A stretch of 64,000 nt of DNA from Solibacillus sp. FSL R7-0668 (GTDB lineage Bacteria > Bacillota > Bacilli > Bacillales_A > Planococcaceae), in assembly GCF_038006205.1 (NCBI RefSeq), contig NZ_JBBOUU010000001.1, positions 3,164,001-3,228,000 of the forward strand. The letters are read 5' to 3'. The position numbers were made by a program, and so were the translations under genes. The notes below the pieces were generated by a model. The model had not been told where the DNA came from. It was given only the letters and a program-made list of their open reading frames with translations, and searched no databases. Positions 1 through 64,000 of the stretch are shown here, one piece after another. Every line of letters starts with the position of its first letter. The stretch's first letter is position 1.

Positions 1-1274
1 AATTGATTAATGAATTCTTTTACATCATTAAATTCACTACCAATACTTTCTCCTGCAATATATGCAATATCTTCATCAGTTAAAATATTGGATTCTTGAA
101 TAGAAGCTAAGTTCATTACTATACCTTCTCGTTCAATATTTCTAAGAAATCGCTTATTATACTGAAGTGCTTTCATTACAATCGAGAAACTCGCCAATTG
201 ATATGCTCGATTATCAATATCCAATCCGTATAAATTCTTTTCAATAATTAATCTCGGTATTTCACGTTCCATATATCCACATTTAATATAAATCTCATAA
301 AGTACATCAAACATATACGTAAGGATATGCCCACTTCCCATTGCTGGATCAAAGCATTTAATATCCTCTATGTTTAACTCTCTATTAATATACGGTGCAA
401 TTTTTTCTTCAAAATCTGATTCTGGATTTGGATTCTCTAAGTAGAACTCCCACTTGCCTATTAGCTCACGATGTTCGGGATGCGACTCTACCCAATAACG
501 TCCTAATGCATTTTGCACCATGTAACGAACAATCCACTCAGGCGTAAATAGTTGTGTCGCATATGGAATTTCTTCTTTTTTATATTTCTTCTTCGCTTTA
601 ATTACACGCTCATTTTCATCTGAAATATAGTACTGATATAGCCATCCAACTATTTCAACATTCGTCCAATCCTCTTCTGAAATACTTTCTACATCGGTCA
701 TTTTACGTACAAATGTATCTGTACCAAGTAGGCCCTTAGGGAACAAAATTTCCAGATAACCCTCTACATTCTCAAACATAAATGGCATATAACGATTTAA
801 ATCATTACAATGAAGTTTAATCAGATATTCAAACAATTCATCTGTGTTATTTCCAATTTTCAAGTTATAGACAAGCTCTTTATCAATCGGTAAATCTAAA
901 TTCAAAGCTTCTTTAAACATATCTGGCTCTGTACTATCTAGATTCACTGAAGAAAGAACACGTACCTTTGTTGGTAAGTAATCATTCACTTCCATATAAC
1001 GCAGTGCGATGAAGCGGTTAAACCATGTATAAGCCGCTTCCTTTATTACCTCGTCATAACCAATTTCATTAATACGTGCGATTAACTTATTGCGTTGCTT
1101 ACGCTCAATTTCTGAAAGCTGTTTGCCATCAATAAAGATGGCATCCGAGCTTTCTAATGTTGCTTGCTGTATTGCTTCAGGTGTAATGCCCAGCTTCAAT
1201 GCTTGTAGCTGAATTTTTTCATGCAGCTCGCGGCGTGCTTCTGTTGCAAAGCTCTTTAAAACCGATTTATTCAT
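1..1274 (-). CDS. pglX: BREX-1 adenine-specific DNA methyltransferase PglX (N-terminal part)
   Basis: PglX (BrxX) is the N6-adenine methyltransferase that marks host DNA in BREX phage defence. Reading leftward from an ATG at 1274, an open frame of 424 codons runs off the window edge without a stop. The protein begins MNKSVLKSFATEARREL. Residues 309-316 (DPAMGSGH) are the S-adenosylmethionine-binding motif I of the gamma class, and LYGLDIDNRAYQLA follows near residue 350. The catalytic NPPY motif should lie beyond the edge. The gene starts 13 bases after the brxC stop, with an AAAGGA ribosome site, so it is in the same operon. The full protein in this family is about 1,150-1,200 residues, so roughly a third is visible. 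Identity rests on the motifs and on the brxA-brxB-brxC order. Confidence 0.95.
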   Translation of the reverse strand, partial: MNKSVLKSFATEARRELHEKIQLQALKLGITPEAIQQATLESSDAIFIDGKQLSEIERKQRNKLIARINEIGYDEVIKEAAYTWFNRFIALRYMEVNDYLPTKVRVLSSVNLDSTEPDMFKEALNLDLPIDKELVYNLKIGNNTDELFEYLIKLHCNDLNRYMPFMFENVEGYLEILFPKGLLGTDTFVRKMTDVESISEEDWTNVEIVGWLYQYYISDENERVIKAKKKYKKEEIPYATQLFTPEWIVRYMVQNALGRYWVESHPEHRELIGKWEFYLENPNPESDFEEKIAPYINRELNIEDIKCFDPAMGSGHILTYMFDVLYEIYIKCGYMEREIPRLIIEKNLYGLDIDNRAYQLASFSIVMKALQYNKRFLRNIEREGIVMNLASIQESNILTDEDIAYIAGESIGSEFNDVKEFINQ

Positions 1275-1287
1275 TGCTCAACATCCT

Positions 1288-4200
1288 TTACTCAATAAAC
1301 TCAATTTGTTTATTTGATTTGATAATTTGCTTTAATTTTGCAGACAGAGTTGAAATATATTGATCGACATCCTGCTCCGTTGCCAATGTTTTCATAGGTA
1401 CTAATGTCGTCACCTTTACTGATTCCTTTTGAACAACTACTTCCTCTACTGATGGGACATTCGATTCGCCACCGATTATACGCTGCTGCTCTGCTTTACG
1501 CTTTGCTTCCTGTGCAATGTCTTGACTAATTATGCGGCTCATTCTGTCCTTTAAGCTCGCACTTTGAGAAATAGTTGCATCCACCTTATAAATGTCTGTA
1601 AATGCTGTAACATCAGCTAATAACTTAGTAAAATTAAATTCAACATTTTGCTTTGTTTCAGCAGATACACCATATTGTCGAGATAATAATGATACCTCAT
1701 CGTAATCTAGTTGCACCTTTTCTTGTGCAAAAGCAATTTTGTCTGTTAAGACTTTATTAAATAAAACATCAAGAGCATTCGTTAGCTCTGGGATTTCTTT
1801 AATTTCCTTATATGGAATCGAATCATTTAGTATCGCCTGTAGTTGCTGCATTGGCTGTTCAATCTCTTCACCAAATAGGTACGATTTATTTTCCTCGTAT
1901 TTTTTAAATGCCGCTAAGCCTTTATCGAATAACTCTTTTTGATTCGTTTCAAAGAAGCTTTTCACATAAGCAATATCCTCTTCCCAATCTAACAGGTTAT
2001 CCTCTAACTCTTTTAGCTTTTCAAAGAAAGAAACACTATCTAATTTGGAATCAAATTGCTCGAAATACTCTAGCCCTTTATTTAATAGGCTCATCCCTGG
2101 GTATTTACGTCCTTCATAACGAGCCTTATAGCCTTTAATTTCATTAATTTGCGTTTCCATTAAGCCTTGAATGTCTTTTAGTAAACCATCCTCATCATCT
2201 GCTAAGTTCGTTGTATTAAACACATCCTTACAAATACTTTTAGCAGTTCGAATTAATGCTTCATCTACTTTAGTACGTTTTACTATAATCGCTTTTTCTG
2301 ATTCTGACGACTTCACTAATGTTGTAATAATTTTATTCGTATCTTTTACTGGCTCAATATATTCAGAATTGTAGCGAATGCGAATACGTTGCTCTGTTAA
2401 TAATTCAGCAATAAGTGCAGCAATATCTAACAACTTCCACCCATATGGCTTATCCTGATAACGATCATATATTTTTTTTATCGTTATTTGTTTCTTAATT
2501 TGATCCTGTAAATCAACAAATTCAAATACTTCACGCTTTGCCTCTTGGTTAGGCTTTGCCACAATGGAATCATCCAAAGACAATTGACTGTTATCCGTAT
2601 TTAACAAAGCAACTAAATCTTTTTCGCTATCTAAATGCTCTTGAATATAGCCTAATTTAATAAAGACGTTATCTACTAGCACTTTAAATGCTGCATTGAT
2701 TTTTTCTTTTACAGAAGAGCCTTTAATTTCTACCTTTTCTCCGTAAATGTAGAATTCTGCATCCTTAATAGCCTCTGTTAATAAGTCTCTTACGCGACGT
2801 TTACGATCCTTTATTTCGACTTGCTTGTTATTTAAAATATTTTGAATGTTTTCTGGTTGCTGTAATGGATTTTTCTTTTTACGATAGTCCTCAATTTTTA
2901 GTGCTTCTTCCATTTCCTCCACATAAGAATCATTTGCACCTAGCTTGATAAGCATTTCTCCACTGCCAGATGTAAGCAGCATTAACTCCTGCTGTGATTT
3001 TTGATAATGGTCTGATAATGGTGAAATAATTTGCACACCAATCGAAGACGTTTGGTTGCCGTAATTTTTTTCATCCATCTTTTGATTAAATGGGAAAGCA
3101 TAGTGTTTTGAATAGTTAAAACGCTTTTCTTCATATAGATCAAGGAAGATCGTATTCGCTAACTCACGTTTTAGTACATCCTCATCGATCGTCACTTGCT
3201 TAATTTCACGGTTAATATCCTGCTCATCATCTGTCAAGAACACATAGTAGTCACCGTTTTTCTGAATCAATGTTTGAGCAATTAATTTACGAACAGCTGA
3301 TTTAATCTTCTCTTTTAATTGTAATTTGTCCTCATCAATGTTTGTTACCATTAATGTTGCGATGTTATCAATAGTAGCTGGCAGCTCTTTCACGTACTTA
3401 ATCATGAATAGCACTTTTAATAAATCGATATTTAATTCATCATTTTTTAACTCTGGATTTTCTTTTGCTCCCTCAATTACACGTGAAATCGCTGGATTTA
3501 AAAATTCCTTGATTGTATCGTAAAAGGCATAGAATGGAATTAACGTACCTTCTTCTTCCTGCTTGTAGTATAGTGCTGCTTCTTTAAAAGCAGACAGCAT
3601 TGAACGCTCTCCCTCAGATAAATGCTTACCTGACGATCCATGCTTACGTACCTGTTCAAATACATTTTGAAGTAGCTTAAATTGGTACGGAATAAATGGA
3701 TACACTTCTGCAAATTCTTGTTCATTATCATAGCCGCGTAAATCAGCTGTGCTTTCACGGAAGCTAATTAGATTTTTTAATATCGCACTTTTCTCTGGAT
3801 AAATAGCCTTTAATTTATCTGTTACATGCGGCTGCTTTTCTAAAATACGCTTTTTGATTACTTCATCAACTGAAATTGAAGATAAAGACAAGCGTGTATC
3901 AAAACGTCCTTGAATACGTGAGAAGTCATCGCCTTTTACTTTAATAATAGAATCGATGCTTTCCTGAGATGTAACCATTACCCATACTTTACCTTCAGCG
4001 TAAGTACCTAAATCCTCTGTTAGCGTTTGCAAATTAAGCATTAAATTACGGTTATCACCGATATATTGTCCAATCTCATCTACTAAAAATACTAAATGGA
4101 AATTTGGTCCCTTTGAATCTATGTATTCCTTTACGTCTTTCGCAAACGTTTGAATATCCATTTCAAAGTCATCTACTTTTTCTTCAATCCATTTGCGTGC

Positions 4201-4863
4201 AGAAGCCTCTGACAGATTAATAACTTTTCCTAAAGCTTCAATGACAAAATCTTGATCAAAATAGAATGTGCTACGGCGTGCTTCCCAGCTTTCGCCTACA
4301 AGCGATTGGAACTCTTGCTTAAATGCTTCAAATTTGCCTTGCTTATCAAGGTATTTCTCCATTTCAGCAACACCTGGAATATCTCCGTAATAGCCACGGT
4401 GCTCATAAAATACTTTCATAAACACACGTAAAATGGCATCTTCTTTTGATTTGTTATCTAAAGAACTTTTTGAATCAATATTGAATAAAACAACTTCCGT
4501 TTCAATGTCTGCTGCTTTTTTCATATTGGCATATACTAATGGATCTTTAATCTTATCTTCAAATAGATTTACAGGATATTCATTTTCCACCATACGGTTT
4601 TCTAATAGGTATGCTAAAATCTTTAAGAAATGCGATTTACCTGAACCAAAGAAGCCACTAATCCAGACACCCATTTTATCCGTTTTCCCAACAATTCCTC
4701 GTTGGTAGTTATCATAAAACTTTGAAAAATGCTTATGGAGTTCTTGGGTTACTACATACTCATCTAACTCGTTATAAATATCCTTATCACTCGTTTGAGC
4801 TACTTTAATAACGCCACGTATATCACGTTCAATACTCTTTAAAAACATGTCCTTTAAAATCAT
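1288..4863 (-). CDS. brxC: BREX system P-loop ATPase BrxC
   Basis: BrxC (also called PglY) is the large ATPase of BREX, required for both defence and host methylation. The 1,191-residue length is normal for the family. A Walker A motif, GFFGSGKS, lies at residues 70-77, and a Walker B-like segment, FLVDEIGQ, at about 259-266, followed by a sensor-like VMVTSQES. The rest is a long, mostly helical, charged region. The start has an AGGGAGG ribosome site and lies 18 bases after the brxB stop. The order small ORF-brxA-brxB-brxC-pglX is that of a type 1 BREX operon. No frameshift or truncation is seen. Confidence 0.96.
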   Translation of the reverse strand: MILKDMFLKSIERDIRGVIKVAQTSDKDIYNELDEYVVTQELHKHFSKFYDNYQRGIVGKTDKMGVWISGFFGSGKSHFLKILAYLLENRMVENEYPVNLFEDKIKDPLVYANMKKAADIETEVVLFNIDSKSSLDNKSKEDAILRVFMKVFYEHRGYYGDIPGVAEMEKYLDKQGKFEAFKQEFQSLVGESWEARRSTFYFDQDFVIEALGKVINLSEASARKWIEEKVDDFEMDIQTFAKDVKEYIDSKGPNFHLVFLVDEIGQYIGDNRNLMLNLQTLTEDLGTYAEGKVWVMVTSQESIDSIIKVKGDDFSRIQGRFDTRLSLSSISVDEVIKKRILEKQPHVTDKLKAIYPEKSAILKNLISFRESTADLRGYDNEQEFAEVYPFIPYQFKLLQNVFEQVRKHGSSGKHLSEGERSMLSAFKEAALYYKQEEEGTLIPFYAFYDTIKEFLNPAISRVIEGAKENPELKNDELNIDLLKVLFMIKYVKELPATIDNIATLMVTNIDEDKLQLKEKIKSAVRKLIAQTLIQKNGDYYVFLTDDEQDINREIKQVTIDEDVLKRELANTIFLDLYEEKRFNYSKHYAFPFNQKMDEKNYGNQTSSIGVQIISPLSDHYQKSQQELMLLTSGSGEMLIKLGANDSYVEEMEEALKIEDYRKKKNPLQQPENIQNILNNKQVEIKDRKRRVRDLLTEAIKDAEFYIYGEKVEIKGSSVKEKINAAFKVLVDNVFIKLGYIQEHLDSEKDLVALLNTDNSQLSLDDSIVAKPNQEAKREVFEFVDLQDQIKKQITIKKIYDRYQDKPYGWKLLDIAALIAELLTEQRIRIRYNSEYIEPVKDTNKIITTLVKSSESEKAIIVKRTKVDEALIRTAKSICKDVFNTTNLADDEDGLLKDIQGLMETQINEIKGYKARYEGRKYPGMSLLNKGLEYFEQFDSKLDSVSFFEKLKELEDNLLDWEEDIAYVKSFFETNQKELFDKGLAAFKKYEENKSYLFGEEIEQPMQQLQAILNDSIPYKEIKEIPELTNALDVLFNKVLTDKIAFAQEKVQLDYDEVSLLSRQYGVSAETKQNVEFNFTKLLADVTAFTDIYKVDATISQSASLKDRMSRIISQDIAQEAKRKAEQQRIIGGESNVPSVEEVVVQKESVKVTTLVPMKTLATEQDVDQYISTLSAKLKQIIKSNKQIEFIE

Positions 4864-4881
4864 CTAAAAAGCCTCCCTATT

Positions 4882-5448
4882 CTAATCAATTAATCGAAAT
4901 GCTCTGTAATAGTTGTCATCCTTAAATTTGCTAAATAGCTGTAATGATTGCCCATCATATTGTCCAGGGAAGAACATAACAACTGGTGTCTTGTCTAAAA
5001 TTTCTTGTAGGTTGTTCAAAATGTTATGAGAACGCACAAAAGGATATACCTTCCCTACACCTGTAAGGAAAATCACATTATGACCTTCTAATTTTTCTTT
5101 GATTTTATTGAGGAAGATTTCTGGCTTTGCAAACGTTGTCATTGCTTTAAACAATGCTTCCTTGCCCTGCCTTTGTTCCATTTGGAAAATCCGCTCATAA
5201 ATACGCTTTTCTTTCGTGATTTCAAGGAGCGTCTTATATAAATCCACCTCTAATATTTGGCGTGTTGAGCCATCATAGTCGAATTCTTTTTTGATATGCT
5301 GTATATAATCTCTCATTTCAAGCTCATGAACAGGCTCGTAATCAAATACATAGAAGCTAATTTCGTTACCTAGACCTCTACCTTCAATAAACTTGTCTTC
5401 TTTTAGCTTTGGAATAATTTTGTCCAGTCGCTCATTAAAATTAACCAT
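4882..5448 (-). CDS. brxB: BREX protein BrxB (DUF1788)
   Basis: A 188-residue cytoplasmic protein of the BrxB/DUF1788 family, an essential but biochemically poorly defined BREX component. I place the start at 5448 (MVNFNERLDKIIPKL) rather than at the longer in-frame ATG at 5496. An AGGGGGC ribosome site sits just ahead of it, and the start then overlaps the brxA stop by 8 bases, as expected for translational coupling. The family-typical segment GKVYPFVRSH and the phrase VVMFFPGQYDGQSL are present at about residues 133-170. The gene lies between brxA and brxC, its canonical place. Confidence 0.95.
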   Translation of the reverse strand: MVNFNERLDKIIPKLKEDKFIEGRGLGNEISFYVFDYEPVHELEMRDYIQHIKKEFDYDGSTRQILEVDLYKTLLEITKEKRIYERIFQMEQRQGKEALFKAMTTFAKPEIFLNKIKEKLEGHNVIFLTGVGKVYPFVRSHNILNNLQEILDKTPVVMFFPGQYDGQSLQLFSKFKDDNYYRAFRLID

Positions 5449-6055
5449 GATAGCCCCCTGCTTCTCCCATTGCTTGTACATACTTAGCATCTCCAAGATG
5501 ATTCAGATGAATTTTTATACGCTCATCGATATACAAACGGTTTAACTCATTGGATTTTAAATTATTCAGTAAACCTGCATTTAACAAGATTTTTTTGAAC
5601 ACCTGTTTTAGTTTTGCTACCGTTGTATCCGACCAGCCAGCCATAAATGCACTCTGCTCCATCTTGGCTGCAAAAAAAATATTCACATCGACCTTATCAA
5701 GGTAATAATCATTGTTGTTTAACTTTTCAGCTACAACTTCCTGCATAAATTCATAAAAAAGACGATCAAATTTCATGATGGCATAAAGGTTGATCACTTT
5801 CCCTACCTCATACGGCTCATCAATCAACATTTGCCTTAGTGAATCGTCTAGTAAGTCTACTCGCTTTATAATATACGGTATTGCTCTTTTAACACTTGAA
5901 AGCTTTTCATATTGAAAAATGTTTTCTTCTAATACTTTATATCGAATTTCTTTATCAGAAAAACCTTGTTGCTTTAATTTTGCTACTTGCTTCACCTCGT
6001 AAAGCATAAATCCAGCACCTGTTAAGACAGAAGAATATTCTATATCCATTGTCAT
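5441..6055 (-). CDS. brxA: BREX protein BrxA (DUF1819)
   Basis: A 204-residue protein of the BrxA/DUF1819 family; a solved family member is an all-helical DNA-binding protein resembling the RNA-binding antiterminator NusB (recalled knowledge). The sequence is helical and charged, with the family-typical middle part around YAIMKFDRLFYEFMQEV and a C-terminal segment on INxxFxxKxxQSAFMAGWS. An AGGAG ribosome site lies 8 bases ahead of the ATG at 6055. The gene overlaps brxB by 8 bases and follows a small leader gene by 28 bases. Confidence 0.95.
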   Translation of the reverse strand: MTMDIEYSSVLTGAGFMLYEVKQVAKLKQQGFSDKEIRYKVLEENIFQYEKLSSVKRAIPYIIKRVDLLDDSLRQMLIDEPYEVGKVINLYAIMKFDRLFYEFMQEVVAEKLNNNDYYLDKVDVNIFFAAKMEQSAFMAGWSDTTVAKLKQVFKKILLNAGLLNNLKSNELNRLYIDERIKIHLNHLGDAKYVQAMGEAGGYHG

Positions 6056-6083
6056 TCATATCGCTCCTTCTATCAAGACTATT

Positions 6084-6323
6084 TCACTTGTTAATTTCCA
6101 CAATTTTCTTAATTAACGAAAGTCTTCTTTTTCCACATTGCTGCTGAACAATTTTTGTAAATACTCCATCCTTAATCAGCTTATCAGAGTTATTTAAATA
6201 CATACTATGTACATCTGAAATAAGTTCTTCTTCAGTTATTGCCTCTTGCCAATACGCATCTACTACTTCATTTATAGCCTTTGCTAAATCACGCTGTGTT
6301 CGATAAAAACGTTTTACAACCAA
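6084..6323 (-). CDS. Small protein at the head of the BREX operon
   Basis: A 79-residue protein, rich in charged residues and probably helical, beginning (M)VVKRFYRTQRDLAKAI and ending on a conserved-looking QCGKRRLSLIKKI. I place the start at a TTG (6323), because the upstream in-frame GTG at 6332 forms part of the GAGGTG ribosome site. It resembles small proteins of about 80-90 residues (TIGR04540, from memory) found in Firmicutes, sometimes ahead of brxA. It ends 28 bases before brxA, on the same strand. Its function is unknown; the position would suit a regulator or accessory factor, but that is inference. Confidence 0.7.
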   Translation of the reverse strand: MVVKRFYRTQRDLAKAINEVVDAYWQEAITEEELISDVHSMYLNNSDKLIKDGVFTKIVQQQCGKRRLSLIKKIVEINK

Positions 6324-6332
6324 CTGAAACAC

Positions 6333-6979
6333 CTCAATTACATTATTAGTACAATATTTATATCTTATTCTTACTTTATTCTTATTAAAGGGTTACTTCA
6401 AGGTCAAAATCAAATATGTACCACAAACTTTTGAACATCACAATTAGTATGTCCATTACATACATTGAATCGGCAAGCTATGAAGTTACAAAACTAAGCT
6501 CATTAACTTCTACATAATATCAGCGAGCGTATTGTTAAAACATTTTTGCTGATCCACTTACTTAACGCTACATAATTTGGCAGGCAATCGTTGCTACTTT
6601 CCTGTATTCACTTCAACCTTGGTAGCAAGTTAAGTAGTGCAGCATTTCACCTCCGTGTAAGCGATCGGTTAGGGGGATATTGCCTAAGTAATTCCGCCCC
6701 TCAACCCTTGGTACTAAAGCATTCTTGACAAAAAATTTAAAAATTTTTTTCGGATTTTTTTCGAGATTTTTTTATCTTTTTTTTCGAGTTTTAAACTCTG
6801 ATTAGACTAAAATCCTTGGAAGAATCAAATAATAGTTTTTTTAGTCGAATCCTTCCATTGTTATTTACCTCGCCTTTAATGGAATATTTATTTAATAGTT
6901 TTTCTAGTCAATTCCTTCCAACAATAATCCCTCAATTTTCATAAATTTAGCTTAAATATTCAAGGAACCGCTATGGCTT
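6333..6979. other. Intergenic region upstream of the BREX operon, no gene seen
   Basis: No credible reading frame was found here. The part next to the small BREX leader gene must hold the BREX promoter; on the minus strand a TTGAAG/TAAAGT pair with 17-base spacing lies about 60-90 bases upstream, a weak match. A G/C-rich inverted repeat (GGTT-A-GGGG at 6667-6675 against CCCC-TC-AACC at 6697-6706) could form a hairpin. From 6727 to about 6800 the plus strand is an unusual T-rich tract broken by CGG and CGAG. The first degenerate copy of the ~127-bp repeat (GGAAGAATC) appears near 6819. Confidence 0.6.
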
Positions 6980-6990
6980 TTTTGATATAA

Positions 6991-7533
6991 GTTGTATAAA
7001 TGTTATATAACTTATATTCTTTTTGGCATAAGTTGTATAATTGTTATATAACTTTTTTGCATTATTTTGCTCTGTAGGAGCTTTTTCATTGGAAGAATCT
7101 AATTATAGTTTTTTTGGTCATTTTCTTCCTCTTAAATTCCCTTCAAACTTATATAACAGTTGTATACAAGTTATATAATTGTTGTATAAATGTTATATAA
7201 CTTTTGTCCTTTCCCATTGGAAGAATTTAGTTGTAGTTTTTTCAGTCATTCTCTTCCTCTTAAATTCCTTTCAAACTTATGTAACAGTTATATATAAGTT
7301 ATATAATTGTTGTATAAATGTTATATAACTTTTGCCTTTTTCATTGGAATAATCTAATTGTAGTTTTTTCGGTCATTCTCTTCCTCTTAATTTCCCTTTA
7401 AACTTATATAACAGTTGTATATAAGTTATATAAATGTTGTATAACTTATGTCTTTTTCCATATAAATGTGGCATTAATATCCGAGAAACACCCTATGTTT
7501 TTTCGATATAAGTTGTATAAATGTTATACAACT
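6991..7533. repeat. Clusters of phased 11-bp iterons (GTTRTATAANT)
   Basis: Six clusters of head-to-tail 11-base units with consensus GTTRTATAANT, each cluster in exact 11-base register. Clusters: 6991-7012 (2 units), 7032-7053 (2), 7148-7202 (5), 7276-7330 (5), 7403-7446 (4) and 7512-7533 (2), about 20 units in total. Many units are nearly palindromic (GTTATATAAC). The 11-base spacing places every unit on nearly the same face of the helix, as in iteron arrays bound by replication initiators or partition proteins. No protein candidate for binding them is encoded nearby. The function is unknown. Confidence 0.85.
7087..7468. repeat. ~127-bp tandem repeat carrying the iteron clusters
   Basis: Three consecutive copies start with CATTGGAAGAATC at 7087, CATTGGAAGAATT at 7215 and CATTGGAATAATC at 7342, giving periods of 128 and 127 bases. 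Each copy has a conserved front half (TAGTTTTTTYRGTCATT, then CTTCCTCTTAA) and a back half formed by an 11-bp iteron cluster. More divergent relatives lie near 6819 and 6890. There is no reading frame through it. Divergence among copies is mostly single-base, so the array is not the product of a very recent expansion. Confidence 0.85.
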
Positions 7534-7552
7534 ATTTGGCAGCATAAAATCA

Positions 7553-9358
7553 AAACACTGTAAATTAAAAAGAAAAGGGCATTTAGACCTCAAGTGTAGC
7601 TGTTGATCTGAATGCTCTTATAGCCCCTATTTGTTTGATATTATTGACTTATGATTTAGTTGCCTTTAATTCAGACACGCATCAATTATGTCTGAATTGT
7701 GACAACTGTGTACAACAAATTCCTATATGTGCGCACGCACTCGTTTCCACCTTCGAACTAGAGGCAGGTAATGCTGTAAATACGTCCGTGCTTAATCCTA
7801 CCTGTTATCGTATTACTACAAGCTAGCTTTACGGATTACTCTCGCTCCAAGCACGCTTATGCCATTTCGTTTACTAGCACGTACCAGGAAATATCAAAAC
7901 ACTGTTAATTTAAAAATGCATTTAGACCTCAAATGTATCTGTTGATCCGAATGCTCTTATAGCCCCTATTTGTTTGAATTTATTGACTTATGATTTAGTT
8001 GGTCTTACTTCAGGTACATTACATTTGTGTCTAATTTGTGACAACTGTGTACAACAAATTCCTATATGTGTGTACGCTCTCGTTTTCCCCTTCGAACTAG
8101 AGGCAGGTAATGCTGTAAATACGTCCGTGCTTAATCCTACCTGTTATCGTATTACTACAAGCTAGCTTTACGGATTACTCTCGCTCCAAGCACGCTTATG
8201 CCATTTCGTTTACTAGCACGTACCACCGAATATCAAAACACTATTAATTAAAAAGTAAAAGTCATTTAGACCTCAAGTGTAGCTGCTGGGTCGAACGTTC
8301 TTATACCCTTTTTTGTTTGAAATTATTGGCTTATAATTTAGTTAACTTTACGTAACGACAGGTATATTAAATTTGTGTCTAAAATGTGACAACTGTGTAC
8401 AACAAATTCCTATATGTGTGCACATACTCGTTTTTCCCTTCGAACTAGAGGCAAGTCTTGGTGTACATACGTCCGTGTGTAAGCCTACTTGTGTCGAATT
8501 ACCACAAGCGAGCTTTACGGATTACTCCCGCTCCGAGCCTGTTTCTAGCATTTCGTTTACTAGCACGTATCACGGAATATCAAAACACTGTTAATTAAAA
8601 AGAAAAGTCATTTAGACCTCAAGTGTAGCTGCTGGGTCGAACGTTCTTATAGCCCTTATTTGTTTGAATTTATCGATTTATTATTTAATTGCTTTTAATA
8701 TAGGCAGGCATTAAATGTGTCCAAAATGTGACAACTGTGTACAACAAATTCCTATATGTGTGCATGCACTCGTTTTTCCCTTCGAACTAGAGGCAAGTCT
8801 TGGTGTACATACGTCCGTGTGTAAGCCTACTTGTGTCGAATTACCACAAGCGAGCTTTACGGATTACTCCCGCTCCGAGCCTGTTTCTAGCATTTCGTTT
8901 ACTAGCACGTATCACGGAATATCAAAACACTGTTAATTAAAAAGAAAAGTCATTTAGACCTCAAGTGTAGCTGCTGGGTCGAACGTTCTTATAGCCCTTA
9001 TTTGTTTGAATTTATCGATTTATTATTTAATTGCTTTTAATATAGGCAGGCATTAAATGTGTCCAAAATGTGACAACTGTGTACAACAAATTCCTATATG
9101 TGTGCATGCACTCGTTTCCACCTTCGAACTAGAGGCAGGTCTTGGTGTACATATGTCCGTGCTTAAACCTACTTGTTGTCGTATTACTACAACCGAGTTT
9201 TACGGATTACTTTCGCTACAAGCACGTTTATGCCATTTTGTTTACTGGCACGTATCATGGAAAAGCCAAACACTATTAATTAAAAAGAAAAAGGTATTTA
9301 GACCTCAAATATAGTTGCTGATCTAAATACCCTGATAACCCATATTCGTTTGAAATTA
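7553..9358. repeat. ~343-bp tandem repeat array, five full copies and a partial sixth
   Basis: The marker CATTTAGACCTCAA recurs at 7580, 7919, 8263, 8609 and 8951, with a variant TATTTAGACCTCAA at 9295; periods are 339-346 bases. Copies 4 and 5 are almost identical, so part of the array expanded recently. The core GTGACAACTGTGTACAAC is unchanged in all copies. Each junction holds an inverted repeat that, read on the minus strand, is followed by a T-rich run and looks like an intrinsic terminator; the last copy has a perfect 10-base stem (GGTATTTAGA/TCTAAATACC). Short frames of 63-85 codons exist in each copy but lack ribosome sites and a shared start, so I regard the array as non-coding. Confidence 0.88.
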
Positions 9359-9775
9359 GTGTCTTTAAATTTAGGGCACTTAACGGCAAAAGTAGTATGC
9401 GTGCTGTAAATATTAATACCGTGCAAAGTTGATGCGGTGTATGCTACCCTGCTGTTTCACCACAATTCCTTCCTAACTTATAGCTTTTCGATTTATAGTA
9501 GCTATCCAGCATCTAAAAAATATGCTTCCCAATCATCATATCTATCTTCTAAAATTAGGAGAATACTCCGCTATGCTAGCCATCAAATTACTAAAATGAC
9601 CTGAATCCCCAGTTACCTTTCTGTACAAATCATCGTTACTTAACATACCTTTTCATATTATTTTTTTAAGATATTTTTTATTTAATGTTTAATTATTGTT
9701 TCAAACTAAGATTATGCGTAAAAGTCCACAGTATCGAATATGCGGGCTGTTTTCTAAACTTTATAATTCTCATAC
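9359..9775. other. Intergenic, no feature recognised
   Basis: I see no gene, repeat or structured RNA between the end of the 343-bp array and the terminator of the next gene. A short phrase, GGGCTGTTTTCT-AAC, at about 9748 is echoed at 11411 in the upstream hairpin of the neighbouring intergenic region, which may be chance or the trace of a shared small repeat. Confidence 0.5.
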
Positions 9776-9822
9776 AAAATAAAAAAAATAGTAGTACAGA
9801 CCATGCCTTGGTCCGTACTACC
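9776..9822 (-). terminator. Intrinsic terminator of the stalk-domain protein gene
   Basis: On the minus strand a 13-base stem (9809-9821 with 9791-9803, one G-U pair) and a 5-base loop are followed by a run of eight T. It lies 19 bases after the stop codon at 9841. Confidence 0.88.
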
Positions 9823-9840
9823 ATTGTTAATATGCTTTTG

Positions 9841-10992
9841 CTACAATTTCAGTTTTTTATTTGGTTCAGAGATATAAATCACCAATGATGATGGTAGTGC
9901 ATTTACATATACTTCACGATTTCCAACTTTAATTGTTTTGTTGAATTTTTTGTATACATCTGCATTTCCTTCTGCACCTTTTTCAATTAAATTGTAGAAT
10001 TCATTGCCTTTAGCAGTCCCAAAAAATAATCTTGAAATTTCCTTAAACGCATAAGGGGTTACGTTATCAATTAGTCGTTCTGTACCACCAGCATTCCAAT
10101 AATTGATCTGTACTGAATAATCACTGTGCTTTGTGCTGTAAGATACCATGATTGAATTTAACGTACTATACGGATTTAAGATGGCAGCATCGTCGGCTAG
10201 TTTTTCAAAACCTAGCTCATTAGCAAGAATATTAATATTTTTCTTATAATCCTTGGTAAATGCTTTTGATTTCCCCTTAAATGGTTTAATGCCTTCAGGT
10301 AATGGATACTTTTTGTTTAGAGCTTGATAAAGTCCTGTTGGAGATTCTTTCCACTTATTTGGAACATAAGGGTTTTCTTCAACTTCCAGATTTGTTGAGA
10401 GTTGGTCCTCTTTAATATTTTGAGTTCCAACGATTACCGTATACGCGGTACCTCTCTTTTTCAATGACACTTCATAATCGAATAGTTGATTTAGTGATTC
10501 GTATGGGACAAATAGATCTGAACCAATCATGATTGTTTTTAATCCCGTAGGAGTTGTAGTCCGTTTAGATTTTTTAACATGTAAGTGTTCCTTTACGCCA
10601 TCTACTTTGACCATTGCATTCGCTAACGTAAAATCATACTGTGAATTATCATGCGTTACCGTAGCATTATTCTCACTTGATGTTAATTCGTATTTGTCAC
10701 CCATACCTTCAACCGAAATTTCTAATGGAACATAAACTTGACCATTTCGTACAATTGGATTAACTTTCGCTTTTTCACCATTTACATAAATCGAATGACT
10801 TGCCTGTAATACTTGACGTTTATGTGCATCTGATGTCTTTATAAACATTTCATCAAGACTATAAAATGTGGTGCTTGCTACTGCTTTTTTGGGGATAGCT
10901 ACCAAAAACGCTGATAACATAAGCAAACTTATAATAATGATTGCTACAAATCTCGAAGTTGAATTAATAAAATTACTTTTTTCCATGTTCAT
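9841..10992 (-). CDS. Secreted copper amine oxidase N-terminal (stalk) domain protein
   Basis: A 383-residue exported protein. Residues 1-38 form a signal peptide: charged start, hydrophobic FVAIIIISLLMLSAFLVAI, and a likely cleavage after AVAS. Residues ~65-205 match the copper-amine-oxidase N-terminal (stalk) domain, with INVNGE-like IYVNGEKAKV, the two-part 'VYVPLEIS... LFVPYESLNQLFDYEV' pattern and a closing YTVIVG. This domain is a beta-rich envelope module in Firmicutes and implies no oxidase activity. The C-terminal 170 residues are unrecognised. AAAGGA lies ahead of the ATG. It is divergent from the secreted protease at 11640, with which it may share surface function; that is inference. 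Confidence 0.85.
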   Translation of the reverse strand: MNMEKSNFINSTSRFVAIIIISLLMLSAFLVAIPKKAVASTTFYSLDEMFIKTSDAHKRQVLQASHSIYVNGEKAKVNPIVRNGQVYVPLEISVEGMGDKYELTSSENNATVTHDNSQYDFTLANAMVKVDGVKEHLHVKKSKRTTTPTGLKTIMIGSDLFVPYESLNQLFDYEVSLKKRGTAYTVIVGTQNIKEDQLSTNLEVEENPYVPNKWKESPTGLYQALNKKYPLPEGIKPFKGKSKAFTKDYKKNINILANELGFEKLADDAAILNPYSTLNSIMVSYSTKHSDYSVQINYWNAGGTERLIDNVTPYAFKEISRLFFGTAKGNEFYNLIEKGAEGNADVYKKFNKTIKVGNREVYVNALPSSLVIYISEPNKKLKL

Positions 10993-11639
10993 ATAATCTG
11001 ATTCCTTTCTTTAAATAGTGCTCAATCAACAGCTCACACCATTAATAAATACAATTTTTCTACACATATTCATGCAAGATTTTGAAATAAAAAGTAGACA
11101 ATTTATCCTTACATGATTAGTAATTTATTAATTACCAATTTAGTGCATCGGTAAAAATAATAGCAACTAAAACTTTGATGGTCAAATATATATTGGTAAA
11201 TAAAGGATACGAAAGGGAGTTAAACATACTTTTTATCTGCTGATTTGATGACACGAATCGTACTTAGATTATCTATGATCAATGGAATTTCTTATCACTT
11301 TGAAGCAAATAAAATTATTATTTGCGTTACTATCCGCTTCAATGTAATTTGAGGAAAAAATTGTATTTTTGGATTAATAATTTTATAAAAAATAGTAATG
11401 TTTGCAAAATAGGGCTGTTTTCTGAACAAAAATAGCCCTATTCTGCTCTTTTCCTCCTATGTTTTGGATATTTTGGTAGAATGAATTCTAGGTACTTAGT
11501 TTGAATTTAATTAAACATTTTTTGTTATAAATAAATCTTTATTTCTATACAATGAAACGAGTTTACGAAAAAGGAGAAAGTTTATACATATTCAACTTCA
11601 AAGGGCTCTAATTTTATTGTGAAGATTTTAGGAGGATGA
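10993..11639. other. Divergent intergenic region with one strong hairpin
   Basis: The region separates two divergent genes for exported proteins and must carry both promoters. A perfect 9-base inverted repeat, AATAGGGCT (11408-11416) and AGCCCTATT (11434-11442), is flanked by A and T runs on both sides and could be a bidirectional terminator or an operator. A TATACA/TACAAT element near 11545 with TTGTTA 18 bases upstream may be the protease promoter. No reading frame is credible. Confidence 0.5.
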
Positions 11640-14288
11640 ATGAGAGTGCGGAACAATCAAAATCAAATTTCTAAAATGAAAGAAGCTTTGAATCGTGTTT
11701 TAAAAAGCAAAAAAGTTCAAAGTAGGGCATTGGTTATTGGCTTAGCTGTATTAGGAGCCAGCTTAGCAAGCCCATCCTATTCACTTGCAAATGAAAAAAC
11801 ATCAGAAGTACGTATAACGACAAAAACAAATATCGGTGACGCTGAATTAGTGGATACGAAAGGTGCAACATATGAAGTAGATCAAAATAAGCGTTTTGAA
11901 GTTCTTGTTATGTATAAGAATTTAGAAGGTTTAGAGTATGCTGAAAAAATTGGTAAGCCAGTTCTTGGTGGCGATGATTTAAAGGTTTTTAATATCGTTA
12001 AAATCAAAACGAATAATGCTGGGTTAAAGAAGTTGCAAAAAAATAAAAATATTCTCTCTGCTGAAATTAATGTACGTGTTGAAGTGAAAAAGCAAGGTTC
12101 AACAATGGAATCAACACATTCAAAGGTATATGAAGTACGTCCAGGAGAACATGCATCATGGGCTTATAAGCATATGAATATTCAAGAAGCTTATAAAAAG
12201 GATGTAACAGGTAAAGGGGTCAAAATAGCAATTGCCGATTCAGGTGTAGCTGGACATTCAGACTTAAAAATTGTAGATCAGCATATTGTAAATGATAATG
12301 TATCGAATCTAACAGACAATAATGGTCATGGTACACATGTAGCAGGTATTGTCGGTGCAGCAGACAATGGCAGTGGTGCAATTGGTGTTGCTCCAAATGT
12401 TCAAATGTATTCGATTAAATTAGATGATGACGAGGGTAAACTTTATGCATCAGATATGTTAGATGGATTACGTTGGGCTTTAGAGAATAATATTGACATT
12501 TACAATGCTAGTTTTGGAAACTCATTAAATTCCCCAATTTATCAAGCTGCAATTGATGCTGCATACGAAAAAGGATTAATGATTGTGGCGGCTACAGGTA
12601 ATGAAAGTGAAGGTAAAGTTGGATTTCCTGCTGCGTATGACAATGTCATTGCAGTCGGTTCAATTGGAAGTAATGGAACATTAGAATATTACTCAAACTA
12701 TGGTCCTGAAGTTGATTTTGTTGCTCCAGGTTCTATCATTACAAGTACATCTAATAAAGGTGATTTTGAAACTCGTTCAGGTACGTCAATGGCTACTCCA
12801 TTAGTATCGGGCGTGTTGGCATTATTAATGGAAGAATTTCCAAACCAAACAGCTGATTGGTATTATAATGCATTAAAGGATATGTCAAAAGATGTAGAAT
12901 CTCCAGGCTTTGATAATAAGTCAGGTCATGGTATGCCTCAATATGAGCCATCTGAAATTAAGGATGAAGTTGAAGAAAATAATGATGAAATTACATCGGT
13001 AGAAGATTTGCCGATAAATGAGCAGCGTATTTATGAGTTAGTATGGGATTATATTAATGATCCGTCAGGGAAGCCAGCGAGTCAACGTCCAAAAGACTTT
13101 GAGCGTGCGGAAGAATTAGTAGAATTAATTACGCCTTCTATTGTGCGAGATAAGTTGATCGAGCAATTGCATAAAGAAGATTATGCAAAGGATATTGCTT
13201 TATCAACAGGTGAAAAGTATGAGAAAAAATTGCCTCAAACAATTGAGGAATTGCCTTATGAAGAAAGACGTTATGCCACTCAGGTAGAGCGTTATCTTGA
13301 AGAAATGAAAGAGACGACACGTGAAAGTCGATTTGAATATTATAAAAATCGTGTGACGAATATGATTAAGGATAAGTTATCTCCATCACCTGTTTTAGAC
13401 AGACTTTTAGCAGAGGCTCATAAGTATGGAGCTGTTTTAGATGTTCCGTATTCAAATGGCAGTAAGTATAACGGAGTGGTTTATGATTTTGATGATTTAC
13501 AAAAACCATCAGAGGTCATTCCGCCAATTGAAAAGCCTGATGAAGTGAAGCCAATCGTGCCAACACCTCCTGAAGTGAATGTTGGGGAAGAAACAAGTGT
13601 GCGTCATTTACCTAAAGAGCAGCAAGAATATTATAAACGAGCAGAATATTACCTTGATCGAGTACATGCGAGAAATGGTGAAACGATGCTTGAACAAGCT
13701 GCGATTTTTGTGTCATACATTAATGCATCGCCTATTAGAGATCGAATTTTAGCTAGAGTTCATCAATATGGTGGATTGTTAGATGTTCCTTACTCTAATG
13801 GTTATTTCTATCAAGGTGTTGTTACGAAGCCCTGGGAGAAATACAATAATTCGAATGTAGGCAATGGTGGTAACACTGGCAATGGTGGTAACACAGGAAA
13901 CGGTGGTAACACTGGCAATGGTGGCAACACTGGCAATGGTGGCAACACTGGCAATGGTGGTAACACTGGCAATGATGGTAACACTGGCAATGATGGTAAC
14001 ACTGGCAATGATGGTAACACTGGCAATGATGGTAACACTGGCAATGATGGTAACACAGGAAACGGTGGCTCAACAGATACTCCGTATGATCCTCCGAAAG
14101 AAATTGCAGATTCTTATTTGGCTTTAATTAAAGAGACATTGGATAGAGATATTGAAAGATTACGTTTAAGACCTTATTCATATGTTTCTCAAATGAACTT
14201 TGAAGCAGATATGCTGAAGATACCAAAAGAATATCCTGAAATGACAAAATATTATCGTGATCTTTACAATAGTATCGTTTCAAACTAA
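11640..14288 (+). CDS. Secreted subtilisin-like serine protease (S8) with C-terminal repeats
   Basis: An 882-residue exported endopeptidase of the subtilase family. A signal peptide (about 1-50, cleavage after YSLA) and a propeptide (about 51-165) precede the catalytic domain (about 175-430). The triad is visible: Asp200 in IADSGVAGH, His230 in NGHGTHVAG, Ser383 in GTSMATP, with oxyanion Asn321. The C-terminal half has three related ~90-residue modules starting LPxxExxY; the last two end in LDVPYSNGxxYxGVV. They are followed by a (GNTGNG/D)n linker at about 740-813 and a short helical tail. The C-terminal modules are unrecognised and may bind the cell surface. AGGAGG lies only 4 bases ahead of the ATG; a GTG two codons later is better spaced and could be the true start. 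Confidence 0.93.
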   Translation: MRVRNNQNQISKMKEALNRVLKSKKVQSRALVIGLAVLGASLASPSYSLANEKTSEVRITTKTNIGDAELVDTKGATYEVDQNKRFEVLVMYKNLEGLEYAEKIGKPVLGGDDLKVFNIVKIKTNNAGLKKLQKNKNILSAEINVRVEVKKQGSTMESTHSKVYEVRPGEHASWAYKHMNIQEAYKKDVTGKGVKIAIADSGVAGHSDLKIVDQHIVNDNVSNLTDNNGHGTHVAGIVGAADNGSGAIGVAPNVQMYSIKLDDDEGKLYASDMLDGLRWALENNIDIYNASFGNSLNSPIYQAAIDAAYEKGLMIVAATGNESEGKVGFPAAYDNVIAVGSIGSNGTLEYYSNYGPEVDFVAPGSIITSTSNKGDFETRSGTSMATPLVSGVLALLMEEFPNQTADWYYNALKDMSKDVESPGFDNKSGHGMPQYEPSEIKDEVEENNDEITSVEDLPINEQRIYELVWDYINDPSGKPASQRPKDFERAEELVELITPSIVRDKLIEQLHKEDYAKDIALSTGEKYEKKLPQTIEELPYEERRYATQVERYLEEMKETTRESRFEYYKNRVTNMIKDKLSPSPVLDRLLAEAHKYGAVLDVPYSNGSKYNGVVYDFDDLQKPSEVIPPIEKPDEVKPIVPTPPEVNVGEETSVRHLPKEQQEYYKRAEYYLDRVHARNGETMLEQAAIFVSYINASPIRDRILARVHQYGGLLDVPYSNGYFYQGVVTKPWEKYNNSNVGNGGNTGNGGNTGNGGNTGNGGNTGNGGNTGNGGNTGNDGNTGNDGNTGNDGNTGNDGNTGNDGNTGNGGSTDTPYDPPKEIADSYLALIKETLDRDIERLRLRPYSYVSQMNFEADMLKIPKEYPEMTKYYRDLYNSIVSN
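13860..14068 (+). repeat. 18-bp minisatellite encoding the Gly/Asn linker of the protease
   Basis: About 11-12 tandem copies of an 18-base unit encode Gly-Asn-Gly/Asp-Gly-Asn-Thr. The first copies carry GGT (Gly) and the last ones GAT (Asp) at one position, which shows segmental duplication. The array stays in frame with the protease gene, so unit-number changes would alter linker length without breaking the protein. Confidence 0.92.
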
Positions 14289-14311
14289 TAATATAATAAA
14301 ATAACTTGAAG

Positions 14312-14351
14312 GCTGTACTAGGAGAATTAATTTCCCTGGTACAGCTTTTTT
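14312..14351 (+). terminator. Intrinsic terminator of the subtilase gene
   Basis: GCTGTACTAGG pairs with CCTGGTACAGC (one G-U) and is followed by six T, 24 bases after the stop codon. Confidence 0.9.
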
Positions 14352-14689
14352 CATTGTATGGTATCAAACATCTTTTTGTTTGGAAGGTAAAATTAAATCA
14401 ATGAAAGTGGAATATTTCTTATGCTGTCTCTCTATGTATTTTAGGTACTATGATATCTACTCCTTCCACCAACTAAAACTCGCTTAATGCGTGCCAAGCA
14501 TACAATACTCTTTATTTAACATGATATTTTTTGTCGGTTCCAACTTTAATGTACAAATGAACAGCTCTGCATAATACCCCTCTCCTCAAATCTAAAATTT
14601 CCAATCAAACAACATTGCTATGTAATTCAAATGTTTAGAAGGAAACAATTTAATTCTCTTAAATCTGGTTTCTGTCGTACCTAGAATGC
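14352..14689. other. Intergenic, no feature recognised
   Basis: No gene, RNA or repeat could be supported between the protease terminator and the 98-bp tandem array. Confidence 0.5.
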
Positions 14690-15255
14690 TTATGAATAGC
14701 TGATTCTATGTATCCGACACTTTTTTACGAATATTCATTTCTGCATGTTTGTAGAGTGTCGTATCTATACTTCAGCTGGCTTCACATCTTATAACCGATA
14801 TTCAGATGTGTTCGACACTTTTTTATGAATATTCATTTCTGCAAGTTTGTAGAGTGTCGTATCTATACTTCAGCTGACTTCACATTTTATAACCGATATT
14901 CAGATGTGTCCGACACTTTTTTACGAATATTCATTTCTGCAAGTTTGTAGAGTGTCGTATCTATACTTCAGCTGGCTCCACATCTTATAACCGATATTCA
15001 GATGTGTTCGACACTTTTTTACGAATATTCATTTCTGCATGTTTGTAGAGTGTCGTATCTATACTTCAGCTGGCTCCACATCTTATAACCGACTTTCAGA
15101 TGTGTCCAACACCTTTTTATGAATATTCATTTCTGCATGTTTGTAGAGTGTCGTATCTATACTTCAGCTGGTTTCACATCTTATAACCGACTTTCAGATG
15201 TGTCCGACATTTTTTTATGAATACTCATTTCTGCAAGTGTATAGCGTGGCGTAGC
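14690..15255. repeat. 98-bp tandem repeat array upstream of the excisionase/integrase pair
   Basis: The motif CGACACTTTTTTAYGAATA recurs at 14716, 14814, 14912, 15010, 15108 and 15206, an exact 98-base period without a single indel; the first and last copies are partial or diverged. Each unit holds two inverted repeats: CACATCT/AGATGTG around a 14-base loop, and CGACACT/AGTGTCG around a ~31-base loop. The array ends about 50 bases before the excisionase-like gene. It is non-coding. Such a place would suit recombinase accessory sites, but the unit is longer than known arm sites. Confidence 0.9.
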
Positions 15256-15307
15256 AATTCTTTACTGACTTAATCACACTTACTATCTATTACGGAGGAA
15301 CAAACAA

Positions 15308-15580
15308 ATGGAACAAACTATTGAAAAATCAATCGAAGAAAAAATTGAAAACTTAATTACACAAAGCCTTGAAAAAAGACTTGGCGAAATAATTGGACAG
15401 AATAATGAGCTTGTAGCTAAAGAATGGTTAAACGTTCAAGAAACTTGCGATTATATCGGAATTTCCTATAAAAATTTACAAAAGCTTATTGATCAAGGTC
15501 TTAAATGTATTTCAATTGGTCGCAGCAAGCGATTCTCCAGAACGGAAATCAATCACTTTTTAAAAAATACACAAGCATAA
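15308..15580 (+). CDS. Excisionase-family helix-turn-helix DNA-binding protein
   Basis: A 90-residue protein. The N-terminal 35 residues are a charged, probably coiled helix; residues ~38-85 (WLNVQETCDYIGISYKNLQKL, then SIGRSKRFSRTEINHFL) match the winged-helix MerR/excisionase fold used by Xis-like recombination directionality factors. A GGAGG ribosome site lies ahead of the ATG. The integrase gene follows 33 bases downstream on the same strand, as in Tn916-type xis-int pairs. It could act as directionality factor, as repressor, or both. Confidence 0.85.
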   Translation: MEQTIEKSIEEKIENLITQSLEKRLGEIIGQNNELVAKEWLNVQETCDYIGISYKNLQKLIDQGLKCISIGRSKRFSRTEINHFLKNTQA

Positions 15581-15613
15581 AAAATACGGAAAACACAAAA
15601 GGAGTTCATTCTA

Positions 15614-16783
15614 ATGACAACAATGGAAAAAGCAGTTAAAGAATATATGAAAAGAGGCGTTCCTCATTATATGGTGAAAATGTATGGGGGTATCGATCCT
15701 ATTACGAAAAAACAAATCGACATTACAAAGCGTGGTTTTAAAACAAAAACTGAAGCAAAAGCTTTTTATGCCCAAAAACAAGCGGAAATGCTACAACGAA
15801 ATGATACTGATAATCCAGACCTTACATTTGAGCAATTCTATCATACTGACTATGAAGAATACCTTCATAATTGTTCCCTCGAAAAAAGTACTTTAGGGAA
15901 AATTAAAGGGATTTTCAAAAACCACATCCTACCTTTTTACGGAGATTTAAAGCTTAAAAATATTTCTTACCAAGATACTTTGCGGTCTTTTGAAGTATGG
16001 AAAGAAAAATTACAAAAACCATCAAAGGTAGCAATCGAACTAAATAAATGCTTAGAACAGGCTGCCCATAACGATTACATTCCGAAAAATCCCGTTAAAC
16101 TTGGTGGTTTACGATCATGGGAAAAAAAAGAAGAAAGAAAGAGAGTCAATGCACAAGGTGATAAATTGTTCTATACATTAGATGAAATAGATTTATTTAT
16201 TCAAAAGCTAAAAACAACAGATGATATTTCAAAAATTGCAAGTTTCCTCTTGCTTGTAAATTTAGGCTTACGCAAAGGAGAGCTTCTTGCACTACAATGG
16301 CAAGATATTGATTTTCAAAATAAAACAATCCATATTCATCAAGCAGTTGGTATGGACGAATTGAATAAGCCTTATATTAAAGCTACGAAGAACTTTTTAG
16401 TAAGAACACTTGATATTGATGAGGAAACTTTCCAAGCACTATTAAAATGGCAGGAGCTCCAAGCAGAACAATTAAAGTGGCAAAGTCTTGAGCATCAAGG
16501 TGATAAGCAGTTTATCTTCCCAAACAATAAAAATACTTTTTATACTAACAGCAAGTTAAATACCTGGTTAAAAAAGTTCCAAATCCAACACGGACTAAAA
16601 CTTGTTTCAATTCACGGCTTACGTCACAGTTGTGCTACTCGTATCTATTATCAAACGAAAGATATAAAATTCGTTCAACATTTCTTAGGTCACACAGACA
16701 TGGCAACAACGGTAGATACGTATATTCATTGCATTCCCGAAATAGGCAGTATGTTAGTAAAAGGTTTTAATCGTACTGCATAA
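15614..16783 (+). CDS. Tyrosine recombinase (phage/transposon integrase)
   Basis: A 389-residue site-specific recombinase. Residues ~15-70 (YMVKMYGGIDPITKKQ then TKRGFKTKTEAKAFY) are an arm-type DNA-binding domain, ~75-165 a core-binding helical domain, and ~185-385 the catalytic domain. Catalytic residues are visible: Arg near 220 (GLRKGELLALQW), the HGLRH motif near 335-339, LGHTDMATTVDTY with His near 359 and the nucleophilic Tyr near 369. GGAG precedes the ATG. With its excisionase it forms the recombination module of an integrative element, but no other genes of that element are clear; its attachment sites were not found. It may be a remnant nested in the larger island. Confidence 0.92.
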   Translation: MTTMEKAVKEYMKRGVPHYMVKMYGGIDPITKKQIDITKRGFKTKTEAKAFYAQKQAEMLQRNDTDNPDLTFEQFYHTDYEEYLHNCSLEKSTLGKIKGIFKNHILPFYGDLKLKNISYQDTLRSFEVWKEKLQKPSKVAIELNKCLEQAAHNDYIPKNPVKLGGLRSWEKKEERKRVNAQGDKLFYTLDEIDLFIQKLKTTDDISKIASFLLLVNLGLRKGELLALQWQDIDFQNKTIHIHQAVGMDELNKPYIKATKNFLVRTLDIDEETFQALLKWQELQAEQLKWQSLEHQGDKQFIFPNNKNTFYTNSKLNTWLKKFQIQHGLKLVSIHGLRHSCATRIYYQTKDIKFVQHFLGHTDMATTVDTYIHCIPEIGSMLVKGFNRTA

Positions 16784-16808
16784 ATAATCATTAGTTGAAT
16801 CTCAATTC

Positions 16809-16846
16809 GTGCCAAAGTACATTTGTATTTTGGCACTTTTTCTTTC
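16809..16846 (+). terminator. Intrinsic terminator after the integrase
   Basis: GTGCCAAA and TTTGGCAC enclose a partly paired loop (GTACA/TGTAT) and are followed by TTTTTCTTTC, 26 bases after the integrase stop. Confidence 0.85.
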
Positions 16847-16921
16847 TCTATCTTTAAACAGGTTTTCACAATAAGTATAGAAATACTTAAAACTAACCCT
16901 TTTATTTATACATTAATCATT

Positions 16922-16963
16922 AAAAAACCTGGTAGAAACCTTATTAGATAAGGCTCTACCAGG
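16922..16963 (-). terminator. Hairpin terminator downstream of the serine recombinase
   Basis: CCTGGTAGA/TCTACCAGG with an inner CCTTAT/ATAAGG stem; on the minus strand a run of six T follows. It lies about 120 bases after the recombinase stop at 17082 and could also stop plus-strand readthrough from the integrase. Confidence 0.75.
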
Positions 16964-17081
16964 CATTTTATATTTTCATTAGTTATCTTTCCTTAATTGT
17001 CTCACTTGTTGCTGGCAGCTTAGAAGTGATGTCATGCAGTACGCTCTCAAATCATTAATACAAGTTGCCCCTACTTTACAT

Positions 17082-17648
17082 TTAATTATTTTTAATAATT
17101 TTATACACGGTTGCCCTACCAATCCCATACTCCTTTGCAATATCTGTAGCACTTTCTCCTGCTTCAAACAATGCTCGTACATGCTTCTTTACTTTATCAT
17201 CAATAGCTGGTCTGCCTCCAATACGCCCACGTTTTCTAGCACTTTCTAACCCAGCCTTTGTCCTCTGTTGAATAATATCCCTTTCAAATTCAGCAAATAC
17301 AGCTAACATACCAAACATAGCTTTACCTGTTGGAGTAGTTGTATCAAATGCATCATTAATTGAAACAAACTCTACTCCCTTCTCATTTAATTCACCTGTT
17401 AATGTAAATAGCTCTTTCGTGCTTCTAGCTAAACGATCTAATTTAAACACAACAAATAAATCCCCATTAGCCGCAGCTTTCATTGCATGTTCAAGTTCTT
17501 GTCTTTCTACTTTACGACTAGAAATCTTTTCTACATATATGATTAGTTCTAATCCTTTTTCTTTAGCATATTTTTCAATGGCTTGCTCCTGCATATCTAA
17601 ATTTTGATCTTCCGTACTTACACGACAATATCCTATTACTCGTCCCAT
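17082..17648 (-). CDS. Serine recombinase (resolvase/invertase family)
   Basis: A 188-residue small serine recombinase. The N-terminal catalytic domain begins GRVIGYCRVSTEDQNLDMQ with the nucleophile Ser11 in RVST; FKLDRLARSTKEL, FDTTTPTGKAMFGMLAVFAEFERDIIQQRT and the long E-helix follow. The last 45 residues (IDDKVKKHVRALF then ESATDIAKEYGIGRATVYKII) form the helix-turn-helix that recognises the res site. I use the ATG at 17648; an in-frame GTG at 17660 is possible but poorly placed. A res-like inverted repeat lies directly upstream. The type is carried by transposons, plasmids and islands. Confidence 0.92.
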   Translation of the reverse strand: MGRVIGYCRVSTEDQNLDMQEQAIEKYAKEKGLELIIYVEKISSRKVERQELEHAMKAAANGDLFVVFKLDRLARSTKELFTLTGELNEKGVEFVSINDAFDTTTPTGKAMFGMLAVFAEFERDIIQQRTKAGLESARKRGRIGGRPAIDDKVKKHVRALFEAGESATDIAKEYGIGRATVYKIIKNN

Positions 17649-17697
17649 TTCTGACACCACTTTCTACAAACTTATACGTTTTATATACATTTAATAA

Positions 17698-17795
17698 TAG
17701 ACGAGTTTATAGACAAAAACAACAAAAAAAGGAAGCCTAAACGTTAATTTAAGCTCCGTCTTCAAATCGTCTACTAAACGATGATTTTATAGACG
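17698..17795. other. Possible res site of the serine recombinase
   Basis: A 28-base imperfect inverted repeat, 17768-17795, begins CGTCTACTAAA and ends TTTATAGACG; its two centre bases are AT, as in site I of resolvase recombination sites. Two further TAGAC half-sites lie at 17698 and 17711, in direct orientation. The block is 50-150 bases upstream of the recombinase start, the usual place for res. Assignment is by layout only. Confidence 0.5.
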
Positions 17796-18022
17796 TGTAT
17801 TTCGCGATTGAAATGTGAGCCTTATCGCAACTGAAATACTAGACCATTCTGGTAGAAAAGATTATCGAGATAGCAAGTTTACTCGTGTACTTTACACGGA
17901 TTCATTGCGGGCATAATTCACGTTTAAAAGGCATAGTAAAAATGTTACTTAACATACATTTTACTAGGGCTAAATCACACATACTTGAGAACATCAAAAT
18001 TAATAATTCAATTCAAACCATA

Positions 18023-18051
18023 TTGAGAAAATTCAAAAATCATGCTATAAT
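18023..18051 (+). promoter_or_regulatory. Promoter of the antitoxin RNA
   Basis: TTGAGA (18023-18028) and TATAAT (18046-18051) are separated by 17 bases, a near-consensus sigma-A promoter. It drives the small RNA at 18058-18205. Confidence 0.85.
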
Positions 18052-18057
18052 TCAGTG

Positions 18058-18205
18058 TGTATTGATTATAAATAAGACTGTTTAGTGGTGGTACACTAAG
18101 CAATCTTAGCAACAAGCAGAATCGATTCAAAGGCGATTAGCGAGCAAAAAGTAAAAAAGTAAACCACTACTCAACTTTGGCGGAGAGGGCGGTTTATTTT
18201 TTTTG
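18058..18205 (+). ncRNA. Type I antitoxin RNA (convergent with the toxin gene)
   Basis: A predicted ~148-base RNA: strong promoter, a first hairpin (TGTTTAGTG, loop GTGGTA, CACTAAGCA with one G-U) at about 18079-18102, a conserved single-stranded middle (GCAGAATCGATTCAAAGGCG) and a terminator (AAACC...GGTTT plus eight T) ending near 18205. Its last ~35 bases are complementary to the 3' end of the toxin reading frame on the other strand, the layout of TxpA/RatA-like type I systems. A second copy at 23478-23604 keeps the first hairpin with a changed base pair. The start is inferred from the promoter. Confidence 0.75.
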
Positions 18206-18269
18206 TAAAAGCAAATGACAATGCAATTACAGATATGATAAGTGTTGAAAAACGTATAGCTATCATCAT
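18171..18269 (-). CDS. Small hydrophobic type I toxin (putative holin-like)
   Basis: A 32-residue frame, starting MMIAIRFSTLIISVIALSFA and ending TKKINRPLRQS: one hydrophobic membrane segment and a basic tail. It has an AAGGA ribosome site 7 bases upstream of the ATG at 18269. The size, membrane helix and KKxNRP-like tail resemble the small holin-like toxins of Bacillales type I systems. Its 3' part overlaps the antitoxin RNA on the opposite strand. Such peptides insert in the cytoplasmic membrane when the RNA no longer represses them. No weak points are seen in the frame; the assignment is by size, composition and layout. Confidence 0.7.
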   Translation of the reverse strand: MMIAIRFSTLIISVIALSFAFTKKINRPLRQS

Positions 18270-18470
18270 TGCTTCGTCCTTACCAACAGCTATATACCTC
18301 ACGATTCTACAATACTAATGTCCGAACGAGTAATACACATATAAATTGAAGAGGGAAAGTATTTAATCATAAAAAAAGACTTACCGATCTTATATGACCA
18401 ATAAGCTTGAGATGAATTCTGATGGCTAAGTTTGTTTTTAAAGTTAATTCTCGATTCAACTGAGAGCCAT

Positions 18471-18752
18471 TTAGTCAACGACCTCAAATTGCATCGTTTC
18501 AAAATTTAGCTCCATTGGAATGTAATGCGTTACGATCATCATTAATGGAAATGCAAGCGTCACTGTATAAGCATATACGTGCATGAATTGTAGCGGATCA
18601 ACCTGTGCATATATTACCATCACCCAATGAGCGAGCACATACGGAACATAGAAAACGATAAAAAAGTAAGCTAGGCATCTGGCGGTTTGTTGCATACTCG
18701 AATAAAAGCCTGATGCAATATATAATAACATGTCTCTTGTTTCTTCTTTCAT
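18471..18752 (-). CDS. Small membrane protein of unknown function
   Basis: A 93-residue protein. The start at 18752 (MKEETRDMLLYIASGF) is chosen for the GGAGGCG ribosome site 8 bases upstream; a longer frame back to 18839 has no such site. Two hydrophobic stretches, about residues 25-50 (CLAYFFIVFYVPYVLAHWVMVIYA) and 60-80 (VYAYTVTLAFPLMMIV), suggest a two-pass membrane protein with a short acidic C-terminus. I do not recognise the family. It sits between the toxin-antitoxin locus and another unknown gene on the same strand and may be part of the island cargo. Confidence 0.7.
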   Translation of the reverse strand: MKEETRDMLLYIASGFYSSMQQTARCLAYFFIVFYVPYVLAHWVMVIYAQVDPLQFMHVYAYTVTLAFPLMMIVTHYIPMELNFETMQFEVVD

Positions 18753-18965
18753 AATACAATCGCCTCCATAATATAATGTTTCTTCTATTATATTATAAAA
18801 ATGAGGTACCACGATATTCTCTATTACACCATCAGACATGTTTTTAAGTGTTTAGAAAGTAACTTTATACTATAACTTAAACAGCAGCATACACCCTTCG
18901 TATTTATTCATAAAGTAAATCACCCCTACCCATTTTGAGCAAAAAAAGAGATGCAAAATATGCAT

Positions 18966-19307
18966 CTACTCTATTTTACGCCAATCAATAATCTCAATCA
19001 TTGCATTTGAAAGCTGATTATACAGGATTAACCAATTTCCAACGATATTTAATTGAATCAATATTTCACCGTTAATATTTTCTCGAAATACAAGAACAAT
19101 AATAGAGAGTTCTTTATTTTCGGAACGCTCTATTACACCAGCCTTCACCATGTAGTCATTAAAATGGCATTCTACGTATTGTTTTTCATCTAGCTGAGCG
19201 TCAAGTAGCTTTCGAATCGTCTGAGCTACATGGTTATACAGCTTATGTGTATTGAAATCGTCTTGTAATGCTGCTGTTAAATCGTGCTTAATTTGTTGTG
19301 CTTGCAA
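18966..19307 (-). CDS. Hypothetical protein, 113 residues
   Basis: The frame begins at a TTG (19307) 7 bases after a strong AAGGAG site; an upstream ATG at 19361 would put that site inside the coding region, so the TTG is preferred. The protein is soluble: a helical N-terminal half (IKHDLTAALQDDFNTHKL, AQTIRKLLDAQLD) and a beta-strand-like C-terminal half (LSIIVLVFRENINGEILIQLNIVGNWLILYN). No family is recognised. It is transcribed away from the Z1 helicase gene, 325 bases apart. Confidence 0.7.
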   Translation of the reverse strand: MQAQQIKHDLTAALQDDFNTHKLYNHVAQTIRKLLDAQLDEKQYVECHFNDYMVKAGVIERSENKELSIIVLVFRENINGEILIQLNIVGNWLILYNQLSNAMIEIIDWRKIE

Positions 19308-19563
19308 AGAATCGCTCCTTTCATAGTATGTTGATATTATCATTCTACAAGCTTTCTCCAAACATTCCCATACTATCGATTGGTAACCTTAACACTGTAA
19401 ATCCAAAATCATAAGAGACATCTACATTATTTCAACTCTCTACCTATTACAAACATTTGTAGCTAAAACTTAGTTGAAGCAGTGACGATTCATAATATGC
19501 AAGTCCATAAGCTTATATTTAGATTCTTAATAATATTCACCCCTTCCCTGCCGAAAATATTAC

Positions 19564-19598
19564 GGCCAAAAGAAAAAAAGGTATTTTTTCTTTTGGCC
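19564..19598. promoter_or_regulatory. Perfect 15-bp inverted repeat ahead of the Z1 helicase gene
   Basis: GGCCAAAAGAAAAAA (19564-19578) and its exact reverse complement (19584-19598) flank the 5-base loop AGGTA, 33 bases upstream of the helicase ATG. No T-run follows on either strand, so it is not a typical terminator. It could be an operator or a leader hairpin controlling the module. Confidence 0.7.
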
Positions 19599-19631
19599 TT
19601 GGTTAAGATAATATTGAAAGGAGGTCAATAG

Positions 19632-22475
19632 ATGATGAATTATTTAATTTATGACCCATTAATTCAGATAGGGATTAAACAGATTAAACGCAAATCACTA
19701 TCAGAAAATGATATTACTAAGGAATCCGATAAGATAGTTGATAGGATAGCGGCCTTTATGAAAGAAAGTGCCGCTGAACTAATAAGAAATAACCCTGAGC
19801 TTACAAAACACATTAAGAATTGCATCCAGGAACAAATCAATACGACTCAAGAAATAGCCTCTACGATGGTTTGTGATGAATGGAAAACAATAGCTGTCGA
19901 AGAATTTAAAGAAAAATGGAAAAGGTTTGAAGCATATAAAAATGTTTTAAAAAGCGAGGGTTTGCCCGAAAAAGTATTAAAAACTTTAAATGTTGATACA
20001 AATAACGTCCTGAAATTCCTACCTGAATTATGGAAAGAAAAGGTTTTTCACGTATTTGGGATGGTGGTGGGCTTAGTACAAAGTGGCAAAACAAATCACA
20101 TGATGGCTCTAATAAATAAATTATTTGATTTGAATACCGATTTTATTGTTGCTTTAGCAGGTGCTAACAATACTTTACGGAATCAATTACAAGAACGTGG
20201 AGAGAGACATGTAACTGGTTATAACTCAAGTACAAAGCAATTTAATCCGTTATATGCATACTTGAAAGACAATCAGATAGATGCAGTCATTAGTGGCACT
20301 GCCCAAGATTTAATTGATTTTACAAAAGGCAAACCTATGGTTATTCAAAGTGGTGATTTGTCCATACAATGGACACATGTAATCCGATATGAACCTGGGA
20401 AAAAGTATCTCTTTATTATTAAAAAACTACCAAACGTTCTTGAAACCCTTACAAAATGGTTTAAAGACCAGGTGTTTTACCATAAACCTTCAAAGAAATG
20501 CCGTAAAGTGACGATGGTGATTCTGGATGACGAAAGTGATTATTATAGCCTCAATACAAAGGATGATGGGGAAACGACATCAACTAACCGATATATAAGA
20601 GAACTACTGGATTTATTTGATCGGAGTATCTATATTGGTTATACTGCCACACCTTTCGCAAATATATTCATATCAAATGATCCACCAGATCGGCAGATTG
20701 CTGACTTTGATCTATTCCCAAGACATTTTATCCAATGCATTAGTACACCTACAAATTATATAGGGTTTAATCATTTTTTTGGTACACCCATTTCTAGAGC
20801 AGGCTTATTACCTTTTATTGATGAAATTGAAGAGTATGACGATGATGAAAAAGAGTATTTTGATTTGAAGGGTAAAATGTTATTTATGCCACCCAGCCTA
20901 AAACGAGCCCTGCATCAATATCTATTTAATGGCGGTATATGCAAACTTCGTGGGTATGGAAGAATGCATCATACAATGTTAGTTCATACCAATATCAGAA
21001 AAACCCCTCATAAAAGTGTAGTGAAGTTTTTGAATGATTATATTGATAATCTGATTAACGATGTAAAACTTGAAGATGCTTCTTATTTTTGGAGCGAAAT
21101 AAATGATATTTACCAAGATTCAATAAATAAGAATCAAAAGGTAAATGATTATCAGAAAAAACAAGGTTTACAAAAATACGATTTGAGCTTTTCATTTGAT
21201 GAAATCCTAAGTGCGGTTAAGGAGTACCTTATCAGTCGACAATCTAAGGTCATAATGGTCAATTCTGATAGCGATGATAGTTTGAATTATGATGCATATC
21301 CTGATGGTCTCCATGCTATTGCAGTTGGAGGTACCATTTTATCAAGGGGTTATACCTTAAAAGGTTTATCTGTCAGTTATTTTACAAGACAAAGTTCGCA
21401 GGCAGATTTAATGCTCCAATGTTGCCGATGGTTTGGATACCATGAATTGTATAAGGACCTTATCAGATTATTCACCACCAAGACAGTCCTAGATGTCATG
21501 TGCTACGCTAGTGGTATTACAGTGCAGTTATTTGAGCAATTTCAGGAAATGTGCGTTAGGGGGCAAACACCTCTGGAATTTGGATTTGCAATTCAAGAAA
21601 AACGAGGTCTATTAGCTACCTCACGGAATAAAATGCTATCCAGTATATCTACTCGTGATAAACTCCTATATCGTACTGATTTTGATGATGCTATATTCCC
21701 AATTAATAATAATAATCTTGAAGCCCGTATAGAAAGAATAAATACTCTTATTCAAGAGTTTGGCGAACCGGTAAAACATGATGGTGTCTTTTTATATCCA
21801 AAAGTTGATGTGGGCACATTTTCAAATTGGATTAGACTCTGGCCTAACATTGGTAACAATCGTAGTTTACCAGGGGAGCAGCTCGCTATACTACTAAATA
21901 CCTTGCACAACGAGGGCAAGTTAAGCAGTATCGATGTGGGGTTAGTAACTATTAAAAGAAGTGAAAAAAGCGGGAAATATACCTTTTCAAAAAATGTAGA
22001 AGTAGTACTGGCTGAGCGGAATAAGATAGTATATACCCCTGAAACTGGAATATTTGAACTTCCACAGGGACGTGCAGTATCAGTCCGACATTATCAATAT
22101 GGATTATCTGATCAAGAAATTAGAACAGTAGAAGAACTTAGTGGAACAACTTTCAAAGATAGAGCCACTCCAGAATCAAAAGTGGTGAGCAGGGTAAGGT
22201 GGGAAAGCCCATCGGGTCCAAGGGCTCTTTTTCTTATTTACGTGTTTAATTCTGACAGTATTAATTCAAGCCTTGAAAAAGAATACGGAATCAAAAACGG
22301 AATTCGTGTACCTGCAGTTGGATACCATTTATTACTGCCAACGCCTAAAGATAGTAAACAACTACGTGTTAATGAAATTTATCAAGAAAATTATCGAAAA
22401 GTTTTTAATGCCTTATTAAATGAAAATAAAAGAAAGGTTGCCTTGCATGAAGATGAAACTGAATCATCTGCTTAA
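19632..22475 (+). CDS. Z1 domain superfamily II helicase-like ATPase (defence module)
   Basis: A 947-residue protein of the Z1 family, helicase-like ATPases found in phage-defence and restriction clusters. Walker A is GLVQSGKT (147-154), the Walker B/DEAD equivalent ILDDESD near 298-304, motif III YTATPFANIF near 337-346, and the Z1 signature GGTILSRGYTLKGLSVSYF near 566-584, then ADLMLQCCRWFGYHELYKDL near 592-611. GGAGG lies 7 bases ahead of the ATG. It overlaps the PD-(D/E)XK gene downstream. In the MZA defence system (MutL, Z1, DUF4420, AIPR, methylase; recalled from published defence surveys) these two occur with three more genes, none of which is present here. It probably translocates on DNA for the nuclease; that is inference. 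Confidence 0.9.
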   Translation: MMNYLIYDPLIQIGIKQIKRKSLSENDITKESDKIVDRIAAFMKESAAELIRNNPELTKHIKNCIQEQINTTQEIASTMVCDEWKTIAVEEFKEKWKRFEAYKNVLKSEGLPEKVLKTLNVDTNNVLKFLPELWKEKVFHVFGMVVGLVQSGKTNHMMALINKLFDLNTDFIVALAGANNTLRNQLQERGERHVTGYNSSTKQFNPLYAYLKDNQIDAVISGTAQDLIDFTKGKPMVIQSGDLSIQWTHVIRYEPGKKYLFIIKKLPNVLETLTKWFKDQVFYHKPSKKCRKVTMVILDDESDYYSLNTKDDGETTSTNRYIRELLDLFDRSIYIGYTATPFANIFISNDPPDRQIADFDLFPRHFIQCISTPTNYIGFNHFFGTPISRAGLLPFIDEIEEYDDDEKEYFDLKGKMLFMPPSLKRALHQYLFNGGICKLRGYGRMHHTMLVHTNIRKTPHKSVVKFLNDYIDNLINDVKLEDASYFWSEINDIYQDSINKNQKVNDYQKKQGLQKYDLSFSFDEILSAVKEYLISRQSKVIMVNSDSDDSLNYDAYPDGLHAIAVGGTILSRGYTLKGLSVSYFTRQSSQADLMLQCCRWFGYHELYKDLIRLFTTKTVLDVMCYASGITVQLFEQFQEMCVRGQTPLEFGFAIQEKRGLLATSRNKMLSSISTRDKLLYRTDFDDAIFPINNNNLEARIERINTLIQEFGEPVKHDGVFLYPKVDVGTFSNWIRLWPNIGNNRSLPGEQLAILLNTLHNEGKLSSIDVGLVTIKRSEKSGKYTFSKNVEVVLAERNKIVYTPETGIFELPQGRAVSVRHYQYGLSDQEIRTVEELSGTTFKDRATPESKVVSRVRWESPSGPRALFLIYVFNSDSINSSLEKEYGIKNGIRVPAVGYHLLLPTPKDSKQLRVNEIYQENYRKVFNALLNENKRKVALHEDETESSA

Positions 22476-23382
22476 TGAAGTAACTGGGGACGGTAGTCGT
22501 ATGTTTTACCGCAAGATTCCCAATATTCCAATCCATGTAATGATAGGTGATGGAGTTACACACGTTTTTATCCGTTTTAAATTTGAGAATGAATATTCTT
22601 TACCTACGTTGTCCTGCAAAGGAATCACCTCAAAAACGGACATCAATACATTTACACTAATCTCTTCATTTAGGGATAGTGATCTGCTGCTTAGTTTGGC
22701 AGCAGATCTTTTACAGCCTAATCAACAATCATTATTTGAAAATTATCAGGAAGAGAAATATGTTGTATGGCTTCGTCACCAATTGTTACGTTGGGTATCC
22801 TATTATAAAAGCACATCAAATGAGGTAATGAGCAAGGAAATACAATTAGGTCTTTTAGGCGAGTTAAAAAAACTAATCAATTATTTGAAAGATGGTAAAT
22901 CACTTTCGTGTTGGAGAGGACCTTTTGGGGACCATCATGATTTTCATTGTGTAAATCACCACTCGGAAGTAAAATCACGTTTAGTTACATCAAAGGAGCT
23001 AATAAAAGTAAACGGAACAGAACAGCTACATCATGATGGAAAATTGTTTTTAGTTGTTCTTCATTTTATTGAACATAATGATGGAGAAACTATCTATAAC
23101 TTAGTTGACCAAATTATCCCATTATTATCAGCTGAGGATATAGAAGAATTTTATGAATTACTCTCGTATGTAGGGGAACTTCCATCTGAGGAAAAAACTT
23201 ATAGTTTTACACTGTTATTAGAAGAAACATACATGGTGCAGAAAGGATTCCCTCGGCAACCTCTCGTTGAAGGAACACTGGATGTAACTTATAAGATTCC
23301 TTTGAAAACAATAAAAAACTTTTTAATTAAACGTATTGATTTAGAAATGGATACCAACTTTAACCAGTTGTTTACAGGTTAA
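22447..23382 (+). CDS. PD-(D/E)XK motif protein (DUF4420-like)
   Basis: A 311-residue protein beginning MKMKLNHLLNEVTGDG. The segment WRGPFGDHHDFHCVNHHSEVKSR, about residues 155-178, carries the D...E-x-K triad of PD-(D/E)XK nucleases and the W-GP...DF lead-in typical of DUF4420. The helix before it (QLGLLGELKKLINYL) fits the family. I use the ATG at 22447, which follows an AAAGG site and overlaps the helicase stop by 29 bases; an ATG at 22420 lacks a ribosome site. Tight coupling with the Z1 gene suggests one complex. DNA cleavage is expected but not shown. Confidence 0.85.
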   Translation: MKMKLNHLLNEVTGDGSRMFYRKIPNIPIHVMIGDGVTHVFIRFKFENEYSLPTLSCKGITSKTDINTFTLISSFRDSDLLLSLAADLLQPNQQSLFENYQEEKYVVWLRHQLLRWVSYYKSTSNEVMSKEIQLGLLGELKKLINYLKDGKSLSCWRGPFGDHHDFHCVNHHSEVKSRLVTSKELIKVNGTEQLHHDGKLFLVVLHFIEHNDGETIYNLVDQIIPLLSAEDIEEFYELLSYVGELPSEEKTYSFTLLLEETYMVQKGFPRQPLVEGTLDVTYKIPLKTIKNFLIKRIDLEMDTNFNQLFTG

Positions 23383-23477
23383 TAAATGGGCGAGACATAT
23401 CCTCAATTACGGTCTACTTAATTTATTTTCGATTAAGTAAAGAGTTGAATCCTTTTTAAATTTGGTATAATCCACAT

Positions 23478-23604
23478 ACAATAAGAGTGTTTAGTGGTGG
23501 TACACTAAACACTCTTTGCAACAAGCAGAATCGATTCAAAGGCGATTAACAAGCAAAAAGTAAACCACTACTCAGCTTTGGGTGCGAGGGTGGTTTATTT
23601 TTTC
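23478..23604 (+). ncRNA. Second copy of the type I antitoxin RNA (orphan)
   Basis: This copy closely matches the RNA at 18058-18205: an extended -10 promoter (TGGTATAAT, 23463-23471), a perfect 12-base hairpin (GAGTGTTTAGTG / CACTAAACACTC around GTGGTA, 23485-23514), the same AACAAGCAGAATCGATTCAA middle, and a GGTTTATTTTTT end. Relative to copy one a G-U in the stem is A-U here and flanking pairs are restored, supporting a folded RNA. The facing toxin frame is broken, so this RNA may be an orphan that can still act on the intact copy. Confidence 0.72.
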
Positions 23605-23650
23605 TAGTATTTGCAATAAGTAATGGAATACTTTTTTTAATTGCTATAGA
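23572..23650 (-). pseudogene. Degenerate toxin frame facing the second antitoxin RNA
   Basis: The 3' part aligns with the toxin gene at 18171-18269 (AAAATAAACC then CCCTC and CCAAAG before a TGA at 23572-23574). About 20-24 bases of the membrane segment are missing, the ATG-ATG start is replaced, and an in-frame TAG precedes the remnant. No hydrophobic peptide of normal size can be made from it. Confidence 0.65.
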
Positions 23651-23685
23651 GCCGCAATAACTTTTACGGATTATTTAGTATTACT

Positions 23686-24054
23686 TCATTCGGTATATTT
23701 ATTTTCGGTAATAGGATAGTGGTAAATTTCAATATCTGAATCAATGAAACCTCTTCGCTTTGCTCCATGCAGTGTTTGATACATATTCTCTCTACCAACA
23801 GGGTTATCCGTATGAATATATATTTTGTTTGCCCGTAATCCTTTTTCACAAATATATTTTACTAAGTCATAACCCGTTGGCAATAGATTACCTTGTAGAT
23901 CCTCTCCTAAATCATGGTCAAGAGAAAGTATAGCTACTTCGTGAGTTTCAAGTAAGTGAATTGCTTCTTGAAACGTTCTTGCCACAACAAAACCACTCGG
24001 ACAATCTCTTAAATCATCAACATAAAGATTTATCTTTTGTGTACCCAAAATCAT
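23686..24054 (-). CDS. Cyclic-phosphate processing receiver domain protein
   Basis: A 122-residue, single-domain protein. INLYVDDLRDCPSGFVVARTFQEAIHLL at the start and ILSLDHDLGEDLQGN near residue 43 are the hallmarks of a receiver-like fold (cyclic-phosphate processing receiver, from memory) that lacks the usual phospho-acceptor context but has clustered acidic residues. KIYIHTDNPVGRENM follows. The family is predicted to process cyclic phosphate ends of RNA or cyclic nucleotides; this has not been shown to my knowledge. The ATG at 24054 has AAGGA upstream. It lies between the orphan antitoxin RNA and the island integrase. Confidence 0.75.
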   Translation of the reverse strand: MILGTQKINLYVDDLRDCPSGFVVARTFQEAIHLLETHEVAILSLDHDLGEDLQGNLLPTGYDLVKYICEKGLRANKIYIHTDNPVGRENMYQTLHGAKRRGFIDSDIEIYHYPITENKYTE

Positions 24055-24293
24055 CACATCCTTAATGCATCGTTTGTTTCAATTGTGTAGTGTAATAAAG
24101 GATTTTGCAAATATACAACCACTAATTACAAATAGCCTTTTTGCTATCACCATTATTACTCCATTAAATGTTCCCAAAATAAAGGTAGCTAATTTATTGG
24201 GAAACCATTTTTTATGAGTTATACTTACAATATAGTTAATCGCAGCATTAACTGTACCCCTAGTTTCCCTGTATGGTTCTAGGAGGCATTTTA

Positions 24294-25430
24294 ATGAAAG
24301 ACCCTATTAAATCATATACAAAAAAAGATGGCAAGACCTACTACATGTTTAAGCTTTATTTAGGAATAGATAGTCAAACAGGCAAACAAATTCATGTTAC
24401 TAGACGCGGCTTTTTAACAAAAAAAGAGGCTAGTCTCACTTTAGCTCAATTAAGAGTCGAAGTTAGTAAAGGGGAATATAAGAAGCCTATAACTGAAACA
24501 TACGAGGATCTATATAATGTCTGGATTCAGCACTACGAAAGAACTGTCGAAGAAAGCACCTTTGTCAAAACACTAGGAATTTTCAAGAATCATATTCTAC
24601 CTGCACTAGGTCACTACCGAATTGAGAAATTGAGTATAGCAATCTGCCAAAGCTTTGTCGATGACTGTTCATTGAAACTAAAAAGATTTCGAATGGTTAA
24701 AACTTACGCATCTAAAGTAATTGATTTTGCTATTAAGCGTGAATACATTAGTTCTAATCCATTCAAGCTAGTGGATCTCCCTAAAATCAAAGGTTCTGCT
24801 GTATTAGATACCGAAACCAACTATTATTCAAAAGAGCAGCTAATTGATTTTCTTGAATGCTTAAAGCAATATGGTAACGCTCAAATAACCGCATTTTACT
24901 ACCTGCTTGCTTTTTCAGGTATTCGTAAAGGGGAGGCTCTTGCATTAACCTGGGCAGATATAAATTTCGATACAAATGAACTGCTTATTACAAAAGCTCT
25001 TTCAAGAGGTAAAAATAACAAGCTTTATATCAAATCAACGAAAACCGATACGATACGCCAGCTTTTAATTGATGATGAAACATGCAGCATCTTATCTGAA
25101 TGGAAAAGGATTCAGCAAGTTAAATTTCCAAATGTGAATGACAAAAGCCAATTAATGTTTACAAACGAACAAAATGGCTTATTACAGCAAACGGTCCCCA
25201 GAAAATGGCTCATGAAAATCATCGACACTTACGGCTTGCCCTATACACATGTTCACTCATTTCGTCATGTGCATTGCTCTTTGCTTTTCGAAGCAGGTGC
25301 AAGTGTCAAAGAAGTACAAGAACGATTGGGTCACACAGATGTGCAAACAACGCTCAACATATATACGCACCTATCAAAGCGTGCAAAAAACGATACAATT
25401 AATAAGTTTGTGACGTACTTAAACTCATAA
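24294..25430 (+). CDS. Tyrosine recombinase, probable integrase of the ssrA island
   Basis: A 378-residue integrase. Residues ~5-60 (KSYTKKDGKTYYMFKLYLGID then TRRGFLTKKEAS) form the arm-binding domain, followed by a core-binding domain and a catalytic domain with Arg near 210 (SGIRKGEALALTW), HSFRH near 320-324, LGHTDVQTTLNIY with Tyr near 357. AGGAGG is 7 bases before the ATG at 24294. The gene ends 136 bases from the 3' end of ssrA, so this enzyme most likely integrated the island into the tmRNA gene. It is about the same size and layout as the integrase at 15614 but clearly different in sequence. Confidence 0.92.
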   Translation: MKDPIKSYTKKDGKTYYMFKLYLGIDSQTGKQIHVTRRGFLTKKEASLTLAQLRVEVSKGEYKKPITETYEDLYNVWIQHYERTVEESTFVKTLGIFKNHILPALGHYRIEKLSIAICQSFVDDCSLKLKRFRMVKTYASKVIDFAIKREYISSNPFKLVDLPKIKGSAVLDTETNYYSKEQLIDFLECLKQYGNAQITAFYYLLAFSGIRKGEALALTWADINFDTNELLITKALSRGKNNKLYIKSTKTDTIRQLLIDDETCSILSEWKRIQQVKFPNVNDKSQLMFTNEQNGLLQQTVPRKWLMKIIDTYGLPYTHVHSFRHVHCSLLFEAGASVKEVQERLGHTDVQTTLNIYTHLSKRAKNDTINKFVTYLNS

Positions 25431-25504
25431 ATTTGACCCAAAAGTGACCAGATTTATAGCCAGATTCCGATAAAATGCCCAGAAAACTCAGTACATCAAA
25501 AATA

Positions 25505-25534
25505 GAAAAAACCCTTGATATACAAGGGTTTTTA
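25505..25534. terminator. Bidirectional intrinsic terminator between integrase and ssrA
   Basis: AAAACCCTTG / CAAGGGTTTT around a TATAT-like loop; T-runs follow on both strands. It can end both the integrase transcript and the tmRNA precursor. Confidence 0.85.
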
Positions 25535-25600
25535 CCACTCTAGACAACTCTAGAAAATTCAATTATGGAGACGGCGGGAGTCGAACCCGCGTCCAGAAGC
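25535..25600. other. Probable right attachment site at the ssrA 3' end
   Basis: The segment holds the junction between the island and the T-arm and acceptor end of tmRNA, next to the integrase. Tyrosine recombinases commonly recombine within the last bases of ssrA and restore the gene. No second copy of the tmRNA 3' end is found elsewhere in the window, so the other attachment site should lie left of position 1. The exact core cannot be set here. Confidence 0.5.
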
Positions 25601-25918
25601 TCCAATACGCCGGCTTCTACGCGTGTAGTTTGTCTACTTGCGATTCGCGAGTTCTTATGCCGACAAACAGGCGTCCGAATCGCTAACCTAGAAATCTCTT
25701 ATTACTGACTCAGGTGGCACCAGTAATCGTATCCCACTAAAGTTGGGCCCGACGTACTGCACATGGGCGATGCAGAGGCCGAGCGCTTACGAGCTTACGC
25801 TGCGAAAGCTAAGTTTTGTTGTTTGCCAGTTATTATATAACTTCCGTTGTTGACGAAGACGAGACCTCCGACGCGCGACCAGAGCTTGAACCACCCCTGT
25901 CGAATCCGTAACGTCCCC
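25566..25918 (-). ncRNA. ssrA: Transfer-messenger RNA (tmRNA)
   Basis: A 353-base tmRNA. The 5' end GGGGACGTTACGGATTCGAC pairs with the 3' end CGTCTCC to make the tRNA-like acceptor stem, and the T-arm GGGTTCGACTCCC is intact. The tag frame reads GKQQNLAFAA and a stop (GGC AAA CAA CAA ... GCG TAA, about 25797-25829). The genomic bases after the discriminator A are TAA rather than CCA, so the 3' CCA must be added after transcription. It rescues stalled ribosomes with SmpB, whose gene lies 5.5 kb away. Confidence 0.96.
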
Positions 25919-26012
25919 GAGTATGAGTACCCGAGATAAGTTTCGGTATGAGCAAGTAAATTACTCATTGAAGTATGCCGTATGAGTAGGCATACACTGG
26001 CTAGTACAATAG

Positions 26013-26041
26013 ATTATATGACAAAAACATTATTTTCGCAA
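26013..26041 (-). promoter_or_regulatory. ssrA promoter
   Basis: On the minus strand TTGCGA (26036-26041) and TATAAT (26013-26018) with 17 bases between them. The mature tmRNA starts about 95 bases downstream, implying a 5' leader removed by processing. Confidence 0.85.
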
Positions 26042-26121
26042 GTAAATCGCTACCGATCAGCAAATCAAAACGATACCGACGACCACATTAGACATTCCCC
26101 CAAATAATTCCCCTCACCAAA

Positions 26122-26152
26122 AAGTAAAAAACGCATCCCGAGTAGAGATGCG
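26122..26152 (-). terminator. Terminator downstream of the YkvI-family gene
   Basis: On the minus strand GCGCATCTC / GGGATGCG around TACTC is followed by TTTTTTACTTTTT, a few bases after the stop codon at 26161. Confidence 0.88.
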
Positions 26153-26160
26153 CCAAATAG

Positions 26161-27216
26161 CTATGCTGTTTTCACTTTATTTCGTCGTAGCCAAGCTAGT
26201 AAAATGGCAATGATCAACGCAAAGCCTAAATACCCCATCGTTGAATATACCTTTCCTACTAAGTCTGTGAATCCAACTAAACTTGCGATGAATCCGACAA
26301 TTCCGACAACGACTAATGCTGGCTTGAATGATTTAGACTCTGGCGCGAAGAAACGTACTGTGAATGAGTAAAACATACCAACCGCCGTATTATACATCAT
26401 ACCAAGTAATGCAATTGACATCAGTACACCGACAGCAGGGTGAATTTGATTTGCCAGTTCAAGCGTTGGCATATCCATTCCCGCAATCGTATCAATTTTT
26501 ACAAACATGGCGATATTGATTAAAATAATGAGCGCACCAAGCATGATGCCTCCAAAAATACCACCAAGGCCTGCAACTTTACGATCCTTTTCTGTACCAC
26601 CCATTACGATTAATAATGCTGCACCAGCCGCAAGATTATACGAAACATATAAAATTGCACCAAGAAGCCAGTTACCTGCTGCAGATGGCTGCTCTTTTGC
26701 GATGGCATCTGCCTCTGCCCATGAAATATCCATAGTAAAAATCGAATAGACTAATATAACAAAAATAATCGTCATTAAATAAGGCGTCACAATTGCAATG
26801 ATGTTAATAATATTTTTTACATTTAATAATAAAGTAGCAATCGTTAATACCACCATAATAATGCTACCAACCATTGGATCGATGCCGAACATTTGGTTAA
26901 ATGTTGAGCCCGAGCCAGCAAACATGACAACCGCTACACCGAATAAGAAGAATGTAATTAATACATCCAAAATGACGCCAATATAGCGACCGCCAATATG
27001 ATAGATGACGCCTTTATGCGAGGTCGTTTGTAAGTCTGAGCCAAGCTGTGCTAAAGCCATCCCTAAAAATGCAAACACAAGCGTGGCAACAATTCCACCG
27101 ATCAAGCCCATTGTGCCGAAGCTTGTGAAGTATTGTAAAATTTCTTGTCCAGAAGCAAATCCCGCACCAATAATTAGTCCAACAAATGCCCCACCTATTC
27201 GTAAACTTCTTTTCAT
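26161..27216 (-). CDS. YkvI family membrane transporter
   Basis: A 351-residue integral membrane protein with about ten hydrophobic segments. It opens with GGAFVGLIIGAGFASGQEILQYF, the signature of the YkvI branch of the APC (amino acid-polyamine-cation) transporter superfamily, in which GxGFASGQE forms the broken first helix. The substrate is unknown. AGGTG precedes the ATG. It follows the NSAR-type operon by 95 bases with only a hairpin between, so it may be co-expressed and carry the amino acid that operon converts; that is inference. Confidence 0.85.
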   Translation of the reverse strand: MKRSLRIGGAFVGLIIGAGFASGQEILQYFTSFGTMGLIGGIVATLVFAFLGMALAQLGSDLQTTSHKGVIYHIGGRYIGVILDVLITFFLFGVAVVMFAGSGSTFNQMFGIDPMVGSIIMVVLTIATLLLNVKNIINIIAIVTPYLMTIIFVILVYSIFTMDISWAEADAIAKEQPSAAGNWLLGAILYVSYNLAAGAALLIVMGGTEKDRKVAGLGGIFGGIMLGALIILINIAMFVKIDTIAGMDMPTLELANQIHPAVGVLMSIALLGMMYNTAVGMFYSFTVRFFAPESKSFKPALVVVGIVGFIASLVGFTDLVGKVYSTMGYLGFALIIAILLAWLRRNKVKTA

Positions 27217-27272
27217 TTTTTCACCTATCCTGTATTGTATTTTGAATTTTCTGATAAATATTCCCTAAAGAT

Positions 27273-27305
27273 ATCCTTAAGCACCTATTTATGATGCTTA
27301 AGGAT
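27273..27305 (-). terminator. Hairpin between the NSAR gene and ykvI-like gene
   Basis: A perfect 11-base stem, ATCCTTAAGCA / TGCTTAAGGAT, with an 11-base loop lies directly after the NSAR stop. No T-run follows, so it may attenuate or stabilise the transcript rather than end it. Confidence 0.55.
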
Positions 27306-27311
27306 TGATTA

Positions 27312-28418
27312 CTAGTTATATGTTTTTTTCGCTACTGTGTAGGATTCCACTGTCTCAACATTCACCTTGTAGCCAATGCCTGCTGTTTCAGGTACTTGGA
27401 TGTAACCATTTTCTGCGACTACTTCCGGTTCAATAATGTCCTTTTCCCAGTAACGATTAGAGCTGGCCGTATCCCCCGGTAAGATGAAGTTCGACAATGT
27501 CGTTAATGCCACATTATGTGCACGACCAATTCCAGACTCGAGCATGCCACCACACCAAACTGGAATCCCCTTTTGCTCACAATAGTCATGAATTTTCTTC
27601 GCTTCCGTTAAGCCACCTACACGACCGATTTTAATATTGATAATTTTCGTGGCACCGATCTCGATTGCCTTACGCGCATCCTCTAAAGAGTGAATACTTT
27701 CGTCTAAGCAAATCGGTGTCGACATTTGCTTTTGTAATGTCGCATGGTCGATGATGTCGTCAGAAGCAAGCGGCTGTTCCACCATTGTTAAGTTAAATTC
27801 ATCCAGTTGCTTCAATAATTCAGCATCTTCCAAACGATAAGCTGAGTTTGCATCGGCCATAATCGCTACATTAGGGAACTTTTCACGTAAAGTACGCATT
27901 ACATCAATATCCCAGCCTGGCTTTATTTTCACTTTAATTCGTTTGTAGCCTTCGTTCACATATTCATCCACTAATGCGACTAAGTCATCGATTGATTTTT
28001 GAATACCGATACTAATGCCCACCTCAATTTGCGTTTTATTTCCTCCAAGCGCTTTTGCCAGTGACTGATTCGTTTGCTGCGCGTAAATATCCCAAATCGC
28101 ACCTTCAATAGTTGATTTCGCCATATTATTTTTGCGGATTGGCTCAAATAATTCATTGACCTCATCTGGGTGATTAATTTCCTTATTTAAGATCAATGGA
28201 ATTAAATAATCTTCAAGCATATGCCAGTTTGTTTTTAATGTTTCCTCGTTGTACCAAGGTGAATGAAATGCGACAGATTCGCCCCAGCCAACTGTGCCTG
28301 CCTCGTCCTTTGCTTCAAGTAGTAGGAAATCCTTTTTTGTAAATGTCCCAAAGCTTGTTGTGAATGGTGCTTTTAAATCCATTTGTAAGTGACGGATTGT
28401 AATTTCAGTTATTTTCAT
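27312..28418 (-). CDS. menC: N-succinylamino acid racemase / o-succinylbenzoate synthase family
   Basis: A 368-residue enolase-superfamily enzyme of the NSAR/OSBS family, which racemises N-succinyl amino acids and may make o-succinylbenzoate for menaquinone. Catalytic residues fall at the family's classic positions: Lys164 in IKVKIKPG, Asp189 in IMADAN, Glu214 in VEQP, Asp239 in CLDES and Lys263 in NIKIGRVGG. It overlaps the GNAT gene by 14 bases. The neighbours (GNAT acyltransferase, M20 hydrolase, RpiR) match the operon described in Geobacillus, where the three enzymes turn D- into L-amino acids; no menaquinone genes are near. The racemase role is therefore favoured over OSBS. The symbol follows family naming only. 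Confidence 0.9.
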
Positions 28419-29229
28419 GATTCGTTTCCTCCAGTGGTAAAGATGCTTTTTTTACAAAAATATAATGATTGCACAGCTCCTGTTGCTCTAATCGAACGGC
28501 TGCGTAACCAGCTGCGAACAATTTTTCAAATGCGTCTCGCGTTGCAAAGCGCCATTGCATTGCCTTCTCTTGATTTTGTGCCTTTAAGCTTTGGAAATCC
28601 TTTGGTACAGGCAATGAATAAACCGCCTCTACAAGATTCTCTAAATTGACATCCTCCAGTGATGGTAACCCATCTGTATCAAATATGAGTTGAGCAAGTG
28701 GCTTCGGATTTTCAGTATTTGGATGAAGTTGCTCGGTTACATATTGTGATGTCAAATGCCAATGTACTTCAAAACGGTCAGATGGTAGGCCTTTATTAAA
28801 GCCGTCCTGCATTTCACCATAGCAGTTTTCTACATACGTATCACATATGCCGTTTAATTTTGTTAAGTTTAAATAGCCGTTACGTGTTTCGAGCGGATCA
28901 TACGTCCATACCATTAAGTCATAGCCTTTTGTAATCGCGACTTCACGCTGGGCGAATTTTAGTTTTTCCCCGATTTGCTGTGAGCGATAGGCTTCATCGA
29001 TTCCAAGCATATGCGAGCATAAATACGTTTTGCCATTTTTCACAGCTGGAAAGCCGTAACTAAATCCAACTAAACGGTCTTCGTCATATGCGCCAACCAG
29101 TATGCCACCATGCTTTGCGACCGTTAGCGTTTGATGTGTTGGGAGTGGCGTTGACTGCCAAATATCTGCTTCAAGCTTCTGCACCTGCTCCATTTCCGCT
29201 ATCGTTGTCAGTTCCTTAATTGCTATCAT
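28405..29229 (-). CDS. GNAT family acyltransferase (probable amino acid N-succinyltransferase)
   Basis: A 274-residue GNAT protein. The acyl-CoA-binding region runs over residues ~45-105: [20 protein letters not shown], then [21 protein letters not shown], where R-x-x-Q-I-G-E corresponds to the pyrophosphate-binding motif A. It overlaps both neighbours by 14 bases (NSAR downstream, M20 upstream), so production of the three enzymes is coupled. In the Geobacillus-type pathway such an enzyme succinylates D-amino acids. The acyl donor cannot be read from sequence. Confidence 0.82.
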
Positions 29230-30346
29230 TTTGAATCGCTTCTTTCTCTAAATACTGAATTGCGTCTACTAGCGCATTTGTAATAATTTTCACGCCAACT
29301 GCTAATTGCTGGCGATTGAAGGTCATTTGAGGGTGATGCAACCCGGGTGTAACGCCGCAGCCCAGTCCGAGCATCGTTGTTTTTAGTTGAGGGCGTTTGT
29401 ACGCATAAAAATGGAAGTCCTCTCCACCAGGTGTCACAACTTCTGGTGCACAATATGCTTCGCCAACAGTTTTTATAATGGCCTGCTTCATAATGGCTTT
29501 TGCTGTATCATCGACAGTTGCCGCTACGATATGTGCGCCGACTGTAGTTGTAATCGTGGCTCCGTATAGTGTGCTGACTGCTTGAATCGCCTTTTCCAGC
29601 CCGATTGTTGCAGCGGCCATTGTTTCATTCGTTTGTGCGCGCATATCAATACTAAAGGTTGCTTTGCCTGGAATGATATTAGTCGATGTGCCCCCTGCTT
29701 GAATTTGCGTCATTTTTATAGAGGCTGATTCTATTGGGCTAATCCAAATTCGCTTTATGGCATCAACAAGAGATGCTGCCACTTCGATTGCATTAATGCC
29801 TTGCTCTGGTCGTGCGCCATGTGCTTCTACACCTGAAATTGTGCCGTTCATAAGTTTTGCCGCACCATGATAAAGTGCTGGTGTATGGTACCCGTCCGCT
29901 AACTCTACAAGTGGACGTACATGTGTGCCGAAAAGGAATTCTAAAGGATCGACTATTCCTTTTTCCACGAAGGCTTTGGCTCCTGCTGCTTTTTCTTCTG
30001 CTGGCTGGAATAAAATACGAACCGCGCCTGGAAAATCTCTTTTCTGAAGTTCAAAGGCAACTCCAAGTGCCATTGTCATATGCCCATCATGACCACAAGA
30101 ATGATTTGCTTTAAATTCGCCGTCTACCTCTTGCCATAAAGAATCAATATCCGTTCGGAAGCCAACACGTGGTGTCCCTTCACCGATATCCACATAAAGG
30201 CCAGTCATATCGTCAAATGTGATTGGCTCAAGCCCTACCGCACGTAACTGCTCGGCTAAATAAACTGTCGTATTCACCTCTTGCCAGCTCGGCTCTGGGT
30301 GACTATGTAAATGTTCAAATATTTCTAGAAGACGTTGTTCCATCAT
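29216..30346 (-). CDS. M20 family amidohydrolase (probable N-acyl-L-amino acid deacylase)
   Basis: A 376-residue zinc hydrolase of the M20/HipO type. Metal and catalytic motifs are visible: HSCGHDGHMTMALG near 103-115, FQPAEEKAAGA near 137-147, FGTHVRP near 169, and TPGGEDFHFY near 341-350, with the dimerisation domain at ~180-290. Within this operon it most likely removes the succinyl group from N-succinyl-L-amino acids after racemisation. It starts one base downstream of the RpiR gene and overlaps the GNAT gene by 14 bases. Confidence 0.87.
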   Translation of the reverse strand: MMEQRLLEIFEHLHSHPEPSWQEVNTTVYLAEQLRAVGLEPITFDDMTGLYVDIGEGTPRVGFRTDIDSLWQEVDGEFKANHSCGHDGHMTMALGVAFELQKRDFPGAVRILFQPAEEKAAGAKAFVEKGIVDPLEFLFGTHVRPLVELADGYHTPALYHGAAKLMNGTISGVEAHGARPEQGINAIEVAASLVDAIKRIWISPIESASIKMTQIQAGGTSTNIIPGKATFSIDMRAQTNETMAAATIGLEKAIQAVSTLYGATITTTVGAHIVAATVDDTAKAIMKQAIIKTVGEAYCAPEVVTPGGEDFHFYAYKRPQLKTTMLGLGCGVTPGLHHPQMTFNRQQLAVGVKIITNALVDAIQYLEKEAIQNDSN

Positions 30347-30347
30347 C

Positions 30348-31214
30348 TCAACTCCATCGATCTGCTAAAAAGCTATTTTGAAAATCATCAAATTTTTGAC
30401 GCTGTTCGTTATAATACTCTGTATCATGAGACATCATGCCAACGACGAGTGTATTCATAAAAGAAATTAAAATCGGCATCAAATCAATCGTAGAAAGCTC
30501 CATTTGCTGTAATACAAAGGCAGCATTCGCATGTGCATGAATCGGTGCCATCGTTGAATCGGTAATGGCCATTACATAAGCGCCTTGTTCTTGAAATGAC
30601 TTCGCAAGCAAGATTGATTCACTCGCATAACGATGTAAGGATACGACTAACACGACTGCGCGTTCATTCATTTGCTGCAATGTCCGAATAAGCGCACTTG
30701 CCTCGGTATCCACCAGCTGTACATTGGGTCTCAAAATATTAAGCGTGAATTGTAGCCACTGAACAGCAAAATGAGAGGCACCTGAACCAATCAAATAGAT
30801 TGTTTCCGCTTCATGCAACTTCATCGTAAAGCTTTGAAATTGCTCTGGCGCAATATTTTTGGTAACAAACATTATTTGATTGCTTATTTGCGTCATTACC
30901 TTCTCGGCTAAATGCTGCTCATTGAACAATTGCTCCTTTGAAGAGACGTAATTGCTTAATGTACTATTGGTATTCTGCTCAAAGACAAGCATCGTGACTT
31001 CCTTTTGAAGCTGTGCAAAACCCGTTAACCCAATTGCATAGCAAAAGCGGATTACGGTTGTTTCACTTGTACCGGCACTTTTACCAATCTCATTGGCAGA
31101 ATGTACACCGACATAAGTCAAGTTATCTAAAATGAATCGTGCGACTTTTTGCTGCCCTTTTGATAGGTTGGCAAAATGCTCCTCGATTCTTTTTGTTATA
31201 TTATACGGTTTCAA
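30348..31214 (-). CDS. MurR/RpiR family transcriptional regulator
   Basis: A 288-residue regulator: N-terminal RpiR helix-turn-helix (residues ~1-78, with SKGQQKVARFIL and SANEIGKSAGTSETTVIRFCYAIG) and a C-terminal SIS sugar-isomerase-like sensing domain (~125-260, with TIYLIGSGASHFAVQWL and AVVLVVSLHRYASESILLAKSFQEQGAYVMAITD). It is the first gene of the NSAR operon and probably its controller. A symmetric site lies just upstream. The ligand is unknown; amino acid derivatives are as likely as sugars in this setting. Confidence 0.9.
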   Translation of the reverse strand: MKPYNITKRIEEHFANLSKGQQKVARFILDNLTYVGVHSANEIGKSAGTSETTVIRFCYAIGLTGFAQLQKEVTMLVFEQNTNSTLSNYVSSKEQLFNEQHLAEKVMTQISNQIMFVTKNIAPEQFQSFTMKLHEAETIYLIGSGASHFAVQWLQFTLNILRPNVQLVDTEASALIRTLQQMNERAVVLVVSLHRYASESILLAKSFQEQGAYVMAITDSTMAPIHAHANAAFVLQQMELSTIDLMPILISFMNTLVVGMMSHDTEYYNEQRQKFDDFQNSFLADRWS

Positions 31215-31243
31215 AAAGAAGTCACTCCTTCATTTTCGCTCTT

Positions 31244-31261
31244 ATGAAGTCTATACTTCAT
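31244..31261. promoter_or_regulatory. Candidate operator of the RpiR regulator
   Basis: ATGAAGT and ACTTCAT flank CTAT in a perfect dyad, 30 bases upstream of the regulator's start. RpiR proteins bind short dyads of the GAA...TTC type near their own promoters. Confidence 0.6.
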
Positions 31262-31365
31262 TTGATATATTGTAATTTAACATGGATCTCCACTAATTTC
31301 AATAAATATTCTGAAATTTCTTATTTGTCCATCTATTCAAAATAGGATTTTCCCATATAAACTAG

Positions 31366-31409
31366 AAAAAGCATTTAAGAACTAGAAGAATCGTTCTTAA
31401 ATGCTTTTT
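31366..31409. terminator. Terminator after smpB
   Basis: A perfect 12-base stem (GCATTTAAGAAC / GTTCTTAAATGC) with T-runs on both strands lies 14 bases after the smpB stop and upstream of the RpiR operon. Confidence 0.92.
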
Positions 31410-31422
31410 GATTTTTTATTGA

Positions 31423-31887
31423 TTATTGCTGACGTTCCTTGAAAGCACGATCCATATCACGCTTGGCTTCTTTTTTCTTTAGGTCGTGGCGTTTATCGTA
31501 ATCTTTCTTACCTTTTGCAAGACCGATTAATAGCTTTGCGTAGCCGTCTTTAATATAAATTTTCAGTGGCACGATTGTGTAGCCATCGCGTTTGACCGCG
31601 CCGATGAGCTCACTGATTTGCTTTTTATGTAGCAGCAATTTGCGTTCGCGTAACGGATCATGGTTGAAGCGGTTCCCTTGATCGAACGGTGAAATATGCA
31701 TATTGCGAATCCAAGCTTCCCCGTCACGAATGCTGACGTACGATTCCTTTAGCTGCACACGTGCACCGCGCACTGACTTTATTTCTGTTCCCGTTAGCAC
31801 CATACCTGCTTCGATTGTTTCTTCAATAAAGTAATCATGGCTTGCCTTTTTATTTTGTGCTAACACCTTGCCTGAGCCTTTTGCCAT
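31423..31887 (-). CDS. smpB: SsrA-binding protein SmpB
   Basis: A 154-residue OB-fold RNA-binding protein that delivers alanyl-tmRNA to stalled ribosomes. The start [21 protein letters not shown] at 31887 is set by GAGGTG upstream; a longer frame to 31932 has no support. Family marks: [39 protein letters not shown], and the basic C-terminal tail [20 protein letters not shown] that becomes helical in the decoding centre. It lies downstream of rnr, the usual order. Unlike in Bacillus subtilis, ssrA is not adjacent; a catabolic operon separates them. Confidence 0.97.
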
Positions 31888-32006
31888 TTTGTTTACACCT
31901 CTACTATCCCATACGCCTATAAAGTCGCACATCAGGAAGAGACCCTTGCGCGAGCTTAGTAAGGCCTTTAATTTTCACTTCAATTAGAAGGAAAAGAGCA
32001 GGGCAA

Positions 32007-32032
32007 GCTGTAGCATCGTGATATGCTACAGC
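32007..32032 (-). terminator. Hairpin between rnr and smpB
   Basis: GCTGTAGCAT / ATGCTACAGC, a perfect 10-base stem with a 6-base loop, begins 9 bases after the rnr stop. No T-run follows, so partial termination or mRNA protection is more likely than full termination. Confidence 0.55.
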
Positions 32033-32040
32033 AAACAGCC

Positions 32041-34461
32041 TTATTTCTTCTTTTTCTTCCCTTTTTTCTTTTTGCCCTTTGCGATGCCTTCGTAAAACTT
32101 CGGCTTATCGCTTGCTTTGCCATCTTTACGGCGACCGCGTGGATCACGTTCAGATGTCCCAGTGCGCTTTTCCTTTTCCGGGCGCTTCTTGCTTTCACCT
32201 CGTGATGATTTACGGTCACGCTTCTCACCTGTGCGCTCTTGATCCTTGCGGCGACCCCCTTCACGACGGCCTGCATGAATCACTTTTGATGTTTGACGAC
32301 GAGTTGGGCGTGCATTACCAACCATCCCCACAATTTCAAAATCAACTGAAGATTCTTCAATGACTACATTAGACACGCGAATCTTCACTTCATCCCCAAT
32401 GCGGAATTGACGACCTGTACGCTCACCAATCATCATTAAATGACGCTCTTCAAAGCGGTAGTAATCATCCGTCATATTCGAAATATGCACTAAGCCTTCC
32501 ACTGTGTTTTCCAGCTCAATGAACATCCCAAAATTAGTAATTGATGAGACAATCCCAACGAATTCCTCGCCAACCTTATCGCTCATAAATTGCGCTTTTT
32601 TCAGGGCATCCGTATCACGCTCTGCATCTACTGCGCGACGCTCACGACTTGACGTATGCTCGGCAATATCATCCATTACCTGACCCCATTGGAATACCGT
32701 TTCCGCCGATGTATCTTCATTAATTAAATACGTGCGAATGAGACGATGTACGATTAAGTCCGGATAACGACGAATTGGCGACGTAAAGTGCGTGTAAAAC
32801 TCCGTCGATAAACCAAAGTGACCTAAAGACTCCGCGTAATATTTCGCCTGCTGCATAGAGCGCAGTAACATTGTCGAAATAACCGGTTCTTCTGGCAAGC
32901 CTTCAATCGATTTAATGACTTCCTGTAGTGCTTTCGGGTGTACAGAATTGCCCGTACCCTTCACCATAATACCGAAATTCGTCACAAACTCGAAGAAGCG
33001 CTGTAGCTTTTCAGGCTTTGGATCTTCGTGAATACGGTATAAGAACGGTACTTCCATCCAGTGGAAATGCTCGGCTACTGTTTCGTTTGCCGCTAGCATG
33101 AACTCCTCAATCAAGCGCTCTGCCACTGTACGCTCACGCAGCACAATATCAGTTGGCCAGCCTGCTTCATCCACGAGTACTTTCGATTCTTTAAAATCAA
33201 AGTCAATCGCACCACGGTTCATTCGTTTGTTACGTAGAATTTGTGCTAAATCCTTCATATCATTAAACATTGGCACTAAATTTTCATAGCGCTCGATTAG
33301 CTCTGGATTTTCATCCGCATGCTCTAAAATATTATAAACATCCGTATACGTCATACGCTCTGATGTCTTAATGACACTTTGGAAAATTTCATGCTTCACC
33401 ACTTGTCCCGCTTGGTCGATAATCATTTCGCATGATAATGTTAGACGGTCCACTTGTGGGTTTAATGAACAAATCCCATTTGATAAGCGGTGCGGAATCA
33501 TCGGAATCACGCGGTCTGTTAAGTACACAGAAGTGGCACGCTCATACGCTTCCTTATCAAGCACCGAGCCTTGCGTTACATAATAGCTTACGTCCGCAAT
33601 ATGCACACCTAATTTATACGTACCGTCATTATTTTTCGTTACAGTTACCGCGTCATCTAAGTCTTTCGCATCCGCGCCATCAATTGTGACGATGACTTCA
33701 TTGCGTAAATCACGACGACCAACGAAATCCTCATCTGAAATTTCGTCTGGCACTTGCGTTGCTGCATCTACTACCTCTGCTGGGAACTCTGGTGGAATAT
33801 CGTATTTATAAAGGATTGATAAAATATCCACACCTGGGTCATTTTTATGCCCTAAAATCTTCGTAATCATGCCGGTAGCTGATTTTGTTTCATCTGGCCA
33901 GTGCGTAATTTCAACAACGACTTTATGGCCGTCTACAGCACCAAGCGCATCCTCTTTGGCGATGAAAATATCCATATTGAGCTTTTTATCGTCTGTTACA
34001 ACGAAGCCAAATCCGCGATTTGCTTGATAGGTCCCAACAAATGTTGTTTTGCTACGCTCGACAATTTTTGTAACAGTCCCTTCACGGCGATCGCCTGACT
34101 GCTCCTTTAATATGCGCACTAAAACGGTATCACCATTTAATGCACCGTTAATTTCGTATGCGGGAATGAATATATCATCCATGCCCTGCTCTTCTGGCGC
34201 AACGAAACCAAAGCCTTTCGCGTTCCCTATAAAACGACCACGCAGTAAATTCATACGCTCTGGTAGGCCGTAACGGTTGGAACGTGAACGCACAATATAG
34301 CCTTGCGCTTCCATCTTAACCAGTGTTTTTACTAATTCGCGGAAATCATCCGCCTCTACTAATTCAAACGCATCTTCTATTTCTGATACGGTCATTGGTT
34401 TGTACGTATCTTCTTTCATAAACTCTAAAATGCGTTTTTGTAATTCATTTTGCTGTGCCAT
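32041..34461 (-). CDS. rnr: Ribonuclease R
   Basis: An 806-residue 3'-5' exoribonuclease that degrades structured RNA and takes part in tmRNA-linked mRNA decay. Domain order: winged helix (~5-65), two cold-shock OB domains (~70-225), RNB catalytic domain (~255-580, with [14 protein letters not shown] and [12 protein letters not shown] contributing the metal-binding aspartates, and [12 protein letters not shown]), S1 domain (~635-715) and a lysine-rich tail ending [19 protein letters not shown] precedes the ATG. It is upstream of smpB and downstream of est, the conserved Bacillales order. Confidence 0.97.
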
Positions 34462-34501
34462 ATATTTTCCCTCCTTTGAACAGAAAAATAGTATCCCAAC
34501 A

Positions 34502-35248
34502 TTAGACTATCCAATCTAACGAATTTAAAAACGTAAGAACTTCTTCGTGTAGCTCGTCTTTTTCTTTATCGAGTGTAATCACATGTCTAGAATGATCAAA
34601 CCAGCGAATATGCTTTTCATTCGATTCCACCGAATTGTAAATAATATTCGCTGAATCGGCATTAATCACTTCATCATATGTGGATTGAATGACCAAAATC
34701 GGTGCATAGAGCATATCGATTGACTGTCTTACATCGGAAATCAGCTTTTGTAATGCAGGTAATGATGCCATGCCCTGCTGCTCAATCGCTTCTATTTCTA
34801 TATTCATTTCCTGTTCACTTTTACCTTGTTGTTTTTTATATTGTTTTGCATATTCTAGTACGCCTTCAAACATGATGTCTGTCGTGCGCATTGTCATCGG
34901 TGAGCACATTGTGACGACACCTTTTACTGGCTGTTCAAGTGCCAGCTTAAGCGCAAAGACACCGCCAAGCGATAGCCCTGCAACCGCGATTTCGTCGTAC
35001 CCAGCCTCTTTTAGCTCATTGTAACCTCGCACTACATCTTGCCACCATTCATCCGGATGTGAGGCGATTAATTCCTCAGGCGGTACACCATGTCCCTTAT
35101 AGTGTGGCGCAAGTGATGTGTAGCCATGCTTTTCTAAATAGCGTCCAAGCATACGCACATCTGCACTGCTGCCTGTAAACCCATGTAATAATAACACCGC
35201 TCGCTTACCTGCACGGAAGAAAAACGGTGAAGACAAAGCTGTTTTCAT
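34502..35248 (-). CDS. est: Carboxylesterase (Est30 type)
   Basis: A 248-residue alpha/beta hydrolase. HGFTGSS (22-28) supplies the oxyanion hole, Ser93 in GLSLGG is the nucleophile, the acid is probably Asp in QSTYDEVI near 192, and His in HSRHVITLD near 222 completes the triad. It is close to Geobacillus Est30, which acts on short-chain esters; the physiological substrate is unknown. The gene lies between secG and rnr as in other Bacillales. Confidence 0.92.
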
Positions 35249-35280
35249 GCTCGCCGGCTCCTGTCTTTTTTAAATATATG

Positions 35281-35312
35281 AAAAAACCGATTCGAACACA
35301 CCTTCGAACCGA
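35281..35312 (-). terminator. Second terminator in the secG-est gap
   Basis: On the minus strand CGGTTCGAA and TTCGAATCGG (one bulged T) around GGTGTG are followed by TTTTTT, 33 bases upstream of est. Confidence 0.7.
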
Positions 35313-35360
35313 GTAAAACTTTCCATTTCTTCTATTATACTGTGTTTTTCATCTTACTAA

Positions 35361-35399
35361 AAGAAAAAGCCTAACCGAAAGCCAATTACTCGGTTAGGC
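35361..35399 (-). terminator. secG terminator
   Basis: A 10-base stem, GCCTAACCGA / TCGGTTAGGC, followed on the minus strand by TTTTTCTTTT, 18 bases after the secG stop. Confidence 0.92.
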
Positions 35400-35416
35400 G
35401 ACTTAGATTCATTCGA

Positions 35417-35653
35417 TTAGAATTTTGTAATAGCTAATGCTAATACGAAGAATAGAACAGAAAGAACGATTGTTACGCGGTGTAATACTAAATCCATCCC
35501 GCGAGCTTTCTGCTTACCGAAAAGTTGTTCAGCTCCACCAGAGATGGCACCTGATAAACCTGCACTTTTACCTGATTGTAGTAATACTACAACGATTAAG
35601 GCTAAAGCCATGATAATAAGTAATACCATTAATAACGTATGCATTTGCTCCAC
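35417..35653 (-). CDS. secG: Preprotein translocase subunit SecG
   Basis: A 78-residue membrane subunit of the SecYEG channel. Two membrane segments (about 5-24, [20 protein letters not shown], and 54-76) are joined by the conserved cytoplasmic loop [26 protein letters not shown] precedes the ATG at 35653. It is the first gene of the secG-est-rnr-smpB group, with a strong terminator of its own. Confidence 0.97.
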
Positions 35654-35813
35654 CTCCTAGATATGGACGTCACAATACAAATTAGTATAGCAAAATCCGC
35701 TCTCTATTACAATATTTCTTTGGCAAAGAACACCATGATTGGATTCGTAAAAACGAAAGCAGCTTGTTAATCGTCCAACTGTATTGTAAATTGGTCGTAA
35801 GGAGGTAAATTCT

Positions 35814-36755
35814 ATGCAAAAATCGAACCATTACTTTTTTATCGATGCAGTCAATAAACGAATCCAAGAGAAGGACAACGAAATACTTTCATTTCAAGAA
35901 GAATTTTATCGTATGGAGGCTGGCTCTGTTGGCGAAAAAAAGTTAAAACTTGTTTTAGATGATTACCCATTTAAAAATGAATATTCCATTTTTTATAATT
36001 TCGAATGTATGAATGACCGCGGTTTCTCCCACCAAATTGACGCGCTACTCATTACACCTTTTTTTATTCTTATTCTTGAAGTAAAGCAAATTTCGGGAAC
36101 ACTTTGTTACAAGCCTGCCCTCCATGAATTTTATCGCATCACTGAAAATAAATTGCGTGAAAATTTTCCTAATCCATTTGATCAAACATTTCGCCACAAA
36201 TTATTTTTGGAGCAATTTTTACTGCAATTTAACATCGTTATTCCAATCCACGAATTAGTCGTTATCGCAAATTATCGTGCTCAATTAGATGATTCATTAA
36301 AAGGATTGCCCATTATACATTTAAGCGGATTACCTCGTTACTTAGAAAATCTATTTGCAACGTATACAAGTCCCCTCGTAAATATTTCCATGATTGATAA
36401 AAAACTACAGCAAATTCATCAACCTTTACCAGCTCGCCGTTCCATTGAAGCGCACCGTCTCAAACATGGTGTACTTTGTAAAAAATGCAATTATTGCTAT
36501 AAAATGCACTACGCTCGAGGTAATTGGATCTGTGAAAAATGCAATTCAAATGATCGCAGTGCATTATTTGAAGCTCTTCATCACTATCGCGTATTAATTC
36601 GTCCTACCATTTCCAATAAAGAATTTCGCGACTTCGTTGGTATCGATAGTAAATTTACTGCATCCAAAATATTAACGAGATTAGGTTTGGAAAAGCATGG
36701 AGATAAAAAAGGTCGTTACTATGTGATTCCTGAAGATATTTTTTACAAAGAGTAG
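35814..36755 (+). CDS. NERD domain nuclease-related protein with zinc ribbon
   Basis: A 313-residue protein. The NERD (nuclease-related) domain spans ~36-150: AGSVGEKKLKLVLDDYP, then HQIDALLITPFFILILEVKQISG, where D and E-x-K form the PD-(D/E)XK-like centre. A zinc ribbon follows at ~222-246 (CKKCNYCYKMHYARGNWICEKC) and a helical C-terminal domain ends the protein. GGAGG precedes the ATG. It is a single plus-strand gene among minus-strand genes. NERD proteins are thought to act in DNA processing; the exact task is unknown. Confidence 0.85.
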   Translation: MQKSNHYFFIDAVNKRIQEKDNEILSFQEEFYRMEAGSVGEKKLKLVLDDYPFKNEYSIFYNFECMNDRGFSHQIDALLITPFFILILEVKQISGTLCYKPALHEFYRITENKLRENFPNPFDQTFRHKLFLEQFLLQFNIVIPIHELVVIANYRAQLDDSLKGLPIIHLSGLPRYLENLFATYTSPLVNISMIDKKLQQIHQPLPARRSIEAHRLKHGVLCKKCNYCYKMHYARGNWICEKCNSNDRSALFEALHHYRVLIRPTISNKEFRDFVGIDSKFTASKILTRLGLEKHGDKKGRYYVIPEDIFYKE

Positions 36756-36813
36756 GGGGAAACAGACTTTTATATGGTGGAGGAGGGTGTTGAATTTTAT
36801 TGTTTCTTGATAA

Positions 36814-36918
36814 CTATTTGACATTTGGCTATTAAGTATTGAATTGTGACTATTATAATTAAAATTTGACTATTATCTTAAAATTAATGGCTATTATCGC
36901 TACTTTTTTGGCTATTAT
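36814..36918 (+). repeat. Short direct repeats (CTATTAT) at ~21-base spacing
   Basis: The word CTATTA(T), usually preceded by TGA or TGG, occurs at 36829, 36850, 36870, 36891 and 36912, spaced 21, 20, 21 and 21 bases, with a variant CTATTT at 36814. The region lies between the NERD gene and the eno terminator and has no reading frame. The two-helical-turn spacing suggests protein binding, but low-complexity AT DNA could also give it. Confidence 0.6.
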
Positions 36919-36967
36919 CCCATCCCATCACACACCCCTCGCGAACCACTGCACAACAAATAAACCT

Positions 36968-37010
36968 AAAAAACAGCAGGGCTCCCGATTCTTGGAATGC
37001 ACCTGCTGCT
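36968..37010 (-). terminator. Terminator of the glycolysis operon after eno
   Basis: On the minus strand CAGCAGG and CCTGCTG enclose a loop with further pairing and are followed by TTTTTTAGG, 14 bases after the eno stop. Confidence 0.85.
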
Positions 37011-37023
37011 GGAAAATCAATAA

Positions 37024-38370
<1,347 letters not shown>

Positions 38371-38393
38371 TTATATAATCAACCGCACGAAAG

Positions 38394-39935
38394 CTATTCT
38401 TCGTTTGGCATAATTAACGATTTTCCTGTCATTTCAGCAGGCTGTGCAATTTGCATTAAATCAAGCATTGTTGGCGCTAAATCTGCTAAAATTCCGTCTT
38501 CATGTAACTTTACACCTGGCTTTGTTACGATGACTGGTACTGGATTGGTTGTATGGGCTGTCATTGGTTGATCATCTACTGTCACAACCTCATCTGAATT
38601 CCCGTGATCGGCGGTAATAATCGCTTGACCGCCCTTTGCTAGGATCGCATCAACAACGCGACCTAAGCATTCATCTACCGCCTCGATTGCTTTAATCGTT
38701 GGCGCGAGCATTCCTGAATGCCCTACCATGTCAGGATTTGCGAAGTTTAAAATAATGCCGTCAAATTTATCCGCTGCAATCGCGGCAAGCAAGGCATCCG
38801 TTACTTCATAGGCACTCATTTCTGGCTTTAAGTCATAGGTTGCTACTTTCGGTGAGGCGATTAAAATACGCTCCTCGCCTGCAAATGTTTCCTCACGACC
38901 ACCACTCATAAAGAATGTTACATGCGGATACTTTTCCGTTTCGGCAATACGTAACTGCGTTTTACCCGCTTTTGAAATGACTTCCCCAACGGTATTGATT
39001 AAGTTGTCATTTTCAAATGCCACATCTGCGACAACATCATCACTATAATGCGTGAATGACACGAATTTTATGTTTTTCGGATGCTTTTCAGATAATGGCA
39101 TCGCGTCAAACGCTTCATTCGTAAACACTGTGGATAATTGAATCGCACGGTCTGGGCGGAAATTAAAGAAGATGACCGCATCATTTGTATCCACTGTCGC
39201 CACTGGTGCGCCTTCTTCTGTTAGGACAAATGGAATGACAAACTCATCATTTACTTCACGCTCATAGGAAGACTCTACACCCGCATAAGCTGTTGCTGCC
39301 GTTTGACCAACACCGTCCACTAATGCGTTGTATGTTAAGCTAACGCGCTCCCAGCGTTTGTCGCGGTCCATCGCATAATAACGACCATGAATCGAAGCAA
39401 ATTTACCAATACCGATTTCTGTCATTTGCTTTTCCGTTTCTAAAATATAGTCACGTGCCGTTGTTGGACCAACATCACGACCATCTAAGAAACCGTGGAC
39501 ATATACTTCTTTTAAACCTTTTGCCTTTGCTAATTTTAAGAGGGCAAATAGGTGCTCGTAATGGCTATGTACCCCACCATCTGAAAGTAAGCCCATTAAG
39601 TGTAATTTGGATCCGTGTTTTTTCGCATGCTCTACTGCTGCTAAAAACTTTTCATTGCGGAAGAAATCACCTTCACGAATCGATTTATGAATACGTGTTA
39701 AGCTTTGATACACAATGCGACCTGCACCAATATTTAAGTGCCCAACTTCAGAGTTCCCCATTTGACCATCTGGTAGACCTACCGCTTCACCACTTGCTGT
39801 AAGTGTTGCATGTGGGTAACTACTCCAATAACGGTCAAAGTTTGGTTTGTTCGCTTGTGCGACAGCATTGCCTTTCACTTCTTCACGAAAGGCAAAACCA
39901 TCTAAAATAATGAGTGCTACGGGTTGTTTAGGCAT
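38394..39935 (-). CDS. gpmI: 2,3-bisphosphoglycerate-independent phosphoglycerate mutase
   Basis: A 513-residue manganese-dependent mutase that interconverts 3- and 2-phosphoglycerate. The alkaline-phosphatase-like core shows [11 protein letters not shown] at the start, catalytic Ser62 in [16 protein letters not shown], and metal sites in DGRDVGP and [11 protein letters not shown]. It overlaps tpiA by 8 bases, so the two are translationally coupled. In spore formers this Mn- and pH-sensitive enzyme controls the 3-phosphoglycerate store of spores. Confidence 0.98.
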
Positions 39936-40689
39936 TTGCTGCCGCCTCCAATAATTTCATAAATGACGCAGGTTGTAAGCTTGCACCGCCAACTAATGCA
40001 CCATCAATATGTTCTTTTGCTAATAATTCTTCAATATTTTCTGGCTTGACACTGCCGCCGTACTGAATACGTACTTTGTCAGCTGTGTCTTTACCATATA
40101 AGCTTTCGACTACTGCTCGAATCGAACCACAAACTGCGTTAGCATCATCTGCTGTTGCTGTTTTGCCTGTTCCGATTGCCCAAATTGGTTCGTAGGCAAT
40201 GACTATATGCTCTACTTCAGCCGCTGCAAAGCCTTCTAACGCTTTCGTCATTTGCCCCGCAACCTTACTTTCTGTAGAACCCGCCTCACGCTCTTCTAAT
40301 GTTTCACCACAGCAAATAATTGGCACGATGCCATGATTTAAGGCTGCACGTACTTTTTTATTTACGGCATCATCTGTTTCGTTAAATAGCTCACGGCGCT
40401 CTGAATGCCCTAAAATGACATAGTCTACATGGATGTTTGACAGCATGGCTGGGCTAATTTCGCCTGTAAATGCACCCTCATCTTCAAAGTGCATGTTTTG
40501 GGCACCGATTGCTAAAGATGAGTCCTCTGCCGCTACCACTAATGTTGGTAAATAAAGTGCTGGTGCACAAATAACAGCATCCACCTTATCTGGAGAAGGA
40601 ATCGCTTGCTGAATTTCTTCAACAAAGTCAACCGCCTCATCAAATGTTTTATACATTTTCCAGTTTCCTGCTACGATTGGTTTACGCAT
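39928..40689 (-). CDS. tpiA: Triosephosphate isomerase
   Basis: A 253-residue TIM barrel interconverting dihydroxyacetone phosphate and glyceraldehyde 3-phosphate. Catalytic residues are visible: Lys in GNWKMYK, His in [12 protein letters not shown], Glu in [12 protein letters not shown], plus the phosphate loop YGGSVKPEN. It starts 13 bases after pgk and overlaps gpmI by 8 bases. Confidence 0.99.
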
Positions 40690-40702
40690 TCAAGAATTCC
40701 CC

Positions 40703-41887
40703 CTATTTGTCATTTAGTGCTACAATGCCCGGTAATGCTTTGCCTTCCATTAACTCTAATGAAGCACCGCCACCTGTTGAGATGTGATCCATTTTGCCAG
40801 CTACTTCGAATTTTTCTACTGCTGCTGCTGAGTCACCGCCACCGATAATTGTGTAGCCCTCTGTTACTGCCATCGCATCAGCCACTGTTTTTGTACCGTT
40901 TGCGAATTTTTCCATTTCGAATACACCCATTGGTCCGTTCCAAATGATTAATTTTGATGCTTTGATTACTTCCGCATAATTTTCAGCCGTTTTTGGACCG
41001 ATATCAAGTCCCATCCAATCAGAAGGAATCGCATCGATTGCGACTACTTGTGTTTCTGCATCTTTTGAGAATTCGTTTGCGACTACTGCATCAACTGGCA
41101 TGTGTAACTGAACACCTTTTGCTTTTGCTTGTTCGATGAAGCTTTTTGCTAATTCAATTTTATCTTCTTCTAATAAAGATTTACCGATGTCATGACCCAT
41201 TGCTTTTACGAATGTGAAGACTAAGCCCCCACCGATAATTAAGTGATCTACTTTATCTAATAAGTTTTCGATGACGCCGATTTTATCTTTAACTTTCGCA
41301 CCACCAATAATGGCTGTGAATGGACGCTCTGGGTTGGATAATGCTTTACCAAGTACGTCTAATTCTTTTTCCATTAATAAGCCTGATACTGCTGGAACAA
41401 ATTTCGCAATTCCTTCTGTTGAAGCATGTGCACGGTGAGCTGCGCCGAACGCATCATTAATATACAGGTCTGCTAATTTAGCAAACTCTTGTGCTAATGC
41501 TGCATCATTTTTCTCTTCCCCTTTATGGAAGCGTACATTTTCAAGAAGGACAATATCGCCGTCTTGCATGTTATTTACTGCTGCTTCAACTGCTGCGCCA
41601 ATCGATTCGTCTAGCTTTGTAACGGGCTTGTTCATCAGTTCTGCTAAGCGAGTACCTACAGCTGTTAAACGCATCTCTTCGTTCACTTCACCTTTTGGAC
41701 GGCCAAGGTGTGAAGCTAAGATTACTTTTGCACCTGCATTTACTAATTGCTCAATTGTTGGGATTGCTGCACGAATACGCGTTTCGTCAGTAATTTTCCC
41801 CGCCTCCATCGGCACATTGAAATCCACACGTACAAATACGCGCTTCCCTTTTACATCTATATCATTCATTGACTTCTTTAAAAACAT
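40703..41887 (-). CDS. pgk: Phosphoglycerate kinase
   Basis: A 394-residue kinase making ATP from 1,3-bisphosphoglycerate. Marks: [36 protein letters not shown] and the C-terminal nucleotide loop [10 protein letters not shown], then [21 protein letters not shown] precedes the ATG at 41887. A 370-base gap with a terminator separates it from gap, so the pgk operon likely has its own promoter besides readthrough. Confidence 0.99.
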
Positions 41888-42099
41888 AAAGATAATCCTC
41901 CTTCAGTTTTGATTTTAGTAATCGTTATGAGTTAATCATACTTGTTAATCTTAGAAAAGCACATTTCACGCAAATATGGCGAGAAATGATATCTTTTTTT
42001 ATGTGGATTTCCTTGAAAATTTTATATTTCCCTATCTACCAAGTTAAATAGTATCAAAATTCAGCAGTACTGTCTTGCATGGCCCTTATCGTTTTTCAG

Positions 42100-42143
42100 A
42101 AAAAAAGAGCGGTTCGGGTACTTATGATTCCCTGCCGCTCTTT
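42100..42143 (-). terminator. Terminator between gap and pgk
   Basis: On the minus strand AAGAGCGGCAGGG pairs with CCCGAACCGCTCTT (inner mismatch) and is followed by a run of seven T. The remaining bases of the 42-kb gap (41888-42257) hold no gene. Confidence 0.85.
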
Positions 42144-42257
42144 ACCCTTATATATTATAAGTCGTTCTGAAATTAAAGGCTATACTTTTTATGACGAATA
42201 ACCTATATTATGTCACACTTTTTCTTTAATTTTTAAAAAGTATGTCACATTTAACGA

Positions 42258-43271
42258 TTACGCTTTGTCAATTCCTTGATCTGCAATGTATAAGGCTAAG
42301 TCCATTAAACGTGTTGAGTAACCGATTTCGTTGTCATACCAAGAAACCACTTTAACCATGCGACCTTCCATTACCATTGTTGATAAGCCATCAATTGTTG
42401 AAGATGCTGGGTTCCCGTTGTAATCAATTGATACAAGTGGTAACTCATTGTACGCTAAAATTCCTTTTAACTCGCCTTCTGAAGCTGCTTTTAATGCACC
42501 ATTTACATCTTCTAATGTTACATCTGTGTTTAACTCTGCCACTAGGTCAACACATGATACGTTCGGTGTTGGGACACGCATCGAGAAGCCGTCTAGTTTT
42601 CCTTTTAATTGTGGTAATACTTTTGATACGGCCACTGCTGCTCCTGTTGTCGTAGGAATCATGGATACCGCGCCTGCACGTGCACGACGTGGGTCAGCAT
42701 GCGGGAAGTCAAGGATGCGTTGGTCGTTTGTGTATGAGTGAATTGTCGTCATCATGCCGCGTTTAATGCCGAATTTTTCGTCTAATACCTTGGCTAGTGG
42801 TGCTAAACAGTTTGTTGTACAAGAAGCGTTTGAAATCACGTTTTCGGATGGGCTGTAATCCGTGTGGTTAACACCCATTACATAAGTTGGCATTTCACCT
42901 TTTGCAGGTGCTGAAAGAATCGCCTTTTTCGCACCAGCTTCGATATGCTTCGAAACTTCTTCCAATGAACGCCATTTCCCTGTACATTCTAAAACAACAT
43001 CTACACCTAGCTCACCCCATGGTAATTTAGCTGGGTCTTTTTCAGAAAACACTTGAATACGTTTACCGTTAACAATAAATGCGTTTTCTTCTGCTTGTAC
43101 ATCTGCATCGTAAACGCCATGTACAGAGTCATATTTTAAAAGATGTGCTAATTGACCAGCGTCTGTTAAATCATTTACTGCAACTACTTCAAATTCCTCA
43201 TGCTTCATCGCTTCACGGAATACTAAACGTCCGATTCGTCCAAATCCATTAATTGCTAACTGTAAAACCAT
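42258..43271 (-). CDS. gap: Glyceraldehyde-3-phosphate dehydrogenase (glycolytic, NAD type)
   Basis: A 337-residue GAPDH. The start at 43271 (MVLQLAINGFGRIGRLVFRE) is set by GGAGG 8 bases upstream; an upstream in-frame TTG lies over that site. NAD-binding AINGFGRIGR and AVNDLTDAGQLAHLLKYDSVHG resemble the NAD-specific GapA of Bacillus rather than the NADP-using GapB. Catalytic Cys151 is in SNASCTTNC. It follows cggR by 69 bases, in which a stable stem-loop lies. Confidence 0.98.
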   Translation of the reverse strand: MVLQLAINGFGRIGRLVFREAMKHEEFEVVAVNDLTDAGQLAHLLKYDSVHGVYDADVQAEENAFIVNGKRIQVFSEKDPAKLPWGELGVDVVLECTGKWRSLEEVSKHIEAGAKKAILSAPAKGEMPTYVMGVNHTDYSPSENVISNASCTTNCLAPLAKVLDEKFGIKRGMMTTIHSYTNDQRILDFPHADPRRARAGAVSMIPTTTGAAVAVSKVLPQLKGKLDGFSMRVPTPNVSCVDLVAELNTDVTLEDVNGALKAASEGELKGILAYNELPLVSIDYNGNPASSTIDGLSTMVMEGRMVKVVSWYDNEIGYSTRLMDLALYIADQGIDKA

Positions 43272-43305
43272 GTGTAATTCCTCCAATATGTTATTTATTT
43301 AAACA

Positions 43306-43324
43306 GTATGGTGTATCACCATAC
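43306..43324 (-). promoter_or_regulatory. Stem-loop in the cggR-gap spacer (likely mRNA processing site)
   Basis: GTATGGTG and CACCATAC enclose a 3-base loop, a perfect 8-base stem between the cggR stop and the gap ribosome site. In Bacillus subtilis the cggR-gapA message is cut just upstream of such a hairpin, which then protects the gapA part. The same role is inferred here. Confidence 0.7.
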
Positions 43325-43340
43325 GTTTTAAAAAACTATT

Positions 43341-44369
43341 TCATTTCGCAAGGATTGCATTTGCGGTTTGTTCATCCGTAATTAGGATTGTTTGTGCCAC
43401 TGTATTTTTAAAATACGCTTGAATCGCTGGCGCTTTATTATGTCCTGCTGCTATTGCAAGTACATGTCGTGCCTGATTCACCTGCTCAAGCTGAATACCA
43501 ATCGTCCGTATATGATGCACGATGTCTCCTTGCTCGTTGAAGTAATAGCCAAACGCTTCCCCAACAGCGCCCTTTTCATCAAGTGCTTGCTGCTCTAACG
43601 GAGAACTATTTCGACGCTGGGCCATTTCGTTTGCTGCACCGATTCCATGAACAACAATATTTACTTGTTCATAATGTGCAATCATTTCTTGAATAATTGG
43701 CTCTTGTTTCATCGCTTCATGAGCCTGTGCACTTAAATGCTCTGGTAAAAACAGTGTGCGATACGTTGCGCCCGTCTTTTTCGCGAATTTTGCAACGATT
43801 GTATTGGCTTGGAATGTCATTTCATCGCCCATACCACCACGCGCTGCTAGAAATTCGACTTCGCTTAGTACCGTATTTGGCACTAAATATTCTTTTAAGG
43901 AGGCAACACTACTTCCACCCGTAACAGCAATCTTATCTTTACTTTGCGCAATTTTCAGCAGGATTTGTGCAGCTTCCTTGCCAAGCAACTGTTTCACCGT
44001 AACATCTGACTCGACATCTCCCGAAACAATGACCACACGGCTAATTCCAAACTTGTGAGCTAGCTGCTGTTCTTTCGCAACAATACCTGATAATTCACGA
44101 TACAACTCTGAAAGCTGTTCTAATACTACATAACCCGTTGGCGAACAAATCATACCTTTTTTTTGAACAGATATAAGTTGCTGTTCACTAAGTATCGTGA
44201 TTTCATTCCGTACATCTCGCTCGGTCATATGAAGTTGCTCTGCCAATGCACGTCTTCCAACTGGACCAAATGTCGCAAGCGTCTGTAAAATTCGAAAGCG
44301 CTTTTGAAATAAAGCATCGATTTCAGGCATCAATTTGCGCTCCGCTTCAAAAAATGTCACATTGTCCAA
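43341..44369 (-). CDS. cggR: Central glycolytic genes regulator CggR
   Basis: A 342-residue SorC/DeoR-type repressor. An N-terminal winged helix (~25-80: RFRILQTLATFGPVGRRALAEQLHMTERDVRNEI) precedes a sugar-phosphate-binding domain of the isomerase fold (~95-340, with KIAVTGGSSVASLKEYL and VVHGIGAANEMAQRR). It represses its own operon until fructose-1,6-bisphosphate rises. The operator upstream and the gap gene downstream match the known Bacillus arrangement. Confidence 0.97.
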   Translation of the reverse strand: MDNVTFFEAERKLMPEIDALFQKRFRILQTLATFGPVGRRALAEQLHMTERDVRNEITILSEQQLISVQKKGMICSPTGYVVLEQLSELYRELSGIVAKEQQLAHKFGISRVVIVSGDVESDVTVKQLLGKEAAQILLKIAQSKDKIAVTGGSSVASLKEYLVPNTVLSEVEFLAARGGMGDEMTFQANTIVAKFAKKTGATYRTLFLPEHLSAQAHEAMKQEPIIQEMIAHYEQVNIVVHGIGAANEMAQRRNSSPLEQQALDEKGAVGEAFGYYFNEQGDIVHHIRTIGIQLEQVNQARHVLAIAAGHNKAPAIQAYFKNTVAQTILITDEQTANAILAK

Positions 44370-44391
44370 AAAATCACCTACTCTTACTTAA

Positions 44392-44430
44392 GGGACTATT
44401 TTTGTCCCACCGAATTATTTTTAGTCCCAC
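44392..44430 (-). promoter_or_regulatory. CggR operator
   Basis: Between promoter and gene, the minus strand shows TGGGACAAAAATAGTCCC after a first TGTGGGACTAAAAAT. The repeated GGGAC halves correspond to the known two-site CggR operator, placed downstream of the transcription start. Confidence 0.85.
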
Positions 44431-44459
44431 ATGGAGCAAAAAAAATAATTTGTGCCTTC

Positions 44460-44488
44460 ATTGTAAAATAAATCCCATAAAATTGCAA
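44460..44488 (-). promoter_or_regulatory. Promoter of the cggR-gap operon
   Basis: TTGCAA (44483-44488) and TACAAT (44460-44465) on the minus strand, 17 bases apart, place the start near 44453, just upstream of the operator. Confidence 0.75.
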
Positions 44489-44536
44489 CTGATTTTTCGT
44501 TATTTCGAGCATCCTCTTGCAAATTACGCTAAATGA

Positions 44537-44770
44537 TTAGTCATTTAGCGCATCGAATAATGTGACATAATCCAATTGCCCGTATTGAATGACTTTCCCA
44601 TCCTTTTCAACAACCGGTATCATGAGCATATATTTTTCGTGCAATTCATCATGCTCTTCTATATTGAATTGTTCAATCGTAAAAGAAATGTCATCCTGTA
44701 CGATTTTTAAAGTATGTAAGCCTTCGATGCAAAGCTCGCAGTTTGGACGAGAATAAAATTTTACAAGCAC
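44537..44770 (-). CDS. Glutaredoxin-like thiol protein
   Basis: A 77-residue thioredoxin-fold protein: VKFYSRPNCELCIEGLHTL with the CxxC pair Cys11-Cys14, a helix, and the cis-proline segment MIPVVEKDGKVI near residues 49-60. It resembles the small glutaredoxin family protein found upstream of cggR in several Bacillales. It has its own ribosome site and ends just before the cggR promoter. Substrates are unknown. Confidence 0.88.
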   Translation of the reverse strand: MLVKFYSRPNCELCIEGLHTLKIVQDDISFTIEQFNIEEHDELHEKYMLMIPVVEKDGKVIQYGQLDYVTLFDALND

Positions 44771-44830
44771 TGTAGCATTCTCCTTTCTCTATTATAAAAT
44801 ATATAACGTTTACATAAGCTTTTTTCAACT

Positions 44831-44868
44831 AAAAAGCAGCCCGTCTTGTGTATACGAGCCGCTTTTTT
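44831..44868. terminator. Bidirectional terminator after the TPM-domain gene
   Basis: AAAGCAGCCCGT pairs with ACGAGCCGCTTT (minor mismatches); T-runs flank it on both strands. It lies 25 bases after the TPM gene stop. Confidence 0.82.
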
Positions 44869-44892
44869 AATACTTATTCACACGAACGGCTA

Positions 44893-45666
44893 TCAAAACT
44901 TTCTGCCCGCGCCGCCTCCGGATGATCCACCTCCACCAAAGCCGCCGAAGCCACCTGTTGAACTGCCGCCACCGCCAAAGCCGCCACCAAAACTACCTGG
45001 GAAACCACCCTGTCGGTAAACTCTACGTGCCATGCGTCGGCGTCCACCCGGGCCACCGCCTCCACCATATTTTGTAATGAAGAAATAGACAATGACAATG
45101 AAAATAATAAAACCTATCGAAATTTCTCCATCATCATTCGCTGAAACAGGCTTTACGAAATCCGCGCCACTTGTATCGCCCCCCATTTCTTCATAAAACT
45201 GCCAAAAGATATTAGCGAATGCATTTGTATAATCACCATTAACTAAATATGGCTTCATATACGTATCAATCATCTCACCTAGTAACCCATCTGGATAATC
45301 CCCTTCAAGTCCATCCCCAACCGATATCCAAACATCATTTTTTCCCGTTCCTTGATTTGTTGTCGCAAAAATGAGCATGCCATTATCAGCTTCTGCGTCA
45401 CCAATTCCCCATTTTCGGATTGTTTCTGTCCCAAATTCATATGGTGCTAATCCACCGATCGTATCAATGGTCATCATCACAATCACGTTTCCCGTGGAGC
45501 CTTCAAGTGCTTTCGCTGCTTGAATTAAATTTTGTTCAACATCAGCAGAGATTACATTCCCATAATCATGAACATAGGAATTATATGCCGGCTTTTGCGG
45601 AATGGCTGCCAATACTTGCATCGGCAGTATTGTAAACAACAAAATCAGCACAGCCATTTTTTTCAT
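44893..45666 (-). CDS. TPM domain protein (YgcG family), membrane anchored
   Basis: A 257-residue exported protein. Signal peptide 1-21 (MKKMAVLILLFTILPMQVLA), TPM domain ~27-160 (YVHDYGNVISADVEQNL, GNVIVMMTIDTIGG, FGTETIRKWGIGDAEADNGMLI), a membrane helix near 188-205 and a Gly/Ser-rich C-terminus that ends SGGGAGRKF. AAAGGGGG sets the ATG at 45666. It follows a LemA gene by 84 bases; LemA and TPM proteins are a recurrent pair, possibly acting in envelope quality control. The function remains unclear. Confidence 0.88.
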   Translation of the reverse strand: MKKMAVLILLFTILPMQVLAAIPQKPAYNSYVHDYGNVISADVEQNLIQAAKALEGSTGNVIVMMTIDTIGGLAPYEFGTETIRKWGIGDAEADNGMLIFATTNQGTGKNDVWISVGDGLEGDYPDGLLGEMIDTYMKPYLVNGDYTNAFANIFWQFYEEMGGDTSGADFVKPVSANDDGEISIGFIIFIVIVYFFITKYGGGGGPGGRRRMARRVYRQGGFPGSFGGGFGGGGSSTGGFGGFGGGGSSGGGAGRKF

Positions 45667-45750
45667 GTATCCGTCCCCCTTTAGAAGCGACAATCTGAAG
45701 TGCCGCTTATAGATTTTTTGAACATAACGGCAACATGATGCCTAGAATGT

Positions 45751-46347
45751 TTAGTCATCACTACCAAAATCAATGGTTGGCGATTCTTCTACACCTTCTT
45801 TAATTTCGAAATAGTCTTTTTTCTCAAAGCCGAACATGCCCGCAATGATATTACCAGGGAAGCGACGGACATCATTATTAAATGTTTGGACTGTTTCGTT
45901 ATAATCTTTACGTGCCACCGCCAAACGATTTTCAGTACCAGCAAGCTCATCCATTAAACGTGTAAATTGGACATCCGCCTTTAACTCTGGATAGTTCTCT
46001 ACGATGACTAATAAACGTGACAATGCAGAAGATAAATCATTACTCGCATCCGCTGTTTCTTCTACTGTATTGGCATTTCCATATTCCGTGCGTGCATTAG
46101 CAATTTGTGTAAACACTTCTTCCTCATGTTCTGCATAGCCCTTTACCGTATTTACTAAATTAGGAATTAAATCAAATCTTCGTTGTAATTGGTTTTCTAC
46201 TTGCGCCCATGTAGCATCTACCTTTTCCTCACCTGTTACGAGGCCATTATATTTTGGCACCATCATAACTGCTGCAATAACTACAATTGCTACAATGGCA
46301 ATGAGCGCAATCAATAGCGCACTTCCTTTTTGATTTTTTACATACAT
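45751..46347 (-). CDS. lemA: LemA family membrane protein
   Basis: A 198-residue protein with an N-terminal membrane anchor (LLIALIAIVAIVVIAAVMMV), then YNGLVTGEEKVDATWAQVENQLQRRFDLIPNLVNTVKGYAEHEEEVF, the hallmark of LemA, and FNNDVRRFPGNIIAGMFGFEKKDYFE. The ATG at 46347 is preceded by GGAGAGGG. It pairs with the TPM protein downstream. The family has an extracytoplasmic helical bundle; its role is unknown. Confidence 0.93.
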   Translation of the reverse strand: MYVKNQKGSALLIALIAIVAIVVIAAVMMVPKYNGLVTGEEKVDATWAQVENQLQRRFDLIPNLVNTVKGYAEHEEEVFTQIANARTEYGNANTVEETADASNDLSSALSRLLVIVENYPELKADVQFTRLMDELAGTENRLAVARKDYNETVQTFNNDVRRFPGNIIAGMFGFEKKDYFEIKEGVEESPTIDFGSDD

Positions 46348-46439
46348 TACGAACACCCTCTCCTTAAAAAATGCGTATAAAATTTTTATTATTCCTCACA
46401 ATAAGAACGTACGAAATTTCTTAAATTGGAGGTTTATTA

Positions 46440-47051
46440 ATGTTTACCCAATCATCACAATCTCAAGACAATCAAATGCCCTTTTCTCAGAACCACGGTG
46501 CCCACGAACTGCTTGACGTTCACGAAGTACTAAGTACCATGATTGCTGGCTTAAACCAATTTGTGCTACTGCGTGACCATGTACAAGATAGCGAGCTCTT
46601 AAATATTATGGATCGTCAGTACGCATTCATGCTCGACGAATATAATATTACAATGGAAGCCTATAAAACTGGGCATGACCCGCAGCATCCTACCCGTAGC
46701 TACAATATGCAAATGGGCAATGATACAAATTATGGCATGACAGCAGGCGCCCCGAAAAAGCCAATGACTTCGGCAAATGAAATAAATGATGCGGTCATTT
46801 CAGGCTTCATGCTCGGCTGTCATAAAGCAGGGGCAAAAGGAAAAACGGCTGCTGCGCTTGAAACAACTAATCCAGTCGTACGCAGAGTTTTACAGGACTC
46901 TGTCGCTAACTGTATCGAAATGGCTTACGAAGTTTCACTTTATGAAAACAAAAAAGGCATTTACCAAGTACCACAGTTATCCGAACAAGATATGAATATC
47001 ATGCTGAACATGTATGGACAAGCAGAGAAAGCAAAAAATATGCCAAACTAA
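46440..47051 (+). CDS. Spore coat protein, CotF family
   Basis: A 203-residue ferritin-like helical protein of the coat protein F family: HGAHELLDVHEVLSTMIAGLNQFVLLRDHVQDSEL near residues 19-53, then LLNIMDRQYAFMLDEYNITMEAYKTG, and a second helical pair at ~110-190. GGAGG precedes the ATG. It indicates an endospore-forming host and would be made in the mother cell under sigma-E or sigma-K; no such promoter was identified with confidence. Confidence 0.88.
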   Translation: MFTQSSQSQDNQMPFSQNHGAHELLDVHEVLSTMIAGLNQFVLLRDHVQDSELLNIMDRQYAFMLDEYNITMEAYKTGHDPQHPTRSYNMQMGNDTNYGMTAGAPKKPMTSANEINDAVISGFMLGCHKAGAKGKTAAALETTNPVVRRVLQDSVANCIEMAYEVSLYENKKGIYQVPQLSEQDMNIMLNMYGQAEKAKNMPN

Positions 47052-47121
47052 ATTCCTCAGCATACCAATATATTACGGATGAAATAAGCAAATGTTTCTT
47101 ATTTCTCTCAAAATGCAAAAG

Positions 47122-47152
47122 GAGCATGCGCCATTATTTTGTGCGCATGCTC
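47122..47152. terminator. Shared terminator between convergent genes
   Basis: GAGCATGCGC / GCGCATGCTC, a perfect 10-base stem, lies between the CotF-like gene and the small gene on the other strand, with short T-runs on both sides. Confidence 0.8.
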
Positions 47153-47180
47153 TTCTTATTAAACGAAGCAATTTTTTATC

Positions 47181-47393
47181 TCACTTATTCAATTGCTCAT
47201 ATAGCTTAGACGAAAAATACTTTCTCGTCTCTGCCATTTTAATATGCAAAATTAATTCATCTTTCGTATCTACATTCATAAAAGTTACATATGCACCTTC
47301 TAAATCTTCGCTAATATTGGTGAAAATGTAGTTTTGCGCTAGTAGTTGATCAATTTGCTGCATTTCCTTTTCGACAAACTGAAATTCTGACAT
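47181..47393 (-). CDS. Small hypothetical protein, 70 residues
   Basis: A short acidic soluble protein: a helical start (EFQFVEKEMQQIDQLLAQNY), then strands (YIFTNISEDLEGAYVTFMNVDTKDELILHIKMAETRKYFSSKLYEQL). GAGGTGG lies just upstream of the ATG. No family is recognised. It is followed by the shared terminator and lies 20 bases beyond the end of the pyrimidine permease gene, on the same strand, so readthrough from that operon is possible. Confidence 0.7.
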   Translation of the reverse strand: MSEFQFVEKEMQQIDQLLAQNYIFTNISEDLEGAYVTFMNVDTKDELILHIKMAETRKYFSSKLYEQLNK

Positions 47394-47413
47394 AACCCCA
47401 CCTCTTCACTATT

Positions 47414-48895
47414 TTATTCTGTAGAAACCGTTGATGGAACGCTAATTGGTTCTGCTTCCACATCAATTTCCCAACTGCGCCCCGTTGTAATTCCTAAATA
47501 GTCTTCATCACTTGGATTGATAATTTCAGCTTGTGGATATTTTTTGAACCACCAATACTTTGCTAATATAAAGTAAATGACCGCCCCTACAAAAAAGCCG
47601 ATTAATGAAGAATACGCTGGCCAGATATTTGCGATTAACCCACCAATAATCCAAGCAATAATCCCTGCTAAATTTACACCTTTTAAATAACGATATTGCC
47701 CATTCGTTTCATATAAGTCATTTACATTCACACGACGTTTTCGAAGTAAATAATAATCCGCAAATAAAATACCGACAATAGAAGATAAAATTCCACCAAC
47801 AATTAGGAGCACGCTATTTAAAATATCGAACAAGCTCCATGGTTGAACAATCGTACCAACAATCCCTGCAATTATTACCCCTACCCAGAAAGGCACTTTT
47901 GGTCCTCCGATATTCGAAAAGATGGTCGCTGCTGGAATGACGTTCGCAGAAGTATTTGTCGACCATTGTGCTAAGACAATCATCGATAATAGCATAACAA
48001 GTACAACCCCACCTGCCGCTTGTTGAAGGGCATTAATTGGATCACCGGAACCTACCGACATATAACATACCGCGCCGATAACAACCATTAGCGTATTAAA
48101 AATAGGTTGAATAACAAGAGAACCTAATAATTGCGCTTTATTTCGTTTGAACCAGTTACGCTCATTTTTCGGCGCTTTAAGGTGGCGAGATAATGTGGGC
48201 ATATCAGCAGCCAGTGTCGCCCAGAAGCCCATAACCGCCGTCGCAATGACCATAAATGCGGTAAATTGTTCAAAGCCTGTTTGCGGAGCTTCCACCCAAG
48301 ACCATACTGCCTTCCCTTGCGCCTTTGCTTCAGCAGATAATTGTAAATACATCCAAATCGAGATGAAGATAATGATTGGCGCTGCGAAATCTGCAAAGCG
48401 CTCGATTGACTTAATCCCCAATGACACATTTAGCAATTGTAGCCCGGCAAATACGATGAAGCACACAAACCAATTGTCAAAGCCTACTAAAATATTTAAA
48501 ATTCCATTGATTGCCGCTGCTCCAAAATACGTATTAATCCCAAACCAACAAGAAGCAGTAAATGCACGGGCAAATGATGGGAAATGAGTCCCAATCGTCC
48601 CAAATGGCGCCCGCATATAAACTGGAAACGATAAGCCATGCTCTACACCGATATCACCGATAATCACCATAAATATTCCGATCAATATAGAACCAACCAA
48701 TGTCGCCAGTATTAGCAAAGGCATACTCAAGTTAATAATGCCTCCAGCACCAATTGCGAAGGCAGCTAAAACAATGGCCATTCCCACCCAAATTACGCCA
48801 AATCCTACCATCCCAATACTACGATTTTCATATTTAATCGGTAGTAAATCAGGGGACTTTAAATAATTGTCACTTGAATTTTTGGATTTTGACAT
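47414..48895 (-). CDS. NCS1 family nucleobase:cation symporter
   Basis: A 493-residue membrane protein with about twelve helices and an N-terminal LLPIKYENRSIGMVGFGVIWVGM segment like that of NCS1 permeases for uracil, cytosine, allantoin or hydantoin. FPVYMRAPFGTIGTHFPSFARAFTASCWFGINTYFGA matches the family core. The start at 48895 follows GGGGTG. As the last gene of the hydA-preT-preA group it most likely imports uracil or thymine. Confidence 0.9.
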   Translation of the reverse strand: MSKSKNSSDNYLKSPDLLPIKYENRSIGMVGFGVIWVGMAIVLAAFAIGAGGIINLSMPLLILATLVGSILIGIFMVIIGDIGVEHGLSFPVYMRAPFGTIGTHFPSFARAFTASCWFGINTYFGAAAINGILNILVGFDNWFVCFIVFAGLQLLNVSLGIKSIERFADFAAPIIIFISIWMYLQLSAEAKAQGKAVWSWVEAPQTGFEQFTAFMVIATAVMGFWATLAADMPTLSRHLKAPKNERNWFKRNKAQLLGSLVIQPIFNTLMVVIGAVCYMSVGSGDPINALQQAAGGVVLVMLLSMIVLAQWSTNTSANVIPAATIFSNIGGPKVPFWVGVIIAGIVGTIVQPWSLFDILNSVLLIVGGILSSIVGILFADYYLLRKRRVNVNDLYETNGQYRYLKGVNLAGIIAWIIGGLIANIWPAYSSLIGFFVGAVIYFILAKYWWFKKYPQAEIINPSDEDYLGITTGRSWEIDVEAEPISVPSTVSTE

Positions 48896-48932
48896 ACGAC
48901 ACCCCATCTTTAATTAGATTTCACAAAACGAA

Positions 48933-50216
48933 TTAACGGACAACATTTGAATTATTTGCGCTGAAACCTGCAAGTAATGATTGTCTTTCATTCCATGTCA
49001 TAGGTGCTTGGGTATGCGGCAATTCCTTCATCGTAATTGCCCCCTCTGCCGGACAAACGATGGAGCATAAATTACAGCCCACGCAGTCCTCTTCTCGAAC
49101 CTTTAGCATTGGACGCCCATTTTCCGAATACAAGTCGATGCATTGATGAGAAGTATCTTCGCAAGCTATATGACATTTATTGCAATTAATACAGATGTCA
49201 TTATTAATTTCTGCGACTACCTTGTAATTTAAGTCTAAATCCCCCCAATCAGAATATTTCGGAACCGTCTTTCCAACTAAATCCATTACTGAAGCTAAGC
49301 CTTTATCATCTAGATAATTACTTAAGCCATCAATCATATCTTCCACAATACTAAATCCATGATGCATGGCCGCTGTACAAATTTGCACGCTTGTAGAACC
49401 CATCAATATAAACTCCGCTGCATCTTGCCAATTCGATATGCCACCAATGCCTGAAATCGGCACGTTGATAAACGGGTTTCTAGCACATTCCCCGACCATA
49501 TTTAGTGCAATCGGTTTAACAGCCGGGCCACAATAGCCACCGTGCGCCCCTTTATTTCCGACATGTGGGATTGTGTTCCAAGAGTTTAAATCCACTCCAG
49601 CTAAACTATTAATCGTATTAATCATACTTATGGCGTCTGCACCACCACGAACTGCCGCTTCTGCTGTTACCGTAATATCTGTAATATTTGGTGTTAATTT
49701 CACGATTACCGGTACTTCCGCATATTCCTTTGCCCAATACGTTTGCTTTTCTACAAGCTCTGGCACCTGCCCTGAAGCAGCACCCATTCCACGTTCTGCC
49801 ATTCCATGTGGGCACCCAAAATTCAATTCAAAGCCATCGACGCCGACATCCTGTACTTTCTTCACGATTTCATGCCATTTTTCGGCCTTTGGTTCCACCA
49901 TTAACGACGCAATAATCGCATGATTCGGAAATCGTTTCTTTGTTTCATAAATTTCTTTTAAATTCACTTCTAAGGGACGGTCTGTAATTAACTCAATATT
50001 GTTAAAGCCTGCCACCTTTTGTCCATTAAAACTAACCGCTGCAAAACGGGATGAAACGTTTAAGATTGGATCACCTAATGTTTTCCATACCGCGCCACCC
50101 CAGCCTGCCTCAAACGCCCTTTGCACCTGGTAGCCTGAGTTCGTTGGTGGTGCGGATGCTAGCCAAAATGGATTCGGTGACTTAATACCTGCGAAATTAA
50201 TCGATAAATCTGCCAT
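48933..50216 (-). CDS. preA: NAD-dependent dihydropyrimidine dehydrogenase subunit PreA
   Basis: A 427-residue FMN enzyme that reduces uracil and thymine to the 5,6-dihydro forms. The N-terminal barrel (~1-320) is dihydroorotate-dehydrogenase-like: FAGIKSPNPFWLASAPPT, FELNFGCPHGMAERGMGAASG, VIVKLTPNITDI. Two 4Fe-4S clusters sit at the C-terminus (CINCNKCHIACEDTSHQC and CVGCNLCSIVCPAEGAI). It follows preT by 11 bases. Confidence 0.96.
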   Translation of the reverse strand: MADLSINFAGIKSPNPFWLASAPPTNSGYQVQRAFEAGWGGAVWKTLGDPILNVSSRFAAVSFNGQKVAGFNNIELITDRPLEVNLKEIYETKKRFPNHAIIASLMVEPKAEKWHEIVKKVQDVGVDGFELNFGCPHGMAERGMGAASGQVPELVEKQTYWAKEYAEVPVIVKLTPNITDITVTAEAAVRGGADAISMINTINSLAGVDLNSWNTIPHVGNKGAHGGYCGPAVKPIALNMVGECARNPFINVPISGIGGISNWQDAAEFILMGSTSVQICTAAMHHGFSIVEDMIDGLSNYLDDKGLASVMDLVGKTVPKYSDWGDLDLNYKVVAEINNDICINCNKCHIACEDTSHQCIDLYSENGRPMLKVREEDCVGCNLCSIVCPAEGAITMKELPHTQAPMTWNERQSLLAGFSANNSNVVR

Positions 50217-50227
50217 TTGTATACCCC

Positions 50228-51571
50228 CTATGCAATTTCTGATTTTGCGTTCAGTTCATTATGAATGACGTATGCCGAATCTTTTCCTTGCTGTGCCGCG
50301 GATACGACCGTTGCTTCTCCATAGCCATTGCCGTAAATCACGTCACCACAAGCATAAATTTTCGGATTCGATGTTTTTAAACTATTCATGTCTACATCAA
50401 TCACACCACGCGTATGCGCTAATCCTAAATGCTCAATCAGCTCATAATGCTTCGTTTGACCAATCGCTCGAATGACTGCATCCGTTTCAATGACAAATTC
50501 AGAGTTCGGAATTTCCGTTAACTTTCCTTTTCCATTTTCAATATCCGTTAACTTCATTTTTACACATTCTATCCCAATGACTTGACCGTTTTCATTGCCA
50601 ATAATTCGTTTAGGTAATGATAACCATCTGAATTCCACGCCGTCCTGCTTGGCAAATTCATATTCAAAATCATAGGCCGTCATTTCTTTTGACGTACGTC
50701 GGTAAACAATTTGCACTTGCTCTGCGCCTAAACGGACCGAGCAAGTTGCAGCATCGATTGCTGTATTTCCAGCACCAATGACAACTACTTTTTTCCCTAC
50801 TACCTTATCCGTAAATATTGCCTTCGATTCTTTCACAAAATCAATCGCATCATATACGCCCTCTAAGTTTTCACCTTCAATACCTAGCATCGGTACTTTC
50901 CCCATCCCAACCGCTACGATAATGCGATCAAAATTGGCAAGGAGCTCATCTACGAGCACGTCTTCTCCTATTTTTGTGCTTGTTTTTATTTCCACACCTA
51001 AGTTTTGGACTTGCTGCACTTCCCACTCTACGACATCCTGTGGTAAACGGAAGGAAACGATTCCGTAGTAATTTAATCCCCCTGCTTTTTCATCTGCTTC
51101 GTAAATCGTTATGGCATAGCCTAATAACGCCAATTCTCGCGCGGCAGATAATCCTGCTGGGCCACTTCCAATAATCGCTATTTTCTTACCATTCGCCGGC
51201 TGTGGTGTGAATAGTTTCACACCCGATTCACGTAACCAATCGGTTGCATAGCGTTGCAAATGACCAATTTGAATGGGTTTTTCCTCACTATTTAATACAC
51301 AAGCTCCCTCACAAAGCTCGATTGTGGGACAAACCCGCGCACAACTGGCACCTACAGGATTTGACTCCATAATGACACGCGCAGAGCCCTTCATATTATT
51401 CGAAGCAATTTTCTTTATAAAGCTTGGGATATTAATGCTCGTTGGACAGGCTTGAATACAAGGCGCATCGTAGCAATATAAACAGCGATTTGCTTCAACC
51501 GTTGCCGTATACGTTGTTAAACCACCAAACATTTCTTCAAAGTTTTTGGATAAATCAGTACTCATTTTCAT
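50228..51571 (-). CDS. preT: NAD-dependent dihydropyrimidine dehydrogenase subunit PreT
   Basis: A 447-residue flavoprotein subunit that passes electrons from NADH to PreA. N-terminal cysteine clusters (CLYCYDAPCIQACPTSINI, CARVCPTIELCEGACV) resemble glutamate synthase small subunit. FAD and NAD loops are IIGSGPAGLSAAREL near 131 and VVIGAGNTAIDAATC near 268; the end GDVIYGNGYGEATVVSAAQQG is typical. It lies 53 bases downstream of hydA. Confidence 0.95.
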   Translation of the reverse strand: MKMSTDLSKNFEEMFGGLTTYTATVEANRCLYCYDAPCIQACPTSINIPSFIKKIASNNMKGSARVIMESNPVGASCARVCPTIELCEGACVLNSEEKPIQIGHLQRYATDWLRESGVKLFTPQPANGKKIAIIGSGPAGLSAARELALLGYAITIYEADEKAGGLNYYGIVSFRLPQDVVEWEVQQVQNLGVEIKTSTKIGEDVLVDELLANFDRIIVAVGMGKVPMLGIEGENLEGVYDAIDFVKESKAIFTDKVVGKKVVVIGAGNTAIDAATCSVRLGAEQVQIVYRRTSKEMTAYDFEYEFAKQDGVEFRWLSLPKRIIGNENGQVIGIECVKMKLTDIENGKGKLTEIPNSEFVIETDAVIRAIGQTKHYELIEHLGLAHTRGVIDVDMNSLKTSNPKIYACGDVIYGNGYGEATVVSAAQQGKDSAYVIHNELNAKSEIA

Positions 51572-51624
51572 AACAATCCTCTCTCCAGTGTGATTTGTTA
51601 TTACTTGTCTAGTAGAATCAATAC

Positions 51625-53022
51625 CTATGAAGATACTTTTGTTGTGTTCTTTACTTCTCGTCGGATGTACTTGCCACTTCCAAGCTTCCCTACGAATTTT
51701 TTCTCTTTAATGACGTATTCCCCACGCACTAAAACACTGATTGGTTCACCTGTTACTTCAAGCCCTTCAAATGCGTTATAATCCACATTCATATGATGGG
51801 TTTCCGCTGAAATCGTACGCTTTACAGTTGGATCAAATAAAACAATATCCGCATCTGAGCCAATCGCAATCGTGCCCTTTTGCGGGAATAGGCCAAAAAT
51901 CTTTGCCGACTGTGTAGCAATCATATCGACAAATTCATTGATGGTAATTCGCCCTTTTTCTACACCTTCCGAATATAATACCGAGAAGCGATCCTCTATA
52001 AACGGCCCGCCATTTGGAATCTTTGAAAAGTCATCTTTTCCTAATGATTTTTTGCCATTAAAGCTGAATGAACATTGATCTGAACCAATTGTTTGTAATT
52101 GCTTCGCCTTCAATGCATTCCATAATACTTCCTGATGCGCTTTCGGGCGTAAAGGTGGTGACCATACATACTTAGCCCCTTCAAAATCTGGCTTCGCTAA
52201 TGCGGATTGATCCAATACTAAATAAGGTGGGCATGTTTCACCTAAGACATTGTAGCCTTTATTGCGCGCTGCAATAATTTCATCGACTGCTTCTTTACAT
52301 GTAACATGTACAACATACAATTGTGCTCCCGCTAAATTAGCAAGCTCAATCGCACGTTTTGTCGCCTCTCCCTCGACTTCTGGCGGACGTGTTAATGCAT
52401 GGTAAATTGGCTCCGTATTGCCCTTCGCCTTTGCCTCTTCTACGAGCTCATCAATAACTGACCCATTTTCACAATGCACCATCACCGTTGCCCCTAGCTC
52501 TTTTCCAACTTTAAAGGCTTGGAATAATGTACGATCTGTTGCCTGAAATTCCTTGGCATACGCTAAAAATACCTTGATGGAGTTAATGCCACCTCGTTCT
52601 AGCGCCTCCGGTAATTCCTTTAAACGTTGCTCATTTAAATCACCAATCATTAGATGGAAGCCGTAGTCAATAACCGCCTTGTCTTTTGATTTGCTATGCC
52701 ATGTATCAATGGCATCCATTAAAGTAGGAGAACCCGCACTAATACAGAAGTCAATAATGGTCGTCGTTCCCCCATAGGCTGCTGCAATTGTCCCCGACGC
52801 CCAATCATCATCGGTAACGGTATTATTAAAAGGCATGTCTAAATGGGTATGCGGGTCAATGCCACCCGGAAAAATAAACTTTCCTGATGCATCCACAATT
52901 TCCGCATCTGCTGCTTGAATGCTCGGCGCAATTTGCGTAATCACCCCGCCCTCAATCAATAAATCTGCTTTATACGTATCAGCAGCCGTTACAATCGTTC
53001 CTCCAGTGACAATCTTCTTCAT
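51625..53022 (-). CDS. hydA: Dihydropyrimidinase
   Basis: A 465-residue amidohydrolase opening dihydrouracil to N-carbamoyl-beta-alanine. Metal ligands His58 and His60 in GGIDPHTHLDMPF, the carboxylated Lys in GGINSIKVFLAYAKEF near 150, His in VMVHCENG, His in YVVHVTC and Asp in TIGSDQCSF are visible. GGAGGAG precedes the ATG. It leads the hydA-preT-preA-permease operon; pathway context supports dihydropyrimidine rather than another hydantoin as substrate. Confidence 0.95.
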   Translation of the reverse strand: MKKIVTGGTIVTAADTYKADLLIEGGVITQIAPSIQAADAEIVDASGKFIFPGGIDPHTHLDMPFNNTVTDDDWASGTIAAAYGGTTTIIDFCISAGSPTLMDAIDTWHSKSKDKAVIDYGFHLMIGDLNEQRLKELPEALERGGINSIKVFLAYAKEFQATDRTLFQAFKVGKELGATVMVHCENGSVIDELVEEAKAKGNTEPIYHALTRPPEVEGEATKRAIELANLAGAQLYVVHVTCKEAVDEIIAARNKGYNVLGETCPPYLVLDQSALAKPDFEGAKYVWSPPLRPKAHQEVLWNALKAKQLQTIGSDQCSFSFNGKKSLGKDDFSKIPNGGPFIEDRFSVLYSEGVEKGRITINEFVDMIATQSAKIFGLFPQKGTIAIGSDADIVLFDPTVKRTISAETHHMNVDYNAFEGLEVTGEPISVLVRGEYVIKEKKFVGKLGSGKYIRREVKNTTKVSS

Positions 53023-53377
53023 AATTTCTCCTCCCGTTTCCTAAAATTATTTAGCAAAAACTCTCTTTTAAAATTGATACAATAGCATAATACAAAATTT
53101 TCCGACTATTAAAGGCGTATTTATTCTATTCTATTTACTTATGAAAAAAGTTTCGATAATATCCATATGTCGATAAAATTGAGGTAAATGAATGTGCAAA
53201 TAACTTATGTGGAAAAGCGTACTACCAAACTATTTTTAGTAAATACAATTTCATAGAATGTGGGAATGTTGATTGGTATTTTTGGAATATTATTCATTTT
53301 ATAAAATGAATGATTGCATTTTAATATACATTGCGTAAGGTGTTTTATACAAAATTGTGGACAAATTGTAAAAATCA
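53023..53377. promoter_or_regulatory. Upstream region of the hydA operon with a 20-bp palindrome
   Basis: The gap must contain the hydA promoter. A perfect 20-base palindrome, ATTCATTTTATAAAATGAAT, lies at 53292-53311, and a pair of direct TCGATAA words lies near 53152-53177. On the minus strand a TATTAT element with upstream TTTAAT is near 53090. No gene is present. The palindrome is a candidate operator, but AT richness makes chance possible. Confidence 0.5.
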
Positions 53378-53437
53378 CAAAAACAAAGGAGCCATTTCAA
53401 TATTACTTATTCACAATGTAATAAAGCATGCTCCTTG
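53378..53437 (-). terminator. Terminator after mmsA
   Basis: On the minus strand AAGGAGC and GCTCCTT, with inner ATTAC/GTAAT pairing, are followed by TGTTTTTG. It lies 15 bases after the mmsA stop. Confidence 0.75.
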
Positions 53438-53451
53438 TTTTATCCGTCTAT

Positions 53452-54969
53452 TTAGTTATTGCTAGGGAAGGCAAAGGTAGACTCTATTTTTTCTGTTACT
53501 TCAAGCCAGCGCTCTGAAATCGTCTTCGTCTTTGTGAAGAAGCGGGCTTGATCTGGTCCAAACATATGACCTTCACCGAATCGAGAGCCTTTAAATCCAG
53601 CAAAGTTATGATAACCTACTGGAATTGGAATTGGGACATTCACGCCAACCATTCCTACATCAATTTCGGTTGTAAACTTGCGTGCAGCTGCACCGTCATT
53701 CGTAAAGATTGTGACACCATTTGCGAGTTCCTGCGAGTTAATGACAGCAATTGCTTCTGCCAACGAGGCTACGCGCACCACATTTCGAGCGGGACCGAAT
53801 ACTTCCAATTCGAAAATATCCATATCGGTTGTAATATTATCTAATAATGTAGGGCCGACAAAATAACCATTTGCATTTTCCGCCATGTTTAATGTACGCC
53901 CATCATTGACAACCGTTGCCCCTTGCTGCTCCGCACGATCAATCGCTTTTAAAATCCCCTCTTTGGATTCTTTTGAAATGACCGGTCCAAAATCTGTTCC
54001 TTCTTCGGTATAACTGCCGACTTTCAATCGACTAATTTTGTCTTTTAAAATCGCTACTAATTTATTTGCAGTTTCTTCACCAACCGGCATAATTGTCGAA
54101 ATGGCCATACAGCGTTGAGAAGCTGCTCCATAGGCTGCCCCAATAAATGCGTTAGCTACTTGCTCTAAATCTGCATCGGGCATGACGACCATATTGTTTT
54201 TACCACCGCCAAGTGCGGTTACACGCTTTCCATATTTCGCACCAGTCTCGTAAATATATTTTGCTACCGGTGTTGAACCTACAAAGGAAATGGCTTGCAC
54301 AGCTGGGTTTTCTAATAGCTCATTGACGGCCTCTTTACTCCCATTAATCACTGTCCAAATACCATCTGGTAAGCCTGCCTTTTTCCATAATTCACTGACA
54401 AATAATGCAGTCATCGGCACTTTTTCAGATGCCTTTAAAATAACGGCATTTCCAACAGCTACAGCCATTGAAGTTTGCGCTAACGGAACCATAATTGGAA
54501 AGTTAAATGGTGAAATCGCCGCAACAACCCCTAAAGGATATTTTGCCGAGTAGGAATTAATTTGACCGCCAACATTAACCGAATACTCCCCTTTCATTAA
54601 GTGAGGCGCTCCAATCGCTAAATCAACGGATTCCAATCCACGAATAATTTCACCACGCGCATCTTCTAATGTTTTTCCGCTTTCTGTGCATATAATATTC
54701 AGTAATTGCTCGATATTTTCTGTTAGGAGCTGACGAAAACGCATGATGACTTCTACACGCTTTGCAACGGCTACATCACGCCATGCTGGAAATGCCGCTT
54801 TAGCCGCAGCAATGGCCTCACTTGTTTCCTCAGCAGTTGCAAGTGGTACCTCTGCAATCACTTCACCCGTTGATGGATTGTAGACATTGGCATAATGACC
54901 GCTTTTCCCTTCTACTAATTGCCCATTAATAAAATGCGTTAATTTTTTTACTGAAACCGCTTCTGTCAT
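53452..54969 (-). CDS. mmsA: CoA-acylating methylmalonate/malonate-semialdehyde dehydrogenase
   Basis: A 505-residue aldehyde dehydrogenase of the MmsA/IolA type. NAD-site SPFNFPIMVPL near 153-163, the type-specific ALGGGKNNMVVMPDA near 252-266, and catalytic Cys287 in AASQRCMAIS distinguish it from ordinary aldehyde dehydrogenases. It turns malonate semialdehyde and CoA into acetyl-CoA and CO2, the last step of uracil/beta-alanine breakdown. It starts 17 bases after the aminotransferase gene. Confidence 0.93.
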   Translation of the reverse strand: MTEAVSVKKLTHFINGQLVEGKSGHYANVYNPSTGEVIAEVPLATAEETSEAIAAAKAAFPAWRDVAVAKRVEVIMRFRQLLTENIEQLLNIICTESGKTLEDARGEIIRGLESVDLAIGAPHLMKGEYSVNVGGQINSYSAKYPLGVVAAISPFNFPIMVPLAQTSMAVAVGNAVILKASEKVPMTALFVSELWKKAGLPDGIWTVINGSKEAVNELLENPAVQAISFVGSTPVAKYIYETGAKYGKRVTALGGGKNNMVVMPDADLEQVANAFIGAAYGAASQRCMAISTIMPVGEETANKLVAILKDKISRLKVGSYTEEGTDFGPVISKESKEGILKAIDRAEQQGATVVNDGRTLNMAENANGYFVGPTLLDNITTDMDIFELEVFGPARNVVRVASLAEAIAVINSQELANGVTIFTNDGAAARKFTTEIDVGMVGVNVPIPIPVGYHNFAGFKGSRFGEGHMFGPDQARFFTKTKTISERWLEVTEKIESTFAFPSNN

Positions 54970-54986
54970 ATGAGAAATTCCTCCCT

Positions 54987-56342
54987 TTACTTAATGCTAT
55001 TTACAGCTTCGATCACTGTGTTGGCAATAAAATTCATTTCTTCAAACGTAATTGAAAGTGGTGGTGATAAGGTTAATACATTATTGAAATCGGCAACTGT
55101 CACACCATTTTTTCCAATTATTAAGCCCTTTCCCTTACAATAAGCAATGACGGCATTTACTTTATGAATAGTTAATGGTTTTTTTGTCGCCTTATCTTCC
55201 ACAAGCTCAATTCCTACTAATAAGCCCTTCCCGCGAATATCCCCAACATATGGATGTTCCTGTAAATTAGCCTGTAAGCATTGCATCAGCTCTGTACCTA
55301 GCTTTACAGATTGCTCAAATAAATGTTCACGTTCCATAATTTCGATATTTTTTAAAGCAACTGAGCATGCCACTGGTGAGCCGCCAAATGTATTGACATG
55401 ACGCAAAAACTCGTAGTCTCCATTGCTAGCGAATTGTTCATAGATTTCACGACGTACAGCTGTAGCAGATAATGGCATATAGGCACTCGTCAGCCCTTTA
55501 GCCATCGTCACGATATCTGGTTGAATATCGTAATTTTGGAAGCCAAAAGCCTTACCTGTACGGCCAAAGCCACAAATGACTTCATCAACAATGAGTAATG
55601 TACCGTGCTTTTCGCAGACTTCTTTTACACCTTTTAAGTAAGCATCATTCGGGACAATGACACCGCCACCCGTAATGATTGGCTCCATAATAACGGCAGC
55701 CACTGTTTCCGGCATTTCCCACGTTATCGTTTGATCGATTGTCTGGACACTTGGTAATGTCGTTGGATCATTATTTTGCACTTCTTCAGGATGTCGATAT
55801 TGATCGGGTGGCGCAACATGTAGGAAGCCCGGTGCAAGTGGCTCATATTTATATTTTCGTTGCGCTTGCCCTGTTGCTGCAAGTGAGCCCATTGTATTGC
55901 CGTGGTATGCCCGGTAACGAGCGATAATCTTATAACGATGGGTTTCCCCTTTTTGCTGGTAATATTGACGTGCGATTTTAAATGCTACTTCATTGGCCTC
56001 CGAACCGCTATTCGAATAAAAGACAACATAGTCATTGCCTAATAATTCACTAATTTTTTGACTTAATAAAATGGACGGCGTGTGCCCATAAGAAAGGGGT
56101 GTATAGGAGTTTTTAAGCATCTGTTCGTATGCTACTTCTGCCATTTCCTTACGCCCATACCCAATATTTGTACACCAAAGTCCTGCCATCGCATCTAAAT
56201 ATTTATTGCCATCAATATCTGTCAACCAAGCACCATTGGCTTGCTCGACAATGAAGGTTGCTTCAGGATTATAAGGTTTCATCGAATGCCAGACATATTT
56301 TTCATCATTTGCTTTCCAGTTATACTCAACTGATTGACTCAT
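54987..56342 (-). CDS. Class III aminotransferase, probable beta-alanine:pyruvate/2-oxoglutarate
   Basis: A 451-residue pyridoxal-phosphate enzyme. The start at 56342 (MSQSVEYNWK) is fixed by AGGAGGG; the open frame extends upstream without support. SNSGSEANEVAFKIARQYY near 110-128, LLIVDEVICGFGRTGK (Asp253) and the PLP lysine Lys282 in MAKGLTSAYMPL define the omega-transaminase family. Between pucR and mmsA, in a cluster that produces beta-alanine, it most likely yields malonate semialdehyde. The amino acceptor is not evident. Confidence 0.9.
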   Translation of the reverse strand: MSQSVEYNWKANDEKYVWHSMKPYNPEATFIVEQANGAWLTDIDGNKYLDAMAGLWCTNIGYGRKEMAEVAYEQMLKNSYTPLSYGHTPSILLSQKISELLGNDYVVFYSNSGSEANEVAFKIARQYYQQKGETHRYKIIARYRAYHGNTMGSLAATGQAQRKYKYEPLAPGFLHVAPPDQYRHPEEVQNNDPTTLPSVQTIDQTITWEMPETVAAVIMEPIITGGGVIVPNDAYLKGVKEVCEKHGTLLIVDEVICGFGRTGKAFGFQNYDIQPDIVTMAKGLTSAYMPLSATAVRREIYEQFASNGDYEFLRHVNTFGGSPVACSVALKNIEIMEREHLFEQSVKLGTELMQCLQANLQEHPYVGDIRGKGLLVGIELVEDKATKKPLTIHKVNAVIAYCKGKGLIIGKNGVTVADFNNVLTLSPPLSITFEEMNFIANTVIEAVNSIK

Positions 56343-56449
56343 GAACATCCCTCCTAAATTTCTAAACGTATATTCATTTTCGCTTATTCCATTTAGGAGG
56401 GCACTATACATTGTGTAAAACAATTATTTCCTCGCATTTCACATTTAGC

Positions 56450-57985
56450 TCATTCTTTCGTTCCAACAAACGTTTGCTTTGTCATCAATAGCATCATTTC
56501 AAGGCATAAACGATTTTCATAGTTCATAAAATCACTGCCAATAATTTGTTCAATTTTTTCAAGGCGATGATACAGCGTTTGGCGCACGATAAATAATTTT
56601 TCAGCCGTCTCCTTTTTTAACCCATGACATTGTAAATACATATTTAAGGTTTGGATTAGATTACTATTATGCTTGCGATCATACCGTCGTAGCTTTTCTA
56701 CTTTTTCATTGGCCATATGCATCAGTATGGAATTATTTTGTAATACCTTCACCATATGATAAAGTGTCAGGTCATCATAAAAATAAGAGAGCTTCATATT
56801 TTTCATCCGTATTTGTAAGGCATCCTGTGCTGTTTGATAGCTTTCCGTTAGCTCATTATAGTTGTACACATATTTTCCTACCGCAATTAAAGTATCAAGC
56901 CGATATTGATTAATAATTTCATTCATTGCACGTTTCATACGTTCCTTATACGTATTTTCTTGCAATAAATCACTTAGTATGAAAATCAAATAATGCGACT
57001 GCTCGACAATAAATGTATAGAACCCCTCCTTTTGTAACGCCTGGCGCAAGTTCATTTTATAGCTGGTTAAATCGTTCTTAATGTTTTCCTTTCGTAGTTG
57101 ATGAATCATGACAAGCCAGCCATTTTTCGTTAAGTTATGATCGATCTCCTCTAAAAAATAGCCCATTTCCTCATCGCTATTTCGTCCTTCTAGCCATTTT
57201 TCGAAAAATTTACGATGCTCACTTTCGAGCTTTTCTTCAATATATAAATCTCTTAAAACAAATTGGGATAATGTGACGACCGTACGATCCAAAATTAAAC
57301 TATCCAAATCCGTAATCTCTCTTTTTTCCGAATAAATATAGACCGTGCCATATGCTTGATCAAATAAATTCAATTCCTTGCTAGCACGATACTTATCGCC
57401 TAAACCTAAAATGCATTCTTTTGAATTTTCAGTCTTTTTATCCGGAATGGAGAGGCTTGACCCTTTATTTACTTCAAAAAATACATTGACCTGTAAATAT
57501 TTTTGCATATATTGAAGAATTTTTACTTTGTCGGTTACTTTTAACACATAATGATTAATTTTTTGGGAGTAATCTTCTAGCTGCTTTAATACATCGTATT
57601 GATGATGAATAATGACCGTATGTAAATCCTGTGTAATTTCAACAAACGGCACAATTTCCTCAAAAACAATGATTGGGAAGCTTAATTGGTTAGCTAGCTT
57701 ACGAACACTTTCAGGTATTTCCTTTACATACATACCAAGCTCCACACAAAGCCCTGCCACATCTAAATCGCTCAATTGCTGAATAAATTGAAGAAATCCT
57801 TGCTCGTTATCCTTTAATACGACTCCAGTTGTCAGCAATAATTCATTGCCCTTTATTAATTGCCTCACATCGGTAACTTCCATGATGTGTATCCATTTAA
57901 TGACACGATTTAATCCGGTATTGCCTGCAACTACTCTGGAACATTCGAAATATTTCCGCTGTAACACTTCCTGAACCGTTAACAT
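56450..57985 (-). CDS. pucR: PucR family transcriptional regulator
   Basis: A 511-residue regulator. The N-terminal PucR sensing domain (~1-125: MLTVQEVLQRKYFECSRVVAGNTGLNRVIKW and RQLIKGNELLLTTGVVL) and a C-terminal PucR helix-turn-helix (~440-500: LIQTLNMYLQCHGLKKETAEKLFIVRQTLYHRLEKIEQIIG) are separated by a GGDEF-like CdaR linker region. Divergent from the beta-ureidopropionase gene and ahead of the aminotransferase, it is the obvious controller of pyrimidine catabolism here. The inducer is probably a pathway intermediate. Confidence 0.93.
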   Translation of the reverse strand: MLTVQEVLQRKYFECSRVVAGNTGLNRVIKWIHIMEVTDVRQLIKGNELLLTTGVVLKDNEQGFLQFIQQLSDLDVAGLCVELGMYVKEIPESVRKLANQLSFPIIVFEEIVPFVEITQDLHTVIIHHQYDVLKQLEDYSQKINHYVLKVTDKVKILQYMQKYLQVNVFFEVNKGSSLSIPDKKTENSKECILGLGDKYRASKELNLFDQAYGTVYIYSEKREITDLDSLILDRTVVTLSQFVLRDLYIEEKLESEHRKFFEKWLEGRNSDEEMGYFLEEIDHNLTKNGWLVMIHQLRKENIKNDLTSYKMNLRQALQKEGFYTFIVEQSHYLIFILSDLLQENTYKERMKRAMNEIINQYRLDTLIAVGKYVYNYNELTESYQTAQDALQIRMKNMKLSYFYDDLTLYHMVKVLQNNSILMHMANEKVEKLRRYDRKHNSNLIQTLNMYLQCHGLKKETAEKLFIVRQTLYHRLEKIEQIIGSDFMNYENRLCLEMMLLMTKQTFVGTKE

Positions 57986-58011
57986 GCATGGCCCCCCTCA
58001 TAATTAACAAA

Positions 58012-58055
58012 TTGTATATGCTTTTATTGTAATATTTTACATTATGTATATACAA
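58012..58055. promoter_or_regulatory. Inverted repeat between pucR and the ureidopropionase gene
   Basis: TTGTATAT (58012-58019) and ATATACAA (58048-58055) form a spaced dyad in the middle of the 130-base divergent region, with a shorter dyad TACATTATGTA within it. The position suits a PucR binding site. A TATAGT element near 58074 could be the rightward -10. Confidence 0.5.
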
Positions 58056-58115
58056 ATATATTTTATCCGAATGCTATAGTGAAAATATCTTGCTAACTTT
58101 AAAGGGGGTTACACA

Positions 58116-59363
58116 ATGTTGAAAACGAATCGTGAACGACTGAAAAATAATATAGAGTTATTTAGTCAGATTGGAGCTACTGACAATAATGGCGTCACAC
58201 GTTTAAGTCTTTCTGCGGAAGATATTCTGGCGCGCGACAAATTTAAAGCGAAGTGCGAACAGCTTGGCATGATTGTTACAGTGGATGATATGGGCACAAT
58301 GTATGCAACGCTTCCTAGTCAAACAGATAACTTACCAATCGTGATGGGCTCCCACTTAGATTCCGTTATTAAAGGCGGGCGCTTTGACGGCGTGCTTGGC
58401 GTATTAACCGCTTTAGAAGCAGTGGAAACGATTATCGATGCCAATATTGAACTAAATCATCCTTTAACCATTGTAAACTTTACAAATGAAGAAGGCGCCC
58501 GTTTTGAGCCTTCACTTATGGCTTCTGGCGTGCTTTCAGGAAAATTTGACAAGGCGAAAATGCTCGCTTCCACCGATCCCCAAGGCACTACATTTGAACA
58601 AGCTTTAGAGACAAGTGGCTATAAAGGCGAAGAAGCCAATCGCCTTACCGAAGCGCATGCCTACTTGGAACTTCATATTGAACAAGGCCCTGTATTAGAG
58701 CATTACAACAAGGAAATTGGGGTTGTAGAAGGTGTTCTTGGGATGGTCTGTTATGACATTACGTTAACTGGCGAATCCAATCATGCAGGTACCACTCCGA
58801 TTTCGATGCGTAAGGACAGTATGTTTGCCGCGATGCAAATTATTTCGATCCTACAAAATAAATTAAAGCAGCTTCCTAAGAATCTCGTCTATACGATTGG
58901 TCGAATCAATGCCTATCCGAATATTCACACCGTCATTCCAAGTCATGTCACGTTCTCATTAGAATCCCGCCATCAAGACCCTACTGTTATTCAACAAGTG
59001 GAGCAAATTATCTTTGATTTACCAAAGGAAATTGAAAATTGTCAGCTTGCCTATACGAAATTATGGAATCGCGATACGGTTTATTTTGCACCTGACATCA
59101 TTCAGGCAGTTGCAGCAAGTACTGAAGAATTAGGCTATTCTCAACACCGGATGTTTAGTGGGGCTGGTCATGATGCACAGTTCATCGCACAATATATCCC
59201 GTCTACTATGATTTTCGTCCCAAGTGTAAAAGGCTATAGCCACCGCGAAGATGAATTAACTTCCTATGAGGACTGCTCAAAAGGGGCCGATGTGCTCGTA
59301 AATGCTGTTCTAAAAGTAGCCAATTATAGCGTTTCACAAGCAAATTCAGCCAATGCCCTATAA
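58116..59363 (+). CDS. M20 family amidase, probable beta-ureidopropionase
   Basis: A 415-residue Zn-dependent hydrolase of the hydantoinase/carbamoylase family. Metal motifs: MGSHLDSVIKGGRFDGVLGVL near 80-100, NFTNEEGARF near 125-134, ELHIEQGPVLE near 190, and GAGHDAQFIA near 348; the lid/dimer domain spans ~210-325. In the pathway it hydrolyses N-carbamoyl-beta-alanine to beta-alanine, CO2 and ammonia. L-carbamoylases and allantoate hydrolases are close relatives, so the call leans on context. GGGGG-type ribosome site; single-gene plus-strand unit with its own terminator. Confidence 0.9.
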   Translation: MLKTNRERLKNNIELFSQIGATDNNGVTRLSLSAEDILARDKFKAKCEQLGMIVTVDDMGTMYATLPSQTDNLPIVMGSHLDSVIKGGRFDGVLGVLTALEAVETIIDANIELNHPLTIVNFTNEEGARFEPSLMASGVLSGKFDKAKMLASTDPQGTTFEQALETSGYKGEEANRLTEAHAYLELHIEQGPVLEHYNKEIGVVEGVLGMVCYDITLTGESNHAGTTPISMRKDSMFAAMQIISILQNKLKQLPKNLVYTIGRINAYPNIHTVIPSHVTFSLESRHQDPTVIQQVEQIIFDLPKEIENCQLAYTKLWNRDTVYFAPDIIQAVAASTEELGYSQHRMFSGAGHDAQFIAQYIPSTMIFVPSVKGYSHREDELTSYEDCSKGADVLVNAVLKVANYSVSQANSANAL

Positions 59364-59374
59364 GCTATCCCAAC

Positions 59375-59411
59375 AATCCGTCCTGCCCAATATGACAAGA
59401 CGGATTTTTTT
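59375..59411 (+). terminator. Terminator of the ureidopropionase gene
   Basis: AATCCGTC / GACGGATT with a 16-base loop and a run of seven T, 12 bases after the stop. Confidence 0.88.
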
Positions 59412-59501
59412 ACGCAAAAAAAAAAACGATTTCGTCAGCATCATGCTTTTGAAACCGTTTTGAGATTTTCATATTATTGGTTTAAATAAATTGTTATTGG
59501 A

Positions 59502-59609
59502 AAGAATGAATTAGGGATAAAAAAGAAACGGTACAGTGAATCTTTTTTATCCCAGTAAAACTTCATTCTTCGTTGTAAAAAAGTAAAACGACCATTTCTC
59601 TTTTACAAC
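59502..59609. other. Two adjacent long hairpins in a gene-free region
   Basis: The first, 59502-59570, has an inner perfect 13-base stem (GGGATAAAAAAGA / TCTTTTTTATCCC) and an outer 9-base stem (AAGAATGAA / TTCATTCTT). The second, 59572-59609, has GTTGTAAAA / TTTTACAAC around a 20-base loop. There is no reading frame from 59412 to 59914 and no clear promoter. The block could be a small non-coding RNA, a miniature transposon-like repeat, or terminators for the minus-strand tRNA transcript. I see nothing else in this stretch. Confidence 0.6.
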
Positions 59610-59914
59610 AGCTATTAAAAGTATATTAAAACAGTAAAATGGTGCCCATGAAAGGACATGATAATAAATGCTAAACAAATTGGGGTGAACCTTCTTCTAT
59701 TTAGCCTTGCAATAAAACACAACATTTAATAATGTTGTAATTTTCGTCACATTTTTCAAGCATTATTTCTTATTCATACAAAAGACTCTCTGTTTTAAAT
59801 AATTTTATTGCATTTAAGTGATACATGTGCGGGAAATGTGTTGATGTTAACTAATTCCTTAACGATTAACTGTATAAGGAAGATGTAATTAGTGAGGTAT
59901 GTCGATTGAAAAAG

Positions 59915-59986
59915 CGCCCTCGGAGGGAATCGAACCCCCATTTCAAGAACCGGAATCTTACGTGCTATCCATTACACCACGAGGGC
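59915..59986 (-). tRNA. tRNA-Arg (anticodon CCG)
   Basis: A 72-base cloverleaf: acceptor GCCCTCG/CGAGGGC with discriminator G, D-arm with GGTGTAATGGATAGCAC, anticodon loop TTCCGGT between TAAGA and TCTTG, and T-arm with GGTTCGATTCC. The anticodon CCG reads the Arg codon CGG. The 3' CCA is not encoded. A T-run follows at once. Confidence 0.95.
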
Positions 59987-60011
59987 ATCATCATAAATAT
60001 ACGACCTTCTC

Positions 60012-60040
60012 ATTATACAAAGGGGATTGTTTGATTTCAA
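60012..60040 (-). promoter_or_regulatory. tRNA-Arg promoter
   Basis: On the minus strand TTGAAA (60035-60040) and TATAAT (60012-60017) with 17 bases between, 25 bases upstream of the tRNA; a near-consensus sigma-A promoter. Confidence 0.88.
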
Positions 60041-60062
60041 CTATTAAAAATCAGACTTTATA

Positions 60063-60093
60063 TTTGACCATAACTGACTAATACGTGTATGAT
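60063..60093 (+). promoter_or_regulatory. clpP promoter with CtsR-like box
   Basis: TTGACC (60064-60069) and TATGAT (60088-60093), 18 bases apart. TTTGACC-ATA-ACTGACT at 60063-60079 fits the CtsR heptad repeat (TTTGACY, three bases, TTTGACY) with two mismatches and overlaps the -35 element, which suits heat-shock repression. Confidence 0.75.
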
Positions 60094-60170
60094 AGGTTTA
60101 CAGCTGAAACACTTTCCAAATTCAGCAAAGGTATACGAAAATAGGCTTTAACAAAGGGAGGATTTTTTCA

Positions 60171-60764
60171 ATGAACTTAATTCCTACAGTTATTGAACAA
60201 ACAAACCGCGGCGAACGTGCATATGACATTTATTCACGTTTATTAAAAGACCGTATCATTTTATTAGGGAGCGCAATCGACGATAATGTTGCCAACTCAA
60301 TCGTAGCACAGCTTTTATTTTTAGAAGCTGAAGATCCAGATAAGGACATCTACCTATACATCAACTCTCCAGGTGGTTCAATTACGTCTGGTATGGCGAT
60401 TTACGATACAATGAACTTCATCAAGCCTGATGTATCGACAATTTGTATCGGTATGGCTGCATCAATGGGTGCCTTCTTATTATCTGCCGGTGCAAAAGGT
60501 AAGCGTATTGCCTTACCAAACGCCGAAGTGATGATTCACCAACCACTTGGTGGCGCACAAGGTCAAGCAACTGAAATCGAAATCGCAGCAAAACGTATTT
60601 TATACTTACGTGAAAAATTAAACAAAATTATGGCTGAAAACAGTGGTCAAGATTATGAAACATTAGCGCGTGACACAGACCGCGATAACTTCATGACTGC
60701 TGAGCAAGCAAAAGAATACGGGTTAATCGACAAAATCTACGATCGTAACCAACTTAAAAAATAA
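60171..60764 (+). CDS. clpP: ATP-dependent Clp protease proteolytic subunit
   Basis: A 197-residue serine protease forming the tetradecameric ClpP barrel. The catalytic triad is Ser98 in [11 protein letters not shown], His123 in [16 protein letters not shown] and Asp172 in [18 protein letters not shown] precedes the ATG. It works with ClpX and ClpC in regulated proteolysis, including SsrA-tagged proteins. It is divergent from tRNA-Arg and has its own promoter and terminator. Confidence 0.99.
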
Positions 60765-60773
60765 TCTCCAATA

Positions 60774-60804
60774 AAAGCGGCAGAGCAATTCTGCCGCTTT
60801 TTTT
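60774..60804 (+). terminator. clpP terminator
   Basis: AAGCGGCAGA / TCTGCCGCTT with a short loop and a run of seven T, 10 bases after the stop. Confidence 0.95.
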
Positions 60805-60883
60805 GCGTAAAGAAATGTTTATAAAAAAAAAAGATGCACATGAATTTAGTTCACGAACATCTCTATGTTTACGCTTTCAAAAA

Positions 60884-61141
60884 TTAGTCTGCTTTTTCGA
60901 TTAGTTGCTGTAGCGCATGAATCGCCTTTTCTTCATCATGCCCATCTGCGCTTAGCGTCACTGTCGTACCTTTTGCGACAGCTAAGCTCATAATGCCCAT
61001 AATCGATTTGGCATTTACTTTTTTCGTACCTTTTTCTAAAAAGACATCTGCTTTATAACGATTCGCCTCTTGGACGAATAGTGCAGCTTGTCTTGCTTGT
61101 AAACCTGATTTTAGCTTGACCTCTACTTGTTTTTCGATCAT
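60884..61141 (-). CDS. crh: HPr-like protein Crh
   Basis: An 85-residue HPr paralogue used in carbon catabolite repression. Residue 15, the PTS phosphohistidine in HPr, is Gln (SGLQARQAALF), while the regulatory Ser46 in NAKSIMG is kept, so it can be phosphorylated by HPr kinase but not by enzyme I. The usual Pro18 after ARP is Gln here. The start at 61141 is set by GGGAG upstream. It lies downstream of whiA-yvcK-rapZ as in other Bacillales. Confidence 0.93.
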   Translation of the reverse strand: MIEKQVEVKLKSGLQARQAALFVQEANRYKADVFLEKGTKKVNAKSIMGIMSLAVAKGTTVTLSADGHDEEKAIHALQQLIEKAD

Positions 61142-61249
61142 TTTGAAATACTCCCTTTCACAACCGTACATCACCTTATTTACTTCATCTTATCGAAATT
61201 GGCGGAAAAGAACAACAATAGAATACCATATTTCGAAAACTTTGCTTTA

Positions 61250-62191
61250 CTATATTTGCTCGCCTCGGCGAAGTGCGTCTGCAATTTCATCGATTTTGCG
61301 TAAGCGATGATTTACGCCTGATTTACTCACAACACCTGTTGAAACCATTTCACCTAGTTCCTTCAATGTAACATCCTGATACTCGACACGTAAGCGCGCA
61401 ATTTCTCGCAGTTTCTCTGGCAACTGATCTAAGCCAATTGCGTTGTCAATAAAACGAATATTTTCAACCTGACGTAATGCCGCGCCAATTGTTTTATTTA
61501 AATTAGCGGTTTCACAGTTGACAATACGGTTGACGCTATTTCGCATATCACGGACAATTCGCACATCCTCAAACTTGAGCATGGCAGATGTCGCACCTAC
61601 TAAATTTAAAAAATCTGATATCTTTTCAGCCTCTTTTAAATAGGTGACAAAGCCCTTTTTACGTTCAATCGTTTTCGCATTCAAATCAAAATGGTTCATC
61701 AGGTCAGCCAACGCCTCCCCGTGCTCCTTATAAAGCGAATAAACTTCCAGATGATACGAAGATGTTTCGGGGTTATTCACTGACCCCCCCGCTAAAAATG
61801 CACCACGTAAATACGCACGGCGCTGATTATTTTTCGGAATGATGGTTTGGGCAATTGTATGATTGAACTCAAAGGAATTCGAAACAATTTCTAAATCCGC
61901 TAATATTTCACGGGCCCCTTCGCGAACACGGCAAATGTAGACGTTGTTTTTCTTGAGGCGCATTTTTTTACGTACTAACAACTCAACATTATATGGATAA
62001 AGCTTTTTGACAATGGTATAAAGTCGACGTGCAATGGCTGCATTTTCCGTTTGCACATCTAAACTTAATTGACGATTGGCAAAGCTTAAAGATCCATTCA
62101 TTCGGATTAGGGCGGACACTTCAGCTTTTAAGCAGGTGTCATCCGCTTCAACTTGCGTGAGCTCTTTTTTCGTTTCTGATGCAAATGACAT
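61250..62191 (-). CDS. whiA: WhiA family DNA-binding protein
   Basis: A 313-residue protein: N-terminal LAGLIDADG homing-nuclease-like domain (~1-200, [23 protein letters not shown]-like) lacking catalytic acids, and a C-terminal helix-turn-helix (~220-310, [43 protein letters not shown]). In Bacillus it influences cell division and chromosome segregation. GGGGG precedes the ATG. It is in one operon with yvcK and rapZ. Confidence 0.97.
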
Positions 62192-62228
62192 CTTTCGTGT
62201 TCCCCCTTTCTAGCAAACTATGTAGTGT

Positions 62229-63206
62229 TTAGGGCTGCAAATTTTGTTGCTTTTGTGCAGCGTATTCACATAGCCAATCTGCTAAATTTTTGGCATCGTG
62301 ACGTACTGTACCGTCTTCAATGAGTGCAATTTCTTTTTTTATTATTTTTAAGCCCATTTGCATTAATTTTTCTACATCAAAATGAACGGGCTCCGCATTT
62401 TCTTCGCGATATTGCGCGTAAATTGCAGGAGGCAACTCTTTTTCATTAAATAACACCGATTCAATAAAGGGTTCACCTACATGTTCGTGAATGGCCTCTA
62501 TGTGCTGGGATACCGAATAATGGATTGTTTCTCCTTGTTGGGTCATTAAGTTCGCAATATAGATTTTTTCGCCTTTCGCCTTGACGACCGCTTGCCCAAT
62601 TCCCTTTACTAAAAGGTTTGGGATAATGCTTGTATATAAACTTCCTGGACCAATTAAGATAAAATCCGCACGTTCAATCGCATGGACAGCAGCTGGCAAC
62701 GGCTTTAAATTACTTGGTTCTAAAAAGACACGCTTAATAGCCGCATGACCTGATGGGATTTTGGATTCTCCGACAATCGTTGTTCCGTCGGTTAGCTCGG
62801 CATGGAGCGTCACCTTTTTATTGGCAGCTGGAATGACCTTCCCATGAACATTTAATACTTTACTCATTTCGGCAATGGCATGGTTAAAGTCACCTGTAAT
62901 CTCGATTAGGGCTGTTAACATTAAATTGCCTAAAGAATGTCCATTCAAATCATTGGACTGCGAAAAGCGGAACTGAAACATTTGCTCGACTAACGGTTCC
63001 ACATCTGATAAAGCCGCGATGACGTTTCGTACGTCCCCTGGTGGTGGAATATCATAGTCATCTCGTAGTCGCCCAGAAGAGCCGCCGTCATCTGCTACGG
63101 TGACAATCGCGGTAATATCGAACGAATGCAGCTTTAATCCGCGTAGTACTGTCGATAGCCCCGTGCCTCCCCCAATGACTACGATGCGCGTTTTTCTTTT
63201 TTTCAT
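62229..63206 (-). CDS. yvcK: Gluconeogenesis factor YvcK
   Basis: A 325-residue Rossmann-like protein of the CofD superfamily, binding UDP-sugars and needed for growth and normal cell shape on gluconeogenic carbon. GGGTGLSTVLRGLK near 12-25, TVADDGGSSGRLRDDY near 36-51, PPPGDVRNVIAALSD, and LIGPGSLYTSIIPNLLV are intact. It starts 4 bases after rapZ and precedes whiA by 37 bases. Confidence 0.96.
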   Translation of the reverse strand: MKKRKTRIVVIGGGTGLSTVLRGLKLHSFDITAIVTVADDGGSSGRLRDDYDIPPPGDVRNVIAALSDVEPLVEQMFQFRFSQSNDLNGHSLGNLMLTALIEITGDFNHAIAEMSKVLNVHGKVIPAANKKVTLHAELTDGTTIVGESKIPSGHAAIKRVFLEPSNLKPLPAAVHAIERADFILIGPGSLYTSIIPNLLVKGIGQAVVKAKGEKIYIANLMTQQGETIHYSVSQHIEAIHEHVGEPFIESVLFNEKELPPAIYAQYREENAEPVHFDVEKLMQMGLKIIKKEIALIEDGTVRHDAKNLADWLCEYAAQKQQNLQP

Positions 63207-63210
63207 GCTA

Positions 63211-64000
63211 TCAATCCTTCCTATGATTGATATCTCTATGTGTAATAATGACTGGATTGTTTTTCGTTAATAACTTACCAAAGTATTCTGCAAGCGTTAC
63301 CGAACGATGCTGACCACCCGTACAACCAAATGCAATCACAAGCTGGGACTTCCCCTCATTACGATACTGGGGAATCATAAAGGCAAATAGGTCTGTTAAT
63401 TTGGCAATTAACTGCTGAGTCTCATCCGTTGCTAAAACATATGATGAAACCTCTGTTTGAAGCCCTGTTTTATGACGAAGCTCCTCCACATAATAGGGAT
63501 TTTTTAAAAAGCGCACATCAAACACTAAATCGGCATCGATGGGAATACCATGCTTAAAGCCAAATGACATCACGTTTACTGAAAATGCTGGGCTACTTTG
63601 ATTATCAAATTCCTGTGCAATATGCTCACGTAATTCACGTGGTTTTAGCGAAGATGTATTCACGACCGTTTTCGCGCGACCTTTTAATTCTGATAATAAT
63701 TCGCGCTCTAGCTGAATACCTTCAAGCGGTAAACCTTGAGGGGCTAATGGGTGTGAGCGGCGTGATTCTTTATAGCGGCGTACAAGTGTGGCATCATCTG
63801 AATCTAAAAATAAAATACGTGCGAGTAAATCCTCTTCTTCTAATAAGGCATCTAGTGTCTCGATTAATGAATCGAAAAACTCCCGTCCACGTAAATCCAT
63901 CACAACCGCGATACGTGAAATTTTCTTTTCAGAATCCTTCATTAGTGCCAAAAAGGTCATTAATAGTTCTGGCGGTAAATTATCCACACAGTAATAACCT
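63211..64000 (-). CDS. rapZ: RNase adapter / nucleotide-binding protein RapZ (YvcJ), 5' end missing
   Basis: The frame is open to the window edge: the last visible codons read [13 protein letters not shown], the segment that normally follows the N-terminal Walker A loop, so about 35 residues are outside. Visible marks are [54 protein letters not shown] and the C-terminal [18 protein letters not shown]. The protein binds and hydrolyses nucleotides; in Bacillus it supports competence. It is the first visible gene of the rapZ-yvcK-whiA-crh operon. Confidence 0.95.

Follow-up and report, generated by a model that had tools for sequence, protein, structure and literature searches.

In the 64,000-nt stretch of the Solibacillus sp. 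FSL R7-0668 genome analysed here (the window), 20 GTTRTATAA-type units form six clusters of 2, 2, 5, 5, 4 and 2 units (positions 6991-7533) with a unit spacing of 11 bp. This array is part of the backbone of an island at ssrA. Since it is also present beside anti-phage cargo other than BREX, it probably serves the mobile island itself and not one defence system. Judged from its sequence, the array is probably a phased direct-repeat site for protein loading. The reading we tentatively favour is that of a backbone loading site for the island's Xis-type winged-helix protein, which would polymerise with one repeat per turn to control recombination and perhaps the defence promoter. The features are listed in Table 1.

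Table 1. Features of the array region and the island in window coordinates (strand: dot, none assigned).
Feature	Position	Strand	Remark
Cargo start: TIGR04540 protein, BrxA, BrxB, BrxC	1288..6332	-	operon continues leftwards beyond the window
Right cargo border; sequence common to four islands begins	6655..6686	.	30-bp imperfect palindrome in the G005 island, half kept here
T runs (four, each of 7-8 T), centre-to-centre spacing 11, 12 and 10.5 bp	6743..6792	.	possibly curved DNA
39-bp element GGAA...TTCC, copy 1 of 5	6818..6856	.	
39-bp element, copy 2	6881..6919	.	
Iteron cluster 1	6991..7012	+	2 units
Iteron cluster 2	7032..7053	+	2 units
39-bp element, copy 3	7091..7129	.	
Iteron cluster 3	7148..7202	+	5 units, first inverted
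39-bp element, copy 4	7219..7257	.	
Iteron cluster 4	7276..7330	+	5 units, first inverted
39-bp element, copy 5	7346..7384	.	
Iteron cluster 5	7403..7446	+	4 units, first inverted
Iteron cluster 6	7512..7533	+	2 units
Tandem array of ~342 bp, 5.2 copies	7549..9320	.	conserved-core consensus: three TGTG words 11 bp apart, first varies
98-bp tandem array, 5.6 copies	14708..15253	.	directly upstream of xis
xis-like HTH_17 winged-helix protein	15308..15580	+	90 aa
Tyrosine integrase int389	15614..16783	+	arm-binding domain
Serine resolvase/invertase-like protein	17082..17660	-	conserved in four islands
Second tyrosine integrase	24273..25430	+	adjoins ssrA
tmRNA gene (ssrA)	25566..25918	-	island right end probably at its 3' end

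For the unit statistics, 10-mers between positions 6980 and 7540 were scored against GTTRTAYAAC, requiring at least 8 of 10 matching letters. Within clusters, all 14 neighbour pairs are spaced by exactly 11 bp, while the 102 similar units in the remainder of the window form no pair at this distance. First-order Markov simulations of the array region (n=1000) yield on average 1.9 units (maximum 7) and 0.006 pairs at 11 bp (maximum 1). The first-pass annotation's description, i.e., about 20 units in six clusters with strict 11-bp register and up to five units in a row, is thereby confirmed. Allowing for one mismatch, the plain consensus is found 34 times in the window while 19.9 matches are expected; that is, the strong signal lies in the register and not in the word. 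Clusters 3 to 5 sit inside a 128-bp tandem duplication of 2.9 copies, such that the 20 units do not represent 20 independent events. A scattering of the same clusters through the genome, which by the annotation's account would have spoken against its reading, is not what we observe: the double unit (up to two mismatches) has 11 matches on the seven contigs, all at the array locus, and its reversed control none.

To describe unit direction, we counted 70 units in 23 clusters from four islands, excluding isolated units and filling a 22-bp gap as one unit. The internal units start with GTT in 24/24 cases and end with AAC in 0/24, while the last units show the AAC end in 22/23 clusters. First units start with GTT in 13/23 clusters, and eight of the other ten are CTT units with an AAC end, i.e., inverted. 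Thus, the palindrome is complete only at cluster ends and the units are otherwise direct repeats. This disagrees with the earlier suggestion of a near-palindromic unit that allows a dimer on each repeat. Since internal units keep GTT and never show the mirror AAC, a symmetric dimer on every unit is unlikely, and the pattern fits better with head-to-tail binding that would be closed by one inverted half-site. Cluster 3 comprises five units in three islands and four in that of Solibacillus faecavium A46 (G005), a difference of one 11-bp step.

The four islands stem from a double-unit search (up to two mismatches) in 201 genomes, 32 of which show a match. More than two matches are found only in our own genome (G000; 11), G005 (6), G011 (10) and G014 (10), all from the same genus, while the other genomes have one or two matches each, and so does the reversed control in about 25 genomes. 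For 26 of the matches outside the arrays we inspected the locus: 22 have one pair, two have none and two (L020, L029) have a third in-register unit, which means that short runs do arise, by chance or otherwise. An iteron pair is also matched in four viral contigs; three in-register units are seen in L083, and no more than pairs in the remaining ones. The 342-core word has no match in viral contigs. No related DNA was found for positions 6900-7600 in plasmids or phages, for 7540-9400 in plasmids, or for 6640-9400 in phages.

The backbone of the ssrA island, comprising the 11-bp array, the 342-bp and 98-bp arrays, the HTH_17 excisionase gene (xis) and int389, is present in 4/16 genomes of the genus, and in all four islands these elements follow each other rightwards in exactly this order. 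The array's assignment to the island thus holds. In our genome, a stretch of about 5 kb (positions 9400-14400) separates the 342-bp array from the 98-bp one; in G011 the two are almost contiguous. This stretch, absent from the G011 island, contains a subtilase gene (11640-14288) whose 3' part includes 11.6 copies of an 18-bp tandem repeat. Judged by sequence matches to the tmRNA end, our island probably extends over about 42 kb, from an 18-bp copy of that end at genome position 3147818 (E 0.003) to window position 25578; tmRNA genes or copies of their ends are found near the islands of G011, G005 and G014, too. Between the backbone and the ssrA integrase, MzaC-like and MzaD-like genes (19632-23382) form a partial MZA-type defence set.

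The int389 integrase is 86-93% identical among the array islands. Among 261 genomes of the family, it is found at E <1e-190 in the four array genomes and in Lysinibacillus xylanilyticus SR-86 (G101), and these five are also the genomes with strong xis matches (E 1e-41 or better). Within the genus, int389 is present at E 1e-80 in 4/4 array genomes vs. 0/12 others (Fisher p 0.0005, with islands that are related, i.e., these are not four independent events). At E 1e-60, a more distant integrase is also seen in G006 and three other genomes. Our xis aligns to its relatives over its own, shorter length only, and the G101 copy is frameshifted. At 1e-6, xis matches 57/261 family genomes, mostly via its HTH part. 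Outside the genus, int389 and xis occur together, among the family genomes searched, only in the degenerate Lysinibacillus element of G101 (L046), which apparently has one 98-bp unit and in which neither phased iterons nor a 342-bp array were found. The 342-bp unit is present in the four array genomes, plus a 45-bp piece in G109. In this Lysinibacillus-group genome, the similarity to the core of the unit (L087, about 10000-10045) lies in repeats near type I restriction genes. A structured RNA was considered and rejected: the predicted folding of the leader on the far side of the border does not surpass that of its shuffles (z 1.09), and 4/37 predicted pairs of the 342-bp units show changes on both sides (one strand only).

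The cargo left of the border differs between the islands. BREX is found in G000 and G011, while G005 and G014 carry a DrmD-like helicase together with a type III-like methylase and a type III-like nuclease (L043 10628-19687 and L044 10822-19903). When aligned from the border, the four islands are alike on the array side, and the other side is unrelated across cargo types. At the far border, G005 and G014 retain what looks like a degraded remnant of the 3' end of brxL. This suggests that BREX was replaced by the other cassette in these two genomes, in which case their array may once have shared an island with BREX. We also inspected the 27 BREX loci of the 261 family genomes, two of which have shortened flanks: in 25/27 no 11-bp pair is found within about 1.5 kb, and the array-positive loci are our own and that of G011. 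Given these numbers and the two array islands with other cargo, the array follows the island backbone and not BREX in general, and the link to BREX made in the first-pass annotation is not upheld. Its proposal to record the gene that co-occurs with the iterons in related genomes yields int389, xis and a 307-aa Rep-like gene in the same 4/16 genomes of the genus, with BREX in two of these. For the same reasons we rejected a BREX-specific regulatory element. The TIGR04540 BREX leader protein was likewise rejected as binder, with no homologue in the two other-cargo islands (chance-level matches only, searched up to E 10).

In the reading we favour, each GTTRTATA half-site would take up a single Xis molecule, so that successive helical turns carry monomers arranged head to tail; these would polymerise over each cluster and bend the DNA. 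The Xis-coated array would then serve recombination by the int389 module and, being located upstream of whichever defence operon sits on its left, may also set the transcription of that operon. Such a geometry is known for RDFs, for which three reports describe direct repeats one helical turn apart, cooperative head-to-tail binding and DNA bending, for some also at promoters (PMC7498355, PMC11963761, PMC5859096); for RdfS, no consensus binding motif was apparent. Like the sites of Apl of phage 186, lambda Xis and RdfS of ICEMlSym, the array has direct repeats spaced by one turn (10-11 bp) and an int-xis module in its vicinity, and the element encodes, next to its integrase, a Xis-type winged-helix protein by family and predicted fold, the latter being RdfS/BldC/Xis-like. 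On the other hand, it differs from RDF/Xis operators in having 20 units in six clusters, in adjoining defence cargo and in being seen neither at the xis promoter nor at an attachment core; by sequence it is a candidate site.

The predicted Xis fold (mean pLDDT 74) has RdfS as its best match, which is weak (E 0.02). Further matches are BldC, Pukovnik Xis and the phage P2 DNA-binding protein (probability 0.94-1.00), none of this top group being below E 0.001; the P2 protein we take to be Cox. Small terminases, RacA and ArsR-type repressors are matched as well, and of the five Xis models only the best exceeds a pLDDT of 55. In PHROGs, excisionase families are listed but rank below a general HTH family. 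Near xis relatives (L121-L135), no 11-bp pair of the iteron motif was found. Several observations stand against Xis as the binder. The upstream region of xis carries the 98-bp repeats and not the iteron motif. The 20 units exceed the 5 and 7 reported for Apl. With 90 aa, our Xis is 28-38 aa shorter than those of the other three islands (118-128 aa), yet our array is among the largest. A plain head-to-tail filament explains neither the closing inverted half-site nor the inverted first unit of the longer clusters, and the co-occurrence of array, xis and int389 may reflect only the common descent of the four related islands. The palindromic border, 336 bp from the array, could be an attachment core; neither a second core site for int389 nor a second copy of the border sequence was found.

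The main alternative, somewhat less probable, is that the array is a replication or transfer origin of the excised island: the iterons would load the 307-aa Rep-like protein or a partner, and the T runs, the border palindrome and the 342-bp array would be further origin parts. The statement that no rep gene is in sight holds within the window but not for the island, since the 307-aa gene is located 16-17 kb left of the array (L137 7608-8531, i.e., genome 3153608-3154531, outside the window) and is present in all four array islands. There, its product is 80-93% identical to our copy, while it is absent at that level from the other genomes of the 16 in the genus; the genomes covered by this search were those of the genus, and on the G101 contig the gene was not found. 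The low-confidence model of the protein (pLDDT 59) matches the rolling-circle initiator RepDE (E 0.004, probability 0.90) and inovirus G2P (E 0.003, probability 0.89), and a distant relative touches Pfam Phage_CRI below the cut-off (E 0.12). These weak matches are, however, listed among unrelated ones such as Arp2/3 subunits, and no Pfam or PHROG match was obtained at 0.001 (relatives in both, our own copy in Pfam only). No close relative of the protein was found in plasmids, phages or viral contigs.

Known replication systems offer partial parallels. The rolling-circle initiator RepB of pMV158 uses 11-bp direct repeats, three of them in the bind locus of its dso (PMC9943647), and our element likewise combines 11-bp tandem direct repeats with a Rep-like gene. 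The array, however, has many more units, the candidate gene is far off with membership in the RepB family not implied, and no nick site was identified. SGI1 (PMC7433901) is also a genomic island with xis-int, a replication gene (a candidate one in our case) and an iteron origin, but its iterons are 17 bp long, GC-rich and directly downstream of rep. The Rep-like gene is located on the far side of the cargo, with a distance to the border of about 11-18 kb, and no 11-bp array was found at its upstream end. Two distant Rep-like relatives have no 11-bp repeats, only a 2.8-copy AT-rich stretch about 2 kb off, and a distant relative at genome position 452079-452909 is without neighbouring iterons. 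The spacing of the T runs near 11 bp supports an origin, and such runs recur in the other islands (G011 also has four, while G005 and G014 have three each, of 6-8 T), but the border palindrome is incomplete in 2/4 islands. The three array regions contain no perfect DnaA box (TTATNCACA), only TTGTACACA-like words. By these observations, the array does not show a neighbouring rep gene, DnaA boxes or a hairpin for nicking, as an iteron or rolling-circle origin would. Since xis, unlike the Rep-like gene, is on the array's side of the differing cargo and the repeat geometry is of the RDF type, we lean, by a small margin, towards the Xis loading site.

Less probable is an operator array of the defence cargo, i.e., a host or island regulator or a xenogeneic silencer that coats the AT-rich array and holds the adjoining operon down. 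In 4/4 islands the cargo operon has the array on its upstream side and points away from it, and the array's AT content of 72-75% exceeds the 65-70% of the islands. Repression of a defence island via three 9-bp direct repeats is described for RptR, whose operator also has short direct repeats upstream of a defence operon; there, the repeats contain a 6-bp palindrome and overlap the promoter, with rptR as the first gene. In viral contig L083 (10652-10684), two divergent genes flank three GTTATATAAC-like units that keep the 11-bp register, and by eye the product of one of these genes resembles a small HTH repressor. The word can thus occur in this register in a phage-type control region, which fits an operator as well. 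Against this explanation, about 660 bp separate the first gene from the start of the array in our island, promoter matches are fewer than in shuffles (8 vs. 15), the BREX leader protein lacks a homologue in the other-cargo islands, and the 25 other BREX loci manage without such an array.

That the array is a drifting tandem duplication without function we consider improbable. Copy numbers of the 128-bp unit and of other arrays do vary, and the spacers are as variable as third codon positions of int389 (326/410 vs. 308/390 invariant columns). Nevertheless, the 11-bp register is kept in four islands, and 67/75 iteron columns are invariant, which is a weak difference (p 0.054 vs. spacers, p 0.038 vs. 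third codon positions). Finally, R1-type parC also consists of 11-bp direct repeats in clusters of five, which our clusters of up to five resemble, but a ParR/parC-type centromere is very improbable: in accordance with the annotation's remark on missing parM and tubZ genes, a scan of the island proteins that covered most, though not all, frames from 80 aa upwards revealed no ParM, ParR or TubZ, and no conserved small ribbon-helix-helix-like frame was seen by eye in the shared backbone stretches examined.

To our knowledge, little is known about how mobile islands regulate and exchange anti-phage cargo, and our literature search (titles or abstract starts, with most subscription journals outside its scope) returned nothing on such arrays. 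In the islands described here, two defence cassettes that are unrelated to each other have occupied the same border of a single backbone, next to an elaborate site of phased repeats. A bolder and distinctly speculative view is that border and array form a cargo dock, where a Xis filament on the phased repeats would control whichever defence operon sits behind and would couple the expression of exchangeable cargo to the integrated or excised state. Should the array indeed be a site where a protein of the island polymerises, a single switch would govern both the mobility of the island and the expression of its defence genes.
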